Source: Betaproteobacteria bacterium (GTDB lineage: Bacteria > Pseudomonadota > Gammaproteobacteria > Burkholderiales > Burkholderiaceae_D). From it: DNA of 64,000 nucleotides. The notes below the pieces were generated by a model, which did not search any database, was not told where the DNA came from, and was given only the letters and a program-made list of their open reading frames with translations. Shown in pieces: positions 1-64,000 of this stretch (its first letter is position 1; each line of letters begins with the position of its first letter). Where the stretch lies: contig JABDED010000001.1 in NCBI GenBank assembly GCA_013287275.1, forward strand, positions 1 through 64,000, in the 5' to 3' direction. A program made the position numbers and the translations under genes.

Positions 1-180
1 GGCAAGGATCTGCCATTGGAGCAAACCATCGCCAATATGTCGGGAGTTTTGGCGGGCTTGGGCATCAAGATTGAAATCGCTTCGTGGCGCAATCTTGTTC
101 CCAACGTGTGGTCGCTGCACATCCGCGATGCGCACTCGCCGATGTGTTTTACCAATGGCAAGGGGGCGACCAAAGAAAGC
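1..180 (+). pseudogene. YcaO-domain fragment of an OsmC-YcaO fusion gene
   Basis: The frame read from position 1 starts GKDLPLEQTIANMSG and ends around GKGATKES. It closely resembles the start of the YcaO domain in the long OsmC/YcaO fusion proteins of gamma- and betaproteobacteria (motifs ASWRN, PNVWSLHIRD, CFTNGKGATKES). After about position 180 the resemblance stops: the expected run ALASALGE is replaced by arginine-rich sequence that is simply the opposite strand of the OsmC piece. The fragment is cut by the window edge on the left, so the missing middle and end of the gene are not visible. I infer a rearranged or chimeric gene, not an intact one. Confidence 0.7.
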
Positions 181-333
181 CGCGCACAAGGCCGACGAGG
201 CCAGAAAGTAGTCGAACGGACCAGGCGCCGAGCCATCGCCCTTATAACGGATAGGCTGGTCAGCCACCACCGTGAAATCATCGAACTTGGCTTCAAGACG
301 AAGCTTATCGAGAAAGTTGACCTTAATTTCCAT
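181..333 (-). pseudogene. OsmC-domain N-terminus of the same fusion gene, inverted
   Basis: On the minus strand an ATG at 333 opens MEIKVNFLDKLRLEAK, followed by FDDFTVVADQPIRYKG and PGPFDYFLASSALCA. This is the well conserved N-terminus of the OsmC half of OsmC/YcaO fusion proteins, with an AGGA about ten bases upstream of the ATG. After residue 51 or so it should continue AAYFVK, but instead runs into the reverse complement of the YcaO piece (AAFFGRPLAIG). The two halves that belong head-to-tail in one protein therefore meet here in opposite orientations. The frame stays open to the window edge but the downstream residues are not OsmC-like. Confidence 0.7.
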
Positions 334-1175
334 GGGAGAGTGTTCCTAATAGTGCTCAAAATGATGTAGCCGCTATTATCCGTTGTTTAAGCCGTTCGGC
401 AAAGGCCGTTGATCGGCCCCATGGTCTTGACTGCACTGCGACAGAGGTTGCCAGTCTTCGATGGTGGAATGTGCTTTTGGGCGGGCTGCGGTGGTTCTGT
501 ACTGGTCTTTGGCGTGTGTGTAATCACGATATGCTCATTTGTCGCCATGGTTGCCGGGGCTCCCCGGTATGCAGCAGATCATGTGATTCAATTTCTGGGC
601 TTGGCGGATCAGGGAGAGTGCCAGTTGTTGCTATATGGCTGCCGAGATTAGCGCTACTTCGTTACTATTTGTAAGTATTGCAACCGAATAATCGGTATAT
701 TCATCCTCGCTGTAAGGTATGTGCCCTCCCTTCATGGCTCTCCCTCATTCCCGATTACACCGCTTCCCTGCTCTCGATGGCCGCGAATCTGTCCACCTGA
801 TCAGGTACATTTCGGCGTCTCAGTGAGCTCGTCCGCGGACAAATTTTTCCATGACATCGACGCGGCATGCAAGATTGACATGCATGATTTCACAAGATAA
901 GTTACTTGCAATATTCCCTTATGGGAATTTTTGTGCAGACCTCACGAGTCTTGTCAAAGCTGCAGGCAGGCTCTGTATAAGCGTATTCCTGATTGCTATC
1001 GAAGCCGCCATAAAAGCGGCCTTAAATTGGCAAGTAAATATGACGGGCATCACATTTTCAATCGCCAATATCTCCTCAGGAAGCCAGGGCTGGGAAGAGT
1101 TTTGACTGCTTGCCGAAACGACCGGCTTTTTTGACTGGGATGTACTGTAACGAACCGAGAGCAAAGGGATGTGCC
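334..1175. other. Intergenic region without a recognisable gene
   Basis: About 840 bases between the broken OsmC-YcaO gene and the di-haem lipoprotein gene. Short open frames occur on both strands (for example 409-651 and 851-1105), but none has a convincing ribosome binding site or a protein I recognise. A small GCCGC/GCGGC inverted repeat sits at 1004-1020 without a T-run. The region presumably carries the promoter of the downstream gene, but I cannot assign boxes with confidence. Confidence 0.5.
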
Positions 1176-4100
1176 ATGAACAAAGTGCCATATCAGCGTC
1201 GATCGAATTTAGAACAGTTACACAATTTTTCAACACCGGGGCTAGCTCTCGCCCTGACGTTATTGCTGGCAGCCTGCGGCGGGGGGAGCGGCGAGCCTGC
1301 ATCCCAGGACGCCGAGGCCAGGACGTTCAAATCCCTGGCCGCCGTAAGCGGGACGGCGGAAGTCGCGCTGACACCAGTGAGCGTCAGCGCCAGTTCGGCA
1401 GAGCGTGGCGACCTGTCTGCTGCAGCAGCCATCGACCACAATGAAGGCACGCGCTGGGGCAGCGGATTCTCCGACGATCAGTCCCTGACGCTGGATTTCG
1501 GCGCCTCTCAGGTCATCAACCGCGTGCACATCGACTGGGAGAACGCGCACGCCACTCAGTATCTGCTGCAGGTCTCGGACGATAACTTGCATTGGACTAC
1601 GATCAAATCCGTGGACAATAGCCAGGGCGGCTCCGAGGACTTGGGCGGGCTTTCTGGCCAGGGCCGCTATCTGCGCATGCAGGGTGTCAAGCGGTCGACC
1701 CAGTACGGCTATTCCATCTTCGAGATCCAGGCCTTCTCCGGCACCCCGGTCACAACCCCGCCACCGCCTGATACCGGGGGCGGGACGACCACACCACCGC
1801 CGCCGGTCGACACCAGTAAGCCTGGCCTGTCCATCAAGCCGGTAGCGGCAAGCTCGTCGGCGTTGGAGAATCCCGGCCTGTCGGCTGCAATGGCAATCGA
1901 CGGCAAACTGACTACCCGCTGGTCCAGCTCGTTCGAGGATGGGGCCTGGATCCAATTCGATTTCGGCGCCAAGACGCAGGTCGGCTACATGAAGCTGCAG
2001 TGGGAGAACTCCTATGGCAAGCAGTACGCGCTGCGCGTGTCGGATGACGGCCAGACCTGGTCGCAACTACGCTATGTGAGCAATGGCCAGGGAGGCACTG
2101 AGGAATTCTTCAATCTCGGCGCCAATGCCCGTTACATCCGCCTGCAGGGTGTGGCCCGAGCCACGCAGTATGGCTACTCGCTATTCGAGGTGGAGTTCAA
2201 AACACCAGGTAGCGACAACACGCTGCCCAACGCCGCCACGTCGGCGCTGAAGTTCCCGGCCAACGGTAGCGGATTGGTACCGTTGCCCACATCGGCCGAT
2301 CCGCTGGAAACGCTGCAGTTCACCTTGCCGGACGGTACGCTGGTGACCCGATTCGGCGCGCGCGGCCTGGCCCGTCACGGCCGTGAGCGCGGTGAAGAAT
2401 GGAATGAGATCGGCTATGGCCCCAACGAGACTGTCGATCCGGTGACGGGCTTGCCGGTGGACAAAGGGCCGGGCAATTATCTGACCTTCGTACCGCAGTA
2501 CTTCAAGAACCGCACCTGGGGGGTGGAGATGATTGATAACAGTCGCGTGGCCGGTGTGACCAAGCCGGTGTTGATCGTGAATCAGTACACCACTGTTGAT
2601 TTCCTGAAAGGTGGCGTGGCCTTCTTTCGCGCAATCGACCGGCCCGGTGTGACAGGCTATGGCTGGATGGCTCCCGGGCAGCTCGTGGATGACAATGTTC
2701 CCATCTGCAAGCCGATGGCCTACCCGGCCAACGGCAAACTGACCAATGCCAACGGCATCAACAACGGCTGTACCATCCTGGTCAAGAATTACCCGGGCAT
2801 GAACGCCCTCGACGCCTATGGTTTTCCGAACGGCTTGAATATCCCGGCGCGTCCGCTTGTTACCGGCGACGTCATCGAAGTATCGCCGTCCATGTTCACT
2901 ACGACCGACTCCATGGCCGCCAAGGGCGATAACGGAGGTATCCGCTACTACTCGTCCGAATGGGTTTACGTGGTGGGAACAGGCCTCAGGCCTTGGTACG
3001 GTGTGCAGCCGCGCCTGAACTCGGTGCCGCTTCCGGCAGAGACCCTGTCGGGCGGCTTGGGCTCGGTGTCCTACAATTATTCGGACAATTCGCTGTTCAT
3101 GTTCCAGCAGCCGCATAACAATGTCGGCATGCAGAACGTTCAGCGCTTCGTTGAAGGCCGGCGGCTGGTTCATACTAACTTCACGACCGGCGACCACAAC
3201 GAGCCAGGCAACGACCGCTACACGCCAGCCGTGGGGCTGCAAGGGCAGCGCTTCAATCAGTCCGCGTGCATTGCCTGCCACGTCAACAACGGCCGCAGCA
3301 TAGCGCCAAGCGCAGTGAACCAGCGGCTTGACAGCATGTCTGTCCGGGTTGCGATGATAGACGCTACTGGGCAGCAGCTGCCGCATCCTCAGTACGGCAC
3401 CGCAGTTCAGATGAATGCGGTGTCGGCGACCGGAACGTCGCAAAATTGGGGCACCGGCGTCAATGTGGCAGGATTCGAAACCCGTTCAGTGAAGCTTGCA
3501 GACGGCACCATGGTCGAATTGCGCAAGCCAACCCTGGCGTTCGAGGGGCCGGTGCCGGATGCGGTCTCGCTGCGAGCTGCCCAGCCCATGATAGGCACGG
3601 GCTTGCTTGAAGCCGTGCCGGAAGCGGATATCCTCGCGCGAGCCCGCTCCACACCGGATGAGGATGGCGTCAAGGGCTTGCCTAACTTCGTCTTCGACCC
3701 GGAGACTGGTGCCGTCCGCATCGGGCGCTTCGGCTGGAAGGCGTCCAAGGCGACGCTGCGCCAACAGGCCGCTTCCGCGCTGTTGCTGGACATGGCGGTG
3801 ACCTCGCCCCTCTACCCCAACCGCGCCTGCAGCACCGACCCTGCCGGCTGCGCTACCGCCGGGACCCAGAAGGGCATCTCGGAATCCGATCTGCAATCGA
3901 TCTCCAACTATCTTGCGCTGGTGGGCGTGCCGGCCCAACGCAGTATTGCCAGCGGCTTCCCCAAGGGCGTGGCACCGCTGGATGAACACCGCGTTGATCC
4001 GCTACAGGTGAGCGCCGGCGCCAAGCTCTTCCAGGGCATGCGATGTGCGGCCTGCCATACCGTGGAAATGAAGACCGGACCAGGGCACCTGTTCGCCGAG

Positions 4101-4412
4101 CTGCGCAACCAGACCATCCGGCCCTACAGCGACTTGCTGCTGCATGACATGGGTGCAGACCTTGCCGACAAGTTTGTCGAGGGCCAGGCCAAAGGCAACA
4201 TGTGGCGTACGGCGCCGTTGTGGGGCATCGGTTACACCGAGAAGGTCATGGGCAATAGCGCCAAAGTCGGCTACTTGCACGATGGCCGCGCCCGTAACCT
4301 CACCGAGGCCATTCTCTGGCATGGCGGCGAGGCGGATCGCGCCCGCCAGCGCTTTGAAGTCCTGCCCAAGGCGGACCGTGACGCCCTGCTGGCGTTCCTG
4401 AAGTCGCTTTAA
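1176..4412 (+). CDS. Surface lipoprotein: two discoidin (F5/8 type C) domains plus di-haem oxidoreductase domain
   Basis: The open frame begins at 1110, but the ATG at 1176 has AAAGGGAT just upstream and gives a lipoprotein signal (hydrophobic run, lipobox LAAC, acylated Cys at residue 34), so I use it (1078 residues). Two F5/8 type C repeats follow (about residues 60-190 and 230-350), each with conserved blocks such as W(G/S)S.F, L.(F/W)DFG and RYIR(L/M)QGV, separated by a Pro/Gly/Thr-rich linker (TPPPPDTGGG). The rest resembles the di-haem oxidoreductase family (DUF1111/DHOR), with two CxxCH haem sites: CIACH near 3270 and CAACH near 4045. Family members are thought to be periplasmic or surface peroxidase-like or electron-transfer proteins, but their substrates are poorly known. 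The discoidin domains suggest binding to a polysaccharide or surface polymer. No partner genes lie beside it. Confidence 0.85.
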   Translation: MNKVPYQRRSNLEQLHNFSTPGLALALTLLLAACGGGSGEPASQDAEARTFKSLAAVSGTAEVALTPVSVSASSAERGDLSAAAAIDHNEGTRWGSGFSDDQSLTLDFGASQVINRVHIDWENAHATQYLLQVSDDNLHWTTIKSVDNSQGGSEDLGGLSGQGRYLRMQGVKRSTQYGYSIFEIQAFSGTPVTTPPPPDTGGGTTTPPPPVDTSKPGLSIKPVAASSSALENPGLSAAMAIDGKLTTRWSSSFEDGAWIQFDFGAKTQVGYMKLQWENSYGKQYALRVSDDGQTWSQLRYVSNGQGGTEEFFNLGANARYIRLQGVARATQYGYSLFEVEFKTPGSDNTLPNAATSALKFPANGSGLVPLPTSADPLETLQFTLPDGTLVTRFGARGLARHGRERGEEWNEIGYGPNETVDPVTGLPVDKGPGNYLTFVPQYFKNRTWGVEMIDNSRVAGVTKPVLIVNQYTTVDFLKGGVAFFRAIDRPGVTGYGWMAPGQLVDDNVPICKPMAYPANGKLTNANGINNGCTILVKNYPGMNALDAYGFPNGLNIPARPLVTGDVIEVSPSMFTTTDSMAAKGDNGGIRYYSSEWVYVVGTGLRPWYGVQPRLNSVPLPAETLSGGLGSVSYNYSDNSLFMFQQPHNNVGMQNVQRFVEGRRLVHTNFTTGDHNEPGNDRYTPAVGLQGQRFNQSACIACHVNNGRSIAPSAVNQRLDSMSVRVAMIDATGQQLPHPQYGTAVQMNAVSATGTSQNWGTGVNVAGFETRSVKLADGTMVELRKPTLAFEGPVPDAVSLRAAQPMIGTGLLEAVPEADILARARSTPDEDGVKGLPNFVFDPETGAVRIGRFGWKASKATLRQQAASALLLDMAVTSPLYPNRACSTDPAGCATAGTQKGISESDLQSISNYLALVGVPAQRSIASGFPKGVAPLDEHRVDPLQVSAGAKLFQGMRCAACHTVEMKTGPGHLFAELRNQTIRPYSDLLLHDMGADLADKFVEGQAKGNMWRTAPLWGIGYTEKVMGNSAKVGYLHDGRARNLTEAILWHGGEADRARQRFEVLPKADRDALLAFLKSL

Positions 4413-4441
4413 TTACTGAATGGCCGTTTTGCATGACATGC

Positions 4442-4474
4442 CGGATGCCGGATAAGCTACTTACTCGGCATCCG
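4442..4474 (+). terminator. Stem-loop downstream of the di-haem lipoprotein gene
   Basis: CGGATGCCG and CGGCATCCG form a perfect 9-bp inverted repeat around a 15-base loop, 30 bases after the stop codon. There is no strong T-run behind it, so it is only a possible terminator, or a stabilising 3' hairpin, between convergent genes. Confidence 0.4.
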
Positions 4475-4576
4475 CTTCATGATTCTTGGTAAACGAGTAG
4501 TCAAGGACGTGCATGAGCGCTTGTTTGCGCGCAGATACATCGATGCTGCTAACGGCCACGCTGCACAACTGACGTG

Positions 4577-7120
4577 TTATGCCAGCAAACGGTTATTTTG
4601 CAGTATCTTTGCTAACGCTTCGCGCAGCTCTTTCAGCTTGGGCGGCTTGCTGAGGACGCAATCCACGTCCGCCGGATTGTCGCTATCTGCAGCCAGGCGC
4701 TGCCCCCAGCCGGTGAGCATGATGACCGGCGTCGATGGCGATAGTTTCTTGATCGCGCCGGCAACCTTGCGTCCATCAATATAAGGCATCCCCAGATCGG
4801 TAATGACGACGGAGAACGGCTCGCTTTGCCCCTGTTCCTTGCGGAACCTGTCGATGCCGGCCTGGCCGCCGTCTGCGGCAACGATGATGTGGCCGTCGAT
4901 TTCCAGGATGTCGCGCAGCGATTTCAGCACCATGGGATCGTCGTCGACAACCAGGATGCGCAGTTTTGTAGGGATGACATGCATGGCTGCCGGCTGCTCG
5001 GCGTGGGTGCCGCTGCTAGGTACCAGGAAGTTCAGGCGCATGGTCGTTCCCTTGTTCAGCACCGTATCAATTTCAATATTCGCGCTATGCCGCCCTATCA
5101 TTCCATACACCATGGCCAGTCCCAGCCCGGTTCCGCGTTCCCCTTTTGTCGTAAAAAACGGTTCCAGGCAGCGGCGCCGCGTGTCTTCTCCCATGCCAAC
5201 GCCCGTATCGCTTACTTCTATCTGGACTTGCCGCGAGTCTGCTGCTGCCGTTGAGTCAAGGGCGCCTGGCGCGACTTTTGTCCGCAGCGTCAGCGTGCCG
5301 CCTTCGGGCATCGCATCTACCGCGTTGAAAATGAGGTTGGTCAGCGCTTCCCGGATTTCGCCTTCTACGCCCATGAAGGTCGGCAGCTCAGGCGCAAGCT
5401 CGGTTTGCAATGCGATCACTATGCCGCGCTGCAGCGGCATATCGCTCCAGCGCGCACGAGTGAGGTCGACAACCTGCTGCACCAGATGGTTTGCATTGAC
5501 CGGCATCAAGGTCAGTTGCGGCTCGCGCTGGCGGTAGAACTCCCTCATCCTGGCGACTGTTGCGGCGACGTCGTCAATGGCGCGTTTGATGATTTCCAGC
5601 CTGTCCCTGACATGCGGACTAAGATTGCGCTCTGTCTCCAGCAGCGATTCGGTATACAGCGCGACCGGGGAAATAGCATTGTTGATATCGTGCGCGATGC
5701 CGCTCGCCATCTGGCCGAGCGCCCGCAGGCGCTCTTGCTGCATCACCGATTGCTGGGTCTGTTGGATGTCGTCGTAGGCTTGCTGCAACGCGCTGTATAA
5801 CTGTGCCTGGTTTGCCGCCAGCGCAACGTGTTCGCTTAATTGCCGCAAAAATTCGCACTCGCCGCTATCGAAGCTGTGCTCTTGCCGCCTGGCGACGACC
5901 AGCACCCCGAATACCGTGCTCTCGGCCAGCAGCGGCGCCATGACCAGTGCGCGCAACCCTCCTTGCGCCAGGCGTTGTGGGAAGGGAAAGCCCGATCCGC
6001 CTATATCCGCTTCGTATACCAGTTGTCCGCGCACGCAGCGCGACAGGCCGTTCTCGTCGATGGGAATATGGGAGCGCTCGGTCATCGCAAACTCTTGCGC
6101 CAGTGCCTCGCTTTGCAGGCCGACGCAGTTGACTATGAGATAATTTTGCAGCTGGTCGTACAGGCAAATGCAGCCAAAATCGACCGGCAACTGGTCTTCC
6201 AGGCTGCGGATGACGACTTGAAAGATGCTGCGCAGATCCTGGCGTTCGCCGATAGAGCGCGTAATCTGGTGCAGCAGATTCAGGCGCCCCAGTTGTGCGT
6301 GGACCTTTTGTTCCGCCTTTTGGCGTACCACGATTTCCGTCTGCAACGCTTCATTGGTCTTGACCAGATCGTCCCGCGAGACGGTGGTGCGTTTCAGCTT
6401 TTCCGTCATTCCGTCAAACGCTCGGGCAAGGTCGCCGATTTCGTCCTTGGTGCTGACACCGAGTGAAAAATCAAGATTGCCGGCGCCGACGATCGCCGTG
6501 CCTTCACGCAATTTGTCGAGCGGCCGGGTGACGCTTCTGACGGTGATGAAGATGGTCGCAGCGACGACCAGCATGACAATGCCGCCAAACGTCACTACGG
6601 CAATATTGGCACGCTGCTGAGCATCCAACACGCCGTTGCGGCTTTGTTCGGACAGATTCAGCGCGTCGGAAATCATGCCCTGCGTCTTGTTGGTGATCTG
6701 CCCGGACAGCCTGGACTCCAGCTCCTCAAGCACTTCCCTCTTTCCCTGGTCATGCAGCAGCTCTCCATGGTTCGCCACCAGCACGGAAAATAATTTGTCA
6801 ACGCTCTCGTGGGTATGCCGGAGTCCGGTCACGATCTCTTCTTCGTCCGTGCCGGCGAATCCGGTTGTCGCGGCGAGGCGCCTGGATAGCGAGGTGCTCC
6901 TGAGTTGCCATTGGGCCCGCGTACGCTCCTCATGGCGCAATGCATATTCCAGCGTGAGGTATCTGAGCGCCGTGACCGCCTGCAATACCTCGCCCGCTTC
7001 TTCGTTCTTTGTAAGCTCACGCCGCATTTGCAGCGTCGTGGACAGCAGGACGGCAACAATGACCGCGACGATCACGATGGAAAACAGTTCAGCGAGCTTG
7101 AGCCGTGTCGAAATTTTCAT
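4577..7120 (-). CDS. Membrane hybrid histidine kinase (HAMP-GAF-HisKA-HATPase-receiver)
   Basis: 847 residues. A transmembrane helix at about 9-31, a periplasmic segment of roughly 140 residues, a second helix at 173-195, HAMP 196-245 (TRPLDKLREG, DEIGDLARAFDGM), a coiled coil, a GAF domain at about 290-440, a HisKA dimerisation domain with phospho-acceptor His477 (GIAHDINNAISP), an ATPase domain with N (FNAVDAMPEGG), G1 (DTGVGMG), F (EPFFTTK) and G2 (GTGLGLA) boxes, and a C-terminal receiver from about 720 with phospho-acceptor Asp775 (ITDLGMP). The D-I-N variant after the histidine is common in this kinase class. Its start lies nine bases after the stop of the solute-binding protein gene, so the two are probably co-transcribed and the binding protein may act as its sensory partner. 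No separate output regulator is encoded beside it. Confidence 0.9.
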   Translation of the reverse strand: MKISTRLKLAELFSIVIVAVIVAVLLSTTLQMRRELTKNEEAGEVLQAVTALRYLTLEYALRHEERTRAQWQLRSTSLSRRLAATTGFAGTDEEEIVTGLRHTHESVDKLFSVLVANHGELLHDQGKREVLEELESRLSGQITNKTQGMISDALNLSEQSRNGVLDAQQRANIAVVTFGGIVMLVVAATIFITVRSVTRPLDKLREGTAIVGAGNLDFSLGVSTKDEIGDLARAFDGMTEKLKRTTVSRDDLVKTNEALQTEIVVRQKAEQKVHAQLGRLNLLHQITRSIGERQDLRSIFQVVIRSLEDQLPVDFGCICLYDQLQNYLIVNCVGLQSEALAQEFAMTERSHIPIDENGLSRCVRGQLVYEADIGGSGFPFPQRLAQGGLRALVMAPLLAESTVFGVLVVARRQEHSFDSGECEFLRQLSEHVALAANQAQLYSALQQAYDDIQQTQQSVMQQERLRALGQMASGIAHDINNAISPVALYTESLLETERNLSPHVRDRLEIIKRAIDDVAATVARMREFYRQREPQLTLMPVNANHLVQQVVDLTRARWSDMPLQRGIVIALQTELAPELPTFMGVEGEIREALTNLIFNAVDAMPEGGTLTLRTKVAPGALDSTAAADSRQVQIEVSDTGVGMGEDTRRRCLEPFFTTKGERGTGLGLAMVYGMIGRHSANIEIDTVLNKGTTMRLNFLVPSSGTHAEQPAAMHVIPTKLRILVVDDDPMVLKSLRDILEIDGHIIVAADGGQAGIDRFRKEQGQSEPFSVVITDLGMPYIDGRKVAGAIKKLSPSTPVIMLTGWGQRLAADSDNPADVDCVLSKPPKLKELREALAKILQNNRLLA

Positions 7121-7129
7121 TTGGCGCCT

Positions 7130-8179
7130 TCAATGAATAATCGTCACGGTGGCCGGCATCACTGTCTGCATTCCATCAAGGTAGATGTAATTGAGATAGT
7201 TAGGCATCTCGCTCTTGCTTGCCAGTTTGTTCTTGATTGCCCAGCGCGCTTCGTCCTCCAGCGCCAGTATCAGTCCCTGGTCTAGTACGATATTGAACCG
7301 ATACGAAGGCCACGCCGCTTTTAATTTCGTTACATCCGATTTGATCCCCGCAGCAATCAGCATACGGGCTGCATCTGGCGAATCGCTGCAGAATTGCTCG
7401 CCCTGGGCCAATGCGCGCAGAATTTTCCTTATTGTCTCGGGATGACGGACGATGTAATCCCGCATTCCGACAACGTTGTACAGGCTTTCATAGACGTCCT
7501 GGCCATAGAAGACAATGCCGTTGCTGCCGAGCCCGCTCATTGAGGTATCCAGGTAAGGCTCCCAGCTTGCAATGGCATCTACTTCGCCCTGTGCGAGCGC
7601 CGCAGGAAGCTCCTCTGGCTTGTAGTTAAGCATCGTTACTTCTTTTGCCGACAATTTTTGGAGATTGAGGAAGGCATCCAGGGTGAAATGTGCTGAGGTG
7701 TTCAGCGTCACGCCTATGCGTTTCCCTTTTAGGCTCCCAGGCGTCACGACCCCTTTGTCTCTGCGCCCTACAATGCCGTGGTCTTTCTCCGCCTTGAATA
7801 TGGTTGCAATGACGGATACCGGTAGATCATTCATTCCGGCAAACATGACAGGAATGTCGGCAACGGTCCCCAAAGTGGCATGGCCCTGCAAGACTGCTTC
7901 CATCGCAGCCTTGCCGCTGGAATAGGGCTGTATTACGGCAGATATTCCCTCATTGGTGAAATAACCCTTCTCCCGGGCAGCAATGATCGGGCAGGTTCCT
8001 ACATATTCGGTATTTGTCGCGAAGGTGATTGTTTCCAGCGGCCCCGTCTGGCGTGGTACTGCATTATGGGTAGACCATGCATAGGCACCGGCCAGTAAGG
8101 CTACTGCAATGACCAGGCCGGCGATCAGTAATGAAGAAGCGCCACCCCTGGATAGCGTCTCCGACTTTTTAATCATCAT
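7130..8179 (-). CDS. Membrane-anchored solute-binding protein of the NMT1/SsuA/TauA type
   Basis: 349 residues. The N-terminus has one long hydrophobic segment (SLLIAGLVIAVALLAGAYAWS), which looks like an uncleaved anchor or signal. The rest has the type-2 periplasmic binding fold of nitrate/sulfonate/taurine/thiamine-precursor binding proteins: ITFATNTEYVGTCPIIAAREKGYF, then GLA-like stretches (VLQGHATLGTVADIPVM), KGKRIGVTLNTSAHFTLDAFL and VDAIASWEPYLD. No ABC permease or ATPase gene lies nearby. Instead the gene runs directly into a hybrid histidine kinase, so I infer a role in signal perception rather than uptake. The ligand cannot be read from the sequence; nitrate, sulfonates or pyrimidines are all possible for the family. 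Confidence 0.85.
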   Translation of the reverse strand: MMIKKSETLSRGGASSLLIAGLVIAVALLAGAYAWSTHNAVPRQTGPLETITFATNTEYVGTCPIIAAREKGYFTNEGISAVIQPYSSGKAAMEAVLQGHATLGTVADIPVMFAGMNDLPVSVIATIFKAEKDHGIVGRRDKGVVTPGSLKGKRIGVTLNTSAHFTLDAFLNLQKLSAKEVTMLNYKPEELPAALAQGEVDAIASWEPYLDTSMSGLGSNGIVFYGQDVYESLYNVVGMRDYIVRHPETIRKILRALAQGEQFCSDSPDAARMLIAAGIKSDVTKLKAAWPSYRFNIVLDQGLILALEDEARWAIKNKLASKSEMPNYLNYIYLDGMQTVMPATVTIIH

Positions 8180-8362
8180 GAACCCCCTTTCAAGCCGGCA
8201 GTATGCACTGTCATGAACCGAGGTATCGTGGCAGGCTACAAAAAGGACAAAGGAGCAGAAGCTTCGGAAACCGGCTTGTCGATGCCGAAAGTTTCCAATA
8301 CAAAAGAAATGGCTGTAGCTCTTTATCGGGAAGCAGATTTCAAGATCAGGAAGGCTTGCGTT

Positions 8363-9184
8363 TTATTCTAGTTCTTTTAGCAATTTCAGGCAAGCAATTG
8401 CCGCTTTATTGTCAAGATCTTTTTCTTCATGCCATGCCGACACGGAGATGGCGACAATATTCCTGTCTCGAAGGGATTTGAAAAGAGCACAAATTTCCGC
8501 ATAGCCGGGTCCCTGTTTTACATGATATTTCAGGGCCGGCATCTCCGTTTCAGCGTCTATGACATCGGTATCGAAATGAAGGTAAAGGCTTTCATCGGGG
8601 TCTAGATGCCTGGAAATATCCGCAATACTGCACCTGATGATCTTGGAATTGATGATTGCCTCTTTCTCGCCTGGATCAAGATCGCGCCCGTCGGACAAAA
8701 TGATTTTTTCTTCCGGGAAAGGCCGGACCCCGATTGCGTCTAAAAAAGACGCGGTGGCGTCGCGTTCTTCCTTGCGCCTGTCGCCCCGCCCTACCAGCAT
8801 GGCCAGGGGCATGCCCCCTAGATACTTGGTTTGTGTCGTTTCCCAGGTATGGAAGTCCCCGTGCGCGTCCAGCCACAGTATGCGATCCGGGGTTTTGCCG
8901 GCCTTTTGCAATCCCCCCAGCACGCCCAGCGTTGAAACGCAGTCCCCGGCAATGCTCACCGGCACCTGTCCACCGATCACTGCCGTCTTCACGGACTCGG
9001 AAAGTAGCGCGTATATCTTGCCCATCCTGCGCAATTTTTCGTTTGCATCCGCAATATCCGTTTCAGTGAAGTCGGCAACCGTCACGATTTCCCAGGCGTG
9101 CGCATCCAGCTCACGGACCCGGCCCAGTCCGTCCCGCCGCTGCCCCATCAAGAAAGGAACCAGGAAATGATTGTTTATTGCCAT
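8363..9184 (-). CDS. Arginase/agmatinase-family protein with a substituted metal ligand
   Basis: 273 residues, the usual ureohydrolase length. Metal-binding motifs are visible: WLDAHGDFHT (Asp, His, Asp ligands) and HFDTDVID (two Asp ligands). The first motif, normally GGDHS with a His ligand, reads AGDCVS, so one Mn ligand is Cys. Arginase-family proteins with GGDC in this position are known to me, mostly uncharacterised, so the change need not mean inactivity. The start overlaps the end of the sulfotransferase gene by ten bases, implying translational coupling. The neighbours (sulfotransferase, methyltransferase) suggest a role on a guanidino- or amidino-containing small molecule rather than ordinary arginine breakdown. 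That is inference. Confidence 0.85.
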   Translation of the reverse strand: MAINNHFLVPFLMGQRRDGLGRVRELDAHAWEIVTVADFTETDIADANEKLRRMGKIYALLSESVKTAVIGGQVPVSIAGDCVSTLGVLGGLQKAGKTPDRILWLDAHGDFHTWETTQTKYLGGMPLAMLVGRGDRRKEERDATASFLDAIGVRPFPEEKIILSDGRDLDPGEKEAIINSKIIRCSIADISRHLDPDESLYLHFDTDVIDAETEMPALKYHVKQGPGYAEICALFKSLRDRNIVAISVSAWHEEKDLDNKAAIACLKLLKELE

Positions 9185-10413
9185 GTCTCGGGATCCATTT
9201 CATATCCAAGGGTTTTCATCATGGCGCTGACTTCCGCCCTCTTTCCCATCGCAAGCAACTGCTTCTCTCTCTTCTTCCATCGTTTCAGTTTTGGCGCCTC
9301 AGTCGCCATCATGATGGGGAGGGATGCCGGCATCGGCACTTCCCGCAGTCCCAGATGCTGCGTCAGCTTTTTTGTTATTACCGCCGGCTCGGCCAGGAAC
9401 TCCTCGAAGGAAACCCGCATCGCATGCACGCCGCTAGCGAGTATCGCCTTATGCGTAAAAAGCCACTGGTTGAGGCAAACGTCTTCCAGGTTGGCGGTGA
9501 TGAATTCCCTCCAGTTTGGCGGCAAATCAAATTTCCACCATCGCTTGCCGAATTTGACGGAATCCGAGTAGCCCTTGATATTCAGATGCAAACCCGTCCG
9601 GCCCAGGTCATGCGAGAAAAAACCTACCGGCGACAGCCATCCGTCTATCAGTCCGTTCACGGTTTGCGCGTATCCCCTGGTCAAGTGCAGGTAGGTGATC
9701 TCGGCATTCGGGAACAGCTGCTCATACATCCCGATTCTGTAGGCGTCGGGCGGTGTCTTGAAAAGCAGGGTCTTGCTTTCCGCGTCGCTCTTGTTGAACT
9801 GTCTCCTGTAATGCCTCGGCACTACAAATGGCGGTTCTTCGATTTTTAAAGATTCATCGAAACAATGATTTGCGCCGGAATTTACCCTGCCGTCGTAATA
9901 ATGGATACGCCACGGTTCGTTTCTGAACACTTTCGACAGAATCAAGGTCTGCAACTCGGTTTCATCCCGGATACGGCATGCGCTCACCTCTTCCAGAGCT
10001 TCGTCAAGTGACTGGATCAGCGCTTGATGCGTCGCCTTTTCTGAAAACAAGGCTGGGAATTGCATCAGTATCCTTCTTTCCCATCTTTTCTTAAGATGCT
10101 CCAGGGAAGGAAATTCTGTGGAGGGCACAGTCAGGTCGTCAAAGATATTGTCGGCCAGCGCACTTTTATTCGACAATACCTGGATGGCATCACTGTCGGA
10201 GTTATAGCCAAAGCCATTTCTTGTCAGCGCAAGAAATGGCTCTATTTCGCCGTCCAGTGAGGCTATATCGGGGTGTGAGGCAAGGATGCTTTTCAGTAAG
10301 CTTGATCCTGACCTCGGGCTACCCAGTATAACTACCACGCGTTTGACCAGAAAATTCATTTCCGTGCGAGATACATTGCGAATCATGTTGACGGTATGGA
10401 TGAGGTCGCTCAT
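9175..10413 (-). CDS. Sulfotransferase-family protein
   Basis: 412 residues. The PAPS-binding P-loop is near the N-terminus: VVVILGSPRSGSSLLKSILASHPDIAS, the 5'-phosphosulfate loop of bacterial sulfotransferases. A later segment (ITYLHLTRGYAQTVNGLIDGW) matches the 3'-phosphate loop region, where an Arg followed by residues for PAP binding is expected. These enzymes transfer sulfuryl from PAPS to hydroxyl or amine groups of small molecules, lipids or glycans in the cytoplasm. The in-frame ATG at 10356 (MNFLVKRVVVILGSP) would give a more typical start and is an alternative. The gene sits between the arginase-like and methyltransferase genes on the same strand, with a 14-base gap to the latter, and is probably in one operon with them. 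Confidence 0.8.
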   Translation of the reverse strand: MSDLIHTVNMIRNVSRTEMNFLVKRVVVILGSPRSGSSLLKSILASHPDIASLDGEIEPFLALTRNGFGYNSDSDAIQVLSNKSALADNIFDDLTVPSTEFPSLEHLKKRWERRILMQFPALFSEKATHQALIQSLDEALEEVSACRIRDETELQTLILSKVFRNEPWRIHYYDGRVNSGANHCFDESLKIEEPPFVVPRHYRRQFNKSDAESKTLLFKTPPDAYRIGMYEQLFPNAEITYLHLTRGYAQTVNGLIDGWLSPVGFFSHDLGRTGLHLNIKGYSDSVKFGKRWWKFDLPPNWREFITANLEDVCLNQWLFTHKAILASGVHAMRVSFEEFLAEPAVITKKLTQHLGLREVPMPASLPIMMATEAPKLKRWKKREKQLLAMGKRAEVSAMMKTLGYEMDPETWQ

Positions 10414-10427
10414 GTGGGATTAACTGG

Positions 10428-11120
10428 TTAGACCCTCTTTAGCAGAAATGCGGTGAATTTTTTTGTTTCTGCCTTGCCGGAAGATTCGGTTCCAAGCGCT
10501 TTGACTGAAAACCCGGCCTCCTTTGCGAGCCTTTTCATTTCCTTGGTTTCCCCGAAGTTGGATTGTACAAAATAGATGCGTCCGCCCGGGTTCAAGTGAT
10601 TTCCCACTTCTTTGAAAAACTGTGTGTTCGTCTTGAAATCGGTATCCCATTGCGAACGAGCAACCACATCGGGGGCGGGTTTATTTCTGAATGGGATATT
10701 CGCTGTTATTACGTCAAATTTTTCTTGACCGATTTTCTCGAAAAGATTTGAGCGTTTGACCTTCATGATCTTATCGAACCCATGCTGCTTGGCATTATGT
10801 TTTGCGCTCTTGATCGCCGCCGGATTGATGTCCACGGCGACTACTCTGCCTGCGCCCGAATAGCATGAGAAAATGGCGATGACACCCGACCCCGTTCCTA
10901 CATCCAGAACACTTTCCCCACTTTCTATATGGAAGTTCTTGACCAGTGGCTGACTATCAGTGAACGGCCAGAAAGTGTTTGGATAAACCAGGAATTCTTT
11001 GCCAAGATATTTGATCTTTTTTCCATCGGCCGGAACCGACTTGAAAAGTTTTTGCCTGTCTTTCTGCCAACGATCTATTTGGGAAATGTCTGCAGCGGTC
11101 ATGTCTGTCATTTCAATCAC
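10428..11120 (-). CDS. Class I SAM-dependent methyltransferase
   Basis: 230 residues. Motif I VLDVGTGSGVIAIFS and the acidic end of strand 2 (VVAVDINPAAIKSAK) are clear. Motif IV reads ITANIPF, close to the NPPY type seen in HemK/PrmC-like enzymes that methylate planar nitrogens such as amide or amino groups. ATGs at 1, 4 and 7 are all possible starts. The protein is rich in lysine and the gene is visibly A/T-rich (hand count: 26 G or C of 60 bases at 10981-11040), unlike the core genes at the right end of the window, which hints at horizontal acquisition. It is probably the first gene of the operon with the sulfotransferase and arginase-like genes; its substrate is unknown. Confidence 0.8.
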   Translation of the reverse strand: MIEMTDMTAADISQIDRWQKDRQKLFKSVPADGKKIKYLGKEFLVYPNTFWPFTDSQPLVKNFHIESGESVLDVGTGSGVIAIFSCYSGAGRVVAVDINPAAIKSAKHNAKQHGFDKIMKVKRSNLFEKIGQEKFDVITANIPFRNKPAPDVVARSQWDTDFKTNTQFFKEVGNHLNPGGRIYFVQSNFGETKEMKRLAKEAGFSVKALGTESSGKAETKKFTAFLLKRV

Positions 11121-11230
11121 CTTTTAGAAAAAATAAATCACCAGAAGATGGAATTGTCAGTTCCAGAAAATTTGGCATAATCGAAAGCCAAATGCAATAC
11201 TTCAAACCTCATTGCAAGCGAGCGCGCACA

Positions 11231-12868
11231 CTATTCATTGCGGCGATCTCCCGCGAATTCCAACGCGCTGTCGATCGCTTCGGTAAACTTGGCAATGTCA
11301 ATCGGCTTGGTGATATAGCGAAAGAATCCGGCGGCCATGCCTTTTCTGACATCGCTGGGCATTGCACTCGCTGTAATGGCGATGACCGGGATGTGTGCAG
11401 TTCTCGGGTCGTTGTGCAATATCTGCCGGGTCTCGATGCCGTCTATGCCTGGCAGGTTGATGTCCATTAATATCACTTGCGGCAGATGAAGCCGAGCCAG
11501 TTCGATACCCCGATTCCCGTCGCTTGCGGATAACAAGTCAAGATCGGCGCGCAGGCGAATAAGCTCGCTGACCAGTTTCATGTTTGCCGGGTTGTCTTCG
11601 ACGCACAGCAGGGTCTTCCTTGGCAATGACCCGGGCAGGCCATTCAATTTTGGCATAACTTTATTTACCAGTCCTTCCAGCCGCGGCTCAATAAAATCGC
11701 AGGCTGCAAACTCAATCTGGAATATGCTGCCGACGCCGACCGTACTGGAGACACTGATTTTCCCCTGCATCTCTTCCACCAGGCGTTTGGTCAGGGCCAG
11801 GCCGATTCCGGTCCCCTCTTCATCGAAGGCTTCTTGTCCCAGGCGATTGAACGGCTGGAAAATGGCTTCCAGCTGCGTAGCACTAAGGCCCATGCCGGTA
11901 TCCTGTACCGAGATGCGGACGCGCCCGGCGTCTGCCGGCGGGCAATCCACGTTCACGGTGCCGCGTTCGCGGTTATATTTAATCGCGTTCGACAACAGGT
12001 TGATCAGAACTTGCTTCAAACGGGTCCTGTCCGCGGTGACATGGACGCCGACGATTTCTGCAAAGCGCACCTCGATGCCGCGCTTGTTCGCCAGCGGCTC
12101 TATCATCGTCTGGCATTCCTGGAATACATCCTCAAGTGCGACCGCTTCCATGGACAGCGTCATCGCTCCCGATTCGACCTTGGCAAGATCCAGGATTTCG
12201 TTAATCAGCGTCAGCAGATGGGTTCCTGCCTGCATGATGTCGTTGGCATATTCCTTTTTTTCCGGCAGCGTCGACGGCAAGGTGTCCGACGTTAAAATTT
12301 GAGAGAAACCGAGAATCGCGTTCAGCGGCGTCCGCAATTCATGGCTCATATTGGAAAGAAAAGTCGATTTTGCCCGATTGGCGCTTTCTGCTTGCGTCCT
12401 CGCCAGTTCCAGATCCCTGTTCAACACGACGAGTTCGGCCGCGTGTTCGCGCAGCCGTAGTTCCAGCTTGGCGTTTTCCATGCGCAATTGTCGTGTCTCC
12501 AGCGCCCGGGCCAGAATGGGGAGGATGGCGGAGACCTTGAACGGCTTGATGATGTAGTCCAGCGCACCGACCTTCATTGCGCGCACGGCGGAGTCTATTG
12601 TGCCTTCGCCGGTCATGATGATGCATGCAAGATCGGCATCGATATTGCGCGCTGCCTGCACCATGGCAATGCCGTCTATTCCCGGCATCATCAGATCGGT
12701 GAGCAAAAGGTCGAATGTGGCCGTGCGCAGCAACTCCAGCGCGGCGTCGCCGGAACTGAAGCCCGTGGTCTCGTAGTCGTGATCACGCAAGACATCACAC
12801 AATGCCCGCATATGCGTCGCTTCGTCGTCGACAATCAGGATACGGGGAAATATTTTGGGTGTCGTCAT
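11231..12868 (-). CDS. Soluble hybrid kinase: receiver-HisKA-HATPase-receiver
   Basis: I use the ATG at 12868 (GAGGA about eight bases upstream) rather than the frame start at 12883, giving 545 residues. An N-terminal receiver (ILIVDDEAT; phospho-acceptor Asp58 in LLTDLMMPG; KPF lysine near 109) is followed by a coiled coil, HisKA with His176 (SNMSHELRTPLNAIL), an HATPase domain (NLLSNAIKYN, DTGMGLS, GTGIGLALTK) and a second receiver (LLCVEDNPANMK, ILMDINLPGIDG). No transmembrane segment is visible, so it is a cytoplasmic relay node receiving phosphate from another kinase. It lies just downstream of nothing on its own strand and has no adjacent DNA-binding regulator. It could connect with the 4577-7120 kinase, but there is no direct evidence. 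Confidence 0.9.
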   Translation of the reverse strand: MTTPKIFPRILIVDDEATHMRALCDVLRDHDYETTGFSSGDAALELLRTATFDLLLTDLMMPGIDGIAMVQAARNIDADLACIIMTGEGTIDSAVRAMKVGALDYIIKPFKVSAILPILARALETRQLRMENAKLELRLREHAAELVVLNRDLELARTQAESANRAKSTFLSNMSHELRTPLNAILGFSQILTSDTLPSTLPEKKEYANDIMQAGTHLLTLINEILDLAKVESGAMTLSMEAVALEDVFQECQTMIEPLANKRGIEVRFAEIVGVHVTADRTRLKQVLINLLSNAIKYNRERGTVNVDCPPADAGRVRISVQDTGMGLSATQLEAIFQPFNRLGQEAFDEEGTGIGLALTKRLVEEMQGKISVSSTVGVGSIFQIEFAACDFIEPRLEGLVNKVMPKLNGLPGSLPRKTLLCVEDNPANMKLVSELIRLRADLDLLSASDGNRGIELARLHLPQVILMDINLPGIDGIETRQILHNDPRTAHIPVIAITASAMPSDVRKGMAAGFFRYITKPIDIAKFTEAIDSALEFAGDRRNE

Positions 12869-13164
12869 GCGAAATCCTCGCATTTGCAGAATGTTCGATG
12901 TCTGTCAACGTGGGCATCGCCCCAAGGGCCAGACCACGGAAAACCGTCTTTTACCATCGCGCGCCATGCAAAAAAAGTTTTCTGCATGGCTTTGGAGCAA
13001 AACTTACAAGAACTATACGCCTTAATTGTATTGTTTTTTGCCAATAAAGCAATAAATTTCTAATCTACCTACTTTAGGCAAGCTTTCATGGCTTTCACCG
13101 AAGTGGATATTCAATATATCTGCCCTGCAATGCTTGCAATCCTTGCGATGAGTTGGGGCCAGTG

Positions 13165-14844
13165 TCAGCCGGCAAGGAATTGATGCAAAGATTGTACGGC
13201 GGCAGAACCTTCGCCCACCGCGGCTGCGACCCGCTTCACCGAATTGCTGCGGACGTCGCCCACGGCGAAGATGCCGGGCCGACTGGTTTCCAGCGGATAA
13301 GGCGGCCGGTCCAGATGCCAGTCATCCTTGGCGATGTTTGTGCCGGTCAGCACAAAACCCTTGCCGTCCAGCGCCACGCAATCACCCAGCCAGTCGGTAT
13401 TCGGTTCTGCACCCAGGAACAAAAAAACATGCCGGACGGCGTAGGCCTGCGGCGCGTCACCGCGGTGCTGGCAGCGTACTTGTTCCAGCCGGTGGTCCCC
13501 CAGCAGCTCGACAATTTGGGTCCTGGTGTGCAATGTGATGTTGGCTGCGGCTTCAATACGCTGTATCAGGTAATGCGACATACTGGCCGCCAAACCTTCC
13601 GCGCGCACCAGGATATGCACATGCCGCGCGTGGCCCGCCAGGAAGACGGCAGCTTGCCCGGCTGAATTGCCGCCGCCGACAACGACGACTTCTTCACTGG
13701 CGCAAATGGTCGCTTCCATATAGGACGCGTTGTAATACACGCCGCGCCCCTCGAATTGCTCCAGATTGGAGATCGCGGGTTTCCGGTAACGCGCGCCGCT
13801 AGCGATGACGATGGATTTTGCATGTATCTTCTCGCCATTATCCAGGTGGATTTCGAATGAGCGCGCGGCATCGCAGTTGAGACCAGTGACCTCAACCGGC
13901 ACGGCCACCTCGGCGCCGAATTTACGGGCTTGCGACAAGCCGCGGCCGGCCAGCGCCTGGCCGGAAATCCCAGTCGGGAAGCCGAAGTAGTTCTCTATCT
14001 TGGAACTGGTACCGGCCTGCCCTCCCGCTGCCTTGCCGTCCAGGACAACTACGCTCAGGCCTTCGGATGCACCATACACGGCCGCCGCCAAGCCCGCCGG
14101 ACCGGCGCCGACCACGGCCAGGTCAAAGCGTTTGCCGTCGAGTTTATCTGGGCTCAAGCCTATCGCATCGGCCACTTCGCGGTTAGTCGGTTTGCTGAGA
14201 ACTTTTCCGTCCGGCGTCACGATGGCGGGAACATCGTCGATGCTGACACCGAAGCGTTTCATCAGATCAGACGTTTCTTCGTGCAGGTCAACGTCGAAGT
14301 AGGCAGTCGGCTGGCCGTTGCGCGTCAAAAATTCGCGCAGGCGCAGGATGCCGGCAGAGTGCTGGGAACCGATCAGGATGAGGCCACCGCTCTCCTCGTC
14401 TGCAATGAAGGCGACACGGCGCAATATGAATGCACGCATCATCGTTTCCGAGAGGCTGGCTTCTGAAATGACCAGTGTGCGCAAGGATGCTTCGTTGATG
14501 ACGATGACTTCGCATTCTGTAAGAGTCCGTCCGGTCGCTATTGCGGCCCGTCCTGCCAGCGTGCCAATCTCGCCGGTGAACATGCCTGGTCCATGCACGC
14601 CCAGGATATTCGACTTGATTGCCGAATCGCGCTCTATCTGGATTTGGCCTGAAACGACAACAAACAGGCTGATATGCCGCTCACCCTGGCGGAACAATAC
14701 TTCGCCGGCTGGCAAGGTACGCCGTTCTCCATAGCGTTCTGTCAGTGCAATCTGCTGCTCACTAAAGGTAGGGAAAATCTGGTGCCGGCGGCTTTCGTCG
14801 ATAAATAACGGCGACTTTGAGTTGGATCTGGGTATTTTGTTCAT
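13165..14844 (-). CDS. Cyclic-nucleotide-binding-domain flavoprotein, thioredoxin-reductase-like
   Basis: 559 residues. An N-terminal cNMP-binding-like domain spans about 20-145 (LPAGEVLFRQGERHISLFVVVSGQIQI, FTGEIGTLAGR). A thioredoxin/glutaredoxin-like insert follows at about 150-235, but its active site is SQHS where CxxC would be. The C-terminal part is a class II pyridine nucleotide-disulfide reductase fold: FAD site VVGAGPAGLAAAVYGA, NADPH site VVVVGGGNSAGQAAVFLA, and GIFAVGDVR. The redox CxxC of thioredoxin reductase (CATC just before the NADPH site) is replaced by ATICAS, leaving one Cys. Thus both dithiol centres are lost. The family is known as a regulator-like fusion of unknown function. 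I infer a flavin oxidoreductase that does not reduce thioredoxin by the classical route. Confidence 0.85.
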   Translation of the reverse strand: MNKIPRSNSKSPLFIDESRRHQIFPTFSEQQIALTERYGERRTLPAGEVLFRQGERHISLFVVVSGQIQIERDSAIKSNILGVHGPGMFTGEIGTLAGRAAIATGRTLTECEVIVINEASLRTLVISEASLSETMMRAFILRRVAFIADEESGGLILIGSQHSAGILRLREFLTRNGQPTAYFDVDLHEETSDLMKRFGVSIDDVPAIVTPDGKVLSKPTNREVADAIGLSPDKLDGKRFDLAVVGAGPAGLAAAVYGASEGLSVVVLDGKAAGGQAGTSSKIENYFGFPTGISGQALAGRGLSQARKFGAEVAVPVEVTGLNCDAARSFEIHLDNGEKIHAKSIVIASGARYRKPAISNLEQFEGRGVYYNASYMEATICASEEVVVVGGGNSAGQAAVFLAGHARHVHILVRAEGLAASMSHYLIQRIEAAANITLHTRTQIVELLGDHRLEQVRCQHRGDAPQAYAVRHVFLFLGAEPNTDWLGDCVALDGKGFVLTGTNIAKDDWHLDRPPYPLETSRPGIFAVGDVRSNSVKRVAAAVGEGSAAVQSLHQFLAG

Positions 14845-15074
14845 GTCAAAGGCGATCCATATTGTGTATAGCTGAAGCAGAGACGGAGGTTTGCTGTCAA
14901 CTGGAAGGCATCATATGCCGGTTTTCTTGCAGACTACTTTAGCAGCAAGCCTAAGCGAGAAGCAAGCGTTGGACGTTGCAACAGTGCGTTGCACATATTG
15001 GAATGCGATGCAGGTCAAGAGGGGGAGTTGCTGTTGTTTGTTTTTGGCCTGATGACTGGGCGGGCCCATGTAAA

Positions 15075-15413
15075 TCAGATATATCGGGGTTGCACGGAAG
15101 GAGCCGGCCTTGCGTCGAGCTCCAGTTGCAATTTGCGATTGAGCTGGCGCTGGCGTTCTATTTCCTTCAAAAGCTGGGCTTCAGCCGCGCGAAACTTTTC
15201 TGCTGCCAACTCATTTGCTGCCATAAGCCTGAATATGTCAGCGGTGTATGCCTTTCGCATTACCGCCAACTCTTGCTGGAAAGCGAGTTTTTCTTCGACT
15301 TTCCTTTCCAATGGAGGCTCCGGCTGGCTACCCATGGCGCTTGCCTCGGCCGGTGCCTGGGAGGGCTGGCCAGATGGCTTGGTGCGATTCAATATCTGTT
15401 GGGTATCATCCAT
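15075..15413 (-). CDS. Small coiled-coil protein, unknown function
   Basis: The frame extends to 15464 with TTG or ATG options, but MDDTQQILNRTK at 15413 is a natural start (112 residues). None of the candidate starts has a good ribosome binding site. The first third is rich in Ser/Pro/Gln and probably disordered; the remainder (KVEEKLAFQQELAVMRKAYT to RQRQLNRKLQLELDARP) is a strongly predicted coiled coil with heptad spacing. No signal peptide or membrane segment. I do not recognise the family. Its reality rests on the helical heptad pattern and an otherwise empty strand. Confidence 0.45.
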   Translation of the reverse strand: MDDTQQILNRTKPSGQPSQAPAEASAMGSQPEPPLERKVEEKLAFQQELAVMRKAYTADIFRLMAANELAAEKFRAAEAQLLKEIERQRQLNRKLQLELDARPAPSVQPRYI

Positions 15414-15529
15414 TTTGGAAAAGGCAGAATGGTTTGAGCTTGGCTGCAGGCGCATAACTAACAATCAAAATCGACCTTCGCGCCCTTCTTCACATTTACG
15501 ACGATAATCGATGGAGGGAGCGTATTTTT

Positions 15530-15553
15530 CGCTATATCCTAAAGAATATAGCG
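15530..15553. promoter_or_regulatory. Perfect 8-8-8 inverted repeat upstream of the DAO-type oxidase
   Basis: CGCTATAT and ATATAGCG flank an 8-base spacer (15538-15545), about 100 bases before the oxidase start and 117 bases before the divergent coiled-coil ORF. The arms are perfect and A/T-centred, which fits a dimeric regulator site better than a terminator, as no T-run follows. The regulator is unknown. Confidence 0.4.
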
Positions 15554-15653
15554 CATATCAACACAATTTGCAGTATTTGCTGTAAGGTAAATCGATACAA
15601 GCCAGTACCAGGCTCATTTAGTAGCTTAATTAGAGGTTTGACCAGGGGTTTTA

Positions 15654-16835
15654 ATGAGCGGCTCAAAACATCAATTCGATATAGTCATTATTGGCGGCGC
15701 CATCATGGGTTCCAGTGTCGCGTACTTCCTCAAGCAGGCTGACCCGGCGATCGAGGTCGCCGTCATAGAGCCCGATCCCACCTATGAATATGCGTCTACG
15801 CTGCGTGCCTCCGGCGGTGCCCGGCGCTTGTTTTCCTGTCCTGAAAATATCGAGATGTCGAACTTCAGCATCGACTTTATCAAGCGTTTTCCTGTGGATA
15901 TGAGAGTGAACGGCGAGCCCGCCCCCATCGACTGGGTACAACAAGGCTATCTGTTCATCGTCCATGGGGAGCATATGCGCCTGCTGGAAGAAAACGCCAA
16001 AACCCAGCGCTCGCTTGGGGCTGAAATTCAACTGCTTGACCGCAGCGGGCTGCAAGGCCTCTTCCCTACCATGCATGTCGCCGATCTTGATGGCGGCGCC
16101 TATTCGCCGGGAGACGGCTGGTGCGATCCGTCCAGCTTTTTGCAGGGATTGAAGAAAAAGGCGCGCTCCCTCGGTGTGGAATATATCCAGGACAAGGTGA
16201 CAGCGCTCAGGAGCAGCAACACGGCTATTACCCATGTGTCGTTGGAATCCGGCAAGGAAATTAAAGGGAAGGTGTTTGTCAATGCCGCCGGCGCCTGGTC
16301 CAGCCGGATTTGCGACATGATAGGCATGCGCTTGCCGGTAAGCCCGCTGCGCCGTTTCGAGCATTTCTTTAGCGGTCAAAACAAGATCGAGCCGCTGCCT
16401 TATGTGAAAGACCTGAACAGGCTGGCGTTCAGGCCGGAGGGAAACGGTTATTCAGGTGGGCTGGTGAATTCAGACGAACCCAGGGGCTTCAACTTTGACG
16501 TAGACCATGATTACTTTGAACGGGTAGTCTGGCCTGCCCTGGCGCACCGGTTTCCAACGGCATTTGAAGGAGCGAAATGCCACCGCACCTGGTCCGGCCT
16601 CTATGAACAGTGCGAACTGGATGGCAATCCCATTATCGGCAACTGGCAGGGGCGCTTCGACAACTTCTATGTCATTACCGGATTCTCTGGACACGGGATG
16701 ATGCACGCGCCGGCGGCGGGCCGGGGGCTGGCTGAATTGATCACCAGCGGCAGGTATCAGACGATAGACTTGAGCCGGTTTGGTTATGGACGTGTCGAGC
16801 AGAATGCCCCCTACCCTGAGCGCGGAATTCTTTAA
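15654..16835 (+). CDS. FAD-dependent amine oxidase/dehydrogenase, DAO family
   Basis: 393 residues. The N-terminal dinucleotide fold DIVIIGGAIMGSSVAYFLKQ plus the glutamate VIEPD at the end of strand 2 and the basic STLRASGGARR segment are typical of sarcosine oxidase/glycine oxidase/FOXRED1-like enzymes. The C-terminus has GNWQGRFDNFYVITGFSGHGMMHAPAAGRGLAELI, the conserved FAD-contacting GFSGHG region. It probably oxidises a secondary or primary amine or an amino acid. No cysteine in the usual covalent-FAD position is evident. AGGGG lies six bases upstream of the ATG. It stands alone on the plus strand, transcribed away from the coiled-coil ORF; the substrate is not determinable. Confidence 0.85.
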   Translation: MSGSKHQFDIVIIGGAIMGSSVAYFLKQADPAIEVAVIEPDPTYEYASTLRASGGARRLFSCPENIEMSNFSIDFIKRFPVDMRVNGEPAPIDWVQQGYLFIVHGEHMRLLEENAKTQRSLGAEIQLLDRSGLQGLFPTMHVADLDGGAYSPGDGWCDPSSFLQGLKKKARSLGVEYIQDKVTALRSSNTAITHVSLESGKEIKGKVFVNAAGAWSSRICDMIGMRLPVSPLRRFEHFFSGQNKIEPLPYVKDLNRLAFRPEGNGYSGGLVNSDEPRGFNFDVDHDYFERVVWPALAHRFPTAFEGAKCHRTWSGLYEQCELDGNPIIGNWQGRFDNFYVITGFSGHGMMHAPAAGRGLAELITSGRYQTIDLSRFGYGRVEQNAPYPERGIL

Positions 16836-16893
16836 ACTCTCTGAATTCGCTACATTTTTTGCAGGGCAAAGGCGCGCCCGGATTCAATTGCCT

Positions 16894-17331
16894 TCAATTG
16901 CGGCGCATCCTGTATTCAAAGACATACCAGAAAAATGCAAACAGGAAAGGGCATGCCGCCATTAGCAGCAGCACCGAGTAGTCGTCATGCAGGAGTTCTG
17001 CCCACCGGCTCGGCGGAGGGATAGGCGGCAATTTTTTTTCAACGGCAACCTTGGGCATCGGCGCCATCATGAAAGCTTCGGCGCCCTCCCCCGCAGTTGA
17101 GGCCACTGAGGCACCAGGTGCCGAAGCAGAGGCCGCCGCCGGATTTGAAGCCGGGCTTGTCGCGGGGATTGTAAGCGGCAATGACGCGGCGCCGGCATCT
17201 TTCAATGCCAATTTTTCGCAGGCTTGGTCGGTCGTGATTTTTTTGCCTTCTGCATCGATGCAGGTGTTGATAACGCTTGCGGATGCCAGGCTGGAGATGC
17301 CTAGTAGAAAGATTGATATTGAAATTTTCAT
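16894..17331 (-). CDS. Exported protein with DUF4124-like N-terminus and C-terminal membrane helix
   Basis: The ATG at 17331 gives MKISISIFLLGISSLASA, a clean signal peptide, so I prefer it to the longer frame start at 17355 (145 residues). After cleavage comes VINTCIDAEGKKITTDQACEK, resembling the DUF4124 motif common in betaproteobacterial envelope proteins. A long Ala/Ser/Pro-rich linker follows, then a proline stretch (PPIPPPSRW) and a C-terminal transmembrane helix (VLLLMAACPFLFAFFWYVFEY) ending in a basic tail. Topology suggests a periplasmic domain tethered to the inner membrane. Function unknown; convergent with the oxidase gene. Confidence 0.7.
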   Translation of the reverse strand: MKISISIFLLGISSLASASVINTCIDAEGKKITTDQACEKLALKDAGAASLPLTIPATSPASNPAAASASAPGASVASTAGEGAEAFMMAPMPKVAVEKKLPPIPPPSRWAELLHDDYSVLLLMAACPFLFAFFWYVFEYRMRRN

Positions 17332-17781
17332 ATCAGTTATTCTACCTCCGGGCATGAAAGAAAATCAAATACTGCCTATGTGGAATTAACGAAGTGTTGT
17401 TGGCGGTGTTTTTGCGCAAGGTAGCGACAAACGCGCAGCCCCAGATGCCGTGCGTGCAGCCAGTTGCTGGCGACGTGAAACAATGGCTGGCCGGGCAGTA
17501 ATTGTTTAAAGGGAATTTTTAAAGGCTGATAATCTGGCGATAGGGTATATAATAAATTTTATTGCCGTATGGAATGTTTGTGACGGATTGAAGCAGTATC
17601 CGGCTGTTTCTTCCATCCGCGGCAGGATATTTCTTGAAGTCGAAAATTTAGCTGCAAGGGATGGCCGTGTTTGGAGTCATAATAGGCAAGGACAAAAGCA
17701 CAACAGTGCCGAGCATGCGCACGGGTGGAAAATTCCTGGCTTCATTGCCCGCATCAATAAAATCACAACGAGGAGACCACG
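17332..17781. other. Intergenic region upstream of the HDOD gene
   Basis: About 450 bases between divergent genes. A TATAAT hexamer occurs at 17548-17553 in an A/T-rich stretch, but without a good -35 partner, so any promoter call is weak. A short frame at 17588-17839 overlaps the HDOD gene and does not look coding. Nothing else recognised. Confidence 0.4.
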
Positions 17782-18618
17782 ATGGACAGGCTTGAAATTT
17801 TCAGAGAAATTGCAACCCAGGCCAGCAAGGGTGACCTGACTTTTCCGACCAATGTGAATGCGTCGCTGAAATTGCAACAAGCTCTGGAAGATCCGGATTG
17901 TCATATCGATGCAGCCGCCAAGATGGTGATGGCGGAACCGCTATTGTCGGCACGGACAGTGGCGATTGCCAATTCGGCCGCCTACAATCGCTCCAGCAAT
18001 GAAATTACCAACGTCAAAATGGCGGTCAGCCGCCTGGGTTTTCGCACCCTCAAATCCATGGTTGCCTCGGTCATCGTGCGGCAGTTGAACAGCAAGCTGA
18101 CGGACCCCGGTCTTAAGGCCAAGGCAGCGCAGTTATGGGAACACTCGGCCCACGTTGCGGCGCTGGCGCAAGTGATTGCCAAGCGCATTACCAAAGTCGA
18201 TCCTGATGCCGCGATGTTTGCCGGCATTGTGCATGAAGTGGGAGGTTTTTACCTGATCTCGCGCGCCGAAGAATATCCCGGCCTGCTCGATGGCGATCCG
18301 GAAGACTGGGTTGAGTACGGCGAAAAATTGATCGGGCGCGGCGTCTTGAAGAAGCTCGGAGTGCCGGAAGGCGTCACGACGGCCGTCGAAGCGCTGTGGC
18401 ATGGCGTGCGCGCCATTCCGCCTGAGACATTGGGTGATACCCTGCTGCTCGCCAATGACCTGGCGCGTGTGGTATCGCCCTTGCATCAAAAAGAAGGTGT
18501 GACCATCAAGCAAACCGCAGCGGCGATTAATTTTGAAGTCGATGGCGGCACGCTGCATAGCGTGTTGCAGGATGCTGAAGAAGAAATTGAATCCCTGACA
18601 GCCGCCTTGTTGGTGTAA
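17782..18618 (+). CDS. HDOD-domain protein
   Basis: 278 residues. The whole protein is an HDOD domain: LTFPTNVNASLKLQQAL, ISLA-like MAEPLLSARTVAIANSAAYN, ITNVKMAVSRLGFRTLKSMV, then an HD-like helical part (LWEHSAHVAALAQVIAKR; MFAGIVHEVGGFYL; LWHGVR). The canonical HD metal pair is replaced, as usual in HDOD. AGGAGACC precedes the ATG. HDOD proteins often take part in signalling alongside c-di-GMP and chemotaxis components, and a degenerate GGDEF protein is encoded 1 kb downstream. Exact role unknown. Confidence 0.85.
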   Translation: MDRLEIFREIATQASKGDLTFPTNVNASLKLQQALEDPDCHIDAAAKMVMAEPLLSARTVAIANSAAYNRSSNEITNVKMAVSRLGFRTLKSMVASVIVRQLNSKLTDPGLKAKAAQLWEHSAHVAALAQVIAKRITKVDPDAAMFAGIVHEVGGFYLISRAEEYPGLLDGDPEDWVEYGEKLIGRGVLKKLGVPEGVTTAVEALWHGVRAIPPETLGDTLLLANDLARVVSPLHQKEGVTIKQTAAAINFEVDGGTLHSVLQDAEEEIESLTAALLV

Positions 18619-18659
18619 GGCAGAGGGGCAAGCCGTCCGCGCTATTCACTGAAAATCCT

Positions 18660-18697
18660 GATGCCGGTTCTGCGGCGTGTCGCTGCCGTCCGGCATC
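18660..18697 (+). terminator. Possible stem-loop after the HDOD gene
   Basis: GATGCCGG and CCGGCATC form an 8-bp inverted repeat around a 22-base loop, 40 bases past the HDOD stop. No T-run follows, so termination is uncertain. Confidence 0.25.
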
Positions 18698-18734
18698 GAC
18701 ATGCAGACCTGGCAGCCAGTGCGCCCCTGCCCCG

Positions 18735-18920
18735 TCATTTCTTTCTATAGCATTGCAATGCGATAGCGTCGCATGGCTCTATCAGCCGTAGTAAACGCTC
18801 TATTTCCTGCCTGTCTCCAGGTGTAGTCGGCCTGTTCCAAAGCTTGTCCAACCTCTCCGCTGCAACTTGATATTCTTCCCTGGTCAGCATGTCGGCTTCG
18901 ATTTCCTTTTGCATGTTCAT
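18735..18920 (-). CDS. Small helical protein, unknown
   Basis: The frame runs to 19091, which would overlap the MarR gene and its operators. The ATG at 18920 gives 61 residues: MNMQKEIEADMLTREEYQ, VAAERLDKLWNRPTTPGDRQ, EIERLLRLIEPCDAIALQCYRKK. The pattern LTREEYxxAxERLDxLW recalls the N-terminal helix of some HigA-type antitoxins, but no helix-turn-helix follows and no toxin gene is adjacent. The ribosome binding site is poor. Divergent from the MarR gene. Treat as a possible real small gene. Confidence 0.35.
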   Translation of the reverse strand: MNMQKEIEADMLTREEYQVAAERLDKLWNRPTTPGDRQEIERLLRLIEPCDAIALQCYRKK

Positions 18921-19046
18921 GATAGGTCTGCACCTTAAAATAAGCGGCGTCATCAAGAATATTGGGAGCAAAGCGCGTAATTTGGTCATAATAGCCCCAT
19001 GTGGCAAATGTGAGGCCGTATTACCCTTATCTATGCTAAGCTTTTT

Positions 19047-19061
19047 GTTGATATTATCAAC
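19047..19061. promoter_or_regulatory. Palindromic operator, site 1 of the MarR gene
   Basis: GTTGATATTATCAAC is a 15-base palindrome with 7-base arms, matched by a second site whose centre is 31 bases downstream (19078-19092). Spacing of about three helical turns and position at the gene start fit autoregulation by the MarR protein. Confidence 0.6.
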
Positions 19062-19077
19062 TAGTTTATGAATTAAT

Positions 19078-19092
19078 GTTGACAATGTCAAC
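19078..19092. promoter_or_regulatory. Palindromic operator, site 2, over the MarR start codon
   Basis: GTTGACAATGTCAAC is a perfect palindrome with 7-base arms and shares the pattern GTTGAyA-n-TrTCAAC with site 1. It overlaps two of the possible start codons (19076 and 19085), so binding would block initiation or elongation. Confidence 0.6.
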
Positions 19093-19552
19093 TAAAAATA
19101 TGAAAAACTTAAACGACGCCGTGCTGGAGCAATTTTTTGGTTTGATGCATCAATTCAAATCGCATATGCACCAGGCATTAAGTACCGATAATTTTGAATT
19201 GGGCCCCATCGGCGCACAGGCCCTGGGGTTTTTTGAATCGAATCCCAAGGCGACGCAGACCGACCTGATCGGCTATTTTGGGCGCGACAAGGCGCAAGTC
19301 ACGCGCCTGCTGAAACAACTGGAAGAGCGCGGCCTGGTCACGCGGGAAGTGCACGCGGAGGACAGGCGCTCGCACAGGATACAGTTGACCGCCGCCGGCA
19401 AAGCGCTGCAGGCAACGTTGCACAAGCACAAGCAACGGGTTGCAGAAAAAATGATGGCCGACTTTGATGCGAAGGAGCGCGCAACCCTGATCGCCCTGCT
19501 CGGCAGGATGCGGGCCAATGTGGCAAATAGCGACAATAATTGCCATAACTAA
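19085..19552 (+). CDS. MarR-family transcriptional regulator
   Basis: The start is uncertain: ATGs at 19076, 19085 and 19100 are in frame and none has a good ribosome binding site; I use 19085 (155 residues). The winged helix-turn-helix is clear: ATQTDLIGYFGRDKAQVTRLLKQLEERGLVTREVHAEDRRSHRIQLTAAG, with the wing signature DRRSHRIQLT. Long N- and C-terminal helices form the dimer interface. The nearest candidate targets are itself and the divergent small ORF; the GGDEF-like gene follows 70 bases downstream on the same strand. Confidence 0.85.
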   Translation: MSTKNMKNLNDAVLEQFFGLMHQFKSHMHQALSTDNFELGPIGAQALGFFESNPKATQTDLIGYFGRDKAQVTRLLKQLEERGLVTREVHAEDRRSHRIQLTAAGKALQATLHKHKQRVAEKMMADFDAKERATLIALLGRMRANVANSDNNCHN

Positions 19553-19623
19553 AGCAGATGCGATAATCTGGCGCTGCTGCTGAACCTGTTCCCCCAATTA
19601 ATTAATCCTAGCCGGAGACCGAT

Positions 19624-20283
19624 GTGCACACCAATCCTAGCCAGGATATCCAGAAGCTGACGGTGCAACTTACCCAACTGGTAGAAAAAGTCAGCAGCGG
19701 TGCTGACAAGGCTTCCATCGTCCAGGAATTGCAGGCTGCACTGGAAACCTTGCGTGCGGCAGCAATACATGACGGTTTGACCGGAGCCTTGAATCGCCGC
19801 GGCTTGCTGCAAAAACTCGACGCGGAACTGGATCGCGCCAAGCGCACCGGCCATTCGTTTTCTTTCGCCGTCATTGCTGTCGATAAATTTCAGGACTTGA
19901 GCGAACAATTTGGCAGCGCCATCGGCGACCAGGTGCTGAAAAGCCTGGCGCAGGCATCCCTCAAATTACTCCGTACCCTGGATTCATTCGGGCGCATCAG
20001 CGACAATGAATTCGCGATCATCTTGGCCGGTACCTGGTTGACGGATAGCGGAAAAGCGATCACCAGGCTGACCGCTGCTGTATCGGCGGTGGACTGGGCC
20101 AGCATCGTACCGGCCTGGACCCTGAGCTTCTCAACCGGCCTTACCACCAATGCCCACGACGATACTTCGGAAGAAATGATACGCCGGGCCAGCGAGGCAC
20201 TGGCGCTGGCAAAGGCCAAGGGGCCGGGTTCCAGCACCCAACTGGAACAGGCCCTGCCCGATTTTGATCCCAATATGCTTTAA
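19624..20283 (+). CDS. Degenerate GGDEF-domain protein
   Basis: Starts at a GTG (19624) with GGAG seven bases upstream; 219 residues. An N-terminal coiled coil of about 45 residues leads into a GGDEF fold: IHDGLTGALNRRGLLQKL (normal DxLTGLxNRR) and a second helix, but the active loop reads RISDNEF instead of GGDEF. The signature glycines needed for catalysis are lost. I therefore expect no diguanylate cyclase activity; it could be a GTP or c-di-GMP sensing or scaffold protein. The I-site RxxD is not evident five residues upstream. Ends with a strong terminator. Confidence 0.8.
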   Translation: MHTNPSQDIQKLTVQLTQLVEKVSSGADKASIVQELQAALETLRAAAIHDGLTGALNRRGLLQKLDAELDRAKRTGHSFSFAVIAVDKFQDLSEQFGSAIGDQVLKSLAQASLKLLRTLDSFGRISDNEFAIILAGTWLTDSGKAITRLTAAVSAVDWASIVPAWTLSFSTGLTTNAHDDTSEEMIRRASEALALAKAKGPGSSTQLEQALPDFDPNML

Positions 20284-20287
20284 AAAA

Positions 20288-20312
20288 CAAAGGCTGCCAG
20301 ATGCAGCTTTTG
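20288..20312. terminator. Bidirectional rho-independent terminator
   Basis: CAAAGGCTGC and GCAGCTTTTG pair into a 10-bp stem (one G-T) with a 5-base loop, preceded by AAAAAA and ending in TTTTG. It lies between the convergent GGDEF-like and cfa genes and can serve both. Confidence 0.7.
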
Positions 20313-20337
20313 TCTGACTCTTGCCTCTGCTGCGGCC

Positions 20338-21549
20338 TTAAGCTTTTTCTCCATACATATAATTGCGCGACCACGGCAGCTCAGCCTGGGTATGGCCGGC
20401 CTTGGTGCAGACTACCTGGTACAACGAGATCCAGTCGGACTCAAAGGCATAGGCGCAACCTGCCAGATAGACCCGCCATATGCGATAACGCTTGTCGCCT
20501 GCAATATCCTGTATCTGTTGCGCATGCTGCTCGAAATTGTCGGCCCAGATGCTGCAGGTTTTCGCATAGTGCCGTCTCAGGTTTTCCACGTCCAGCGCTT
20601 CCAGGCCGCCTTCTTGCATGGTCTTTAGCACCAGCCCTATATGCGGCAATTCACCATGCGGGAACACGTAGCGTTCGATAAATTCGCCGCCGCCGTACGG
20701 CGACTCGCCGCTTTCGGCATCGGTAGACGTAATTCCGTGGTTCATTGCCACGCCGCCGTCTGCCAGCAGGCTCTGCATTTTGCTGAAGTAAGTCCGCAGG
20801 TTCAGCAGGCCCACGTGCTCGAACATGCCGACGCTGGTGATGCGGTCGAAAGTGCCGGTGACATCCCGGTAATCCTGCAGGCGGATTTCTATCTTGTCGC
20901 CCAGGCCCAGTTCTTCCACCCGCTGTTTGGCCAATGCCGCCTGGTTCTCGGACAAGGTAACGCCTACGCAGTGCGCACCGTATTTCTGCGCCGCCCGGAT
21001 AACCAGCCCGCCCCAGCCGCAGCCTATGTCGAGCAGCCTGTCTCCGGGACGTACACGTATCTTGGTCAGGATATGGTCGATTTTTTTCAACTGAGCAGTT
21101 GCCAGGTCCTCGTCGCCGTTTTCGAAATAGGCACAGGAGTACAGCATATTCTCATCCAGCCAAAGCTTGTAAAAGTCATTCGACACATCATAGTGATAAC
21201 GGATGGCTTCCGCATCCTTGGCTTTGCTGCGGCCAAACGAGCGCCTGATGCGGGCAAACTGGCCTTCCTGTTTCAGCGTATTGGATGCGAGCTTGCCGCC
21301 TATGGAAATAATTTCACTGGGCTTGCCGACGATGTCGATTTTACCGTCGACGTAAGCGGAACCCAGATTGGACAGGGACGGCGTCAGCAGATAGCTGAGC
21401 GCCGATGCGTGGGGGATCTTGATGATGACCTTGGGCGGCGACTGGCCCAGGTCGAAATGCTTGCCGTTCCACAGTTCGACCCTTAGCGGCAGCGCCATCT
21501 TGCTCGTGACGCTGCTGACCCATTGTTCAAGTTTATGTTCCAAAAACAC
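20338..21549 (-). CDS. cfa: Cyclopropane-fatty-acyl-phospholipid synthase
   Basis: The frame opens at 21621, but a GTG at 21549 sits seven bases behind GGAGGG, and the sequence upstream is not CFA-like, so I choose it (403 residues). Signature: LLDIGCGWGGLVIRAAQKYG (SAM binding), VTLSENQAALAKQ, SVGMFEHVG, and RYVFPHGELPHIG. N-terminal domain resembles the lipid-interacting part of Cfa (FGLGQSPPKVIIKI-like, YVDGKIDI). The active-site bicarbonate residues (Glu in MFEH, His, Tyr) seem present. It methylenates unsaturated acyl chains of phospholipids at the inner membrane, usually in stationary phase or acid stress. Confidence 0.9.
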   Translation of the reverse strand: MFLEHKLEQWVSSVTSKMALPLRVELWNGKHFDLGQSPPKVIIKIPHASALSYLLTPSLSNLGSAYVDGKIDIVGKPSEIISIGGKLASNTLKQEGQFARIRRSFGRSKAKDAEAIRYHYDVSNDFYKLWLDENMLYSCAYFENGDEDLATAQLKKIDHILTKIRVRPGDRLLDIGCGWGGLVIRAAQKYGAHCVGVTLSENQAALAKQRVEELGLGDKIEIRLQDYRDVTGTFDRITSVGMFEHVGLLNLRTYFSKMQSLLADGGVAMNHGITSTDAESGESPYGGGEFIERYVFPHGELPHIGLVLKTMQEGGLEALDVENLRRHYAKTCSIWADNFEQHAQQIQDIAGDKRYRIWRVYLAGCAYAFESDWISLYQVVCTKAGHTQAELPWSRNYMYGEKA

Positions 21550-21944
21550 TTTTACCCTCCAGAAAAAGCAAGACGGGCAATGTCCAGGCTTGCTTATGCG
21601 TTTAGCCTGATGGAAATCCATGTCATTGATTCGTGGATGGATTTCAGCGCCCAGGCACTGGAAATGGAAGCAGATTCAGAATGACGTTTCCCAGGGAACC
21701 GCTTTGGAGCTGCGAAAAGGGTTTCCGGAAAACCAAAGAAACGACTTCGTTAACTATAACAATACAACGTTTTCAACTTCGAAGCAGGAAGACACAATTT
21801 TTGTGCCATGGCACAACAGACCAGTTCAGCGGGACCGCCCTGCTCTTGCCCCACAGATTTATTCGATAAAAAAACAGCGCACCCCAGGAAGAAGTGCGCT
21901 GCGAAAGCCAGAATATGCTCTGGTCAAGGGAAGCAAATAAGGAT
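21550..21944. other. Intergenic region between cfa and the efflux outer-membrane gene
   Basis: About 395 bases. It holds the cfa promoter region and the terminator of the efflux operon (21868-21901). Short frames at 21620-21940 are not convincing. Nothing else recognised. Confidence 0.4.
21868..21901 (-). terminator. Rho-independent terminator of the RND efflux operon
   Basis: On the minus strand CAGCGCAC and GTGCGCTG form an 8-bp stem with an 11-base loop followed by seven T residues (plus-strand A-run at 21868-21874). It lies 44 bases after the outer-membrane gene stop. Confidence 0.75.
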
Positions 21945-23456
21945 TTAGCCGGCTTTGGCGATCGTTGCCGCAACAGCCGGGCTTTTTGCAGTGGCGGCCG
22001 GCGATGCGCTCCAGCCGCCGCCTATCGCGCGTATCAGGTTGACCGCGGATTTAGCCCTGGCGCCATCCAGTTGGGCCGCGGCACGCTGTTGTTGCAACAC
22101 CGTGCGGTCGGCGTCAATTACGTTCAGGTAACTGACTGAGCCTTCGCGATACTGGATGTGGGACAGCTTGGCCGCCCTTTCCGCCGCCTGCACCGCATTG
22201 TCCTGGGCCTGGGTCTGATCGCCGAGTATGCGCAGATCGGCCAGGTTGTCTTCCACTTCCTTGAAGGCATTCAGTACGGTCTGGCGGTAGTTGGCGACGT
22301 CTTCTTCATACACGGCACGCGCCTTGTCTACACCTGCCTGCCGGCGGCCACCGTCAAACAGGGGCAGAGACAACAAAGGGCCGAGCAGGAAGGTGCGGCT
22401 GCTCCAGTTGAATAACTCTCCCAGGCCGGAGGATTCGTAGCCGAAGGCGCCGGTAATATCCAGGCGCGGAAAAAATGCCGAGCGCGCCACGCCTATACGG
22501 GCATTGGCGGCGGCCATGCCGCGTTCTGCCGCGGCAATGTCGGGACGGCGCTCCAGCAGCGATGAAGGCAGGCCTGCCGGAATATTGACCGCAATCCGCG
22601 ATAATGGACGCGGCTGGAAGTTAAAATCGGCCGGGGTCTTGCCCAGCAAAATCGCCAACGCATGCTCTGCCACCGCGCGGGTACGGGCAACTCCAAGCGA
22701 TTCCGATTGCGCCGATGCCAGCTCGGACTTGGCGCGCGCCAGATCCAGCTCGCTGATATCACCTTCATCAAAGCGCTTCTGTACCAGCTTCAGGGTTTGC
22801 GAGCGCAGTTCAACAGTGCCGGAATACAGCGCCTGCTCGGCATCCAGTTCCCGCAGCAGGAAATAGGCTTGCGCCACGTCGGCCTGCAGGGCCAGTTGCA
22901 CCGACTGGAACAGCGCTTCATTTTGTTGCGTATCCGCGTTGGCGGCATCTACCGTGGACGATACGCGGCCGAACAGGTCCAGCTCATAAGATGCGCCGAG
23001 TTGGGCGCTAAAGGTATTGCCGGTCGGTACATTGCTATTGTCCGGCAAGCCTTGCGACACCGGCGATGGCCGCCCCCGGTTGGCGCCGAGGCTGGCATTA
23101 ACTTGCGGGAACAGGCCCGAGCGCGCATCCTGCCGCAGGGCGCGCGATTGTTTCAGGCGTGCCGCTGCCGCTTTCAGGTTCTGGTTGGCGGCCAGCGCCT
23201 GGGTTTCCAGATCGTTCAGGCTGTCATCGGCGAAGATCTTCCACCATTCGCCGCGGGCGAACTGTTCCGAAGGCTGCGCCTCTTTCCAGTTGGCGCCGGT
23301 TTGCGATGCGCTTGTTTCGTTTGCAGCTTCCTTGTAGGCGGCCGGAGTGGCGACTTCGGCACGTTGGTAAGTCGGCGCCACCGAGCAGCCTGCCAGAATC
23401 AGCAACACCAGCAGCAGTGACGACGCTGACTTCAGGGGTTTGATTGTATTCATCAT
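21945..23456 (-). CDS. RND efflux outer-membrane lipoprotein, NodT/OprM family
   Basis: The ATG at 23456 (GGGAG seven bases upstream) begins MMNTIKPLKSASSLLLVLLILAGCSVAP with lipobox LAGC, so I reject the longer frame from 23600; 503 residues. Typical blocks: PTYQRAEV, WWKIFADDSLNDLETQALAANQNLKAAAARLKQSRA, GASYELDLFGRVSSTVDAA, LLGKTPADF, RPDIAAAERGMAAANARIGVARSAFFPRLDITGAFG, and SYLNVIDADRTVLQQQ. It forms the trimeric channel through the outer membrane for the adjacent pump. The start overlaps nothing but lies 26 bases inside the window after the RND gene stop region. OprN-like by operon position. Confidence 0.9.
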   Translation of the reverse strand: MMNTIKPLKSASSLLLVLLILAGCSVAPTYQRAEVATPAAYKEAANETSASQTGANWKEAQPSEQFARGEWWKIFADDSLNDLETQALAANQNLKAAAARLKQSRALRQDARSGLFPQVNASLGANRGRPSPVSQGLPDNSNVPTGNTFSAQLGASYELDLFGRVSSTVDAANADTQQNEALFQSVQLALQADVAQAYFLLRELDAEQALYSGTVELRSQTLKLVQKRFDEGDISELDLARAKSELASAQSESLGVARTRAVAEHALAILLGKTPADFNFQPRPLSRIAVNIPAGLPSSLLERRPDIAAAERGMAAANARIGVARSAFFPRLDITGAFGYESSGLGELFNWSSRTFLLGPLLSLPLFDGGRRQAGVDKARAVYEEDVANYRQTVLNAFKEVEDNLADLRILGDQTQAQDNAVQAAERAAKLSHIQYREGSVSYLNVIDADRTVLQQQRAAAQLDGARAKSAVNLIRAIGGGWSASPAATAKSPAVAATIAKAG

Positions 23457-23481
23457 TCTTTGCTCCCAAACTTTCTCAAGA

Positions 23482-26400
23482 TTACAGCGGCGCTGCCGGT
23501 TGTGCAGGAATATGTGCTGTGCCATGTGCAACTGCCGGAGCTTCATGTACAACTGCAGAGTGCAGTTTGCGGCTGCCCTTGATGGAGCGCAGCAAGACAT
23601 AGAACACCGGTGTCAGGAACAGGCCGAACAAGGTCACTCCCAGCATGCCGAAGAACACCGCGACACCCATTGCATGGCGCATTTCAGAGCCGGCACCGCT
23701 GGATATCACCAGGGGCACGACACCCATGATGAAGGCGATGGAGGTCATCAGGATAGGACGCAGGCGCAGGCGGCTGGCGTCAATCGCCGCTTGCAAAGGC
23801 GTGCTGCCCTGCAGTTCCAGTTCCCGCGCAAACTCCACGATCAGGATCGCATTCTTCGCAGACAAGCCCACCAGCACCATCAGCCCGATTTGCGTGAAGA
23901 TATTGTTGTCGCCACCGGTCAGCCAGACACCGGTCAATGCAGCCAGCAAGCTCATGGGCACGATCAGGATTACCGCCAGCGGCAGGGTCAGGCTTTCATA
24001 CTGTGCCGCCAGCACCAGGAACACCAGCAACACACTGATAGGGAAAACCCACATGCCGGCATTGCCCGCCAGGATTTTCTGGTAAGTCAGGTCGGTCCAT
24101 TCAAACTTGATGCCGGAAGGCAGCGTCTTGGCAGCGATACGTTCTGCCGCAGCCTGGGCCTGGTTGGATGAATAACCTGGAGCCGGGCCGCCGTTGATGT
24201 CGGCAGCGGTATAGCCGTTATAACGGACTACCATTTCAGGGCCGAAGCTAGGCGTGACCTTGACCAATGAAGACAGAGGCACCATCTCGCCCGATGCATT
24301 ACGGGTTTTCAGTTGCAGGATGTCTTCTGGTTTTGCGCGATAGGCGGCGTCAGCCTGCGCACGCACCTGATACACGCGGCCGAAACGGTTGAAGTCATTT
24401 ACATATAGAGAGCCCAGGTAGATCTGCATCGTATCAAACACGTCGGTCACAGGCACGCCCAGCTGCTTCGCTTTTACACGGTCCAGGTCGACATCCAGTT
24501 GCGGCACGTTGATCTGGTAGCTGGAAAACATCGGACCCAACTCAGGCGCGGTCTTGGCGGCGGCGATAAAAGCCTGTGCCGCGGCGTCCAGTTCGGCATA
24601 ACCGAGGGCGCCCTTGTCTTCGATCTGCATCTTGAAGCCCCCTACCGTTCCCAGGCCCGTCACCGGCGGCGGCGGGAACACGGCGATGAAAGCGTCCTTG
24701 ATGCCGGAATATTTCTGGCTTAACTTGCCGGCGATGGCGTCCGCAGCCAGTTCCTTGCTGCGGCGCTCTTCGAACGGCTTCAGCGTCACAAACACGATAC
24801 CGGCGCTGGAACTATTGGTAAAACCATTGATGGACAAGCCTGGGAAGGCAACCGCACTTTCCACGCCTGGTTCTTTCAGCGCGATGTCGGACATGTCGCG
24901 GATGACTTTTTCGGTACGGTCCAGCGTTGCGCCATTCGGCAATTGCGTGAAGCTGATCAGGTATTGCTTGTCCTGCCCGGGCACAAAGCCGCCGGGTACG
25001 AGGTAGGAAACACCTATCGCCAGCATCAGCAGCACCACGTACACACCCATCATCGACGCTTTGCGCGAGATAACGCCGGTCACGCCCTTGGAATAATTTT
25101 CCGAACCGCGATTGAACATGCGGTTAAAGGCGGCAAAGAATTTGCCGAACAGGCGGTTCATCACCTTGGTCAGCCAGTCCGGTTTTTCGTCGTGGCCTTT
25201 CAGCAGGATGGCGGCCAGCGCCGGCGACAGGGTCAGCGAATTGAACGCGGAGATCACGGTCGAGATCGCAATGGTCATCGCAAACTGTTTGTAGAACTGG
25301 CCGGTCAGGCCTGTCATGAAGGCCAGAGGCACGAATACCGCGACCAGGGTCAATGCAATCGCCACGATCGGGCCGCTGACTTCACGCATCGCACGGTAAG
25401 TCGCTTCTTTCGGCGTCAGGCCGGCGGCAATATTCCTTTCGACGTTTTCCACTACCACGATCGCATCATCGACCACAATACCGATCGCCAGCACCATGCC
25501 GAATAGCGACAAGGCATTGATCGAGTAGCCAAAGCCCAGCATCAGCGAGAAAGTGCCGACGATGGACACCGGCACCGCCAGCAAGGGGATCAGCGAAGCG
25601 CGCCAGGTCTGCAGGAACACGATCACCACCAGCACGACCAGTGCAATCGCTTCCAGCAGGGTTTCCACTACCGCATGGATACTGGAACGGACAAATTGCG
25701 TAGGGTCATACACGATCTTGTATTGCACGGAGCTGGGGAAATCGGCAGACAATTCCTTCATCGCTGCGCGCACCTGGTCGGACACTTCCAACGCATTGGC
25801 GCCGGGTGCCTGGAAAATAGGAATAGCGACCGCTGGCTTATTGTCCAGCAGCGAGCGCAAGCCGTATTCAGAGGCGGCCAGTTCTATGCGGGCGACATCC
25901 GCCAGCCGGGTTACCGCACCGTCGGCAGAGGTTTTCAGGATGATGTCGGCAAATTCAGCTTCAGTCTTCAGGCGGCCTTGCGCGTTCACGTTGAATTGCA
26001 AAAGCGTATCGGGCAAGCTAGGGGATGCGCCGATCACGCCGGCGGCAACCTGCACATTCTGTTCGCGGATCGCGTTGACAACGTCAGACGCGGTCAGGCC
26101 GCGCTGGGCCACTTTTTGCGGATCCAGCCAGACGCGCATCGCATAATTGCCGGAACCGAACAGGCCGACTTCGCCCACGCCCTTGATGCGGGCCAGACGG
26201 TCTTTTACGTTCAACACTGCGTAATTGCGCAGGTAGGTCATGTCGTAACGGTTGTCCGGCGAGATCAGATGCACCACCATGGTCAGGGCCGGCGAGCTCT
26301 TGATCGTGGTCACGCCCAGCCTTTGCACATCGGGCGGCAGGCGCGGCAAGGCTTGCGATACCCGGTTTTGCACCAGTTGCTGCGCCTTGTCGGGATCGAC

Positions 26401-26697
26401 GCCCAGCTTGAAGTTGACGGTCACCGTCAGGTTGCCGTCGCTATTGGCCTGGGATTGCATGTATAGCATGTTTTCGACGCCGTTGATGGATTCCTCCAGC
26501 GGTGACGCCACCGTTTCTGCAATTACCTTGGGGTTGGCGCCAGGATATTGCGCGCGCACCACCACGGATGGCGGAACAACCTCGGGATATTCCGAGATAG
26601 GCAGCTGGAACACGGATAAGGCGCCCGCCAGCAGGATGATTACCGACAACACCCCGGCAAAGATGGGGCGGTCGATAAAGAACTTGGAAATATTCAT
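23482..26697 (-). CDS. RND multidrug efflux transporter, HAE1 family, MexF-like
   Basis: 1071 residues, full length for the family. N-terminus MNISKFFIDRPIFAGVLSV and ISEYPEVVPPSVVVRAQYPGANPK closely follow MexF-type pumps. Twelve transmembrane segments are expected; TM4 carries the proton-relay aspartates in GIVVDDAIVVVENVERN. The porter-domain motif GLTGQFYKQFAMTIAIS and C-terminal GLSAKNAILIVEFAREL are present. It exports hydrophobic antibiotics or metabolites using proton motive force. Upstream gap to the adaptor gene is 38 bases; downstream gap to the outer-membrane gene is 25 bases. Likely controlled by the LysR protein encoded divergently at the operon head. Confidence 0.93.
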   Translation of the reverse strand: MNISKFFIDRPIFAGVLSVIILLAGALSVFQLPISEYPEVVPPSVVVRAQYPGANPKVIAETVASPLEESINGVENMLYMQSQANSDGNLTVTVNFKLGVDPDKAQQLVQNRVSQALPRLPPDVQRLGVTTIKSSPALTMVVHLISPDNRYDMTYLRNYAVLNVKDRLARIKGVGEVGLFGSGNYAMRVWLDPQKVAQRGLTASDVVNAIREQNVQVAAGVIGASPSLPDTLLQFNVNAQGRLKTEAEFADIILKTSADGAVTRLADVARIELAASEYGLRSLLDNKPAVAIPIFQAPGANALEVSDQVRAAMKELSADFPSSVQYKIVYDPTQFVRSSIHAVVETLLEAIALVVLVVIVFLQTWRASLIPLLAVPVSIVGTFSLMLGFGYSINALSLFGMVLAIGIVVDDAIVVVENVERNIAAGLTPKEATYRAMREVSGPIVAIALTLVAVFVPLAFMTGLTGQFYKQFAMTIAISTVISAFNSLTLSPALAAILLKGHDEKPDWLTKVMNRLFGKFFAAFNRMFNRGSENYSKGVTGVISRKASMMGVYVVLLMLAIGVSYLVPGGFVPGQDKQYLISFTQLPNGATLDRTEKVIRDMSDIALKEPGVESAVAFPGLSINGFTNSSSAGIVFVTLKPFEERRSKELAADAIAGKLSQKYSGIKDAFIAVFPPPPVTGLGTVGGFKMQIEDKGALGYAELDAAAQAFIAAAKTAPELGPMFSSYQINVPQLDVDLDRVKAKQLGVPVTDVFDTMQIYLGSLYVNDFNRFGRVYQVRAQADAAYRAKPEDILQLKTRNASGEMVPLSSLVKVTPSFGPEMVVRYNGYTAADINGGPAPGYSSNQAQAAAERIAAKTLPSGIKFEWTDLTYQKILAGNAGMWVFPISVLLVFLVLAAQYESLTLPLAVILIVPMSLLAALTGVWLTGGDNNIFTQIGLMVLVGLSAKNAILIVEFARELELQGSTPLQAAIDASRLRLRPILMTSIAFIMGVVPLVISSGAGSEMRHAMGVAVFFGMLGVTLFGLFLTPVFYVLLRSIKGSRKLHSAVVHEAPAVAHGTAHIPAQPAAPL

Positions 26698-26735
26698 GAT
26701 AGATTCTCGTTGTCTATGTGCGTTGCCAGTCGGTC

Positions 26736-27959
26736 TTAAGACTTGTCGGCTGCAACGGTCTTGCTGGTTGTCGGGCCGGCACTGGGGGCAACTGCCACCT
26801 TGCTCATCGGGACCATGTTGGGAGTGATCGTGTCGCCGGGACGGGTGCGTTGCAGGCCATTCACCACGATGCGTTCGCCGGCCTTCAGGCCTCCTTCCAC
26901 AATCAGCAGATCGTCCTGTTTGGCGCCCAGGCGTACTTCACGGTAGGCAGTGTGATTTTCCTTGTCCACGGCCAATACGAAGCGCTTGCTTTGATCTGTG
27001 CCTATCGCTTTTTCATCGATCAGCAGGGCTTCATGCGGAGCACCGCCGCCCAGGCGGATGCGGGCATACAAGCCGGGCAGCAACAAGCCGTCCTGGTTGT
27101 CGAATACGGCGCGCACACGTATCGTTCCCGATGAAGTGTCGATGCGGTTGTCTATCGAGCTGACCTTGCCTTGGCGGGAATAACCGTCTTCGTTGGCCAG
27201 GCCGAGGAAGACCGGTACCTGCGCATTTTTTGCCTGGGCTGGATTTACGTATTTCAGGAAGCTTTGCTCATCCACGTCGAACGATGCATACACTTGCGAC
27301 ACCGATACCAGTGTGCTGAGCGGGGGCGAGCTGGTCCCGACAGCGATCACATTGCCTACCGTGACTTCTGCGCGGGAGATGCGGCCGGCAACCGGCGCGG
27401 TGATCTGCGTATATTCCAGGTTCAGCCTGGCAGCCTTCAGGGCGGCCTGGGCTGCGAGCACATTCGCCGCGGCTTCGCGCGATGCGTTTTGCTTTTCTTC
27501 ATAATCGCGGCGGGCGATTGCATTGTCGGCCAGAAGGCGTTCGCCGCGGGCGACATCGGATGCGGTATAGGCGGCGCGGGCTTCTGCCGCCGCCAGTTGC
27601 GCCTGCACCCTGGCAACCTCGGCTGCATAAGGGCGCGGGTCGATGGTAAACAGCAGGTCACCCTTCTTGACCAGGCTGCCGTCCTTGAAGTGAACCGCGG
27701 TCAGGGTGCCGCCGACCAAGGGGCGGATTTCCACCCGGTCGACCGCTTCCAGTTTGCCGGAATAGCTTTGCCAGTCGACGATTTTGCGGCTGACGACTTC
27801 GGCCACGTCAACGGTAGTTGCAGGCGGAGCGCCCTTGGCTTCCGGAGTGCCGGCGTGGACGCGGATTGCTCCGGCTATGCCTGCCCCCGCGATCAAGAGA
27901 ACGATGACGGCGCTGACGGCGATGGATAGGCGGCTGCGTGTAATTGGAGAATTAGACAT
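26736..27959 (-). CDS. RND efflux membrane-fusion (adaptor) protein, MexE-like
   Basis: I use the ATG at 27959 with GAGGAAC upstream (MSNSPITRSRLSIAVSAVIVLLIAG, an N-terminal membrane anchor), giving 407 residues; the frame itself starts at 27986. The lipoyl/barrel-sandwich motifs IRPLVGGTLTAVHFKDGSLVKKGDLLFTIDPRPY and the hairpin coiled coil (LAAAEARAAYTASDVARGERLLADNAIARRDYEEKQ) are typical, followed by GRISRAEVTVGNVIAVG and RTRPGDTITPNMVP. It links the inner-membrane pump to the outer-membrane channel in the periplasm. A perfect 16-bp tandem duplication lies directly upstream in the leader. Confidence 0.92.
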   Translation of the reverse strand: MSNSPITRSRLSIAVSAVIVLLIAGAGIAGAIRVHAGTPEAKGAPPATTVDVAEVVSRKIVDWQSYSGKLEAVDRVEIRPLVGGTLTAVHFKDGSLVKKGDLLFTIDPRPYAAEVARVQAQLAAAEARAAYTASDVARGERLLADNAIARRDYEEKQNASREAAANVLAAQAALKAARLNLEYTQITAPVAGRISRAEVTVGNVIAVGTSSPPLSTLVSVSQVYASFDVDEQSFLKYVNPAQAKNAQVPVFLGLANEDGYSRQGKVSSIDNRIDTSSGTIRVRAVFDNQDGLLLPGLYARIRLGGGAPHEALLIDEKAIGTDQSKRFVLAVDKENHTAYREVRLGAKQDDLLIVEGGLKAGERIVVNGLQRTRPGDTITPNMVPMSKVAVAPSAGPTTSKTVAADKS

Positions 27960-27975
27960 GATGTTCCTCATTGAT

Positions 27976-28007
27976 GGTGGGTTCAAAATCGGGTGGGTTC
28001 AAAATCG
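27976..28007. repeat. Perfect 16-bp tandem duplication in the efflux operon leader
   Basis: GGTGGGTTCAAAATCG occurs twice back to back (27976-27991 and 27992-28007), 17 bases upstream of the adaptor start codon. Such a duplication can change copy number by slippage and alter the distance of upstream signals to the ribosome binding site. Confidence 0.85.
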
Positions 28008-28031
28008 ATTTGGTATAAGCCTTGTTTTGCC

Positions 28032-28054
28032 GCCGGCCTGCACATGAGGCCGGC
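28032..28054. promoter_or_regulatory. GC-rich hairpin between the hydrolase and efflux genes
   Basis: GCCGGCC and GGCCGGC form a perfect 7-bp stem with a 9-base loop. In the operon direction no T-run follows, so it may stabilise or attenuate the transcript rather than terminate it. It sits between the alpha/beta hydrolase stop and the tandem duplication. Confidence 0.35.
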
Positions 28055-28166
28055 AATTTTGTTACTGTTCATGATGGATATCCGTGCTGGCCTGGAGATA
28101 GATGCATGCTGATCGTTCCCCTGGTTTAATAAACTCTGATTGTTGCTTTTGAATCCAGTTGGGGCA

Positions 28167-29081
28167 TTAGGCATGATGGCTCTCGCTGGTTGCTTCCGAA
28201 ACAGGCTGCTTCAATTCCGATCCCGCCGTCAGTCGGCGGCGCAGGAATTCGGCAATTTCATTTAGGGCCGGCGAATGCTCACGCAGGGACGCGTGCTTGA
28301 CGCCGGCAAAGCGGGCAACCTGGGTAGGTACGCCTACAGTGATCAGTGCCGCTGCGTATTTTTCGGCTTCTATATGCAACACGTCGTGCTCCGCAGTCGC
28401 AATAAAGGCTGGCGGCAGGCCACCGAGCCGGCGCGATTCCAGCGGGGCCGCATACGGATGCAGGCGCTGCAGCGACATCGGCAGATATTGGCGGTAGCAA
28501 TTGGCGCACTCTTGCGGGGTCAGGTCGGAATCCAGGCGTTTTGCATCACCCAGCCGGGTCATGCTGGGGTCCAGCATGGGGCCGATCAGGGCCTGGGCCA
28601 GGATAGGCGTCGCATTACGGTCCCGCGCGATCAGGGTCAGACAGGTTGCCAGGTTGCCGCCAGCGTCGTCGCCGGCCACTGCCAGCCGGCTGGCATCGGC
28701 ATTGATTGCCGCCGCATTCTTGGCGACCCAGACCATCGCGGCATAAGCGTCTTCCGGTGCCGCAGGGAAAGGTTTGGCCGGCGCCAGCGCATAGCCGATA
28801 GACAAAACCAGTGTATTACTGTTTCTCGCAATAAATTGTGCCGGGACGTCAGCATCGTCCAGCGAGCCGCTAATGAAGCCGCCGCCGTGAAAATACAAGA
28901 CCATCGGCAATACCGCGTTGCCTTGCGGCCGGTATAGTCTTACCGGGATTGAACCAACGGGACCGGGAATCATGAAGTTGTCGATCAGCAAAGGCAGTTC
29001 GGCCGTCTTGACTGTCTTTTTTCTTGATTTTTGAGTAAGGGATGTTGCGTCTATCATGTCGTCGCGGATATTCCGCTCCAT
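28167..29081 (-). CDS. Alpha/beta hydrolase (HSL family) with Asp in place of the nucleophile Ser
   Basis: 304 residues. The oxyanion motif HGGGF (MVLYFHGGGFISGSL) and the fold of hormone-sensitive-lipase-type esterases are clear, with the acid in AEHDVLHIEAEKY and catalytic His in GVKHASLREHSP. The nucleophile elbow, normally GDSAGG, reads GDDAGGN (codons GGC GAC GAC GCT GGC GGC), so the serine is Asp. That removes classical esterase activity. Aspartate nucleophiles exist in dehalogenases and epoxide hydrolases, but those belong to a different subfamily. The gene is transcribed toward the efflux genes 200 bases away and divergently from the LysR gene, so it probably belongs to the same regulon and may act on or bind the pump's substrate. 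Confidence 0.85.
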   Translation of the reverse strand: MERNIRDDMIDATSLTQKSRKKTVKTAELPLLIDNFMIPGPVGSIPVRLYRPQGNAVLPMVLYFHGGGFISGSLDDADVPAQFIARNSNTLVLSIGYALAPAKPFPAAPEDAYAAMVWVAKNAAAINADASRLAVAGDDAGGNLATCLTLIARDRNATPILAQALIGPMLDPSMTRLGDAKRLDSDLTPQECANCYRQYLPMSLQRLHPYAAPLESRRLGGLPPAFIATAEHDVLHIEAEKYAAALITVGVPTQVARFAGVKHASLREHSPALNEIAEFLRRRLTAGSELKQPVSEATSESHHA

Positions 29082-29267
29082 TGATTTGAGAATGGAACGA
29101 ATGGTAGGTCCGACACGTTTCTGGATAAACCTCTATAATTGAACAAGACTATTCGGCCAGGACGACTAATCCAGCGCCAAAAGCCATTTATACTTCGGAC
29201 ATGTAAAAAATACGCGGGCGCCCAAAGTGTTCGCAAAGTCGGCTAGTGTTTTCGGGAGGAGTCAGCG

Positions 29268-30299
29268 ATGGATCGCTTTCAAGCAATGCAGGTATTCACC
29301 CGGGTGGTGGATTCGAACAGTTTTACCCGGGCTGCTGATAGCCTGGGCTTGCCGCGCACTACGGTCACCACGACTATCCAGAATCTGGAGAGCCTGCTGC
29401 AAGTACGCTTGCTGAACCGCACCACGCGCCGCTTGAGCCTGACGCCGGACGGCGCCGCCTACTATGAACGCTGCGTGCGCATCCTGGCGGACATCGACGA
29501 GACGGAGTCCTCTTTCCAGAACGTGGCGCGCGGCCCCAAGGGACGCCTGCGTATAGATGTGCCGGCTTCCATAGGCAGGTTGATACTGCTGCCGCAAATT
29601 TGCGAGTTTTATGAACGCTATCCGGATATTGAACTGGTCATGGGCATGGGCGACCGCATGGTGGATATGGTGCAGGAAGCGGTAGACTGCGTGATACGGG
29701 TAGGCGAATTGCAGGATTCGAGCATGGTGGCGCGGCGTATCGGTACCTTCCAGAGCATTACCTGTGCTGCGCCCTTGTACATGGACCAGCATGGAGAGCC
29801 GCAGACGATAGAGGATTTGCAAAATCACCAGGTGGTGCATTATTTCTCCAGCCGTACGGGGCGCAACCTGGACTGGGATTTTATCGTCGATGGCGAGACT
29901 CTCGAGGTCAAGGTCAACGGCAAAATTTCGGTCAATGATTCCGAAGCGTATATTGCCTGCGCGCTGAAAGGCTTCGGCCTGATCCAGGCACCTCGCTTCA
30001 TGCTGATGCCGCACCTGCAATCCGGCGCCTTGCGCGAAGTCTTGCCGCAGTGGACCCCTGCCCCGATGCCTATTTCTGTCGTATATCTGGCCAATCGCCA
30101 TTTGTCGCCGAAGGTGCGCGCCTTTGTCGACTGGGTGGCCGAGCTGTTCCCGCGCTGCCCATTGTTCAGCGGACGCGATGCAGAATTGCTGAACGGACTG
30201 GGCGAATGCACCTTCGCGGGCAAGCCGGAACAACGTCCCGCCCACAATACGCTGCGTGCAGTGATAGAGCAGCAAAATATTGCCGAGAGCGTGTTTTAG
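29268..30299 (+). CDS. LysR-family transcriptional regulator
   Basis: 343 residues. N-terminal helix-turn-helix: MDRFQAMQVFTRVVDSNSFTRAADSLGLPRTTVTTTIQNLESLLQVRLLNRTTRRLSLTPDG, followed by a periplasmic-binding-protein-like effector domain (GRLRIDVPASIGRLILLP, DCVIRVGELQDSSMVARRIG, ALKGFGLIQAPRFM). GGGAGGAG precedes the ATG. It lies divergent to the alpha/beta hydrolase-efflux genes with a 186-base shared control region, the arrangement of MexT-like activators. The 40-residue C-terminal extension beyond the effector domain is unusual but not unknown. Confidence 0.9.
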   Translation: MDRFQAMQVFTRVVDSNSFTRAADSLGLPRTTVTTTIQNLESLLQVRLLNRTTRRLSLTPDGAAYYERCVRILADIDETESSFQNVARGPKGRLRIDVPASIGRLILLPQICEFYERYPDIELVMGMGDRMVDMVQEAVDCVIRVGELQDSSMVARRIGTFQSITCAAPLYMDQHGEPQTIEDLQNHQVVHYFSSRTGRNLDWDFIVDGETLEVKVNGKISVNDSEAYIACALKGFGLIQAPRFMLMPHLQSGALREVLPQWTPAPMPISVVYLANRHLSPKVRAFVDWVAELFPRCPLFSGRDAELLNGLGECTFAGKPEQRPAHNTLRAVIEQQNIAESVF

Positions 30300-30323
30300 T
30301 CACTGGCTCAAATGTTTCCAGCG

Positions 30324-30361
30324 GGGGATAAGCGAGAGATTCGCTTATCCCCTTTATTTTT
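30324..30361 (+). terminator. Strong rho-independent terminator after the LysR gene
   Basis: GGGGATAAGCGA and TCGCTTATCCCC form a 12-bp stem with a short loop (30324-30352) followed by TTTATTTTTG. It separates the LysR gene from the peptide synthetase gene. Confidence 0.85.
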
Positions 30362-30460
30362 GTCCTTTATTGTTTCCAGATACTACAAAATAACAAAGAA
30401 TTGCTGCCTATCCCTGGCGCCGGGTGCTACCATTAGTGATTTTTCGCAGCCCCCAGTTTT

Positions 30461-33400
30461 ATGAGCTACACGTGGTCCACAGAAGATCAGAGCAACGCCC
30501 ATAACGGCACCGGGAATGACGCCGGGAATGACACTATCAAGGCTGGCATCAACCCCGCTATCCACCCGAATATCCTGTACGGGCCATATCGGCCCGATCT
30601 CATCAAAAATGAAGTCCTGGCCGACCTGCTTGAAGCAAGCGCTGTTCGGGCGCCGGACGGCATCGCCCTCATCTTTGGTGAAAATCAGCTCAGCTATCAA
30701 CAGCTTAACCAGCGCGCCGACCAGGTTGCTTCCCATCTGATCGAAGCCGGCGTACGGCCCGGGCATATCCTGGGCTTGTGGCTGCCGCGCGGGATAGACT
30801 TGCTGGTCATGCAGGCCGGCATCGCCAAAGCCGGCGCTGCCTGGCTGCCGTTCGATGCGGATACGCCGGTGGACCGCGTCGCCGTTTGCCTGGAAGATGC
30901 GCAGGCGTATGGCATCCTGAGTTGTGAGCTGTTTACTCCGCAAACGGTAATACTGGCGGCCAGGGTATGGAATGCGGAAGACCTGGTCTCGCCCCCTTCA
31001 TCTGGCCAGCCTGTACGACGGCGCCAGGATGTGTCGCCGGACGATCCGGCCTATGTGATCTATACCTCAGGCTCCACCGGCAAGCCCAAAGGCATCGCCA
31101 TCACGCAAGGCAGCATCTGCCATTTCCTGCGCAGCGAAAATGCGGTGCTCGGGGTGCGGGCCTCAGATCGGGTCTATCAGGGATTTTCGGTCGCTTTTGA
31201 CATGTCTTTCGAGGAAATCTGGATCAGTTACCTGGTCGGCGCGACCCTATGGATAGCGCCGAAAGAGGTGGCGGTGGACCCGGATGCCCTGCCGCGCGCA
31301 CTGGCGGAACAAAAGATCAGCGTACTGCACGCTGTGCCTACATTGCTGGCGCTATTTAACCAGGATGTTCCCAGCTTGCGCATCATCAATCTCGGCGGCG
31401 AAATGTGCCCCGAGGCGCTGGTTGCGCGCTGGGCGCGTGCCAATCGGCAGATATTCAATACCTACGGCCCGACCGAAGCGACGGTATCGGCCAGCCTGGC
31501 GGAATTGCAGGCGAATCAACCGGTTACCATAGGCACGCCTTTGCCGAACTACGGTTTGCTGGTGATCGATGCCGCGGCGGAAAACGGACTGCGCTTGCTG
31601 CCGCGCGGCGAGATTGGCGAACTGTGCATCATAGGCCCCGGCATCGCGGCAGGCTACCTGGGGCGCCCGGATCTGACGGCAGAGAAATTCCTGGCCAATC
31701 CCTGGAGCGGACAAGACACCGACCGGCGGCTATACCGCACCGGCGACCTGGCGCGCATCGATGAACAGGGGCAGGTTTTATGCCTGGGGCGCGCCGATGA
31801 CCAGGTGAAGATACGCGGATTCCGGGTTGAGCTGGGCGAGATAGAGGCGGTGCTGGCCAAACAGCCGGGTGTCGGCACCGTCGCAGTGATACTGCGCCAG
31901 GAACAAGGCATAGACCAGCTGATCGCTTTTATCGTGCCTGACGCCGGGGCCGGCATTTCCGCTGCCAGGCTGCGCGCAACGCTGGCCGCATCCCTGCCGC
32001 CTTATATGGTGCCGGCCCGTTACGAGAGCCTGGAAGAAATGCCACGCCTGACTTCCGGCAAGATAGACCGCAAAGTATTAAAGGACAGGCCACTCGCCGT
32101 GTCTGCGGAGTCTGTGGAATCGGATGTGCCGGAGACGCCGGCGGAGCAGGTTCTGTTTGCTGCACTGGCCAAGCTGTTTCCGGGGCAAGCCATACTCAGG
32201 AGTGCCGATTTTTTTGCCGACCTTGGCGGGCACTCGCTGTTTGCTGCGCGCCTGGTGTCTTCATTGAGGACGGATGCGCGTTTTGCCTACTTCAAGATCG
32301 GTGATATCTATGCAAGCCGCAGTGTAGGCCGCATTGCCGAAGTGCTGATGGAGACGCAAGTCGAGTCTGCCGATATCAGTGTGGACTGGACGCCGCCGCC
32401 CGGCGTGAAGCGCTGGGTCTGCGGCGCTGCCCAGGCTTTCGTGATTCCGTGGCTGGTAGCGATGCGCATGGTGCAGTGGCTGGCGCCGTTCTTCGCCTAC
32501 CACTTCTTTACCGGCGACCCGGAAGATTCCATTACCAGGGCCTCGCTGTTGTCTGTCGGCGTGTTTTTGCTGCTGACGATACTGGAATTCGGTATCGCCA
32601 TTGTATGCAAATGGCTGATAGTCGGCCGTTTGAAACCGGGGCGTTATCCGCTGTGGGGGCTGACCTATTTCCGCTGGTGGTTCGTGGACAGGCTGGTGGA
32701 AGCGGCGCCTACCTATATGCTGAGCGGCTCGTCGCTGTATGCATGGTGGTTGCGGGCGCTGGGGGCAAGGATAGGCAATGACGTGATCGTCGGCTCCATG
32801 ACGCTGCGCGCCGCCGATTTGCTGACCATAGGCGACGGCGTCAGCGTAGGCAATGCCAGCAATTTTGAAAATGCGCGCGTCGAACGCGGCGAATTGATCT
32901 TGGGCAGGATCACTTTAGGGCGCGAAGCCTATGTCGGCTCTTATTCAGTGCTGGAAGGCGATGTCTCGATAGGCGATGGCGGCCATCTGGAGGGGCAATC
33001 CGCATTGAGCGAAGGCCAGACCCTGCCAGCCGGGCGAATCTGGCGCGGCTCGCCGGCGCGCGATGTCGGTCCTTATGATGCCGCTGCTTATCCGCCACGT
33101 CCGGCGGTCAGCCATTTGCGTTCTGCCTGTGAGGCCGTTTTCTTTGTTTTTGGCGCCTTCCTGATCACCGCCCTGTTTTTCATGCCGGTATTCCCCAGCT
33201 TTATATTGATAGACTGGTTTGACAATATTGACCGCTTCCCCTGGATGGCGAGCAGCAATATCTCATTCCAGCTGCTCAAATATTTCATCCTGGCCTTCCC
33301 TGCCACCGCGGTGCTGATCGTTTGCACCGCATTGCTGTCGGCCGGCATACGCTGGAGCATCTTGCCCAAGCTGAAGGCCGGCAGCTATAAGGTGCACAGC

Positions 33401-34546
33401 AATACCTATTGCGGCAAGTGGCTGGTCAACCAGATCCAGGAATCCAGCCTGAACGTGCTGCACGGCGTGTATGCGACCGTGTACGCGCCTTTCTGGTACC
33501 GGCTGCTGGGCGCCAAAGTCGGCCGCGGCGCCGAAATATCGACTGCATTGGGCGTAGTGCCGGACATGCTGACCCTGGGCGACGATACCTTTATCGCTGA
33601 CGCAGTATTGCTCGGCGACGAACAGATAGACGGCGGCTGGATGACGATGCAGCCGACCGTAATTTCGCGGCGCAGCTTTATCGGCAACGGCGCCTACATA
33701 CCGGACGGCACTACCGTCCCGGAAAATGTGTTGATAGGCGTGCATTCCAGCGCACCGGAGAATTCCCAGATGCGTGACGGCGATACCTGGCTCGGCTCGC
33801 CGCCCATCCATCTGCCGGCGCGTGAAGAAGTCACCGGCTTCCCGGAAAACCTGACCTTCCACCCCTCTCCATTCCGCCGCCTGGGGCGTGGACTGATCGA
33901 GGCCTACCGTATTGTCGCGCCGCATGCGATGGTGATCGCGGTTGGCTACACCATCGTGCTCAACTTGATGCCGATTGCCGGCGAAGACCGCTGGGCTGAA
34001 GTGATCTATTACCTGGTGGTTGCCGGCTTGCTGTACGGCGTCGGCAGCTTTTGCTTCGTGATGGTGTTGAAATGGCTGTTCATCGGCCGTTACAAGAAGA
34101 GCAGCATGCCGATGTGGACGCCCTTCGTCTGGTTGTCCGAAGGCATCACCAATTTGTACGAGGGGATTGCGGTGCCGAATTTCATGCGCTATCTGCGCGG
34201 AACGCCATGGCTGCCGTTGGCCTTCAATTTACTGGGCTCTCGCATCGGGCGCGGCGTGTATATGGATACTACCGACATCACCGAATTTGATTGCGTCAGT
34301 ATCGGCGCCTACAGCGAGATCAATGCGCTGGCTTGCCCGCAAACCCATTTGTTTGAAGACCGGGTCATGAAAATCGACCATGTCAGTATCGGCAGCAAAG
34401 TGTATATGGGAGCCCGCAGCTCCGTGCTGTATAGCGCGGTGGTCGCCGACAATTCCCGCCTGGGGCCGTTGACGCTGGTGATGAAGGGTGAATACATACC
34501 GGCCGGATCGAGCTGGCGGGGCTGTCCTGCAGCGGCAACGAAATAG
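30461..34546 (+). CDS. Pls/PosA-type single-module non-ribosomal peptide synthetase
   Basis: 1361 residues. Adenylation domain about 55-530 with A3 YTSGSTGKPKG, A4/A5 region AFDMSFEEIW, NTYGPTEAT, A7 YRTGDLAR, A8 IRGFRVELGEIE and A10 Lys (TSGKIDRK). A carrier domain follows with the phosphopantetheine site LGGHSL at Ser592. No HHxxxDG condensation or thioesterase motif is visible. Instead the last 750 residues contain three repeating units, each a pair of membrane helices followed by a left-handed beta-helix (hexapeptide) segment (for example ARIGNDVIVGS, AKVGRGAEIST, SRIGRGVYMDT), the layout of epsilon-poly-lysine synthetase (Pls) and the PosA family. By hand alignment the specificity residues read about D-M-E-H-I-L-T-V-S-K; the Glu at the third position would suit a basic side chain. 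No good ribosome binding site at 30461. Product: a homo-poly(amino acid) or short isopeptide, inferred. Confidence 0.85.
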   Translation: MSYTWSTEDQSNAHNGTGNDAGNDTIKAGINPAIHPNILYGPYRPDLIKNEVLADLLEASAVRAPDGIALIFGENQLSYQQLNQRADQVASHLIEAGVRPGHILGLWLPRGIDLLVMQAGIAKAGAAWLPFDADTPVDRVAVCLEDAQAYGILSCELFTPQTVILAARVWNAEDLVSPPSSGQPVRRRQDVSPDDPAYVIYTSGSTGKPKGIAITQGSICHFLRSENAVLGVRASDRVYQGFSVAFDMSFEEIWISYLVGATLWIAPKEVAVDPDALPRALAEQKISVLHAVPTLLALFNQDVPSLRIINLGGEMCPEALVARWARANRQIFNTYGPTEATVSASLAELQANQPVTIGTPLPNYGLLVIDAAAENGLRLLPRGEIGELCIIGPGIAAGYLGRPDLTAEKFLANPWSGQDTDRRLYRTGDLARIDEQGQVLCLGRADDQVKIRGFRVELGEIEAVLAKQPGVGTVAVILRQEQGIDQLIAFIVPDAGAGISAARLRATLAASLPPYMVPARYESLEEMPRLTSGKIDRKVLKDRPLAVSAESVESDVPETPAEQVLFAALAKLFPGQAILRSADFFADLGGHSLFAARLVSSLRTDARFAYFKIGDIYASRSVGRIAEVLMETQVESADISVDWTPPPGVKRWVCGAAQAFVIPWLVAMRMVQWLAPFFAYHFFTGDPEDSITRASLLSVGVFLLLTILEFGIAIVCKWLIVGRLKPGRYPLWGLTYFRWWFVDRLVEAAPTYMLSGSSLYAWWLRALGARIGNDVIVGSMTLRAADLLTIGDGVSVGNASNFENARVERGELILGRITLGREAYVGSYSVLEGDVSIGDGGHLEGQSALSEGQTLPAGRIWRGSPARDVGPYDAAAYPPRPAVSHLRSACEAVFFVFGAFLITALFFMPVFPSFILIDWFDNIDRFPWMASSNISFQLLKYFILAFPATAVLIVCTALLSAGIRWSILPKLKAGSYKVHSNTYCGKWLVNQIQESSLNVLHGVYATVYAPFWYRLLGAKVGRGAEISTALGVVPDMLTLGDDTFIADAVLLGDEQIDGGWMTMQPTVISRRSFIGNGAYIPDGTTVPENVLIGVHSSAPENSQMRDGDTWLGSPPIHLPAREEVTGFPENLTFHPSPFRRLGRGLIEAYRIVAPHAMVIAVGYTIVLNLMPIAGEDRWAEVIYYLVVAGLLYGVGSFCFVMVLKWLFIGRYKKSSMPMWTPFVWLSEGITNLYEGIAVPNFMRYLRGTPWLPLAFNLLGSRIGRGVYMDTTDITEFDCVSIGAYSEINALACPQTHLFEDRVMKIDHVSIGSKVYMGARSSVLYSAVVADNSRLGPLTLVMKGEYIPAGSSWRGCPAAATK

Positions 34547-34552
34547 ACCACG

Positions 34553-35167
34553 ATGACGGACAACGGCCTATTCGCTGTCCATGCATGGCCAGCAGCGCAG
34601 CAAGCTGCAGTCGCCAGCCTGAAAGAGCAAGGCCTGGCCGTTATCTCTGTTTCCAGCGGCGTCTTTGAGGCACGCGATATAGCCCGGCAAAAAATACGGC
34701 AGGCGGTGACGGAGATGCTGGCTGTTGCCTATGCTTGTTCGCCGGAGCGGCTGCAGTTGCATTCCGTGCCCGGCCAGCCGCTGCGTGTCGATATTCCAGG
34801 TCATCGCATAGGATTATCGCTGAGCCATGAGCCGGGCCTGTCGCTGGCAGCCATCCGTGACGGCGGGGCCGTGGGCGTAGACCTGATGAGGATTGATGCG
34901 GCGCTTGATTGGACACCGGTTGCCCTGCTTTATCTGGGGGCAGAAGCCTGTACTGAAATCGGCCGCCAACCGCCAGGCCAGCAGGCCGGCCATTTTGCAC
35001 AGGCGTGGACGGCTCTCGAAGCCAGGTTGAAATGCCGTGGTGCTGCAATCACTGAATGGAACCGGGAGCTAGAGCATCTGCTGGCGCAAGCGCCGCTGAG
35101 GATGTTGGGACTGCCGCCGGGTTTTGCCGGATCCGTCGCGCTTGGCCCCTCTTCTGCGATGGAATAA
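34553..35167 (+). CDS. 4'-Phosphopantetheinyl transferase
   Basis: 204 residues, starting six bases after the synthetase stop and clearly coupled to it. Motifs of the Sfp/AcpS superfamily: RIGLSLSHEP (substrate loop), AVGVDLMRID (magnesium-binding Asp), and FAQAWTALEARLKCRG, the WxxxEAxxK catalytic signature. It should load the phosphopantetheine arm onto Ser592 of the synthetase carrier domain. A dedicated transferase beside a single-module synthetase supports a self-contained pathway. Confidence 0.85.
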   Translation: MTDNGLFAVHAWPAAQQAAVASLKEQGLAVISVSSGVFEARDIARQKIRQAVTEMLAVAYACSPERLQLHSVPGQPLRVDIPGHRIGLSLSHEPGLSLAAIRDGGAVGVDLMRIDAALDWTPVALLYLGAEACTEIGRQPPGQQAGHFAQAWTALEARLKCRGAAITEWNRELEHLLAQAPLRMLGLPPGFAGSVALGPSSAME

Positions 35168-35228
35168 CAAAAGGACGATAATGGAAGCCGGATATCTTTT
35201 GATCCGGCATTTCCTCCTGGAGAAGATG

Positions 35229-35747
35229 ATGAAGCGCTATTTTCATGTCATGGCTACGGGCCTGTTTGGCGCCGCTCTGGCAGTGAGCCTGTCTTCATGC
35301 GCCAGTTGGGGCGTCGGGACGATCCATCCGGGAGAACCCGAGGATCAGGTCAGGGCCGAACTCGGTACTCCTACCAATGTGTACCAGGATGGCGACCAGC
35401 ACTTGCTGGAGTATTCGCGCGGACGCATGACCCAGGCTACCCATATGGCCCGTATAGGCGCTGACGGCAAGTTGGTTTCTTACGAGCAGGTATTGACTGT
35501 GCAAAAATTTGCCGAGATCAAAGTCGGCGAGGCCGATAAGGCGGCCGTATTGCGCATCGTCGGCCAGCCGCATGAAAAAGATTATTATCCGCGTACTGAG
35601 CTGGAAGCCTGGTCCTATGGCTTTAAGGAAAGCGGCGCCTGGGATTCTTTTATGTCGGTCTATTTTGACAAGGGCGGTATCGTGCGCAAACTGGAGAACG
35701 GCCCCGATCCCTTGCGGGATCCCAGCTTTGGGCGCAGGCATCGCTAG
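35229..35747 (+). CDS. Lipoprotein with BamE/SmpA-like repeats
   Basis: The start is ambiguous: 35181 has a good AAGGA ribosome site and gives 15 extra residues; 35226 and 35229 sit behind GGAG. I use 35229 because it gives a standard lipoprotein signal (MKRYFHVMATGLFGAALAVSLSSC, lipid Cys24). Mature protein has two tandem segments of similar pattern (GTIHPGEPEDQVRAELGTP and EIKVGEADKAAVLRIVGQP), the SmpA/OmlA-type repeat usually seen in outer-membrane-associated lipoproteins. It follows the PPTase gene by 61 bases on the same strand and may be co-transcribed, perhaps coincidentally. Confidence 0.75.
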   Translation: MKRYFHVMATGLFGAALAVSLSSCASWGVGTIHPGEPEDQVRAELGTPTNVYQDGDQHLLEYSRGRMTQATHMARIGADGKLVSYEQVLTVQKFAEIKVGEADKAAVLRIVGQPHEKDYYPRTELEAWSYGFKESGAWDSFMSVYFDKGGIVRKLENGPDPLRDPSFGRRHR

Positions 35748-35793
35748 CGGCCGAGGCAGATGCTGCCAGATACATATGAGGATTTTGTAGAGG

Positions 35794-36354
35794 CTAGTCT
35801 GGCATTGCGGCAGTTGCCGGGCGAGTTAATGTATATGTCGCCATGTTCTCTACATTGCCGTGGGTATTGACATAGGATTTGCCGTCGGCTTTGAACCCGG
35901 TATTGATTAACAGCGCTATCGAACGATCATTATCTGCCGACGGAAAAGCGGTAATGATTTTTACCTTCATCTCTTCAAAACCGTAACCGATGACCCTGAT
36001 TATCGCTTCTTTCATCAGGCCACTGCCCTGAAATGCCGGGAGCATCTCATACCCTATCTCTATTGCCTCATTCGCCGCATCAAAGTTCCAGTAGCAAATT
36101 GTTCCAATCAGGCCGGGATCTTCCTGCAAGCTGATGGCCCAGTACATGCTTTCATTGCGTAGTATTGAGTCGTTGATTTTTTTTATGAAGGCCGCCGCGT
36201 CTTCCACGCCTGTCGATAGAACCCTGCCGATATAGGTATTCACCGCAGGATCGGATCGCAGCTGATGTATTTGCGCCGCATCCTGGTGCGCGAGTTGCCT
36301 CAATACCAGCCGTTCCGTTGTCAAGACAGGAAAATTCGCAAAATTTAAATTCAT
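35794..36354 (-). CDS. GNAT N-acetyltransferase, RimJ/RimL type
   Basis: 186 residues. Pattern of RimJ/L acetyltransferases: LTTERLVLRQLAHQDAAQIHQL at the N-terminus, MYWAISLQEDPGLIGTICYWN, then the acetyl-CoA loop EMLPAFQGSGLMKEAIIRVIGYGF (Q/RxxGxG/A variant QGSG) and ADNDRSIALLINTGF. It transfers acetyl from acetyl-CoA to an amine of a protein or small molecule. Convergent with the lipoprotein gene. If it were linked to the peptide synthetase next door it might acetylate the product, but opposite strand and no shared signals argue against tight coupling. Confidence 0.85.
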   Translation of the reverse strand: MNLNFANFPVLTTERLVLRQLAHQDAAQIHQLRSDPAVNTYIGRVLSTGVEDAAAFIKKINDSILRNESMYWAISLQEDPGLIGTICYWNFDAANEAIEIGYEMLPAFQGSGLMKEAIIRVIGYGFEEMKVKIITAFPSADNDRSIALLINTGFKADGKSYVNTHGNVENMATYTLTRPATAAMPD

Positions 36355-36450
36355 TTCAGTTGCAGCAAATATTGATTTGCCGGAAGAATTACATGAGCGC
36401 CGCCAGGAAAGAGCATGGCTGTCGGCTGAGGCAGTTTCAGCAATGAATGT

Positions 36451-36675
36451 TTAGCGTGCCCTGGACAGTATCACCAGCCATTTACGGAACAACAGCACTT
36501 CCAGATGCCCCGCCTGTATGCCGGTAGAGCAGTCAAGCAGAGGGTTGACGCGATAATAGCGTTGACGGAAATCCCGGCAAACGAACAATTCGCGACGGCC
36601 GAAACGCATCAGGAATGATGTCGGCGCACATTGCAGGCTGAATCCTGATTCGAAAGAACTATTAAGTTGTGCCAT
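36451..36675 (-). CDS. Small basic protein, unknown
   Basis: ATG at 36675 (weak GGGAAA upstream) gives 74 residues: MAQLNSSFESGFSLQCAPTS, FLMRFGRRELFVCRDFRQRY, then YRVNPLLDCSTGIQAGHLEVLLFRKWLVILSRAR. Three Cys and several Arg; a hydrophobic C-terminal stretch (LEVLLFRKWLVIL). The frame extends upstream to 36804 but the added part is unlikely to be translated. A LexA-like box (36793-36808) lies about 120 bases upstream. Family not recognised. Confidence 0.4.
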   Translation of the reverse strand: MAQLNSSFESGFSLQCAPTSFLMRFGRRELFVCRDFRQRYYRVNPLLDCSTGIQAGHLEVLLFRKWLVILSRAR

Positions 36676-36792
36676 GATAATTTCCCGTCTGTGGAATACC
36701 ACTATTGAGTAGCGAATAAGTACAGAATGTATGTGACTGGCTGCCGGGTTTCTTCCCGTTTCAGTCCATGAATCGTACTTTAACATAAAACA

Positions 36793-36808
36793 CTGTATAT
36801 GCAATCAG
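36793..36808. promoter_or_regulatory. LexA-like box (one mismatch)
   Basis: CTGTATATGCAATCAG has the CTG-N10-CAG frame of a gammaproteobacterial/betaproteobacterial LexA site with TCAG for ACAG at the right half. It lies upstream of the small minus-strand gene ending at 36451. Compare the perfect box at 40081-40096. Confidence 0.35.
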
Positions 36809-36881
36809 TATTTTGTGTTTGTCGCTTTTTGGCTCACCACAATGCTGCCAGGCAGGAAATCCCCGGGCAATTTATTCCCGC

Positions 36882-36980
36882 TTATTTATCATCATTGCGC
36901 CCCTTGCCGATAGGATGAACCAGGGACGCGATGGCGGCGAAAACGCTTAATACGGCGGTAATGCAATCCAGGGTATCCAT
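36882..36980 (-). CDS. Possible 32-residue membrane microprotein
   Basis: ATG at 36980 to TAA at 36882-36884 encodes MDTLDCITAVLSVFAAIAS then LVHPIGKGRNDDK: a hydrophobic segment followed by a charged tail, a typical small-protein shape. The ribosome binding site is weak (GGATG ten bases upstream). Too short for standard gene finders. Otherwise the 36810-37102 stretch looks empty. Confidence 0.3.
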   Translation of the reverse strand: MDTLDCITAVLSVFAAIASLVHPIGKGRNDDK

Positions 36981-37102
36981 GTGATTTTCATCCGGCTCAG
37001 GTTGTTGGCACTAGTTGTGCACTCAGTGTATGCCGACGCTAATTGAATGAAAAATGAAATTATCGACTAAGGATATGACAAAAACTCCTTATGAAACAGG
37101 CC

Positions 37103-38380
37103 CTAGGCCTGCATGCCCGTCGGTAGCCTGACCCGGAAGCAGCTGCCGCCGCCTTCCCGTGCCAGGCATTGCACGCTGCCGCCATGCCTGACGGCGATCT
37201 GACGCACCAGGCTCAGCCCCAGGCCGACTCCGCCATCGCTCTCGCGGGCCCCGGGCAAGCGGTAAAATGGCTCAAAGATACGCTCCCTTTCTGCTTCAGG
37301 CACACCGGGGCCGCGATCGCAAATATCCAGCTGCAGCAGGGTGTTTGGCGACTTCCCCAGGGATACGTCAATTTTAGTGTCGCTGCCGTAGCGCCTGGCG
37401 TTTTCCAGCAGGTTGCGCAGCATGCGCCGGATCAGTTTGGCGTCTGCCCTGACTGTAACCAGCTCGGCATCCAGTTGGGCGCCGACCCTGGCGCACTCCT
37501 CGGCCAGCATCGCGGTCAGGTCCAGCTGTTCACGGTTATCCTGGCTGTCTTGCACCGCATCCAGCCGGCTGGTCAGCAGGATTTCGTCGATCAACTGGTC
37601 CAGCTCGGCGATATTGCGGTTCAGCTCCTGTTGCATTGCGTCCTTGGGCTGGCCTTGCATCAACTCCACCGCCAGCTTGATGCGCGCCAGCGGCGAGCGC
37701 AGTTCGTGCGAAGCGTTGGCCAGCAGCGATTTCTGCGCGTGCAGCAAGGCTTCGATCCGGGCGGCAGACTGGTTGAAACTGACGGCCAGGCGCGCCACTT
37801 CATCGTTGCCCTCCACCGCAACCCGGGTGGATAACTGGCCGCTACCCCAGGCGTCGACGCTGCCTTGCAAGCGTTCCAGCCGCCGGGTCAGCCGGCGTAC
37901 AACCGGATAAGAGCCTATAGCCATGATCAGCGCGATCAGGGCCATCAGGGCGATCATCCCTAGCGGCGGCCGGTGCGGAGGCTTGATGCGCTGGGCCAGC
38001 AACCAGCGCTGGTCGGGCAGCTTCAATGCGAAAACATTCGGATAGCCGGGCATCCAGCCGCTGGCGGTCTGCCCTCCCTGCCACGGCGGCAAGGAGCGGC
38101 CTACCGCGGCGATCATGCTGCCGTCGGCGGCATACAGCGCAAGATGGGCGTGCACCCGGGCCCGCCAGCGGTTCAACGCGGCTTGTTGCACCTCTTGCGG
38201 CGCGGTCGCCGGCGGCAATATCTCCGAAGTGATTTCGGCAAAGGTTTCCAGGCCGGACGCAAATTGGTCCGGATCCGGGCGCATGTGCACCAAGCCGAAC
38301 AATAGGGCGGTCAGCGCCAGGCTGGCCAGCATGGCAAGGTAGATGCGGACGTACAGGCGCTCCGCCCAAGGTTTTTTCAT
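37103..38380 (-). CDS. Two-component sensor histidine kinase
   Basis: 425 residues. Two membrane helices (residues 12-33 and about 140-165) flank a roughly 100-residue periplasmic domain; HAMP follows (RRLTRRLERLQGSVDAWGSGQLSTRVAVEGNDEVARLAVSFN), then HisKA with the phospho-acceptor in LLANASHELRSPLARIK, and HATPase boxes LRNLLENARRYG, DRGPGVPEAERERIFEPFYR and GVGLGLSLVRQIAVRHGG. Envelope-stress or cation sensors of the CpxA/RstB type look alike. The start shares a base with the stop of the response regulator gene, so they are translationally coupled; a Spy/CpxP-like protein gene precedes them. Confidence 0.9.
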   Translation of the reverse strand: MKKPWAERLYVRIYLAMLASLALTALLFGLVHMRPDPDQFASGLETFAEITSEILPPATAPQEVQQAALNRWRARVHAHLALYAADGSMIAAVGRSLPPWQGGQTASGWMPGYPNVFALKLPDQRWLLAQRIKPPHRPPLGMIALMALIALIMAIGSYPVVRRLTRRLERLQGSVDAWGSGQLSTRVAVEGNDEVARLAVSFNQSAARIEALLHAQKSLLANASHELRSPLARIKLAVELMQGQPKDAMQQELNRNIAELDQLIDEILLTSRLDAVQDSQDNREQLDLTAMLAEECARVGAQLDAELVTVRADAKLIRRMLRNLLENARRYGSDTKIDVSLGKSPNTLLQLDICDRGPGVPEAERERIFEPFYRLPGARESDGGVGLGLSLVRQIAVRHGGSVQCLAREGGGSCFRVRLPTGMQA

Positions 38381-39108
38381 CAGGCGTCCTGTACTTTGGC
38401 GAATACGTAACCTGCGCCGCGTACTGTGATGATGCGCTTCGGTTGTTTGGGGTCGTCTTCTATCACGGTGCGCAGGCGTCCTATATGTACGTCGATGGAG
38501 CGGTCGAAGGCGTCCAGTGCCTCTCCCTTCAATGCATCCAGTAACTGCTCGCGCGACAATACATGCCCTGCCCGCTCCGCCATTGCGGCCAGCAGGTTGA
38601 ACTGGTAGGCGGTGACCATGCGTTCCTGTCCATCCAGTTTGACGGTGCGGGCATCCAGGCCGAGTTCCAGTCGGCCGAAGCGCAACACGCGTGCGGCAGA
38701 GCTGGAGGCGATCGCGGTAGCCTGCTGCCGGCGCAGTAAGGCGCGCAGGCGGGCCAGCAACTCGCGCGGCTCAAACGGCTTGGCCAGATAATCATCGGCG
38801 CCCAGTTCCAGGCCGACCACCTTGTCCATCGGTTCTCCCCTGGCGGTCAGCATGATGATGGGGGTATTGGCAATGGCGCTGGATTGCGCGCGGATTTGCC
38901 GGCAGACATCCAGGCCGTCCGCATCCGGCAGCATCAGGTCCAGCAATATGATGGAGAACGGCGCCGAAGCCGGGCCTTCCCGCAATTTGTCCATGCCTTC
39001 GCGCGCCGTCGCCGCATGCTGCACGTCGAAGCCGTTTTGTCCAAGGTAAGTGACGACCATGCCCGCCAGGCGCTGGTCGTCTTCTATCATTAATAAGCGT
39101 TGAGCCAT
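38380..39108 (-). CDS. OmpR/PhoB-family response regulator
   Basis: ATGs at 39120, 39117 and 39108 are possible; MAQRLLMIEDDQRLAGMVV at 39108 fits the family best (242 residues). Receiver: acidic pair EDD, phospho-acceptor Asp in IILLDLMLPDADG, Lys in AKPFEPRELLARL. C-terminal winged helix: LELGLDARTVKLDGQERMVTAYQFNLLAAMAERAGHVLSREQLLDAL and IDVHIGRLRTVIEDDPKQPKRIITVRGAGYVF. Cognate kinase overlaps downstream; the Spy-like gene 100 bases upstream on the same strand is a plausible target and co-operon member. Confidence 0.92.
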   Translation of the reverse strand: MAQRLLMIEDDQRLAGMVVTYLGQNGFDVQHAATAREGMDKLREGPASAPFSIILLDLMLPDADGLDVCRQIRAQSSAIANTPIIMLTARGEPMDKVVGLELGADDYLAKPFEPRELLARLRALLRRQQATAIASSSAARVLRFGRLELGLDARTVKLDGQERMVTAYQFNLLAAMAERAGHVLSREQLLDALKGEALDAFDRSIDVHIGRLRTVIEDDPKQPKRIITVRGAGYVFAKVQDA

Positions 39109-39209
39109 GGATGTCATCAATATGAAGAGGCGGCCGGGGATGGCCGGAATGCTGCGAACAGGGCTAAGCTAGCAGTCTACAATAGCCAGCCCTGCCTGCA
39201 GCAGCAAAA

Positions 39210-39737
39210 TCATCCCATCCTTTTCTTGATGTGCTCGGCCAGTTTGATGCGTTGCGCCGGCGTCAGCACTTCGGCGGCATCGGCAACCGCTTGCGTGATA
39301 CGCCTGGATACCTGGTCGGCCAGGCGCATTTCATCGGCACGGACCTGTTCCAGCGCTGCGCGGTCTATCGTCGGCTGGGTCAGCAATTTGACGGCTTGCT
39401 GATGGGCCGCATGATGTTGCTCTTTCAGGGGTTGCAGGTCCTTGAAAGCCGCCTTGGCGATGTCGGCCACTTTGGTTTTTTGTTCCGGGGTGCCGTCGGC
39501 CAGGATGTGGTTGACCATCGCATCGACATGCTTGGACATGGCTTCCGGCGTCATATCGTGATGCCAGCCGCGATGATGGTGCGGCATATCCATGCCCATT
39601 TCTTCTGTGGCATAACTGATGCCGGTGATGGAAAGCACGCCGGCCGCAGCAGCAATCGCCGCTGCGATGATCCAGCGTCGGCGCGGGCGCGAAGGCTTTG
39701 CACCGGGCTTGCTGCTTACATTATGTTGCTCGTTCAT
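39210..39737 (-). CDS. Spy/CpxP-like periplasmic protein with LTxxQ motif
   Basis: 175 residues. Basic N-terminus, hydrophobic signal (WIIAAAIAAAAGVLSITGISYA), then a His-rich stretch (MDMPHHHRGWHHDM) and a helical mature protein that ends with LTPAQRIKLAEHIKKR, the LTxxQ signature of CpxP/Spy. Such proteins bind metals or misfolded proteins and dampen a cognate kinase. The position upstream of the two-component genes suggests a three-gene envelope-sensing operon with feedback. The His cluster suggests a metal signal (inference). Confidence 0.8.
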   Translation of the reverse strand: MNEQHNVSSKPGAKPSRPRRRWIIAAAIAAAAGVLSITGISYATEEMGMDMPHHHRGWHHDMTPEAMSKHVDAMVNHILADGTPEQKTKVADIAKAAFKDLQPLKEQHHAAHQQAVKLLTQPTIDRAALEQVRADEMRLADQVSRRITQAVADAAEVLTPAQRIKLAEHIKKRMG

Positions 39738-40113
39738 GACTGTATCCTCTCAACTATTGCACAGCGAGGAGTTCGCTTGCATGGTGTCACTGTAGTGGCC
39801 CGGGGTTTCTACAGCATGTATGCCAGGTAAAGTTTTGTAAAGCTGCAGCGGATGCCTGATGATCGAGCGACTGCCAAGCAGTTTTTAATGTAAGGCAACA
39901 TCGAGAATTTACATCAGCTAATTTAATTTTAATAAAATTAATTAATTTCAAATGGTTATGGAAGTTATCTAATGTATTTTATGCGAATAAAAATAAAATT
40001 TTAATAAAGAATAATTTGCCATAAAGCATCAATTATTATTAAAATGACAGGCATGGAAATTCTATGGATAAGAGAATATACTGTATATAAATACAGTATT
40101 TAATCTATCCAAC
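39738..40113. other. A/T-rich control region upstream of the mutagenesis cassette
   Basis: About 375 bases between divergent operons. Positions 39898-40030 are strikingly A/T-rich with runs of TTAAT/AATTA. Contains the LexA box at 40081-40096. No coding frame recognised. Confidence 0.5.
40081..40096. promoter_or_regulatory. LexA (SOS) box of imuA-imuB-dnaE2
   Basis: CTGTATATAAATACAG is an exact CTGT-N8-ACAG LexA site, 17 bases before the imuA start codon. It places the cassette under SOS control. Confidence 0.85.
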
Positions 40114-40821
40114 ATGCAAGCACAAGCCATTACCTCAGTCGAGGCTATTCATCCGTCGCTATGGCGAGCTTCACAGCTCGCGCGCAGCTCCACGGTCTGC
40201 GTGGGCAGCGGTCATGCGTCGCTGGACCGGGAGTTGCCGGGCGGCGGCTGGCCTGCCGGCGTGCTGATAGAGTTACTGATACAGCAAAACGGCAGCGCCG
40301 AATTGAGCCTGCTGCGCCTTGCTCTGAACAAGCTGGCTGGGCGCCGTATCGCGCTGGTGCAGCCGCCGCACCAGCCGCAAAGCCTGGCCTTGTCCGGTTT
40401 CGGCCTGTCCCCCGCACAATTCATGTGGATACGCAGCAAGAAGCCCGGCGATGCACTGTGGGCTAGCGAACAAATCCTGCGCACCGGCAGTTGCGGCGCA
40501 TTATTACTATGGCAAAACCACATCCGCAACGAATCTTTGCGCCGCCTGCACCTGGCGGCGCAAAGCAACGACATGCTGTTTTTCATGGTAAGGCCCTTGG
40601 CCTGCGCCGACCAGCCGTCGCCGGCTGCACTGCGCCTGAGCCTGCAGCCTGTTCATCAAGGGCTGCAAATCAGCTTTACCAAACGGCGCGGGGCGTCACG
40701 CGATGTTCCGCTATTTCTTTCCCTGTCCCCTCTTCTGCGGTTTTCCGATCATGCGCTTATGGATAGCCTTATACCTGCCTTTACTCCAGCTGGAAGTATT
40801 TCGCCCGCACTGGCTGAGTGA
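40114..40821 (+). CDS. imuA: ImuA, RecA-like translesion synthesis accessory protein
   Basis: 235 residues, first gene of the SOS mutagenesis cassette. The sequence matches the ImuA (SulA/RecA-like) family: LWRASQLARSSTVCVGSGHASLDRELPGGGWPAGVLIELLI, which corresponds to the start of a degraded RecA core without a proper Walker A; RRIALVQPPHQPQSLALSGFG; and LLLWQNHIRNESLRRLHLAAQ. It helps organise the ImuB-DnaE2 mutasome. No ribosome binding site is evident. The 3' end overlaps imuB by about 70 bases. Confidence 0.85.
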   Translation: MQAQAITSVEAIHPSLWRASQLARSSTVCVGSGHASLDRELPGGGWPAGVLIELLIQQNGSAELSLLRLALNKLAGRRIALVQPPHQPQSLALSGFGLSPAQFMWIRSKKPGDALWASEQILRTGSCGALLLWQNHIRNESLRRLHLAAQSNDMLFFMVRPLACADQPSPAALRLSLQPVHQGLQISFTKRRGASRDVPLFLSLSPLLRFSDHALMDSLIPAFTPAGSISPALAE

Positions 40822-42232
40822 CCAGGGCATGGTCGTGCTGGAGCAGAATCGCGTCTCGGCGATGTCTGCGCTTGCGCGCGAGGCCGGTGTGGAAACGGGT
40901 ATGCGGCGCGGCGGCGTGCAAATGCTGTTGCCGGAAGCAGTATTCCATACGCGTGAGCCGGTACGCGAACAAGACGCGCTACAGCAGGCGGCCATGGCCT
41001 TGCTGCAGTATTCGCCGCTGGTCACTGAGGGCGAAGACGCCAGCATGCTGATCGACGTCGGCGCCAGCCTGCGCCTGTTCGGCGGCGTGCGTGCCATCTG
41101 CCGGCGTATCCGCGACACGATGCAGGCGCTGGGTGTAAGCGTGCAAATGGGCTGCGCCGTTACGGCCAGGGGCGCCTGGCTGCTGGCGCATAATGCGGCA
41201 CTGGGCAAGCGCCGGGGCCGCAGGCGCAGCCTGTCGATGAAGAGCCTGGTTCCCATCCTGGACCGCTTGCCGCTGGCCCTTTTACCGGCGGCCTCACCCT
41301 GGCTGGGCTGGCTGCATGGCGTGGCCTGCCGGCGCCTGGGCGAATTGCGCGGCCTGCCGCGTCCGGGCTTGCAGCGCCGTTGCGGCAAGGAATTGCTTCA
41401 GTCGCTGGATTGCGCGTATGGCGAAGGAAGTGAATTATTCAACTGGATCGTGGCGCCGCCGGGTTTCCGTGCCAGGGTGGAACTGCCGGACCGCATGGAC
41501 CATGCGGAGCACATCCTGCTATTTGCCCGCAGCCTGCTGGTGCAACTGGCGGGCTGGCTGACGGCCAGGCAACTGGCGGTCACCCGGATCACCCTGCATC
41601 TGGAACATGAACGGGGGCGCCAGGCGATCCCGCCTACTGAATTGCAGATTGCACTGGCGGAAGCGACCTGGCGCGAAGAGCATTTGCTGCGCCTGCTGAA
41701 AGAACGGCTGGCGCATCTGGATCTGGCTGCGCCCGTCATCGCCGTCAGCCTGGATGCCAGCCAGGTCGAGGCAATGGAAGCCCCCAGCGATTCGCTGTTC
41801 CCCGAACCGGGCGGGTCGCCGGAAGACCATCACCGTCTGGTGGAACTGTTGGTAGCCAGGCTGGGTGCAGACAATGTATTGCAGCCGGCGCCGCAGGCCG
41901 ACCACAGGCCCGAAGTCGCGAATGGCTGGGCCTCCGTACTGCAAAAAATCAAACCGGCCGCCTTGCCGGACAAGCTGGTGCGGCCGGCATGGCTGTTTGC
42001 CAGGCCGGTTGCGCTGACCTTGCGCGACCATCGTCCTTATTACAACTCGCCGCTGAAGCTGGTGTCGCCCGCTGAAAGGATAGAGGCCGGCTGGTGGAAC
42101 GGGCAGTTGGTCACCCGCGACTATTACATCGCCGAGGGCGAAGACCATGTGCATTACTGGATCTATAAAGAGCGCATAGGCAGGCTGGAAGATGCGCACA
42201 GTATCTGGTATGCGCAGGGAGTGTTCGGATGA
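40751..42232 (+). CDS. imuB: ImuB, catalytically inactive Y-family polymerase homologue
   Basis: The frame begins at 40703, but MRLWIALYLPLLQLEVFRPHW at 40751 is the usual ImuB N-terminus (493 residues). It resembles DinB/UmuC but the catalytic carboxylates of the palm (DxD and SxDE) are replaced, as typical for ImuB. Palm/fingers motifs include AREAGVETGMRRGGVQ. The C-terminus should carry a beta-clamp binding motif and DnaE2/ImuA contacts. Overlaps imuA and shares ATGA with dnaE2 downstream. Confidence 0.88.
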   Translation: MRLWIALYLPLLQLEVFRPHWLSDQGMVVLEQNRVSAMSALAREAGVETGMRRGGVQMLLPEAVFHTREPVREQDALQQAAMALLQYSPLVTEGEDASMLIDVGASLRLFGGVRAICRRIRDTMQALGVSVQMGCAVTARGAWLLAHNAALGKRRGRRRSLSMKSLVPILDRLPLALLPAASPWLGWLHGVACRRLGELRGLPRPGLQRRCGKELLQSLDCAYGEGSELFNWIVAPPGFRARVELPDRMDHAEHILLFARSLLVQLAGWLTARQLAVTRITLHLEHERGRQAIPPTELQIALAEATWREEHLLRLLKERLAHLDLAAPVIAVSLDASQVEAMEAPSDSLFPEPGGSPEDHHRLVELLVARLGADNVLQPAPQADHRPEVANGWASVLQKIKPAALPDKLVRPAWLFARPVALTLRDHRPYYNSPLKLVSPAERIEAGWWNGQLVTRDYYIAEGEDHVHYWIYKERIGRLEDAHSIWYAQGVFG

Positions 42233-45200
42233 CGACATCGACCATCCCTTTTCCATCTCCCGTCCTGCCGGATTATGCCGAGCTGTTTTGCCTGTCGAAT
42301 TTTACTTTCCTGCAAGGCGCATCGCATGCAGAAGAGCTGGTGGACCGTGCCGTGGAGCTGGGTTATTCCGCATTGGCGGTCACCGATGAGTGTTCGCTGG
42401 CCGGCGTGGTGCGCGCCCATGTGGCGGCAAAAAAACATATCGCAGCAGACAAGCCGGCAGACGAACAGGCAGGTGCAGACCCCAAATTCAAATTACTGAT
42501 CGGCAGCTATTTCAGGCTGGCCAATCCCGATGCCGCCGACAGCCCTGCACTGACGCTGATTGCGCTTGCACAAGATCGCGAGGGCTATGGCAATCTGTCC
42601 GAACTGATCACGCTGGCGCGTTCACGTGAGCCCAAAGGCAGCTACTCCTTGATGCCCGACGACCTGGCGGCGCCGCCGGCCGGTTATGAGCACCTGCGCG
42701 GCTTGCCCAATTGCTTGCTGATCCTGGTGCCGGAATATGCGGTGCCGCTGGACACCCTGGTCGCCCAAGCGGCATGGACAGCAGCGACATTTGGGGAAAA
42801 ACGCGCCTGGATAGGCCTGAGCTTGCTGTACCAGACCATGGACGGCATGCACAGGGACAGGATACAGGCAGTCGCAGCGCACTATCATTTGCCGGTGGTC
42901 GCCATCGGCCATGTCTGCATGCACAAGCGTTCGCGCAAGCCTCTGCAGGATACACTGAGCGCGATCAGGCTGGGCAAGCCGATTGCCGAATGCGGCTATG
43001 AACTGGCGCCGAATGCAGAACAGCATCTGCGTTCGCGGGTGCGGCTGGCCAATATCTATCCGGCACAGGCATTGGCGGAAACCATAAAAATCGCAGGGAA
43101 ATGCGATTTCTCGCTGGATGAACTGCGCTACGAGTATCCGGATGAGCTGATACCGCCGGGATATACGCCGGCCAGGTATCTGCGGCAGGAGGTGGAGAAA
43201 GGCGTGCTATGGCGGTTTCCCGAGGGGCCAGGCGCCAAGATTCTTGCTCGCATAGAGCAGGAACTGACGCTGATCAATGATCTTGCGTATGAAGCTTTCT
43301 TCCTGACGGTCTATGACCTGATCAAATTTGCACGTTCAAAGAAGATACTCTGCCAGGGCCGCGGTTCGGCGGCCAACTCGGTCGTTTGCTATTGCCTTGG
43401 GGTGACTGAGGTGGACCCAAACAGCAGCACCTTGCTGTTTGCCCGCTTCCTGTCCAAGGAGCGTGGCGAGCCGCCGGATATCGACGTCGATTTTGAGCAT
43501 CAGCGGCGGGATGAGGTCATTGCCTATATCTATGAAAAATACGGTCGCGACCGGGCTGCGCTGGCGGCCGCCGTGCATACCTACCGGCCGCGCGGCGCCT
43601 TGCGCGAAGTCGGCAAGGCGCTGGGCGTCGACCTGGCGATAGTCGATGCGGTGGCCAAATCGCAGCGCTGGTTCGACAGTAAAAACGATTTGCTGGAACG
43701 CTTTGCCGAAAGCGGCCTGGACCCCAATTCTCCGGTCGCCCAGCTATGGGCCGGCCTGGTGACGCAACTGGTGCGTTTTCCTCGCCATCTGTCGCAGCAT
43801 AGCGGCGGCTTCGTGATTTCCCGGCACAAGTTGTCGCGTCTGGTACCGATAGAAAATGCAGCGATGGAGAATCGCTATGTGATTGAATGGGACAAAGACG
43901 ATCTGGAGTCACTGAAATTGCTGAAGGTCGATGTACTGGCGCTGGGCATGCTGTCGGCACTGAGGCGTGCATTGGACATGATGTCCCGGTTTCCGGGCAA
44001 ACCCGACAAACTGGAGGAAATACCGCGCGAAGACTCTGTGACTTACGACATGATCTGCAAGGCCGACACGATAGGCGTGTTCCAGATTGAATCCCGGGCG
44101 CAGATGAGCATGCTGCCACGCTTGCGCCCCAGGGTATTCTATGACTTGGTGATACAGGTGGCTATCGTCAGGCCAGGGCCTATCCAGGGCGGCATGGTGC
44201 ATCCGTATTTGAGGCGCCGGCAGGGAAAAGAGCGGGTCGAAATACATGAAAATCCTGCGATGGTGGAAGCGCTGGAGCGTACCCTGGGCATACCGATCTT
44301 CCAGGAGCAGGTGATGCAGATTGCAATGCTGGCCGCGGATTTTACGCCTGGAGAAGCGGATGAGTTGCGCCGGGCAATGGCCGCCTGGAAAAAGAAAGGC
44401 GGCCTGGAGCACTATAAAGACCGCATCGTGAATGCAATGGAGAGCAATGGATATGAAAAAGCATTTGCACTGGCCATTTTTGAGCAGATGAAAGGTTTTG
44501 GCGATTACGGTTTCCCCGAAAGCCATTCGGCCAGCTTTGCCAAGCTGGCCTATATCAGCAGCTGGATCAAATGCCATGAACCGGCGATCTTCTTGTGCTC
44601 TTTATTGAACTCCCAGCCCATGGGATTTTATTCGCCTTCACAACTGGTGCAGGATGCAAAACGGCATCATGTAAAGGTACTGCCTATTGATGTGATGTGC
44701 AGCAACTGGGATTCCTCGCTGGAGCTTGATGATACGGTCAATCCTTTTACCGGCACCGTGCAGCCGGCGGTAAGACTGGGCATGTCGTTGCTGCGCGGCA
44801 TGTCTTCCGATTCTGCCGAACGTATCGAAAAAACCAGGACGATCCGGGCATTTATCGACGTTACCGACCTGGCGCGCAGGGCGCAATTGAACCGGCAGGA
44901 ACTGGAGGCGCTGGCTGCCGGCAATGCGCTGCTGTCTTTGGCCGGTCACCGGCGCGAGGCCTTGTGGAATGCAGTCGGTGCGGTGCCGGACAAGGATTTA
45001 TTGCGGCCCACCACCATCTCGGAACAAATGCCGCGCCTGAATGCGCCATCGGAAGCGCAGGAAATCCTCAGCGATTACCGCAGCACCGGCCTGACATTGC
45101 AGCGCCATCCGGTAGCCCTGCTGCGCCCCGCCCTGCTGGAAAAACGCTTCCTGCCGGCCGAGATGCTGAACACTTTCCAGAACGGCCAATTCGCCCGCGG

Positions 45201-45468
45201 CTGCGGTATCGTCACGGTGCGCCAGCGTCCGGGTACGGCCAAGGGAGTGATCTTCATCACGATAGAAGACGAAACCGGGCCGGTGAACGTGATCATCTGG
45301 CCGGCACTACTGGAAAAACAGCGGCGCGAGGTATTGAATGCGCGCTTGCTTGGAGTATATGGCATCTGGCAATGCGAGGCCGAAGTCCGGCACCTGGTTG
45401 CCAAGCGCCTGGTGGATATGTCGCACCTGCTGGGGAATATGGTGACGAGCAGCCGTGATTTCTGCTAA
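42229..45468 (+). CDS. dnaE2: DnaE2 error-prone DNA polymerase III alpha
   Basis: 1079 residues. N-terminal PHP domain ([49 protein letters not shown]), polymerase core with the catalytic acidic pair [25 protein letters not shown], then [16 protein letters not shown] and [10 protein letters not shown]. C-terminal OB fold ([35 protein letters not shown]). Starts in ATGA overlap with imuB. Together with ImuA and ImuB it performs SOS-induced translesion synthesis and mutagenesis. Confidence 0.95.
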   Translation: [1079 protein letters not shown]

Positions 45469-45495
45469 TAGATTTATTGATACGCCAAGGACGAA

Positions 45496-45894
45496 TCACT
45501 TGAACCAGCTGGCGCCAAAAAAACCGGCTACGGAAGCCATCGAGGTGGCAAACATACCCCACCCCATGTCCACCATGGTGAGCTGCCTGGACCAGCCCCT
45601 GATCGTCGCCAGATTGCTCAGGTCATAAGTACCGTAGGCAACAAGGCCAAGCAGGCCCCCGAATACCAGCGCCTTGATGACGTTGCCGGTTTTCATCGCC
45701 GGGCGCACGCCAAATACGACGATCCCAAAGATATAGATCAGATAAAACGCCGCAGTGGCAGCTACATCCGGGGTGCCCAGCAAGTCGCCCAATTGGGATT
45801 TATAAAACTTCGTTGCGATATGCGACAGCCACAGATAATCAAGGCCGCAAAAAACCAGCGCGCTAAACAGATAGGCGATGTGATATTTTTTCAT
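45496..45894 (-). CDS. DUF2177-family membrane protein
   Basis: Start at 45894 (GGAAAG upstream); 132 residues, the longer frame from 46023 adds non-conserved sequence. Four transmembrane helices: HIAYLFSALVFCGLDYLWLS, AAFYLIYIFGIVVFGV, VIKALVFGGLLGLVAYGTYDLSNLATI and VDMGWGMFATSMASVAGFFGA. The GTYDLSNLATIRGW stretch is the DUF2177 hallmark. Function unknown. Convergent with dnaE2. Confidence 0.8.
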   Translation of the reverse strand: MKKYHIAYLFSALVFCGLDYLWLSHIATKFYKSQLGDLLGTPDVAATAAFYLIYIFGIVVFGVRPAMKTGNVIKALVFGGLLGLVAYGTYDLSNLATIRGWSRQLTMVDMGWGMFATSMASVAGFFGASWFK

Positions 45895-46162
45895 GGAACT
45901 TTCCAGCGCTGCCCTATAGTGAAGAGAGCGGACTTCGCTGCTATCGGATAACAAAGTTTTAGGCATGATGGAAGGTATATTGCAGCCCAGAAAATGTATG
46001 TGAATCAGCGCACATAAGTACACGTAAACATAGGATATAAATAAGCCGTCGCATCATATTGTACTAAGCGGCACTTGCTTAAGAGTAAGGCTGTCAATGA
46101 AAAAATGACAAGCAGCCATCAAAGGATAATGCAAACGGCAATAAACCATATTGGAGGTAACA

Positions 46163-46570
46163 ATGTCTTACATTAATTTCAAGGCTGTCACGACTCTTGA
46201 GTCCACCCACGATGTTTTCATCAATGCGGAGAACATCAAGTACGTTGAGGTTTCCCACAAGCGACAAATTGGCAAGAGCCTGCTCCATATGCTGGGCAGC
46301 ACCGACATGGTTGCCGTGGATACCGCCTTCCAGGAAATTCCAGGCTTGCTCCCCACCCTCACCCGGGAAAATTTGCTGAACAATTCCGGCGAGCCCGACT
46401 ATGAGGGCAGTATTGTGTATGTGAATCCGGCGCATGCAAACTCGGTCACTCCGATCAAGGAAGTGTTCGTGATCAAGTTTTCGGATGGCAGCGAATTGAC
46501 GGTGCGGTCCAGGCCGGCTTTTTTATCTGGCCAGACCCAGTCGAAGGTGGCTGCTGTCGAGTATTCGTAA
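46163..46570 (+). CDS. Hypothetical protein, 135 residues
   Basis: A perfect GGAGG six bases before the ATG at 46163 fixes the start. MSYINFKAVTTLESTHDVFI, NAENIKYVEVSHKRQIGKSL and VIKFSDGSELTVRSRPAFLS suggest a small beta-rich cytoplasmic protein resembling DUF-type proteins that follow LytTR-like beta folds, but I cannot name a family. It is the first of several small, well-translated orphan genes in this stretch. Confidence 0.6.
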   Translation: MSYINFKAVTTLESTHDVFINAENIKYVEVSHKRQIGKSLLHMLGSTDMVAVDTAFQEIPGLLPTLTRENLLNNSGEPDYEGSIVYVNPAHANSVTPIKEVFVIKFSDGSELTVRSRPAFLSGQTQSKVAAVEYS

Positions 46571-46634
46571 GCGGGGGCGCCGCTTGCCTGCGGAAAACGC
46601 CGCAGTCGTCGGACCAAAGGAGCGGCTATTCAAG

Positions 46635-46814
46635 TTAGTCGACATTTCCTTCTATCCATTCGCCCAGTCGCAAAGGACGTTCGCCTGCAGCATTGAGTAG
46701 GCGTTCACGATCCCGTATAGCCTTGCGGACTGCGTCGGCGTCTTCCATCGGGTCGTCTTTCTTTTGCGGGGTTATGCGGAACTGGTCTTTGCTGCCATCG
46801 AATGGTGTACTCAT
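46635..46814 (-). CDS. Small acidic protein, 59 residues
   Basis: MSTPFDGSKDQFRITPQKKD at 46814 follows a perfect GGAGG. The rest, DPMEDADAVRKAIRDRERLL and NAAGERPLRLGEWIEGNVD, is probably a single helix with disordered ends. No family recognised. The good Shine-Dalgarno site supports a real gene. Confidence 0.5.
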   Translation of the reverse strand: MSTPFDGSKDQFRITPQKKDDPMEDADAVRKAIRDRERLLNAAGERPLRLGEWIEGNVD

Positions 46815-46970
46815 AAAAGCCTCCTTGTAAGCCAAGCAATTGAACAAGCATTTGAGCGTGTATGTTTGCACACCCGTTCGATTAAGACCATGACAAAAAT
46901 GTACAGTTCTTACAAAAAGTGAAAGCGTCTGTAAGAATCTTAAGTGAGGATAGGCGCTGAGCCGGAATAT

Positions 46971-47210
46971 TCAAGCTGTATTGCTGTCTTTCGGATTATC
47001 CGGCAATCTGCCGACAGCAGCCAAACCGGCTGCCGGCTCGTCCCGCAATTGAGGCGCCAGATTGATGTCCTGCTCGAGCTTTTCCAGCTCTATCGAGTAG
47101 GCCAGCTCGGTATATCCCTTCACCTTGAGCTGCTCCAGTTGCCGCTCCAGTGTATTGGCAGTCCGGTTGTTTCTGTAGTCGGCGATGCTGATGACGTTAT
47201 TTGCTTTCAT
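46971..47210 (-). CDS. Small helical protein, 79 residues
   Basis: AGGAGGGC precedes the ATG at 47210. MKANNVISIADYRNNRTANT then LERQLEQLKVKGYTELAYSI and ELEKLEQDINLAPQL: an N-terminal ISIADYR segment and a coiled-coil-like middle. Unknown function; transcribed in the same direction as the 59-residue gene 156 bases further on. Confidence 0.5.
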   Translation of the reverse strand: MKANNVISIADYRNNRTANTLERQLEQLKVKGYTELAYSIELEKLEQDINLAPQLRDEPAAGLAAVGRLPDNPKDSNTA

Positions 47211-47296
47211 ACGCCCTCCTGAAAGTCAGTATATGCCAGCTAACCAGGCCTGGCTCCGGACTTGCTTTGCTACGCAAAATCCAAACAAAACTTGCA

Positions 47297-47545
47297 CTAC
47301 TCTTCAATACCCAAACCCTTTTCTATGATGGTTTCGATATAAGAGACGACATACATCCGGAGGTTGTCGCCGGCAGCCGTATTGTCAATCAAGGTGCCGC
47401 CGGGCTCGCCTTTCAGGATACCATCCTGGAAAATACGGGCGCTCCAGGCGACGTTTTCACCGGAAGTGAACTGTGCCGTATAGGTAAAGGTTTCGCCGCT
47501 TACCTTGCGGGTATATGCATCGTCAAATTCAGTCAGATTTGTCAT
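47297..47545 (-). CDS. Small hypothetical protein, 82 residues
   Basis: ATG at 47545 (AGGAG nine bases upstream) starts MTNLTEFDDAYTRKVSGETF, followed by TYTAQFTSGENVAWSARIFQ and RMYVVSYIETIIEKGLGIEE. Likely a compact alpha/beta protein. No named family recognised. Same strand as the two preceding small genes. Confidence 0.5.
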   Translation of the reverse strand: MTNLTEFDDAYTRKVSGETFTYTAQFTSGENVAWSARIFQDGILKGEPGGTLIDNTAAGDNLRMYVVSYIETIIEKGLGIEE

Positions 47546-47862
47546 GGCTACGAACTCCTGCTGGATGGAACATCCTAGCATGAACTTGAATATGCTTGCC
47601 CGAATCTAAAAAGGGAAAGAACTGGGATGAGCCTAAATCGGAAAAGATTTTTAGCAGGCCAGAGGGGGAGTCTCGTGGCTAAACGCTCATTTAAGGCAAG
47701 CCAATAATTCTTTGTTGTTGACAAAATTTATAGCATTGCTGGAAATAAGTACTAACATACAAACACTGGATTGTTTTGGTCAAGTAACTGTTTCCTGCAT
47801 ACCTCTAAGGTATTTGCCCATCATTTAATTAATGCCACATGGCATATTTCAAGGTGAGGTCC
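47546..47862. other. Intergenic region between divergent small genes
   Basis: About 317 bases. TTGACA occurs near 47720 but lacks a convincing -10 partner. No gene or repeat recognised. Confidence 0.35.
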
Positions 47863-48300
47863 ATGAATAAAGACAGTGGTATAGGCAGCTTGGCGGAAGT
47901 GCAGTTCAAGCGGATTGGGCCAGCCGACGCAGCGACGATGATCTTGACGGATATGGATGGCAGTGCAACATCGTATTTCATCAGCCAGCACGCATTAGGC
48001 AAGCTTCTTCACAGCGTTCTCAATTTCGCGGCCAATTCCTGGCAGCACCAGCCGGAACTGGCCCTGGAGACCATTTCCCACATGATGCGGACTATCCCGG
48101 CGCAAGAAGCAATTTCGATGCAGCCAATCAATGGCACTGACTGTGTTATCAAGATGGACCTTGGCAAGATCGAACTGGCTGTCCTGGTTCCTGAGGCTTC
48201 AAATTGGAATCGCAGGCACAATGGAAGCGAGATTCGTGAAAATACTCAACTTCACCGGCGACGCGCAGGTGATATTCATATAGCACAAAATGGCGCATAG
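47863..48300 (+). CDS. Hypothetical protein, 145 residues
   Basis: GGTGAGG precedes the ATG at 47863, preferred over the frame start at 47839. MNKDSGIGSLAEVQFKRIG, AATMILTDMDGSATSYFISQHALGKLLHSVL, and ETISHMMRTIPAQEA suggest a mixed alpha/beta cytoplasmic protein. The last 35 residues (NWNRRHNGSEIRENTQLHRR) change character to charged and polar, possibly a 3' frameshift. Ends before a terminator. Family not recognised. Confidence 0.5.
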   Translation: MNKDSGIGSLAEVQFKRIGPADAATMILTDMDGSATSYFISQHALGKLLHSVLNFAANSWQHQPELALETISHMMRTIPAQEAISMQPINGTDCVIKMDLGKIELAVLVPEASNWNRRHNGSEIRENTQLHRRRAGDIHIAQNGA

Positions 48301-48360
48301 ATGCCCATGCAAGGCAGCCCATTGATGATGAGGAAATATTTTCGCTGGTCCAGAAAAGAC

Positions 48361-48386
48361 AAAAGCCCCAAATCCAGGGGCTTTTT
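48361..48386. terminator. Rho-independent terminator
   Basis: AAAAGCCCC and GGGGCTTTTT pair around a 7-base loop; both flanks give T-runs, so it can stop the plus-strand gene ending at 48300 and the minus-strand gene ending at 48431. Confidence 0.75.
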
Positions 48387-48430
48387 ACATTAGATCTTCG
48401 ATTTGCTTTCAGAAAGCCTGTCGGCCCGGC

Positions 48431-48814
48431 TTATTTTTTTTGCAAAACCCAACTGCCACTTCCCACTTTGCAAACTTGCATGGACAAAGTCTGATCCTGG
48501 CCTTTGGCATGTAGTGCGACATGCAGCTTGCGGCACGTCTTATCATCAACGGTGGTCGTGTCGGTGGCGGTCAACTCGGCTTGAACCCGAGTAATGTTAC
48601 CGAGGCCTTCGTTGGTCCAATTTTGTGCTTCGTCATCTTTTTTGCTGTTCAACAACTCGTTCACAGCTGCAGTGATGGAAGTCTTATCTTTAGGCTTCAG
48701 ATAAGCTATTGGTGTTTCTGCCAAAAAACGCAAATTGAAGGCTTGTGCCTCGGGCACTGCAATGACGCAACTTAGTACGCCAGCACATAATAAACTTTGC
48801 AAGTGTTTGCCCAT
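48431..48814 (-). CDS. Exported protein resembling 17-kDa surface antigen C-terminal domain
   Basis: 127 residues. Signal peptide MGKHLQSLLCAGVLSCVIAVPEAQA with AQA cleavage. Mature part: AAVNELLNSKKDDEAQNWTNEGLGNITRVQAELTATDTTTVDDKTCRKLHVALHAKGQDQTLSMQVCKVGSGSWVL, which follows the pattern of the C-terminal surface-antigen domain (W.N..GN.G.V......G..CR) with two cysteines that may pair. Periplasmic or outer-membrane location is inferred; function unknown. Confidence 0.65.
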   Translation of the reverse strand: MGKHLQSLLCAGVLSCVIAVPEAQAFNLRFLAETPIAYLKPKDKTSITAAVNELLNSKKDDEAQNWTNEGLGNITRVQAELTATDTTTVDDKTCRKLHVALHAKGQDQTLSMQVCKVGSGSWVLQKK

Positions 48815-49085
48815 TTTTTTTCCTTTACATGATTCTTGTTTATCAAGAATTATCGCACACTTCAGTCAGATCAATGTATGGCGAGAGCATGTCCTTTGCA
48901 TACCTTGGCTGCTATTGCCGCCGTTGGCAATTGCTACCTCGATGGTCGCGGTTTGGAACGGGAAGTTGCACCTTGCTATAGAGTTAATATCTACAGTTTT
49001 TCGGTATCCTGCTCCGATTGCGAGGTCCCGATCAGTGAATGCGTCAGAGCGCACCTCCCAATGAATTGTGCAGAAGTACCACCGA

Positions 49086-49829
49086 CTAGCCCACCCGATA
49101 AGAACCACCATCCACGACAATTGCCTGCCCGGTAACATATGCGGCGTCATCGCTTGTTAAGAACAAAATCGCACCTGCAATATCTTTGGGTTCTCCGAGC
49201 CGTTTGATTGCTTGCTGTTCCCAGGTGGCTCGTTTCTGATCTTCCGGTTGGGATGCGGTAGCCTGCGTATTCGTCAGGCCGGGCAACACGGAATTTGCGG
49301 TGATGCCATCTTGTGCAACGTCGTTCGCCAAGCCTCGCATGAAACCGATGATCCCCATCTTCGAAGCCATATAGTGGCTCATGCCGGGCACGGCCAAGCC
49401 GATAATATTTGACGATATACCGACGAAGCGGCCCCATTTCTTCTGCCTCATAGCCGGTAGAAGATATTTCACGCTCAGGAAGTGCGAGTCCAGGTTCGTG
49501 GCCATCGTTCTTCGCCACGTCTGCAGGTCCAAATCATCAACAATGCGGTTTGGAAAATATCCCGCGTTGTTGACGACGATATCGACACCGCCCATATCTC
49601 GGGCTTTGACGGCGACGGCCTGCCAATCCTCTTCTTTCGTTACGTCAAGCTGAAGCGCGTGCACTGCGGAGCCGATTCTATTGGCGGTTCCTTGCGGAAG
49701 AGCCAAGTCGGTCGCAATCACCTGCGCCCCGCGTTCTGCCAATGCCAGCGCTATTGCCTGGCCGATACCTTGGGCAGCACCAGTCACCAGAGCTACTCTC
49801 CCCTCATGGGTTTTTATCGACTTATTCAT
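49086..49829 (-). CDS. Short-chain dehydrogenase/reductase
   Basis: 247 residues. Cofactor motif VALVTGAAQGIGQAI, NNAG loop (VDIVVNNAGYF), catalytic Ser in FVGISSNI, and Tyr/Lys in SHYMASKMG; ends with the usual GQAIVVDGGSYRVG. Classical SDR, reducing or oxidising a keto/alcohol group with NAD(P). Part of a same-strand run with the NADP reductase-like, Rrf2 and pirin genes, so possibly a redox or electrophile-response set. Confidence 0.9.
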   Translation of the reverse strand: MNKSIKTHEGRVALVTGAAQGIGQAIALALAERGAQVIATDLALPQGTANRIGSAVHALQLDVTKEEDWQAVAVKARDMGGVDIVVNNAGYFPNRIVDDLDLQTWRRTMATNLDSHFLSVKYLLPAMRQKKWGRFVGISSNIIGLAVPGMSHYMASKMGIIGFMRGLANDVAQDGITANSVLPGLTNTQATASQPEDQKRATWEQQAIKRLGEPKDIAGAILFLTSDDAAYVTGQAIVVDGGSYRVG

Positions 49830-49872
49830 TTTGTTGTTCCTTAATCATAGTTAACTAGAGGTCGTGCATCCG

Positions 49873-49911
49873 CAATGGCAAGCCGGTATCATGGACACGG
49901 CTACGCCATTG
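49873..49911. terminator. Imperfect stem-loop after the NADP-reductase-like gene
   Basis: CAATGGC/GCCATTG and AGCCG/CGGCT pair into an interrupted 12-bp stem with a 12-base loop, between the stop at 49936 and the SDR gene. No T-run, so it may be a weak terminator or attenuator. Confidence 0.4.
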
Positions 49912-49935
49912 AAATACGTCGTGACGAGCGTCGCC

Positions 49936-50580
49936 TCAAATTTTGACGAAACCAGCTCCGCTCAAGGGGCCGAATGGCAATGATGCCAGCGGGCCGCCGA
50001 CATCCAGCGCACCGAGATCAACGGCAGCGAAGCCGGCCTTCTCCAAAAGTGAGCGCACGGTCGTTTTGGCACCCGCGTCGTCGCCCGAATAGAAAAGTGC
50101 ACGGCGTCCGCCCGCGGCTTCCGGCTCGACAAGAGCACGCGCATCGAGGTGATTGAGTGCCTTGACGAGATGCGCATCGCGAACGATTTCACGGACCAGG
50201 CTGCTCGAATGACGGCCTCCGAGATCGACTGCCTTGATGCCATATGCCGCCAGGGGGTTGGTCGGATCCTTCGCGTCTGGAGAGTCGGGGGCTATCCATT
50301 CGACGGGGTTGGTGGCGTCGACGACGATGCGTCCGTTCCAGGCGGGCAGCCCGCCAAGAACACGCTTGACATCCACCCAACGAATCGCGACGACGACAAT
50401 GTCTGCCTTGGCGGCTTCTTCCGTCGTGCCGGCTCTGACCGTAGGACCGAGTTCTTTGACCAATCCGGCGAGGGATTCGGGTCCCCGGCTGTTTGAAATG
50501 ACGGCCGGTATGCCCGCTTTGGCGAATGCCCTAGCAATGTTAGATCCGAGCGCGCCTGCGCCAATAATGCCAATGCTCAT
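49936..50580 (-). CDS. NADPH-dependent F420 reductase-like dinucleotide-binding protein
   Basis: 214 residues. N-terminal Rossmann fold MSIGIIGAGALGSNIARAFAKAG, then VISNSRGPESL (basic residues for NADP phosphate), IVVVAIRWVDVKRVL and VVDATNPVEW. The family is called F420-reductase-like, but this organism is not expected to make F420; members in proteobacteria probably use other acceptors. Neighbours are the SDR and Rrf2 genes, same strand. Confidence 0.8.
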   Translation of the reverse strand: MSIGIIGAGALGSNIARAFAKAGIPAVISNSRGPESLAGLVKELGPTVRAGTTEEAAKADIVVVAIRWVDVKRVLGGLPAWNGRIVVDATNPVEWIAPDSPDAKDPTNPLAAYGIKAVDLGGRHSSSLVREIVRDAHLVKALNHLDARALVEPEAAGGRRALFYSGDDAGAKTTVRSLLEKAGFAAVDLGALDVGGPLASLPFGPLSGAGFVKI

Positions 50581-50734
50581 GATTTACTCCTATTTAAGTT
50601 GATACGGCTTAGGCCGCCGTGGCCATTGCTGCCCCGCGATCGAGGCGGCGAATCAGGTGTGATACTGTGTCAAATTTTCTGCAAAATAATGTGTGTCGAC
50701 GACATAATTACATTTAAATCAAAAAAAATGCCCG

Positions 50735-51178
50735 TCACCTCCCGGGCAATGCAAACTTTCCCAGTCGCGCCACTTCGGCAGCGATATCGGCGATCGTGAC
50801 CTTGGCAAGCTCAGCTTCGAGTGCCTTTCGAGCCCGTTCCAACGCCGGGCGCATGGCCTCCTGGATATTGCCGCCGACTGGACAATCCGCACGCGGCGGC
50901 GTTCGGTGCAGGGAAAAAAATTCCGTATCCTCGACCGCCTGGTAAACGTCGAGTAGGCGAATTCTGCCTGCAGGCTTCGCGAGCAAAGCTCCACCGCCGG
51001 CCCCCAACTGCGACTTCGTCAAACCGGCGTCCGCAAGTCGCGACAGCAAGCCCCGAACAACCACCGGCCCGGTGTTCACCGAGTTAGCCAGGTCTTCTGA
51101 GCGCAAGGGTTTGCCCCCGCTTACCGCAAGCGCAGCAAGTGTATGAACGGCAACGGCAAATCGGGTGCTGGTTGGCAT
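50735..51178 (-). CDS. Rrf2-family transcriptional regulator (no Fe-S cysteines)
   Basis: The start at 51178 gives MPTSTRFAVAVHTLAALAVS (147 residues); the long frame above it is non-coding. Rrf2 winged helix: SEDLANSVNTGPVVVRGLLSRLADAGLTKSQLGAGGGALLAKPAGRIRLLDVYQAVE. Only one cysteine (ADCPVGGNI) instead of the three that bind a cluster in IscR/NsrR, so it belongs to the redox-thiol YwnA/HypR-like group. A 19-base palindrome lies 25 bases upstream. Confidence 0.88.
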   Translation of the reverse strand: MPTSTRFAVAVHTLAALAVSGGKPLRSEDLANSVNTGPVVVRGLLSRLADAGLTKSQLGAGGGALLAKPAGRIRLLDVYQAVEDTEFFSLHRTPPRADCPVGGNIQEAMRPALERARKALEAELAKVTIADIAAEVARLGKFALPGR

Positions 51179-51202
51179 GGTAGGAGTCAGTAAATAAAAA
51201 TA

Positions 51203-51221
51203 TGTAATATACACTATTACA
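51203..51221. promoter_or_regulatory. Palindromic operator of the Rrf2 gene
   Basis: TGTAATA and TATTACA are perfect 7-base arms around TACAC, located between the pirin stop and the Rrf2 start. Rrf2-type regulators bind such A/T-rich palindromes, so I infer autoregulation. Confidence 0.6.
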
Positions 51222-51272
51222 AATTCAGTCACTTCTCGACATCGGGACTTGCTCAACGCTTTCTTATCTCGC

Positions 51273-52133
51273 CTATTTAAGCACCCCCTGGCTGTGCAGT
51301 CGGCTGCCGATCTGCGCAATATTGTTTTCACCTTGCTGAAGTGCCGCAGCATTGGTGTGAACGGAGTAATAGCCGGTGACCAAATCATATGGATGGCTGA
51401 CGGCAGAGCCGAGAACGAAGCCCGTGTCGAAAGCAGCCTCAAAGTGGATTCCGTCTTCGGATTCTTCAAAAACAGCGAGCTCACCTGCGGAGATATGTTC
51501 CGTTGCCGATACGGCGCCCTCGTGAACGGCGATCCACGCCACGTCGTGGCCTTGGGGCGGGGTAAAGCTCCAACGCTCACCGGCCTTCAGCCGCACATCG
51601 AGGTAGGTCATACCCGCCGGCGCAGCGACGATGCTTTTGTATCCCTCATATTCGCCCATGATGAGTCGAGCGGGTCCCACAGTCTGAAAGGCGGAAGCGT
51701 CGAGATACTGGCTATGGGGTTCGGCCAATTCGAATTCTGGCGGCATCGCGACCCAAAGCTGAAATCCTTTGCCACGCTCCTTGCCATGTAGTCCACCGGT
51801 GTGCCAGACACCGCTGCCTGCTCGCATCCATTCAACGCCGCCTGTGCCGACAATCCCTTCGCGCCCGGTCGTTTCCTTGTAGAAAGCCTGACCGGATAAG
51901 ACCAGCGTCAGCGTCGCGATGCCGGAATGGGGATGGAATCCAAACTTGGGCGCGTTTGCTGCGTCGGCTTCGAAATAGTCAAGAAAGACGAAGGGCTTGA
52001 TCAGCTGCCCGACGTCGCCTGGACTGACCAGCCGGGTAATGGCGCCATGCGCATGTCCGCGTGTGCGCAATGCTACCTTGCGTTGTTGTCGATAACCACG
52101 CTCGGGTTGCGTGGACAGTGCTTGAATGGCCAT
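51273..52133 (-). CDS. Pirin-family protein
   Basis: 286 residues. N-terminal cupin with the pirin metal motif GFHPHSGIATLTLVLSGQAFYKETTGREGIVGTGGVEWMRAGSGVWHTGG and then QLWVAMPPEFELAEP. Pirins are iron cupins, some with quercetinase activity and others acting as redox-sensitive regulators. Here it precedes an Rrf2 regulator and two NAD(P)-dependent reductases on the same strand. Confidence 0.88.
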   Translation of the reverse strand: MAIQALSTQPERGYRQQRKVALRTRGHAHGAITRLVSPGDVGQLIKPFVFLDYFEADAANAPKFGFHPHSGIATLTLVLSGQAFYKETTGREGIVGTGGVEWMRAGSGVWHTGGLHGKERGKGFQLWVAMPPEFELAEPHSQYLDASAFQTVGPARLIMGEYEGYKSIVAAPAGMTYLDVRLKAGERWSFTPPQGHDVAWIAVHEGAVSATEHISAGELAVFEESEDGIHFEAAFDTGFVLGSAVSHPYDLVTGYYSVHTNAAALQQGENNIAQIGSRLHSQGVLK

Positions 52134-52870
52134 ATTTCTCTCCTGCCGTAAATTCCATAATCGGGTTTGCCACGATTCTCACCTGCTCTTAAAGGTCACC
52201 TCAATGCACCCGCGTGCCGATTTGAATGTGAAGCGTTGATGAAAGAATATACCCAGGAGACCCATCTGAACAGGCAAAATATTTAGATAAGATCCATCTG
52301 CCCAATAGATGGTAGAAGCCCGACATGCCAGGCCCACAATTCTGGTCATCAGGTAAGCTGGAATCAATTTGGGCTAACGATGCAATCGCCGACTTGATTC
52401 CGATTGGATTGAGAGAAGTTACGATCCTCGCTAACCCCAAGCCGGCGCGAGGTATGGAGGATTGACAATCCCGCTTCCAATTAGTCATGATAGTTCAGCG
52501 AGCTGGCTCGCAATCGCACCAACACCTCACCGAAGCTGCGATCGATGTGAATACTGGAATTGCGAGGTGCCTTCAATCGAGCGCGTGATGCAGCCGTATT
52601 GAAGTGCCCAGAGCTTGCCGAGGACATTAGAAAATTCAGTTCAGGAATTTGCGCGTCGAGGCTGGCACGGATAAAGAAAAATCAGAAGGAATGAATGCGA
52701 AATAAGACCAGCCCGGGCATTCAAGCCCAGTGACGAGGGCACATTGTGTGCGGCATCGCAAGGGCAAGCTAGTGAAGCCCACAAAATGACTTTTGCGGAA
52801 ATAATCTGTTTTTTGCGGAAATAAACGCTATCGAAACAGGTTTAGCAAAATGGTGTAAGTCTTTGATTAT
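52134..52870. other. Gene-free stretch between pirin and tRNA-Ser
   Basis: About 740 bases. Minus-strand frame 52201-52488 encodes no protein I recognise and could be a decayed gene. A 14-base direct repeat occurs at 52791-52804 and 52811-52824. Nothing else supported. Confidence 0.45.
52791..52824. repeat. 20-bp-spaced direct repeat near tRNA-Ser
   Basis: TTTTGCGGAAATAA occurs twice, start to start 20 bases (two helical turns). It lies 47 bases downstream of the tRNA 3' end and could be a protein-binding or integration-related site; no further copies were seen. Confidence 0.5.
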
Positions 52871-52961
52871 TGGCGGAGAGGGTGGGATTTGAACCCACGA
52901 TACGTTATTCACGTATGCCGGATTTCGAGTCCGGTGCATTCGACCACTCTGCCACCTCTCC
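52871..52961 (-). tRNA. tRNA-Ser(CGA)
   Basis: The minus strand reads GGAGAGGTGGC at the 5' end, anticodon loop CTCGAAA (anticodon CGA) and a long variable arm (CATACGTGAATAACGTATCG), T arm GGTTCAAATCC, and acceptor CCTCTCCG with encoded CCA. 91 bases, typical class II serine tRNA. Confidence 0.95.
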
Positions 52962-53266
52962 TGCTACAGTCGACTTTCGCCCGAGTTATTTTTGTAACGG
53001 CTGGCGAAGCCAAAGATTATAGCAAAAAAATATTTTATTTCATAGCCCGAAAGTAATTTTCAATCTAATTACTTCCGGGGCCATAGATGGCGTCTTTTCA
53101 TCACGACACACCGCGGTCATAAATCGACATTACTATTCGGCAATATGCGCAAATACCGCCCATCGTCTGCATCGTTCGTGCTCAGGGGCAAAAAGCGCAA
53201 TTCATTCAAATATGGCGCTGATAACGGATTCCGTTTTAACCCGCGCCCTTTTAAAGGTTGATACCC
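52962..53266. other. Control region between tRNA-Ser and the EAL/GGDEF gene
   Basis: About 305 bases. On the minus strand TATAAT occurs about 55 bases before the tRNA 5' end with an A/T-rich upstream stretch, a plausible tRNA promoter although no good -35 box is seen. No gene recognised. Confidence 0.35.
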
Positions 53267-55141
53267 ATGGGCGCAGCGTTGACTAGCCATCCCGAAGATT
53301 TTACTTCTTACGAAGCGGCGCTTCCGTCCGGCCCCTTGGCGGTTGTAGCCGAGCCGCCGCAGGATGAGGACAAGAAGATGCTGGCACAGCTGCACAGGAT
53401 CATCAGCCACAGGTTATTGACGGCGCGCTTCCAGCCCATCATCCAGATGCATACCGGCGAGATACTCGGTTACGAGGGCTTGATACGCGGCCCTTCGGAC
53501 AGCCCGTTGCACTCCCCTATCAATCTGTTCAAGGCGGCATCCGAGAATGACCTGACCGTGACGGTAGAGCATTTGTGCCGGCGCATCGTGCTGGAGCAAT
53601 TTGCCGCGTTGGAACTACCGGGCAAGCTGTTCCTGAACGTCAGTCCGGAGAGCCTGCTGCAGCGCGACGTCAAGCACGGCGAAACCCTGGATTACATCCA
53701 CGACATAGGTATCAACCCGGCGCGCGTCATCATAGAGCTGACCGAATACCAGCCCACGCACGACTATGCGTTGCTGTGCGAAGCGGTGGTACATTACCGC
53801 AAGATGGGCTTTGAAATTGCGATCGATGATCTGGGCGAAGGCTTTTCCAGTCTGCGCCTGTGGTCGGAGCTGAAGCCCGACTACGTCAAGATAGACATGC
53901 ATTTCATCCAGGGCATAGACCATGATCCGGTGAAGATGCAGTTTGTGCGCTCGATACAAAGCATTGCGGAAAAATCCGGCACCAAGGTGGTCGCGGAAGG
54001 CATAGAGACCCAGGCCGAGCTGATCGCAATCCGCGATCTGGGCGTGGCTTGCGGCCAGGGCTACCATATCGCCAAACCGCATCCCAATCCGGGCCGCGCA
54101 GTGTCGGCGGAAGTCGCCAAGATACTCAGCACAAACAGCGTCCACCGGCGTCCATCGGGCAATTTTGAACAGGTCGTTACCGTAGAAAAAATCCTGAAGA
54201 CGCCGACCACGATCACGTCGTCGATGCTGAATAACCAGGTGGACGACCTGTTCCTGCGCGATCCCAAGTTACAGATCATCCCGGTAGTCGACAATGGCAT
54301 ACCGGTGGGGCTGATCAACCGCTACCATATGATCGACCGCTTCGCCCGCCCTTATCAGCGCGAACTGTACGGCAAAAAACCGTGCAAGGTGTTCATGGAT
54401 CCGCACCCTATCATCGTGGACAAAAATACCAGCATGCAAGACGTCAGCCATATCATTGTGGAAGCCAATCCGGACCACCTGATCAACGGCATCATCATCA
54501 CCGACCAGGGCCAATACCTCGGCCTGGGCACCGGCCCCGACCTGATGCGCGAAATTACGCAGATGCAGATCAATGCCGCGCGCTACGCCAACCCGCTGAC
54601 GCAACTGCCCGGCAACGTGCCTATCAATGAACACATAGACCAACTGCTGCAAAAGCACCAACCCTTTTGCGCCTGCTACTGCGACCTGGACCACTTCAAA
54701 CCTTTTAACGACGTCTACGGTTACCGGCGCGGGGACGACATCATACAGATGACCAGCGAGGTACTGAAAAAGCATTGCGAGGCGCATTGCGATTTCATCG
54801 GCCATATCGGCGGCGACGACTTCATCATCCTGTTCCAGAGCCCCGACTGGGAGGTGCGCTGCCAGGGCATACTGCATAGCTTTGCGGTAGCGATCCAGGA
54901 GTTTTACAGTAATGAAGACCGCGAGCGCGGTGGATACATCAGCGAAGACAGACAAGGAAAAAAAGTGTTTTACCCCTTGATCAGCTTGTCGCTGGGCGTC
55001 GTGAAGTCCCGTGCCAGCCAGCATTATTCCCACCACCAGATTTCCATCGCTGCTTCTGACGCGAAGAAGCAGGCCAAGAAGATCCACGGCAACAGCCTGT
55101 TTGTAGACCGCAGGATAGATAGCGAACTGCGGCCTGTGTAA
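53267..55141 (+). CDS. EAL-CBS-GGDEF protein of c-di-GMP signalling
   Basis: Start at the ATG at 53267 with AAAGG upstream (a TTG at 53258 is possible); 624 residues. EAL domain about 45-290 (EGLIRG for EAL, VIIELTEY, IDDLGEGFSS, VKIDM, VAEGIETQAE, GQGYHIAKP), with the metal and catalytic Glu/Asp/Lys set apparently kept. A CBS pair covers about 305-425 (DDLFLRDPKLQIIPVVDNGIPVGLINRYHM, TSMQDVSHIIVEANPDHL). A C-terminal GGDEF domain has NPLTQLPGNVPINEH, CYCDLDHFKPFNDVYGYRRGDDII and IGGDDFIILF (GGDEF to GGDDF). Likely a phosphodiesterase, CBS-regulated, with a GTP-binding or cyclase partner domain. Confidence 0.9.
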   Translation: MGAALTSHPEDFTSYEAALPSGPLAVVAEPPQDEDKKMLAQLHRIISHRLLTARFQPIIQMHTGEILGYEGLIRGPSDSPLHSPINLFKAASENDLTVTVEHLCRRIVLEQFAALELPGKLFLNVSPESLLQRDVKHGETLDYIHDIGINPARVIIELTEYQPTHDYALLCEAVVHYRKMGFEIAIDDLGEGFSSLRLWSELKPDYVKIDMHFIQGIDHDPVKMQFVRSIQSIAEKSGTKVVAEGIETQAELIAIRDLGVACGQGYHIAKPHPNPGRAVSAEVAKILSTNSVHRRPSGNFEQVVTVEKILKTPTTITSSMLNNQVDDLFLRDPKLQIIPVVDNGIPVGLINRYHMIDRFARPYQRELYGKKPCKVFMDPHPIIVDKNTSMQDVSHIIVEANPDHLINGIIITDQGQYLGLGTGPDLMREITQMQINAARYANPLTQLPGNVPINEHIDQLLQKHQPFCACYCDLDHFKPFNDVYGYRRGDDIIQMTSEVLKKHCEAHCDFIGHIGGDDFIILFQSPDWEVRCQGILHSFAVAIQEFYSNEDRERGGYISEDRQGKKVFYPLISLSLGVVKSRASQHYSHHQISIAASDAKKQAKKIHGNSLFVDRRIDSELRPV

Positions 55142-55323
55142 ATTGAAGGATGCAATTTCGCCCGGGAAATAAGCCAGATTATGCAGGAAAATGAATGTGC
55201 GGTATCAATCGCCAGCGTGCCGCAAGGGTTTGCAAATTTGATATGATGGACTCTGCTTTATCCATCCGGCCCGCACATTGATGTGCAGTGCTTATAAGAA
55301 GGCGTATTCAAAGGAGCGACAAA

Positions 55324-55752
55324 ATGAAAACCAGTGCACGCAACCAGTTCTTGGGCAAGGTATCAAAGCTGACTACCGGCGCGGTCAATGACGAGCTTGA
55401 GCTGGAAGTAATAGGCGGCCAGAAGATCGTCGCCATCATTACCCACGAAAGCACGGGCAGCCTGGGGCTGAAGGTCGGCGCCGACGCCTTTGCATTGATC
55501 AAGGCGTCTTCCATCATCATCGTCGCCGACGACGAGGGCGCGAAATTTTCTGCCCGCAACAGGTTTGCCGGTACTGTATCGAAGATACAGCCTGGAGCAG
55601 TGAATACCGAGATTGTGATCAACCTGCCCAAGGGCGGCGTGATCGCCTCCATCATCACCAATGAGAGCGCAAACTCCCTGGGGCTGGCGGTAGGCAGCCC
55701 GGCCAGCGCCATTTTCAAGGCATCCAGCGTGATCGTCGCTACGCCTCGATAA
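55324..55752 (+). CDS. Molybdopterin/molybdate-binding protein with two TOBE (Mop) domains
   Basis: AAAGGAGCG precedes the ATG at 55324; 142 residues. Two near-identical Mop modules: SARNQFLGKVSKLTTGAVNDELELEV and SARNRFAGTVSKIQPGAVNTEIVINL, each ending in LGL.VG..A.A..KASS(I/V)IV. Such di-Mop proteins bind molybdate in the cytosol for storage or homeostasis. No molybdate transport genes lie beside it, so it is a stand-alone gene here. Confidence 0.88.
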   Translation: MKTSARNQFLGKVSKLTTGAVNDELELEVIGGQKIVAIITHESTGSLGLKVGADAFALIKASSIIIVADDEGAKFSARNRFAGTVSKIQPGAVNTEIVINLPKGGVIASIITNESANSLGLAVGSPASAIFKASSVIVATPR

Positions 55753-55763
55753 TCTGCACGAAC

Positions 55764-55800
55764 AAAAAAAGGCCCGGACAGCATGCACTGTCCGGGCCTT
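55764..55800. terminator. Bidirectional terminator between the Mop gene and serS
   Basis: GGCCCGGACAG and CTGTCCGGGCC form an 11-bp perfect stem with a 6-base loop, AAAAAAA on one side and TT(C)TTT on the other, serving both convergent genes. Confidence 0.85.
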
Positions 55801-55817
55801 CTTTACTGGAGACTGGC

Positions 55818-57221
<1,404 letters not shown>

Positions 57222-57252
57222 CTAAATGAATTGCCGTTGCTGCCAGGATTAT

Positions 57253-57750
57253 CTAGCCGGCATAGGCGCGCTTCAATTCCGCAATATCAAGCTTCTTCAT
57301 CTGCAGCAAGGCCTGCATCGCCCTTTTCGATTTTTCCGATTCGGCATCGAGAAACAGCTCTTGTACGATGCTAGGGACAATTTGCCAAGAGGCGCCGTAT
57401 TTGTCCTTGAGCCAGCCGCATTGCTGCGCTGCCTCGTCGCCGCCGGCAGACAGCTTTTGCCAGTAATAGTCCACTTCTTCCTGCGTTTCGCAGTTGACCT
57501 GGAAGGAAATTGCTTCGTTGAACTTGAATATGGGTCCGCCGTTCAGGCCGGTAAAGCTTTGTCCATCCAGTTCAAAGGCAACCGTCATCACAGCGCCCGG
57601 CGGTTTTCCGTGGATCTCCTGCCCTACATCGTTGTAGCGGGAAATTTTTCCTATTTTGGAGTTTGGGAATATTCCGGTATAAAACCGGGCGGCGTCTTCC
57701 GCCTGGTCGTCGAACCATAAACATGGGGTGATTTTTAGTATGCTCGGCAT
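57253..57750 (-). CDS. VOC-family protein, PhnB-like
   Basis: 165 residues. Starts MPSILKITPCLWFDDQAEDAARFYTGIFPNSKIGKISRY and has GAVMTVAFELDGQSFTGLNGGPIFKFNEAISFQVNCETQEEVDYYWQKLSAGGDE, QCGWLKDKYGASWQIVP; this is the 3-demethylubiquinone-9-methyltransferase-like VOC group. It probably is an uncharacterised metal-dependent enzyme or binding protein, not a methyltransferase. Stands alone between serS and rarA. Confidence 0.85.
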   Translation of the reverse strand: MPSILKITPCLWFDDQAEDAARFYTGIFPNSKIGKISRYNDVGQEIHGKPPGAVMTVAFELDGQSFTGLNGGPIFKFNEAISFQVNCETQEEVDYYWQKLSAGGDEAAQQCGWLKDKYGASWQIVPSIVQELFLDAESEKSKRAMQALLQMKKLDIAELKRAYAG

Positions 57751-57977
57751 ATGCGTCTCCTATGCAAATCCTGTGTTGATCTAAAGGGAAGTGTTTGTTT
57801 TGATATTGCAACAAAAACAATGCCACCACTTCCACTAGCAAAATAGGTCAAGGTAGCAGCAGATTCAAGCCAGGTTGCATTTAGAGACAAAGCTTCAGTT
57901 ATTGAAAAAGGACTGCGAGTTCCTGGAGGAGCATCTGCGGATAATTTTTCTTGATTTTTATAATGAGAATTGGTGGT

Positions 57978-59279
57978 TTATTTTCCAGCTTCTTCATCCA
58001 ATTTTCTCAGGAAAGCCATCTTGTCTGCGATCTTGCTTTCCAAGCCTCTTGGAACCGGCTCATACCAATGTGGGTCTGCTATTCCGTCGGGAAAATAGGT
58101 TTCGCCGGCGGCGTAGGCATGCGGTTCGTCATGGGCATAACGGTATTCGTGCCCGTAACCAAGCTCTTTCATCAACCTGGTCGGCGCATTGCGCAAATGC
58201 ACCGGCACTTCACGCGACTTGTCCTGCTTCACAAATGCCATGGCCTGGTTGAAGGCGTTGTAACCGGCATTGCTCTTGGCGGCGATAGCGAGGTAAATCA
58301 CCGCCTGGCCCAGCGCCAACTCGCCTTCCGGCGAGCCCAGGCGTTCATAGGTGTTTGCGGCGTCGTTGGCGATCTGGATCGCGCGCGGATCCGCCAGCCC
58401 TATATCTTCCCAGGCCATGCGGACGATACGGCGGGACAGGTATCTGGCATCGGCGCCGCCGTCCAGCATGCGGCATAGCCAATACAGCGCGGCGTCAGGG
58501 TTGGAGCCGCGTACCGACTTATGCAGCGCCGAGATCTGGTCGTAAAAATTATCTCCGCCCTTGTCAAACCGGCGCGCGTTCAATGTCAGTGCATTCTGGA
58601 TGAATTCGGGCGTGATATGCGCCGTGCGTGCCGCGCCGGATGCGGTATTGGTCTGCTCCAGCAGGTTCAGCAGCCTGCGCGCATCGCCATCCGCATAGCC
58701 GACCAGGGTGTCAATCGCCGCCTCGTCGAACTGCAAATGCGGCAAGACCCTGGCCTGCGCGATTGCCACCAGCTGCTTCAGTTCATCCTCGGTAAGCGAT
58801 TTGAGGACATATACCTGCGCGCGCGACAACAGGGCGGAATTCACCTCAAAAGACGGGTTCTCGGTGGTTGCGCCGATAAAGGTCACCAGGCCCGATTCGG
58901 CATAGGGCAATAAGGCGTCTTGCTGCGATTTGTTGAACCTGTGAATTTCGTCAACAAACAGGATGGTGTGCTTGCCCATCGCCAGATTTTGCTCCGCCTG
59001 CTCCATCGCTGCGCGGATGTCCTTGACCCCCGAGAAGACCGCAGAAAGTGCGATGAACTCGCAGTCAAAAGCATTGGCGGTCAGGCGCGCCAGGGTGGTT
59101 TTGCCGACGCCGGGCGGCCCCCACAAGATCATCGAATGCGGCTTGCCGGACTCAAACGCCAGCCGCAAGGGCTTGCCCGGACCTAGCAGATGGGTTTGTC
59201 CTATGACTTCGTCCAGCGTCTTGGGGCGCAGGGCCTCCGCCAGCGGAGGCGTAGGTTCAATTTTAAACAGGTCAGACAT
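57978..59279 (-). CDS. rarA: Replication-associated recombination protein RarA
   Basis: 433 residues. AAA+ ATPase: Walker A MILWGPPGVGKTTLARL, Walker B TILFVDEIHRFNKSQQDALLP, sensor 1 FIGATTENPSFEVNSALLSRAQVY, then the RarA C-terminal domain (DQISALHKSVRGSNPDAALYWLCRMLDGGADARYLSRRIVRMAWEDIGLADP). Acts at stalled forks with the clamp loader. Probably co-transcribed with lolA and ftsK. Confidence 0.96.
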   Translation of the reverse strand: MSDLFKIEPTPPLAEALRPKTLDEVIGQTHLLGPGKPLRLAFESGKPHSMILWGPPGVGKTTLARLTANAFDCEFIALSAVFSGVKDIRAAMEQAEQNLAMGKHTILFVDEIHRFNKSQQDALLPYAESGLVTFIGATTENPSFEVNSALLSRAQVYVLKSLTEDELKQLVAIAQARVLPHLQFDEAAIDTLVGYADGDARRLLNLLEQTNTASGAARTAHITPEFIQNALTLNARRFDKGGDNFYDQISALHKSVRGSNPDAALYWLCRMLDGGADARYLSRRIVRMAWEDIGLADPRAIQIANDAANTYERLGSPEGELALGQAVIYLAIAAKSNAGYNAFNQAMAFVKQDKSREVPVHLRNAPTRLMKELGYGHEYRYAHDEPHAYAAGETYFPDGIADPHWYEPVPRGLESKIADKMAFLRKLDEEAGK

Positions 59280-59348
59280 GGCTTATTCCCACCAGGCATG
59301 GGGCAGGCGGCAGGATCGCTAGCCGCTTTCCAGCATCAACGCTTAAAC

Positions 59349-59996
59349 TCATTGCTGGAATACGTCCGCGCCGGTGGGTACGGTAAATTTGAATTGATCG
59401 GCCTTCATCGGCGGATTTTTCTCCACATTTTTCAATGTAATCAGCGATACTTGCCCGAAGCTGTCGCGCAATTCCAGCGCCGCCGGCACGCCGTCTTTCA
59501 TGCCTATGCCTATGTGGTCAAAACTGGTGTCCTTGGTTTTGGGTATCGCTTCAAACCATTCCAGGCCCTGCTTGGGGCCGACTTCTTTCAGCGTGAAGTT
59601 TTTTTCCAGGTCGCTGCTGCCGAACAGGATCGCTGCCGGGCTGGAGCCCAGTGCATTGCCCAGTTTTTTGACGGTGACCTGGTTCAGGTCCTTGTCGTAG
59701 ATATACAGCTTGTCACCATCAGCCTGCAGCAGTTGTTCGTAAGGCTTGACATAAGACCAGATGAATTTGCCGGGGCGGGCAAACTGGAAGGTGCCGGTCG
59801 ATGTCTTGGAAATCTTGGGCTGGCCATCCACCATCTTGACCATTTGCTGCGAAAACTCGCCTTTTGCACTCTTGGTATTGGCGACAAAGGATTTGAACTG
59901 GTCCATGCCGGAGGCAGCGGCCGGCAGCGACAGCATGGCGGGCAAGGTCAGTGCGCAACTGATGATTATTTTTGTCAACAAGCTATTCTTTTTCAC
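59349..59996 (-). CDS. lolA: Outer-membrane lipoprotein carrier protein LolA
   Basis: 215 residues. Signal peptide LTKIIISCALTLPAMLSLPAAASG; then DQFKSFVANTKSAKGEFSQQM, GTFQFARPGKFIWSYVKPYEQLLQADGDKLYIYDKDLNQVTVKKLG and SFGQVSLITLKNVEKNPPM. It carries lipoproteins across the periplasm from LolCDE to LolB. Nine bases after the ftsK stop and 69 bases before rarA, in an operon order common in Burkholderiales. Confidence 0.96.
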   Translation of the reverse strand: MKKNSLLTKIIISCALTLPAMLSLPAAASGMDQFKSFVANTKSAKGEFSQQMVKMVDGQPKISKTSTGTFQFARPGKFIWSYVKPYEQLLQADGDKLYIYDKDLNQVTVKKLGNALGSSPAAILFGSSDLEKNFTLKEVGPKQGLEWFEAIPKTKDTSFDHIGIGMKDGVPAALELRDSFGQVSLITLKNVEKNPPMKADQFKFTVPTGADVFQQ

Positions 59997-60005
59997 TCGG
60001 TTTCC

Positions 60006-62339
60006 CTATTCTGTATTCCCGGCCGGTACCAGGATTTCCCGGTTGCCGTTCGACTGCATGGTCGACACCAGACCGCTCTGTTCCATCTGTTCCAGCAGGC
60101 GTGCGGCGCGATTGTACCCTATGCGCAGGTGGCGCTGCACCAGGGAGATCGACGCGCGGCGGTTTTTGAGCACTACCGCCACCGCCTGGTCATACAGCGC
60201 ATCGGCTTCACCGCCGCCAGCCCCCTCGCCCGCTGCGCCGCCTTCCATGCCTTCTTCTAGTACGCCACCTTCCAATATGCCTTCTATGTAATTCGGTTCG
60301 CCCTGGGCTTTCAGATGCTCTACCACCCTGTGCACTTCTTCATCCGACACAAAGGCGCCGTGCACCCGTATCGGCAAGCCAGTGCCGGGTGGCATATACA
60401 GCATGTCACCCATGCCCAGCAGCGCCTCCGCACCCATCTGGTCCAGAATGGTGCGCGAGTCTATCTTGCTGCTGACCTGGAAAGCAATCCTGGTCGGGAT
60501 ATTGGCCTTGATCAGGCCGGTAATCACGTCGACTGAAGGACGTTGGGTCGCCAGGATCAAATGCAAGCCTGCAGCGCGGGCTTTTTGTGCGATACGGGCG
60601 ATCAGCTCTTCCACCTTCTTGCCGACGACCATCATCAAATCCGCCAATTCGTCGATGATGATGACGATGGTAGGCAATTTCTCCAATGGTTCAGGGGCGT
60701 CCGGCGTCAGGCTGAACGGATTCGGGATAAGCTCTTCGCGCTTTTGCGCCTCCGCTATCTTGGCGTTGTAGCCGGCCAGGTTGCGCACGCCCAGCTTGGA
60801 CATCAATTTATAGCGCCTCTCCATCTCGGCGACGGCCCAGTTCAAAGCATGCCCCGCCTGGCGCATATCGGTAACCACTGGGGCCAGCAAATGCGGAATG
60901 CCTTCATACACCGACATTTCCAGCATTTTCGGATCGATCAAGATCATCCGCACGTCGTTAGGATCGGATTTGTACAGCAGCGACAAGATGGTGGCATTGA
61001 TACCCACCGATTTACCCGAGCCGGTGGTGCCCGCGACCAGCAGATGCGGCATCTTGGCCAAGTCGGCGACCACCGCATGCCCGGCAATATCCTTGCCCAG
61101 CGCCACAGTCAGGCTGGAATGGCTGTCGTTATAGACCTTGGAGCCCAGAATTTCGGTCAGGCGCACGATCTGGCGCTTGGGGTTGGGCAATTCCAGGCCC
61201 ATGTAGTTTTTGCCGGGAATGGTTTCCACTACGCGTATCGACGTCAGCGACAGCGAGCGCGCAATATCGCGTGCCAGTCCCACGATCTGGCTGCCCTTGA
61301 CGCCGGTGGCCGGTTCTATTTCATAACGCGTAATCACCGGGCCAGGATAGGCGGCGATGACCTTGGCATCCACGCCGAAATCCGACAGTTTCTTCTCTAT
61401 CAGGCGGCTGGTGAATTCCAGCGTCTCTATGCTGACGGTTTCCTGCGCGACCGGCGGCTCATCCAGCAGCGACAGCGGCGGCAGGTTGGTGTCCGGCATA
61501 TCGTTGAACAGCGAAACCTGCCGCTCCTTCTCCACGCGTTCGGATTTTTGCACTGCTACCACCTGTGGCTCTATGCGGATAGGCGGCGCCTCGACAGTCT
61601 TTGCCCTTTCGTGTACTACAACTTCCTCGCGCTTGACGGCGGCCGTCTGCCCTACCCTGCGGTCTTCTCTTGCCGCAATCTTGCTCTGGATGAAGGTGAA
61701 TACGGATTCTATCGCCTTGCCCAGGTTTTCAGCGGCCACCAGCCAGGAGATATGGAAATACAGGCTGATGCCGAGCGCAAACAGCAGCAACAGCAATAAG
61801 GTGGAGCCGGTAAAACCGAAAGCCACGAATGCGCCATGGCCTATCAGTTCGCCCAGCACGCCGCCTGGCGCGCGCGGCATCGGTGTTTTCAGGCTGTACA
61901 GGCGCAAAAATTCTATGCCCATGCTGCCTGCCATCAGCAATACAAAACCGCCGGCCTGGATGAATTTTTCATAATGGTGTTCCGGTTCGGCGCTTGTCTC
62001 AACGACAAGGCGCCTGGTCAGTTGCCGGTAGTCCTTCCACACCATTCTTAACAGGGCGATGCATAGCCACCAGGCAGAAATGCCAAAAATAAATAATAGC
62101 AAATCGGAAATCCAGGCGCCGACCCGGCCGCCGACGTTATGGATTTGCGGCACCACGCTGGCATGAGACCAGCCCGGATCTGCCTTGGCGTAGCTGGCCA
62201 GGATAAGTATCAAATAGACACTAAGTGCGGCAACCACAATCCAGCGCGCCTCGGTAAGGAGCACGACGACACGGCTTGGTAGGGGTTGCGCAGGGGTAGT
62301 AGTACGCTTGCGTGTGTAGGCTTCGTTAGTAGTAGTCAT
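60006..62339 (-). CDS. ftsK: DNA translocase FtsK
   Basis: The ATG at 62339 ([14 protein letters not shown]) gives 777 residues; the frame to 62435 adds a non-conserved lead. Four or more N-terminal membrane helices, a linker (about residues 200-330), then the motor: [20 protein letters not shown] (alpha), Walker [20 protein letters not shown], Walker [16 protein letters not shown], and a gamma winged helix ([42 protein letters not shown]) that reads KOPS. Couples division with chromosome dimer resolution. Confidence 0.96.
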
Positions 62340-62567
62340 AAATCTCGAAAAGGGCCACACAAAGATAGTAAAAACGGTGACAAGATAGCATGTAAGGGGC
62401 AGGCTCGCCAATCGGACTAGTCCTACGGGGAACATTTAACCCGGTTGGCGGTCTTTCCTTCCCCTGATCTGGCTGGGGGAAAGGGCTGCAGTGAGTCTGA
62501 ATTGGCGGTTTCGTCTATAATCTCACCCTACTCCGATTCGCGCCAATAGAATTAGCCATAAGCTTGA

Positions 62568-63593
<1,026 letters not shown>

Positions 63594-63613
63594 GCTTGCT
63601 TTCCTGATCCATC

Positions 63614-64000
63614 ATGTCTTCGCTGAAAAATTTTGCTGACCTGAAACAGCTGGGTCAGCAACTCAAGCAACAGGAAGAGGCCCGGCTGCGCGAGCAAGCC
63701 GAGCAGCTCCGGCGCGACAAGCAGGCCAGGCTGGAAGCCGACATTTTCAGGCAGAGTGTCGGCCAGGTAGCGCCTTTGAAGACCTCGCAAAAACACCTTG
63801 CCGACATTCCCCGCCCGCAACCCATCGCCTATCAGCATCTGGCCGATGAGCGCGCGGCGCTGCGCGAATCGCTGTCCGATGAATTCGATGCAGACTCCTT
63901 GCTGGATACCGATGGCAACCTGAGCTATACCCGTCCCGGCGTGGGAGCTGACGTGGTGCGCAAATTACGCAAGGGAAGTTGGGTCATCCAGGCCCAGCTT
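63614..64000 (+). CDS. Smr/MutS2-domain protein, N-terminal part (cut by window end)
   Basis: ATG at 63614, open to the window end (129 codons seen). MSSLKNFADLKQLGQQLKQQ then EEARLREQAEQLRRDKQARL, a coiled-coil, and further LADERAALRESLSDEFDADSLLDTDGNLSYTRPGVGADVVRKLRKGSW, which is the linker typical of small Smr-domain proteins located downstream of trxB in Burkholderiales. The Smr domain itself would follow outside the window. Possible nuclease or DNA-binding function. Confidence 0.8.
   Translation, partial: MSSLKNFADLKQLGQQLKQQEEARLREQAEQLRRDKQARLEADIFRQSVGQVAPLKTSQKHLADIPRPQPIAYQHLADERAALRESLSDEFDADSLLDTDGNLSYTRPGVGADVVRKLRKGSWVIQAQL

Follow-up and report, generated by a model that had tools for sequence, protein, structure and literature searches.

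A peptide synthetase gene accompanied by a phosphopantetheinyl transferase (PPTase) gene, found in the window (the whole stretch of 64,000 nucleotides analysed here), raises the question of which polymer the two encoded enzymes may produce. The original prediction assigned the locus to the epsilon-poly-lysine synthetase type and called its product unknown. The family, Pls/PosA, stands. The closest characterised relative found is instead PosA of Acinetobacter baumannii, which acts on ornithine, and not Pls; therefore the product is predictable, from a specificity code identical to that of PosA, and not open. The locus as a whole is best explained as a PPTase-loaded synthetase of the PosA type that makes an ornithine polymer, a reading which we hold with good confidence. 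For the synthetase, denominated P0001, comparison established which domains it has, the fold predicted by the model and the match of its code to that of PosA. The literature drawn on consists of parts of PMC10522769, PMC8117764, PMC9205021 and PMC8949500.

Organization of the locus

The host genome is an Undibacterium MAG close to U. terreum, 3.2 Mb in size and 56% complete. Two ORFs on the same strand fill the region 30461-35167, with 6 nt between the stop of the first and the start of the second, and both lie where they had been originally placed (Table 1). Between posA and the LysR gene upstream of it lies a terminator-like hairpin, and posA and the PPTase gene therefore probably form their own transcription unit; the hairpin is a pattern match alone, of a sort found at 9 sites in the region against 5.2 expected. 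Two antisense ORFs (30383-30943 and 33263-33925, minus strand) had no Pfam match and were treated as shadow frames.

Table 1. Features of the posA locus, with positions in the window
Feature	Positions	Strand	Remarks
Terminator-like hairpin	30323..30353	+	14 pairs with a T-rich tail; lies in the LysR-posA interval
posA (P0001)	30461..34546	+	1361 aa; predicted PosA-type single-module NRPS-like synthetase, A-T-NRPS_term_dom
Adenylation domain	30629..32062	+	Residues about 57-534; PF00501, PF13193
Carrier motif GGHSL	32225..32239	+	Residues 589-593; Ser592 is the expected phosphopantetheine site
C-terminal polymerisation domain (predicted)	32402..34543	+	Residues about 648-1361; three tandem units
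CPQTHLFEDR segment, unit 3	34334..34363	+	Holds His1296, codon 34346-34348
PPTase gene (P0002)	34553..35167	+	204 aa; PF01648, 26.6 bits

Family and domain architecture of the synthetase

In the profile search named in the original prediction, residues 657-1357 of P0001 match NRPS_term_dom (TIGR02353), whose description reads 'Pls/PosA family non-ribosomal peptide synthetase', at 850.5 bits, the cut-off being 423.1. Pfam matches at E <= 1e-3 are restricted to AMP-binding, AMP-binding_C and Hexapep. There is a single AMP-binding domain (PF00501, residues 57-400), and neither condensation nor thioesterase domains were found at this Pfam threshold. The carrier profile PF00550 scores 19.3 bits, slightly below its cut-off of 20.8, and the putative carrier domain is placed by the GGHSL motif, by NRPS models spanning it and by the alignment with PosA. 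Ser592 of this motif, already singled out as the carrier serine, aligns with the carrier site of PosA. The site reads GGHSL or GGHSF in all the 92 aligned sequences, window included, and is thus retained in the relatives. Profiles, hydropathy and an AlphaFold model all agree with the predicted A-T architecture followed by three membrane and hexapeptide units.

The synthetase locus is a further member of an already known kind of enzyme. A. baumannii PosA (PDB 8G95-8G98) has the A-T-C-terminal architecture, the code and the GGHSL motif in common with P0001, the window synthetase being longer (1361 vs 1332 aa). Pls of Streptomyces albulus (PDB 7WEW) and the actinobacterial Pls enzymes share with it family and domain order. 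By its code, P0001 falls into the PosA class, and is not just a member of the Pls/PosA family.

Specificity code and predicted product

When the whole protein was searched against solved structures, chains of linear gramicidin synthetase came out on top by the sum of two domains. The A-core of PosA, 8G95, scored level with them (543.4 bits, residues 36-446), whereas the A domain of the epsilon-poly-lysine synthetase, 7WEW, which differs from P0001 at code position 2, scored 258.5 bits. With the A-core alone as query, PosA ranks first, at 546.4 bits vs 400.1 for the next protein, and 246 of the 403 residues aligned between the window A-core and 8G95 are identical (61%). Over the full length, P0001 is 54.9% identical to A. 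baumannii PosA (1325 aligned residues), and 33.4% identical to a Kitasatospora Pls-type protein with the code DAESIGTVVK.

The code of the window is DMEHNGTVSK (residues D247, M248, E251, H290, N310, G312, T334, V342, S343 and K534), and is identical to that of PosA at 10 positions out of 10. The equivalent PosA residues are D217, M218, E221, H260, N280, G282, T304, V312 and S313; the tenth, Lys534 in P0001, was compared by using full-length A. baumannii PosA. PosA 282 was assigned to the sixth position from motif spacing, the others being named in the parts of PMC10522769 drawn on. The code had been read by hand as DMEHILTVSK. Positions 5 and 6 were wrong, and are N and G according to the PosA alignment; the other eight were right, and those reported as substrate contacts were among the residues correctly read, as judged by alignment to the sequence of the PosA crystal structure. 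The proposal that a Glu could accommodate a basic substrate also holds, Glu251 being E221 of PosA. A non-amino-acid substrate is not indicated, since the domain nearest to this A domain activates ornithine and carries an identical code.

According to PMC10522769, the in vitro product of PosA is delta-poly-L-ornithine with 7-12 units. Its pocket residues bind ornithine; activity is abolished by the D217A and E221A substitutions and strongly reduced by T304A and S313A. The Pls enzymes described in the same source carry Ala at position 2 of the code, the mark of the lysine type, in place of which P0001 has Met248. A Met at this position is reported to tune chain length, therefore some side activity on lysine or diaminobutyrate may remain. 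The predicted product of P0001 is delta-poly-L-ornithine, ornithine specificity being predicted from one characterised enzyme at 61% A-core identity. To our knowledge, no polymer product has been measured in Undibacterium or in any other beta-proteobacterium.

Code extraction discriminates among family members. In a phylum-wide sample of 398 genomes, own genome included, 27 had a match at E <= 1e-60, 26 of these above cut-off. Codes were read, by the same procedure used for the window, from the 26 proteins outside the own genome whose length allowed it (25 above cut-off, and L123 below it), and seven codes were found. The commonest are DLEDLGTVVK (8), DFEALGTVTK (6), DLEDIGSVVK (5) and DMEHNGTVSK (4); DMEHNGTVTK, DVEANGTGSK and DSECYGGVTK were each seen once. 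The latter is the code reported for a Bdellovibrionales protein (PMC10522769), a match which serves to check the procedure. A second set, formed by 80 relatives (the best 80 of 450), was selected by peptide patterns including DMSFEEIW, which is part of the code, therefore the uniform code of these relatives is partly by construction. The code of the window was found also in all the 11 loci chosen by the C-terminal profile alone (L085-L095).

A candidate condensation site in the C-terminal domain

Each C-terminal unit is predicted to include a pair of transmembrane helices and a left-handed beta-helix. Hydropathy reveals six hydrophobic stretches in three pairs, and an AlphaFold model of this C-terminal region (pLDDT 90.0, pTM 0.90) supports three hexapeptide units. 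These are homologous to one another (99.6-100% probability in profile alignments), and in the fold search unit 1 alone is well covered by the structural matches retrieved. For Pls, too, three tandem units and six membrane helices arranged as three pairs have been described (PMC10522769, PMC9205021).

His1296 is invariant in 108 out of 108 sequences (L122 and L124, cut or partial, are excluded from this alignment), and no other histidine of the C-terminal domain is invariant; Gln1294 is similarly invariant in all the 108. Of the three units, only the third carries the invariant histidine, which suggests a single condensation site. Conservation and fold make His1296 a candidate catalytic base. 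In the profile alignment to solved acetyltransferases this residue falls near, and not exactly on, their histidine segment. P0001 differs from hexapeptide acetyltransferases of the maltose/galactoside type because three units and membrane helices are fused in one chain. Those enzymes use acetyl-CoA, instead of which P0001 would use a carrier-bound aminoacyl thioester. The open-access literature searched yielded no mention of a catalytic C-terminal histidine, and the only structural account of the isopeptide step found, in the parts of PMC10522769 drawn on, is a predicted model.

The adjacent PPTase

P0002 matches the ACPS superfamily (PF01648) at 26.6 bits, barely over the cut-off of 25, and the profile of its own type at 254.9 bits, the window sequence being itself a row of that profile. 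Both matches agree with the notion that the synthetase has its own PPTase. No match to PDB sequences was found at E <= 10. Asp110, Trp152, Glu156 and Lys160 are conserved; among 70 rows of adjacent PPTases, partly from the same genomes, D110 and E156 are present in all, and K160 in 69. P0002 shares superfamily and catalytic Asp, Glu and Lys with Sfp-type PPTases. It lacks, unlike them, the second acid of the GxDxE motif, having Met112 at this position. The acid is missing in 70 rows out of 70, replaced by Met (40), Leu (14), Val (8), Ile (4), Ala (3) or Gln (1), whereas distal Sfp-type PPTases have Glu in all the 32 fetched, as well as in a 33rd, partial one. Some active PPTases also lack the second acid. 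Because of Met112, P0002 is described here as an ACPS-superfamily PPTase rather than as a typical Sfp; it is predicted to be a 4'-phosphopantetheinyl transferase of a distinct subtype.

Association of posA with PPTase genes

A tblastn match to P0002 was detected in 60 of the 80 relatives (the best 80 of 450), and in 59 the PPTase gene is located directly downstream of posA, on the same strand. No downstream PPTase was found in the other 21: 20 have no match, and L055 (deposited as Eremiobacterota, and counted as non-adjacent) has an upstream PPTase of another type. One of the 20, L076, ends 328 bases past posA and was excluded from the tree. When mapped on a tree of 85 proteins, adjacency requires 9 changes, at least 7 as judged by well-supported branches. 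It occurs also outside Oxalobacteraceae, in Azonexaceae, Zoogloeaceae, Comamonadaceae and Pseudomonas. A pairing of old date, lost several times over, would fit this spread.

Loss of the adjacent gene is not random, because the testable genomes lacking it keep another Sfp-type PPTase. In 43 Undibacterium genomes, where adjacency was read by eye from coordinates, 25 have an adjacent PPTase, 13 have posA without such neighbour and 5 lack posA. G025, in which posA is 366 bases from the contig end, was set aside, leaving 12 testable non-adjacent genomes, and another Sfp-type PPTase is encoded elsewhere in all of them. The same is true for 7 of the 25 genomes with adjacency (G022 by a partial frame) and for 2 of the 5 lacking posA; the remaining PF01648 matches of these 30 genomes were fetched and classed. 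AcpS and the adjacent PPTase were the only ones found in 18 of the 25. Overall, a non-AcpS PPTase is present in 38/38 posA-bearing Undibacterium genomes (one with a split copy) vs 2/5 without posA.

Outside the genus, another Sfp-type PPTase was found in 12/12 genomes without adjacency (one match, in G468, is weak, 25.4 bits) vs 8/21 with adjacency, a figure which may be low, since the search can miss genes (a distal Sfp-type PPTase of G017, within the genus, was not listed). This test covered 17 of the 20 relatives without match (L013, L035 and L076 being excluded), 5 of the 17 being Undibacterium, and sampled 21 of the 59 with a downstream PPTase. Fisher values, relatedness ignored, are 4e-5 in the genus without G025 and 5e-4 outside; some L-loci and G-loci correspond to the same genomes, and rows are not all independent.

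As the tested genomes lacking the neighbour have an Sfp-type PPTase elsewhere, the posA-PPTase pairing looks functional, and AcpS alone seems insufficient for posA. The PPTase beside P0001 probably switches the synthetase on. In the open-access literature searched, nothing was found on a PPTase gene neighbouring posA. Unlike that of the window, A. baumannii posA (L163) has no adjoining PPTase gene, as is also the case in the parts of PMC10522769 drawn on; therefore the pairing is not needed for activity as such.

Flanking genes

Exporter and resistance genes were evaluated as additional parts of the system. Among the 80 relatives, inspected over flanks of at most 8 kb, shorter at some loci, U. 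terreum (L005) alone showed synteny of the RND pump, esterase, LysR, GNAT and two-component genes. Scattered matches to the neighbours in relatives make no conserved block, and the neighbours were therefore not counted as system parts. Some other loci gave matches of lower identity to LysR, GNAT, esterase and the sensor/regulator pair, and L005, L006 and L009 have a BamE-like lipoprotein. A PADLOC search of P0001, P0002 and the lipoprotein gave no match at E <= 1e-5. In Corynebacterium and Streptomyces, Pls-type genes adjoin a gene for a peptidase (PMC8117764), and an M1 metallopeptidase gene follows the Pls-type gene of Kitasatospora (L164). In contrast, neither a polymer-degrading peptidase nor a dedicated exporter was seen beside posA in the window.

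Proposed mechanism

Activity, product and biological role of P0001 would be, by analogy, those of A. baumannii PosA. The PPTase would put phosphopantetheine on Ser592. The A domain would adenylate L-ornithine, with the alpha-amine held by Asp247 and the delta-amine by Glu251, Thr334 and Ser343, and would load the activated ornithine on the carrier arm as a thioester. The C-terminal domain, in the membrane, would couple the carrier-bound carboxylate to the delta-amine of the acceptor ornithine or chain, and a short cationic isopeptide polymer would be released. The third hexapeptide unit may hold the single site of condensation, His1296 serving as general base, and the reaction may proceed as in hexapeptide acyltransferases, a phosphopantetheine thioester replacing acyl-CoA.

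A broader reading, to which we give an even chance, joins condensation and pairing. All over the family, condensation would occur at one His1296-type site of a triplicated, membrane-anchored hexapeptide acyltransferase. The carrier-bound aminoacyl thioester would replace the ancestral acyl-CoA, and only the third unit would have kept the catalytic histidine. In beta- and some gamma-proteobacteria the synthetase would have co-evolved with a PPTase subtype, marked by GxDx plus a hydrophobic residue, which would be dedicated to it and lost only where another Sfp-type PPTase can substitute.

Alternative interpretations

The same mechanism might lead to a different cationic homopolymer, be it epsilon-poly-L-lysine, poly-diaminobutyrate or a mixture. 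The enzymes belong to one family, and PosA is reported to activate L-Lys weakly, lysine activation being increased by M218A (PMC10522769, Table 1 therein). However, the code of P0001 is that of PosA at every position, with Met and not Ala or Phe at the second (PMC10522769), and the protein is closer to PosA than to the Pls-type protein over its full length. Moreover, a lysine polymer was not formed by PosA in the experiments described in the parts of PMC10522769 drawn on, and a product other than poly-ornithine is quite unlikely. P0001 might also be what is left of a polymer synthetase, degenerate or inactive, hosted as it is by an incomplete MAG. This is highly improbable: the frame is full-length, all code residues, Ser592 and the conserved C-terminal residues are intact, and posA is widely kept in the genus, as described below.

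The preferred reading, a PosA-type synthetase making poly-ornithine, includes a partner PPTase. The latter could be a housekeeping gene located downstream by chance, with AcpS or any other PPTase serving posA. A. baumannii posA stands alone, a downstream PPTase was not found in 21 of the best 80 of 450 relatives, and other Sfp-type PPTases seem sufficient where posA has no such neighbour. Adjacency is nevertheless scattered over the tree, with the 9 changes mentioned. Distal Sfp-type genes are found in every testable genome lacking adjacency, both in Undibacterium and outside, but only in 7/25 and 8/21, respectively, of those featuring it, and most adjacent Undibacterium genomes showed only AcpS besides the adjacent PPTase. 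A chance neighbour is unlikely, and a PPTase acting on the synthetase is preferred.

Distribution and significance

U. terreum holds the best relative of P0001, which reaches 88% in its best segment. TIGR02353 scored above cut-off in 31 of 60 genomes drawn around the window, namely the own genome, 30 of 35 other Undibacterium and none of the 24 belonging elsewhere in the order, to other families. Of seven further Undibacterium genomes six were positive, and the seventh has the domain split over two frames. posA is therefore above cut-off in 37 of 43 Undibacterium genomes, 38 counting the split copy, and is a near-core gene of Undibacterium. Relatives of posA were found also in Collimonas, Janthinobacterium, Duganella and Massilia.

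A synthetic ornithine 12-mer is reported to be antifungal, and the knock-out of A. baumannii posA to raise biofilm modestly (PMC10522769). A locus formerly listed as of unknown product now has a specific and testable prediction, delta-poly-L-ornithine. For heterologous expression, the PPTase pairing supplies a natural partner by which the synthetase could be activated, and a point mutant of the one invariant histidine offers a way to probe how the isopeptide bond is formed in the Pls/PosA family.

Genes surrounding posA in the window

Two of the features flanking posA (Table) were compared with the best 80 of 450 relatives. Within this set, synteny of the RND efflux operon with posA was found in U. 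terreum only, and a gene for the BamE-like lipoprotein is located downstream in loci L005 (U. terreum), L006 and L009. Farther along the window, a gene encoding an impB/mucB-type polymerase-like protein (PF00817) is followed by one encoding a DnaE-type DNA polymerase III alpha subunit. The region looks like an SOS mutagenesis cassette of the type named imuA-imuB-dnaE2; its initial tract (40114-40821) would correspond to imuA, as judged only from position.

Table. Features annotated in the window
Feature	Position	Strand	Remarks
Di-haem oxidoreductase domain fused to two F5/8 type C (galactose-binding) domains	1110-4412	+	1100-aa frame
MexE-like RND efflux operon	21945-27986	-	Adaptor, pump-sized ORF, NodT-type outer membrane protein
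Small predicted lipoprotein with BamE-like domain	35226-35747	+	Directly downstream of PPTase gene
Putative imuA-imuB-dnaE2-like SOS mutagenesis cassette	40114-45468	+	PF00817 protein, then DnaE-type protein

posA genes in other genomes

In one Undibacterium genome, decay or else a sequencing error has split the posA C-terminal domain between two overlapping frames (locus L160, G063:C1:2789851-2791949). A record titled Candidatus Eremiobacterota (L055) contains a PosA-type gene that shares 69% identity with that of the window, owing either to transfer or to a contig wrongly placed in that assembly.

Half of the synthetases read for specificity in the phylum-wide sample (13/26; L110-L122) have DLED-type codes. 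These resemble the unique pocket signature that the Acinetobacter baumannii PosA paper (PMC10522769) lists for Rhizobia, Methylobacterium and others.
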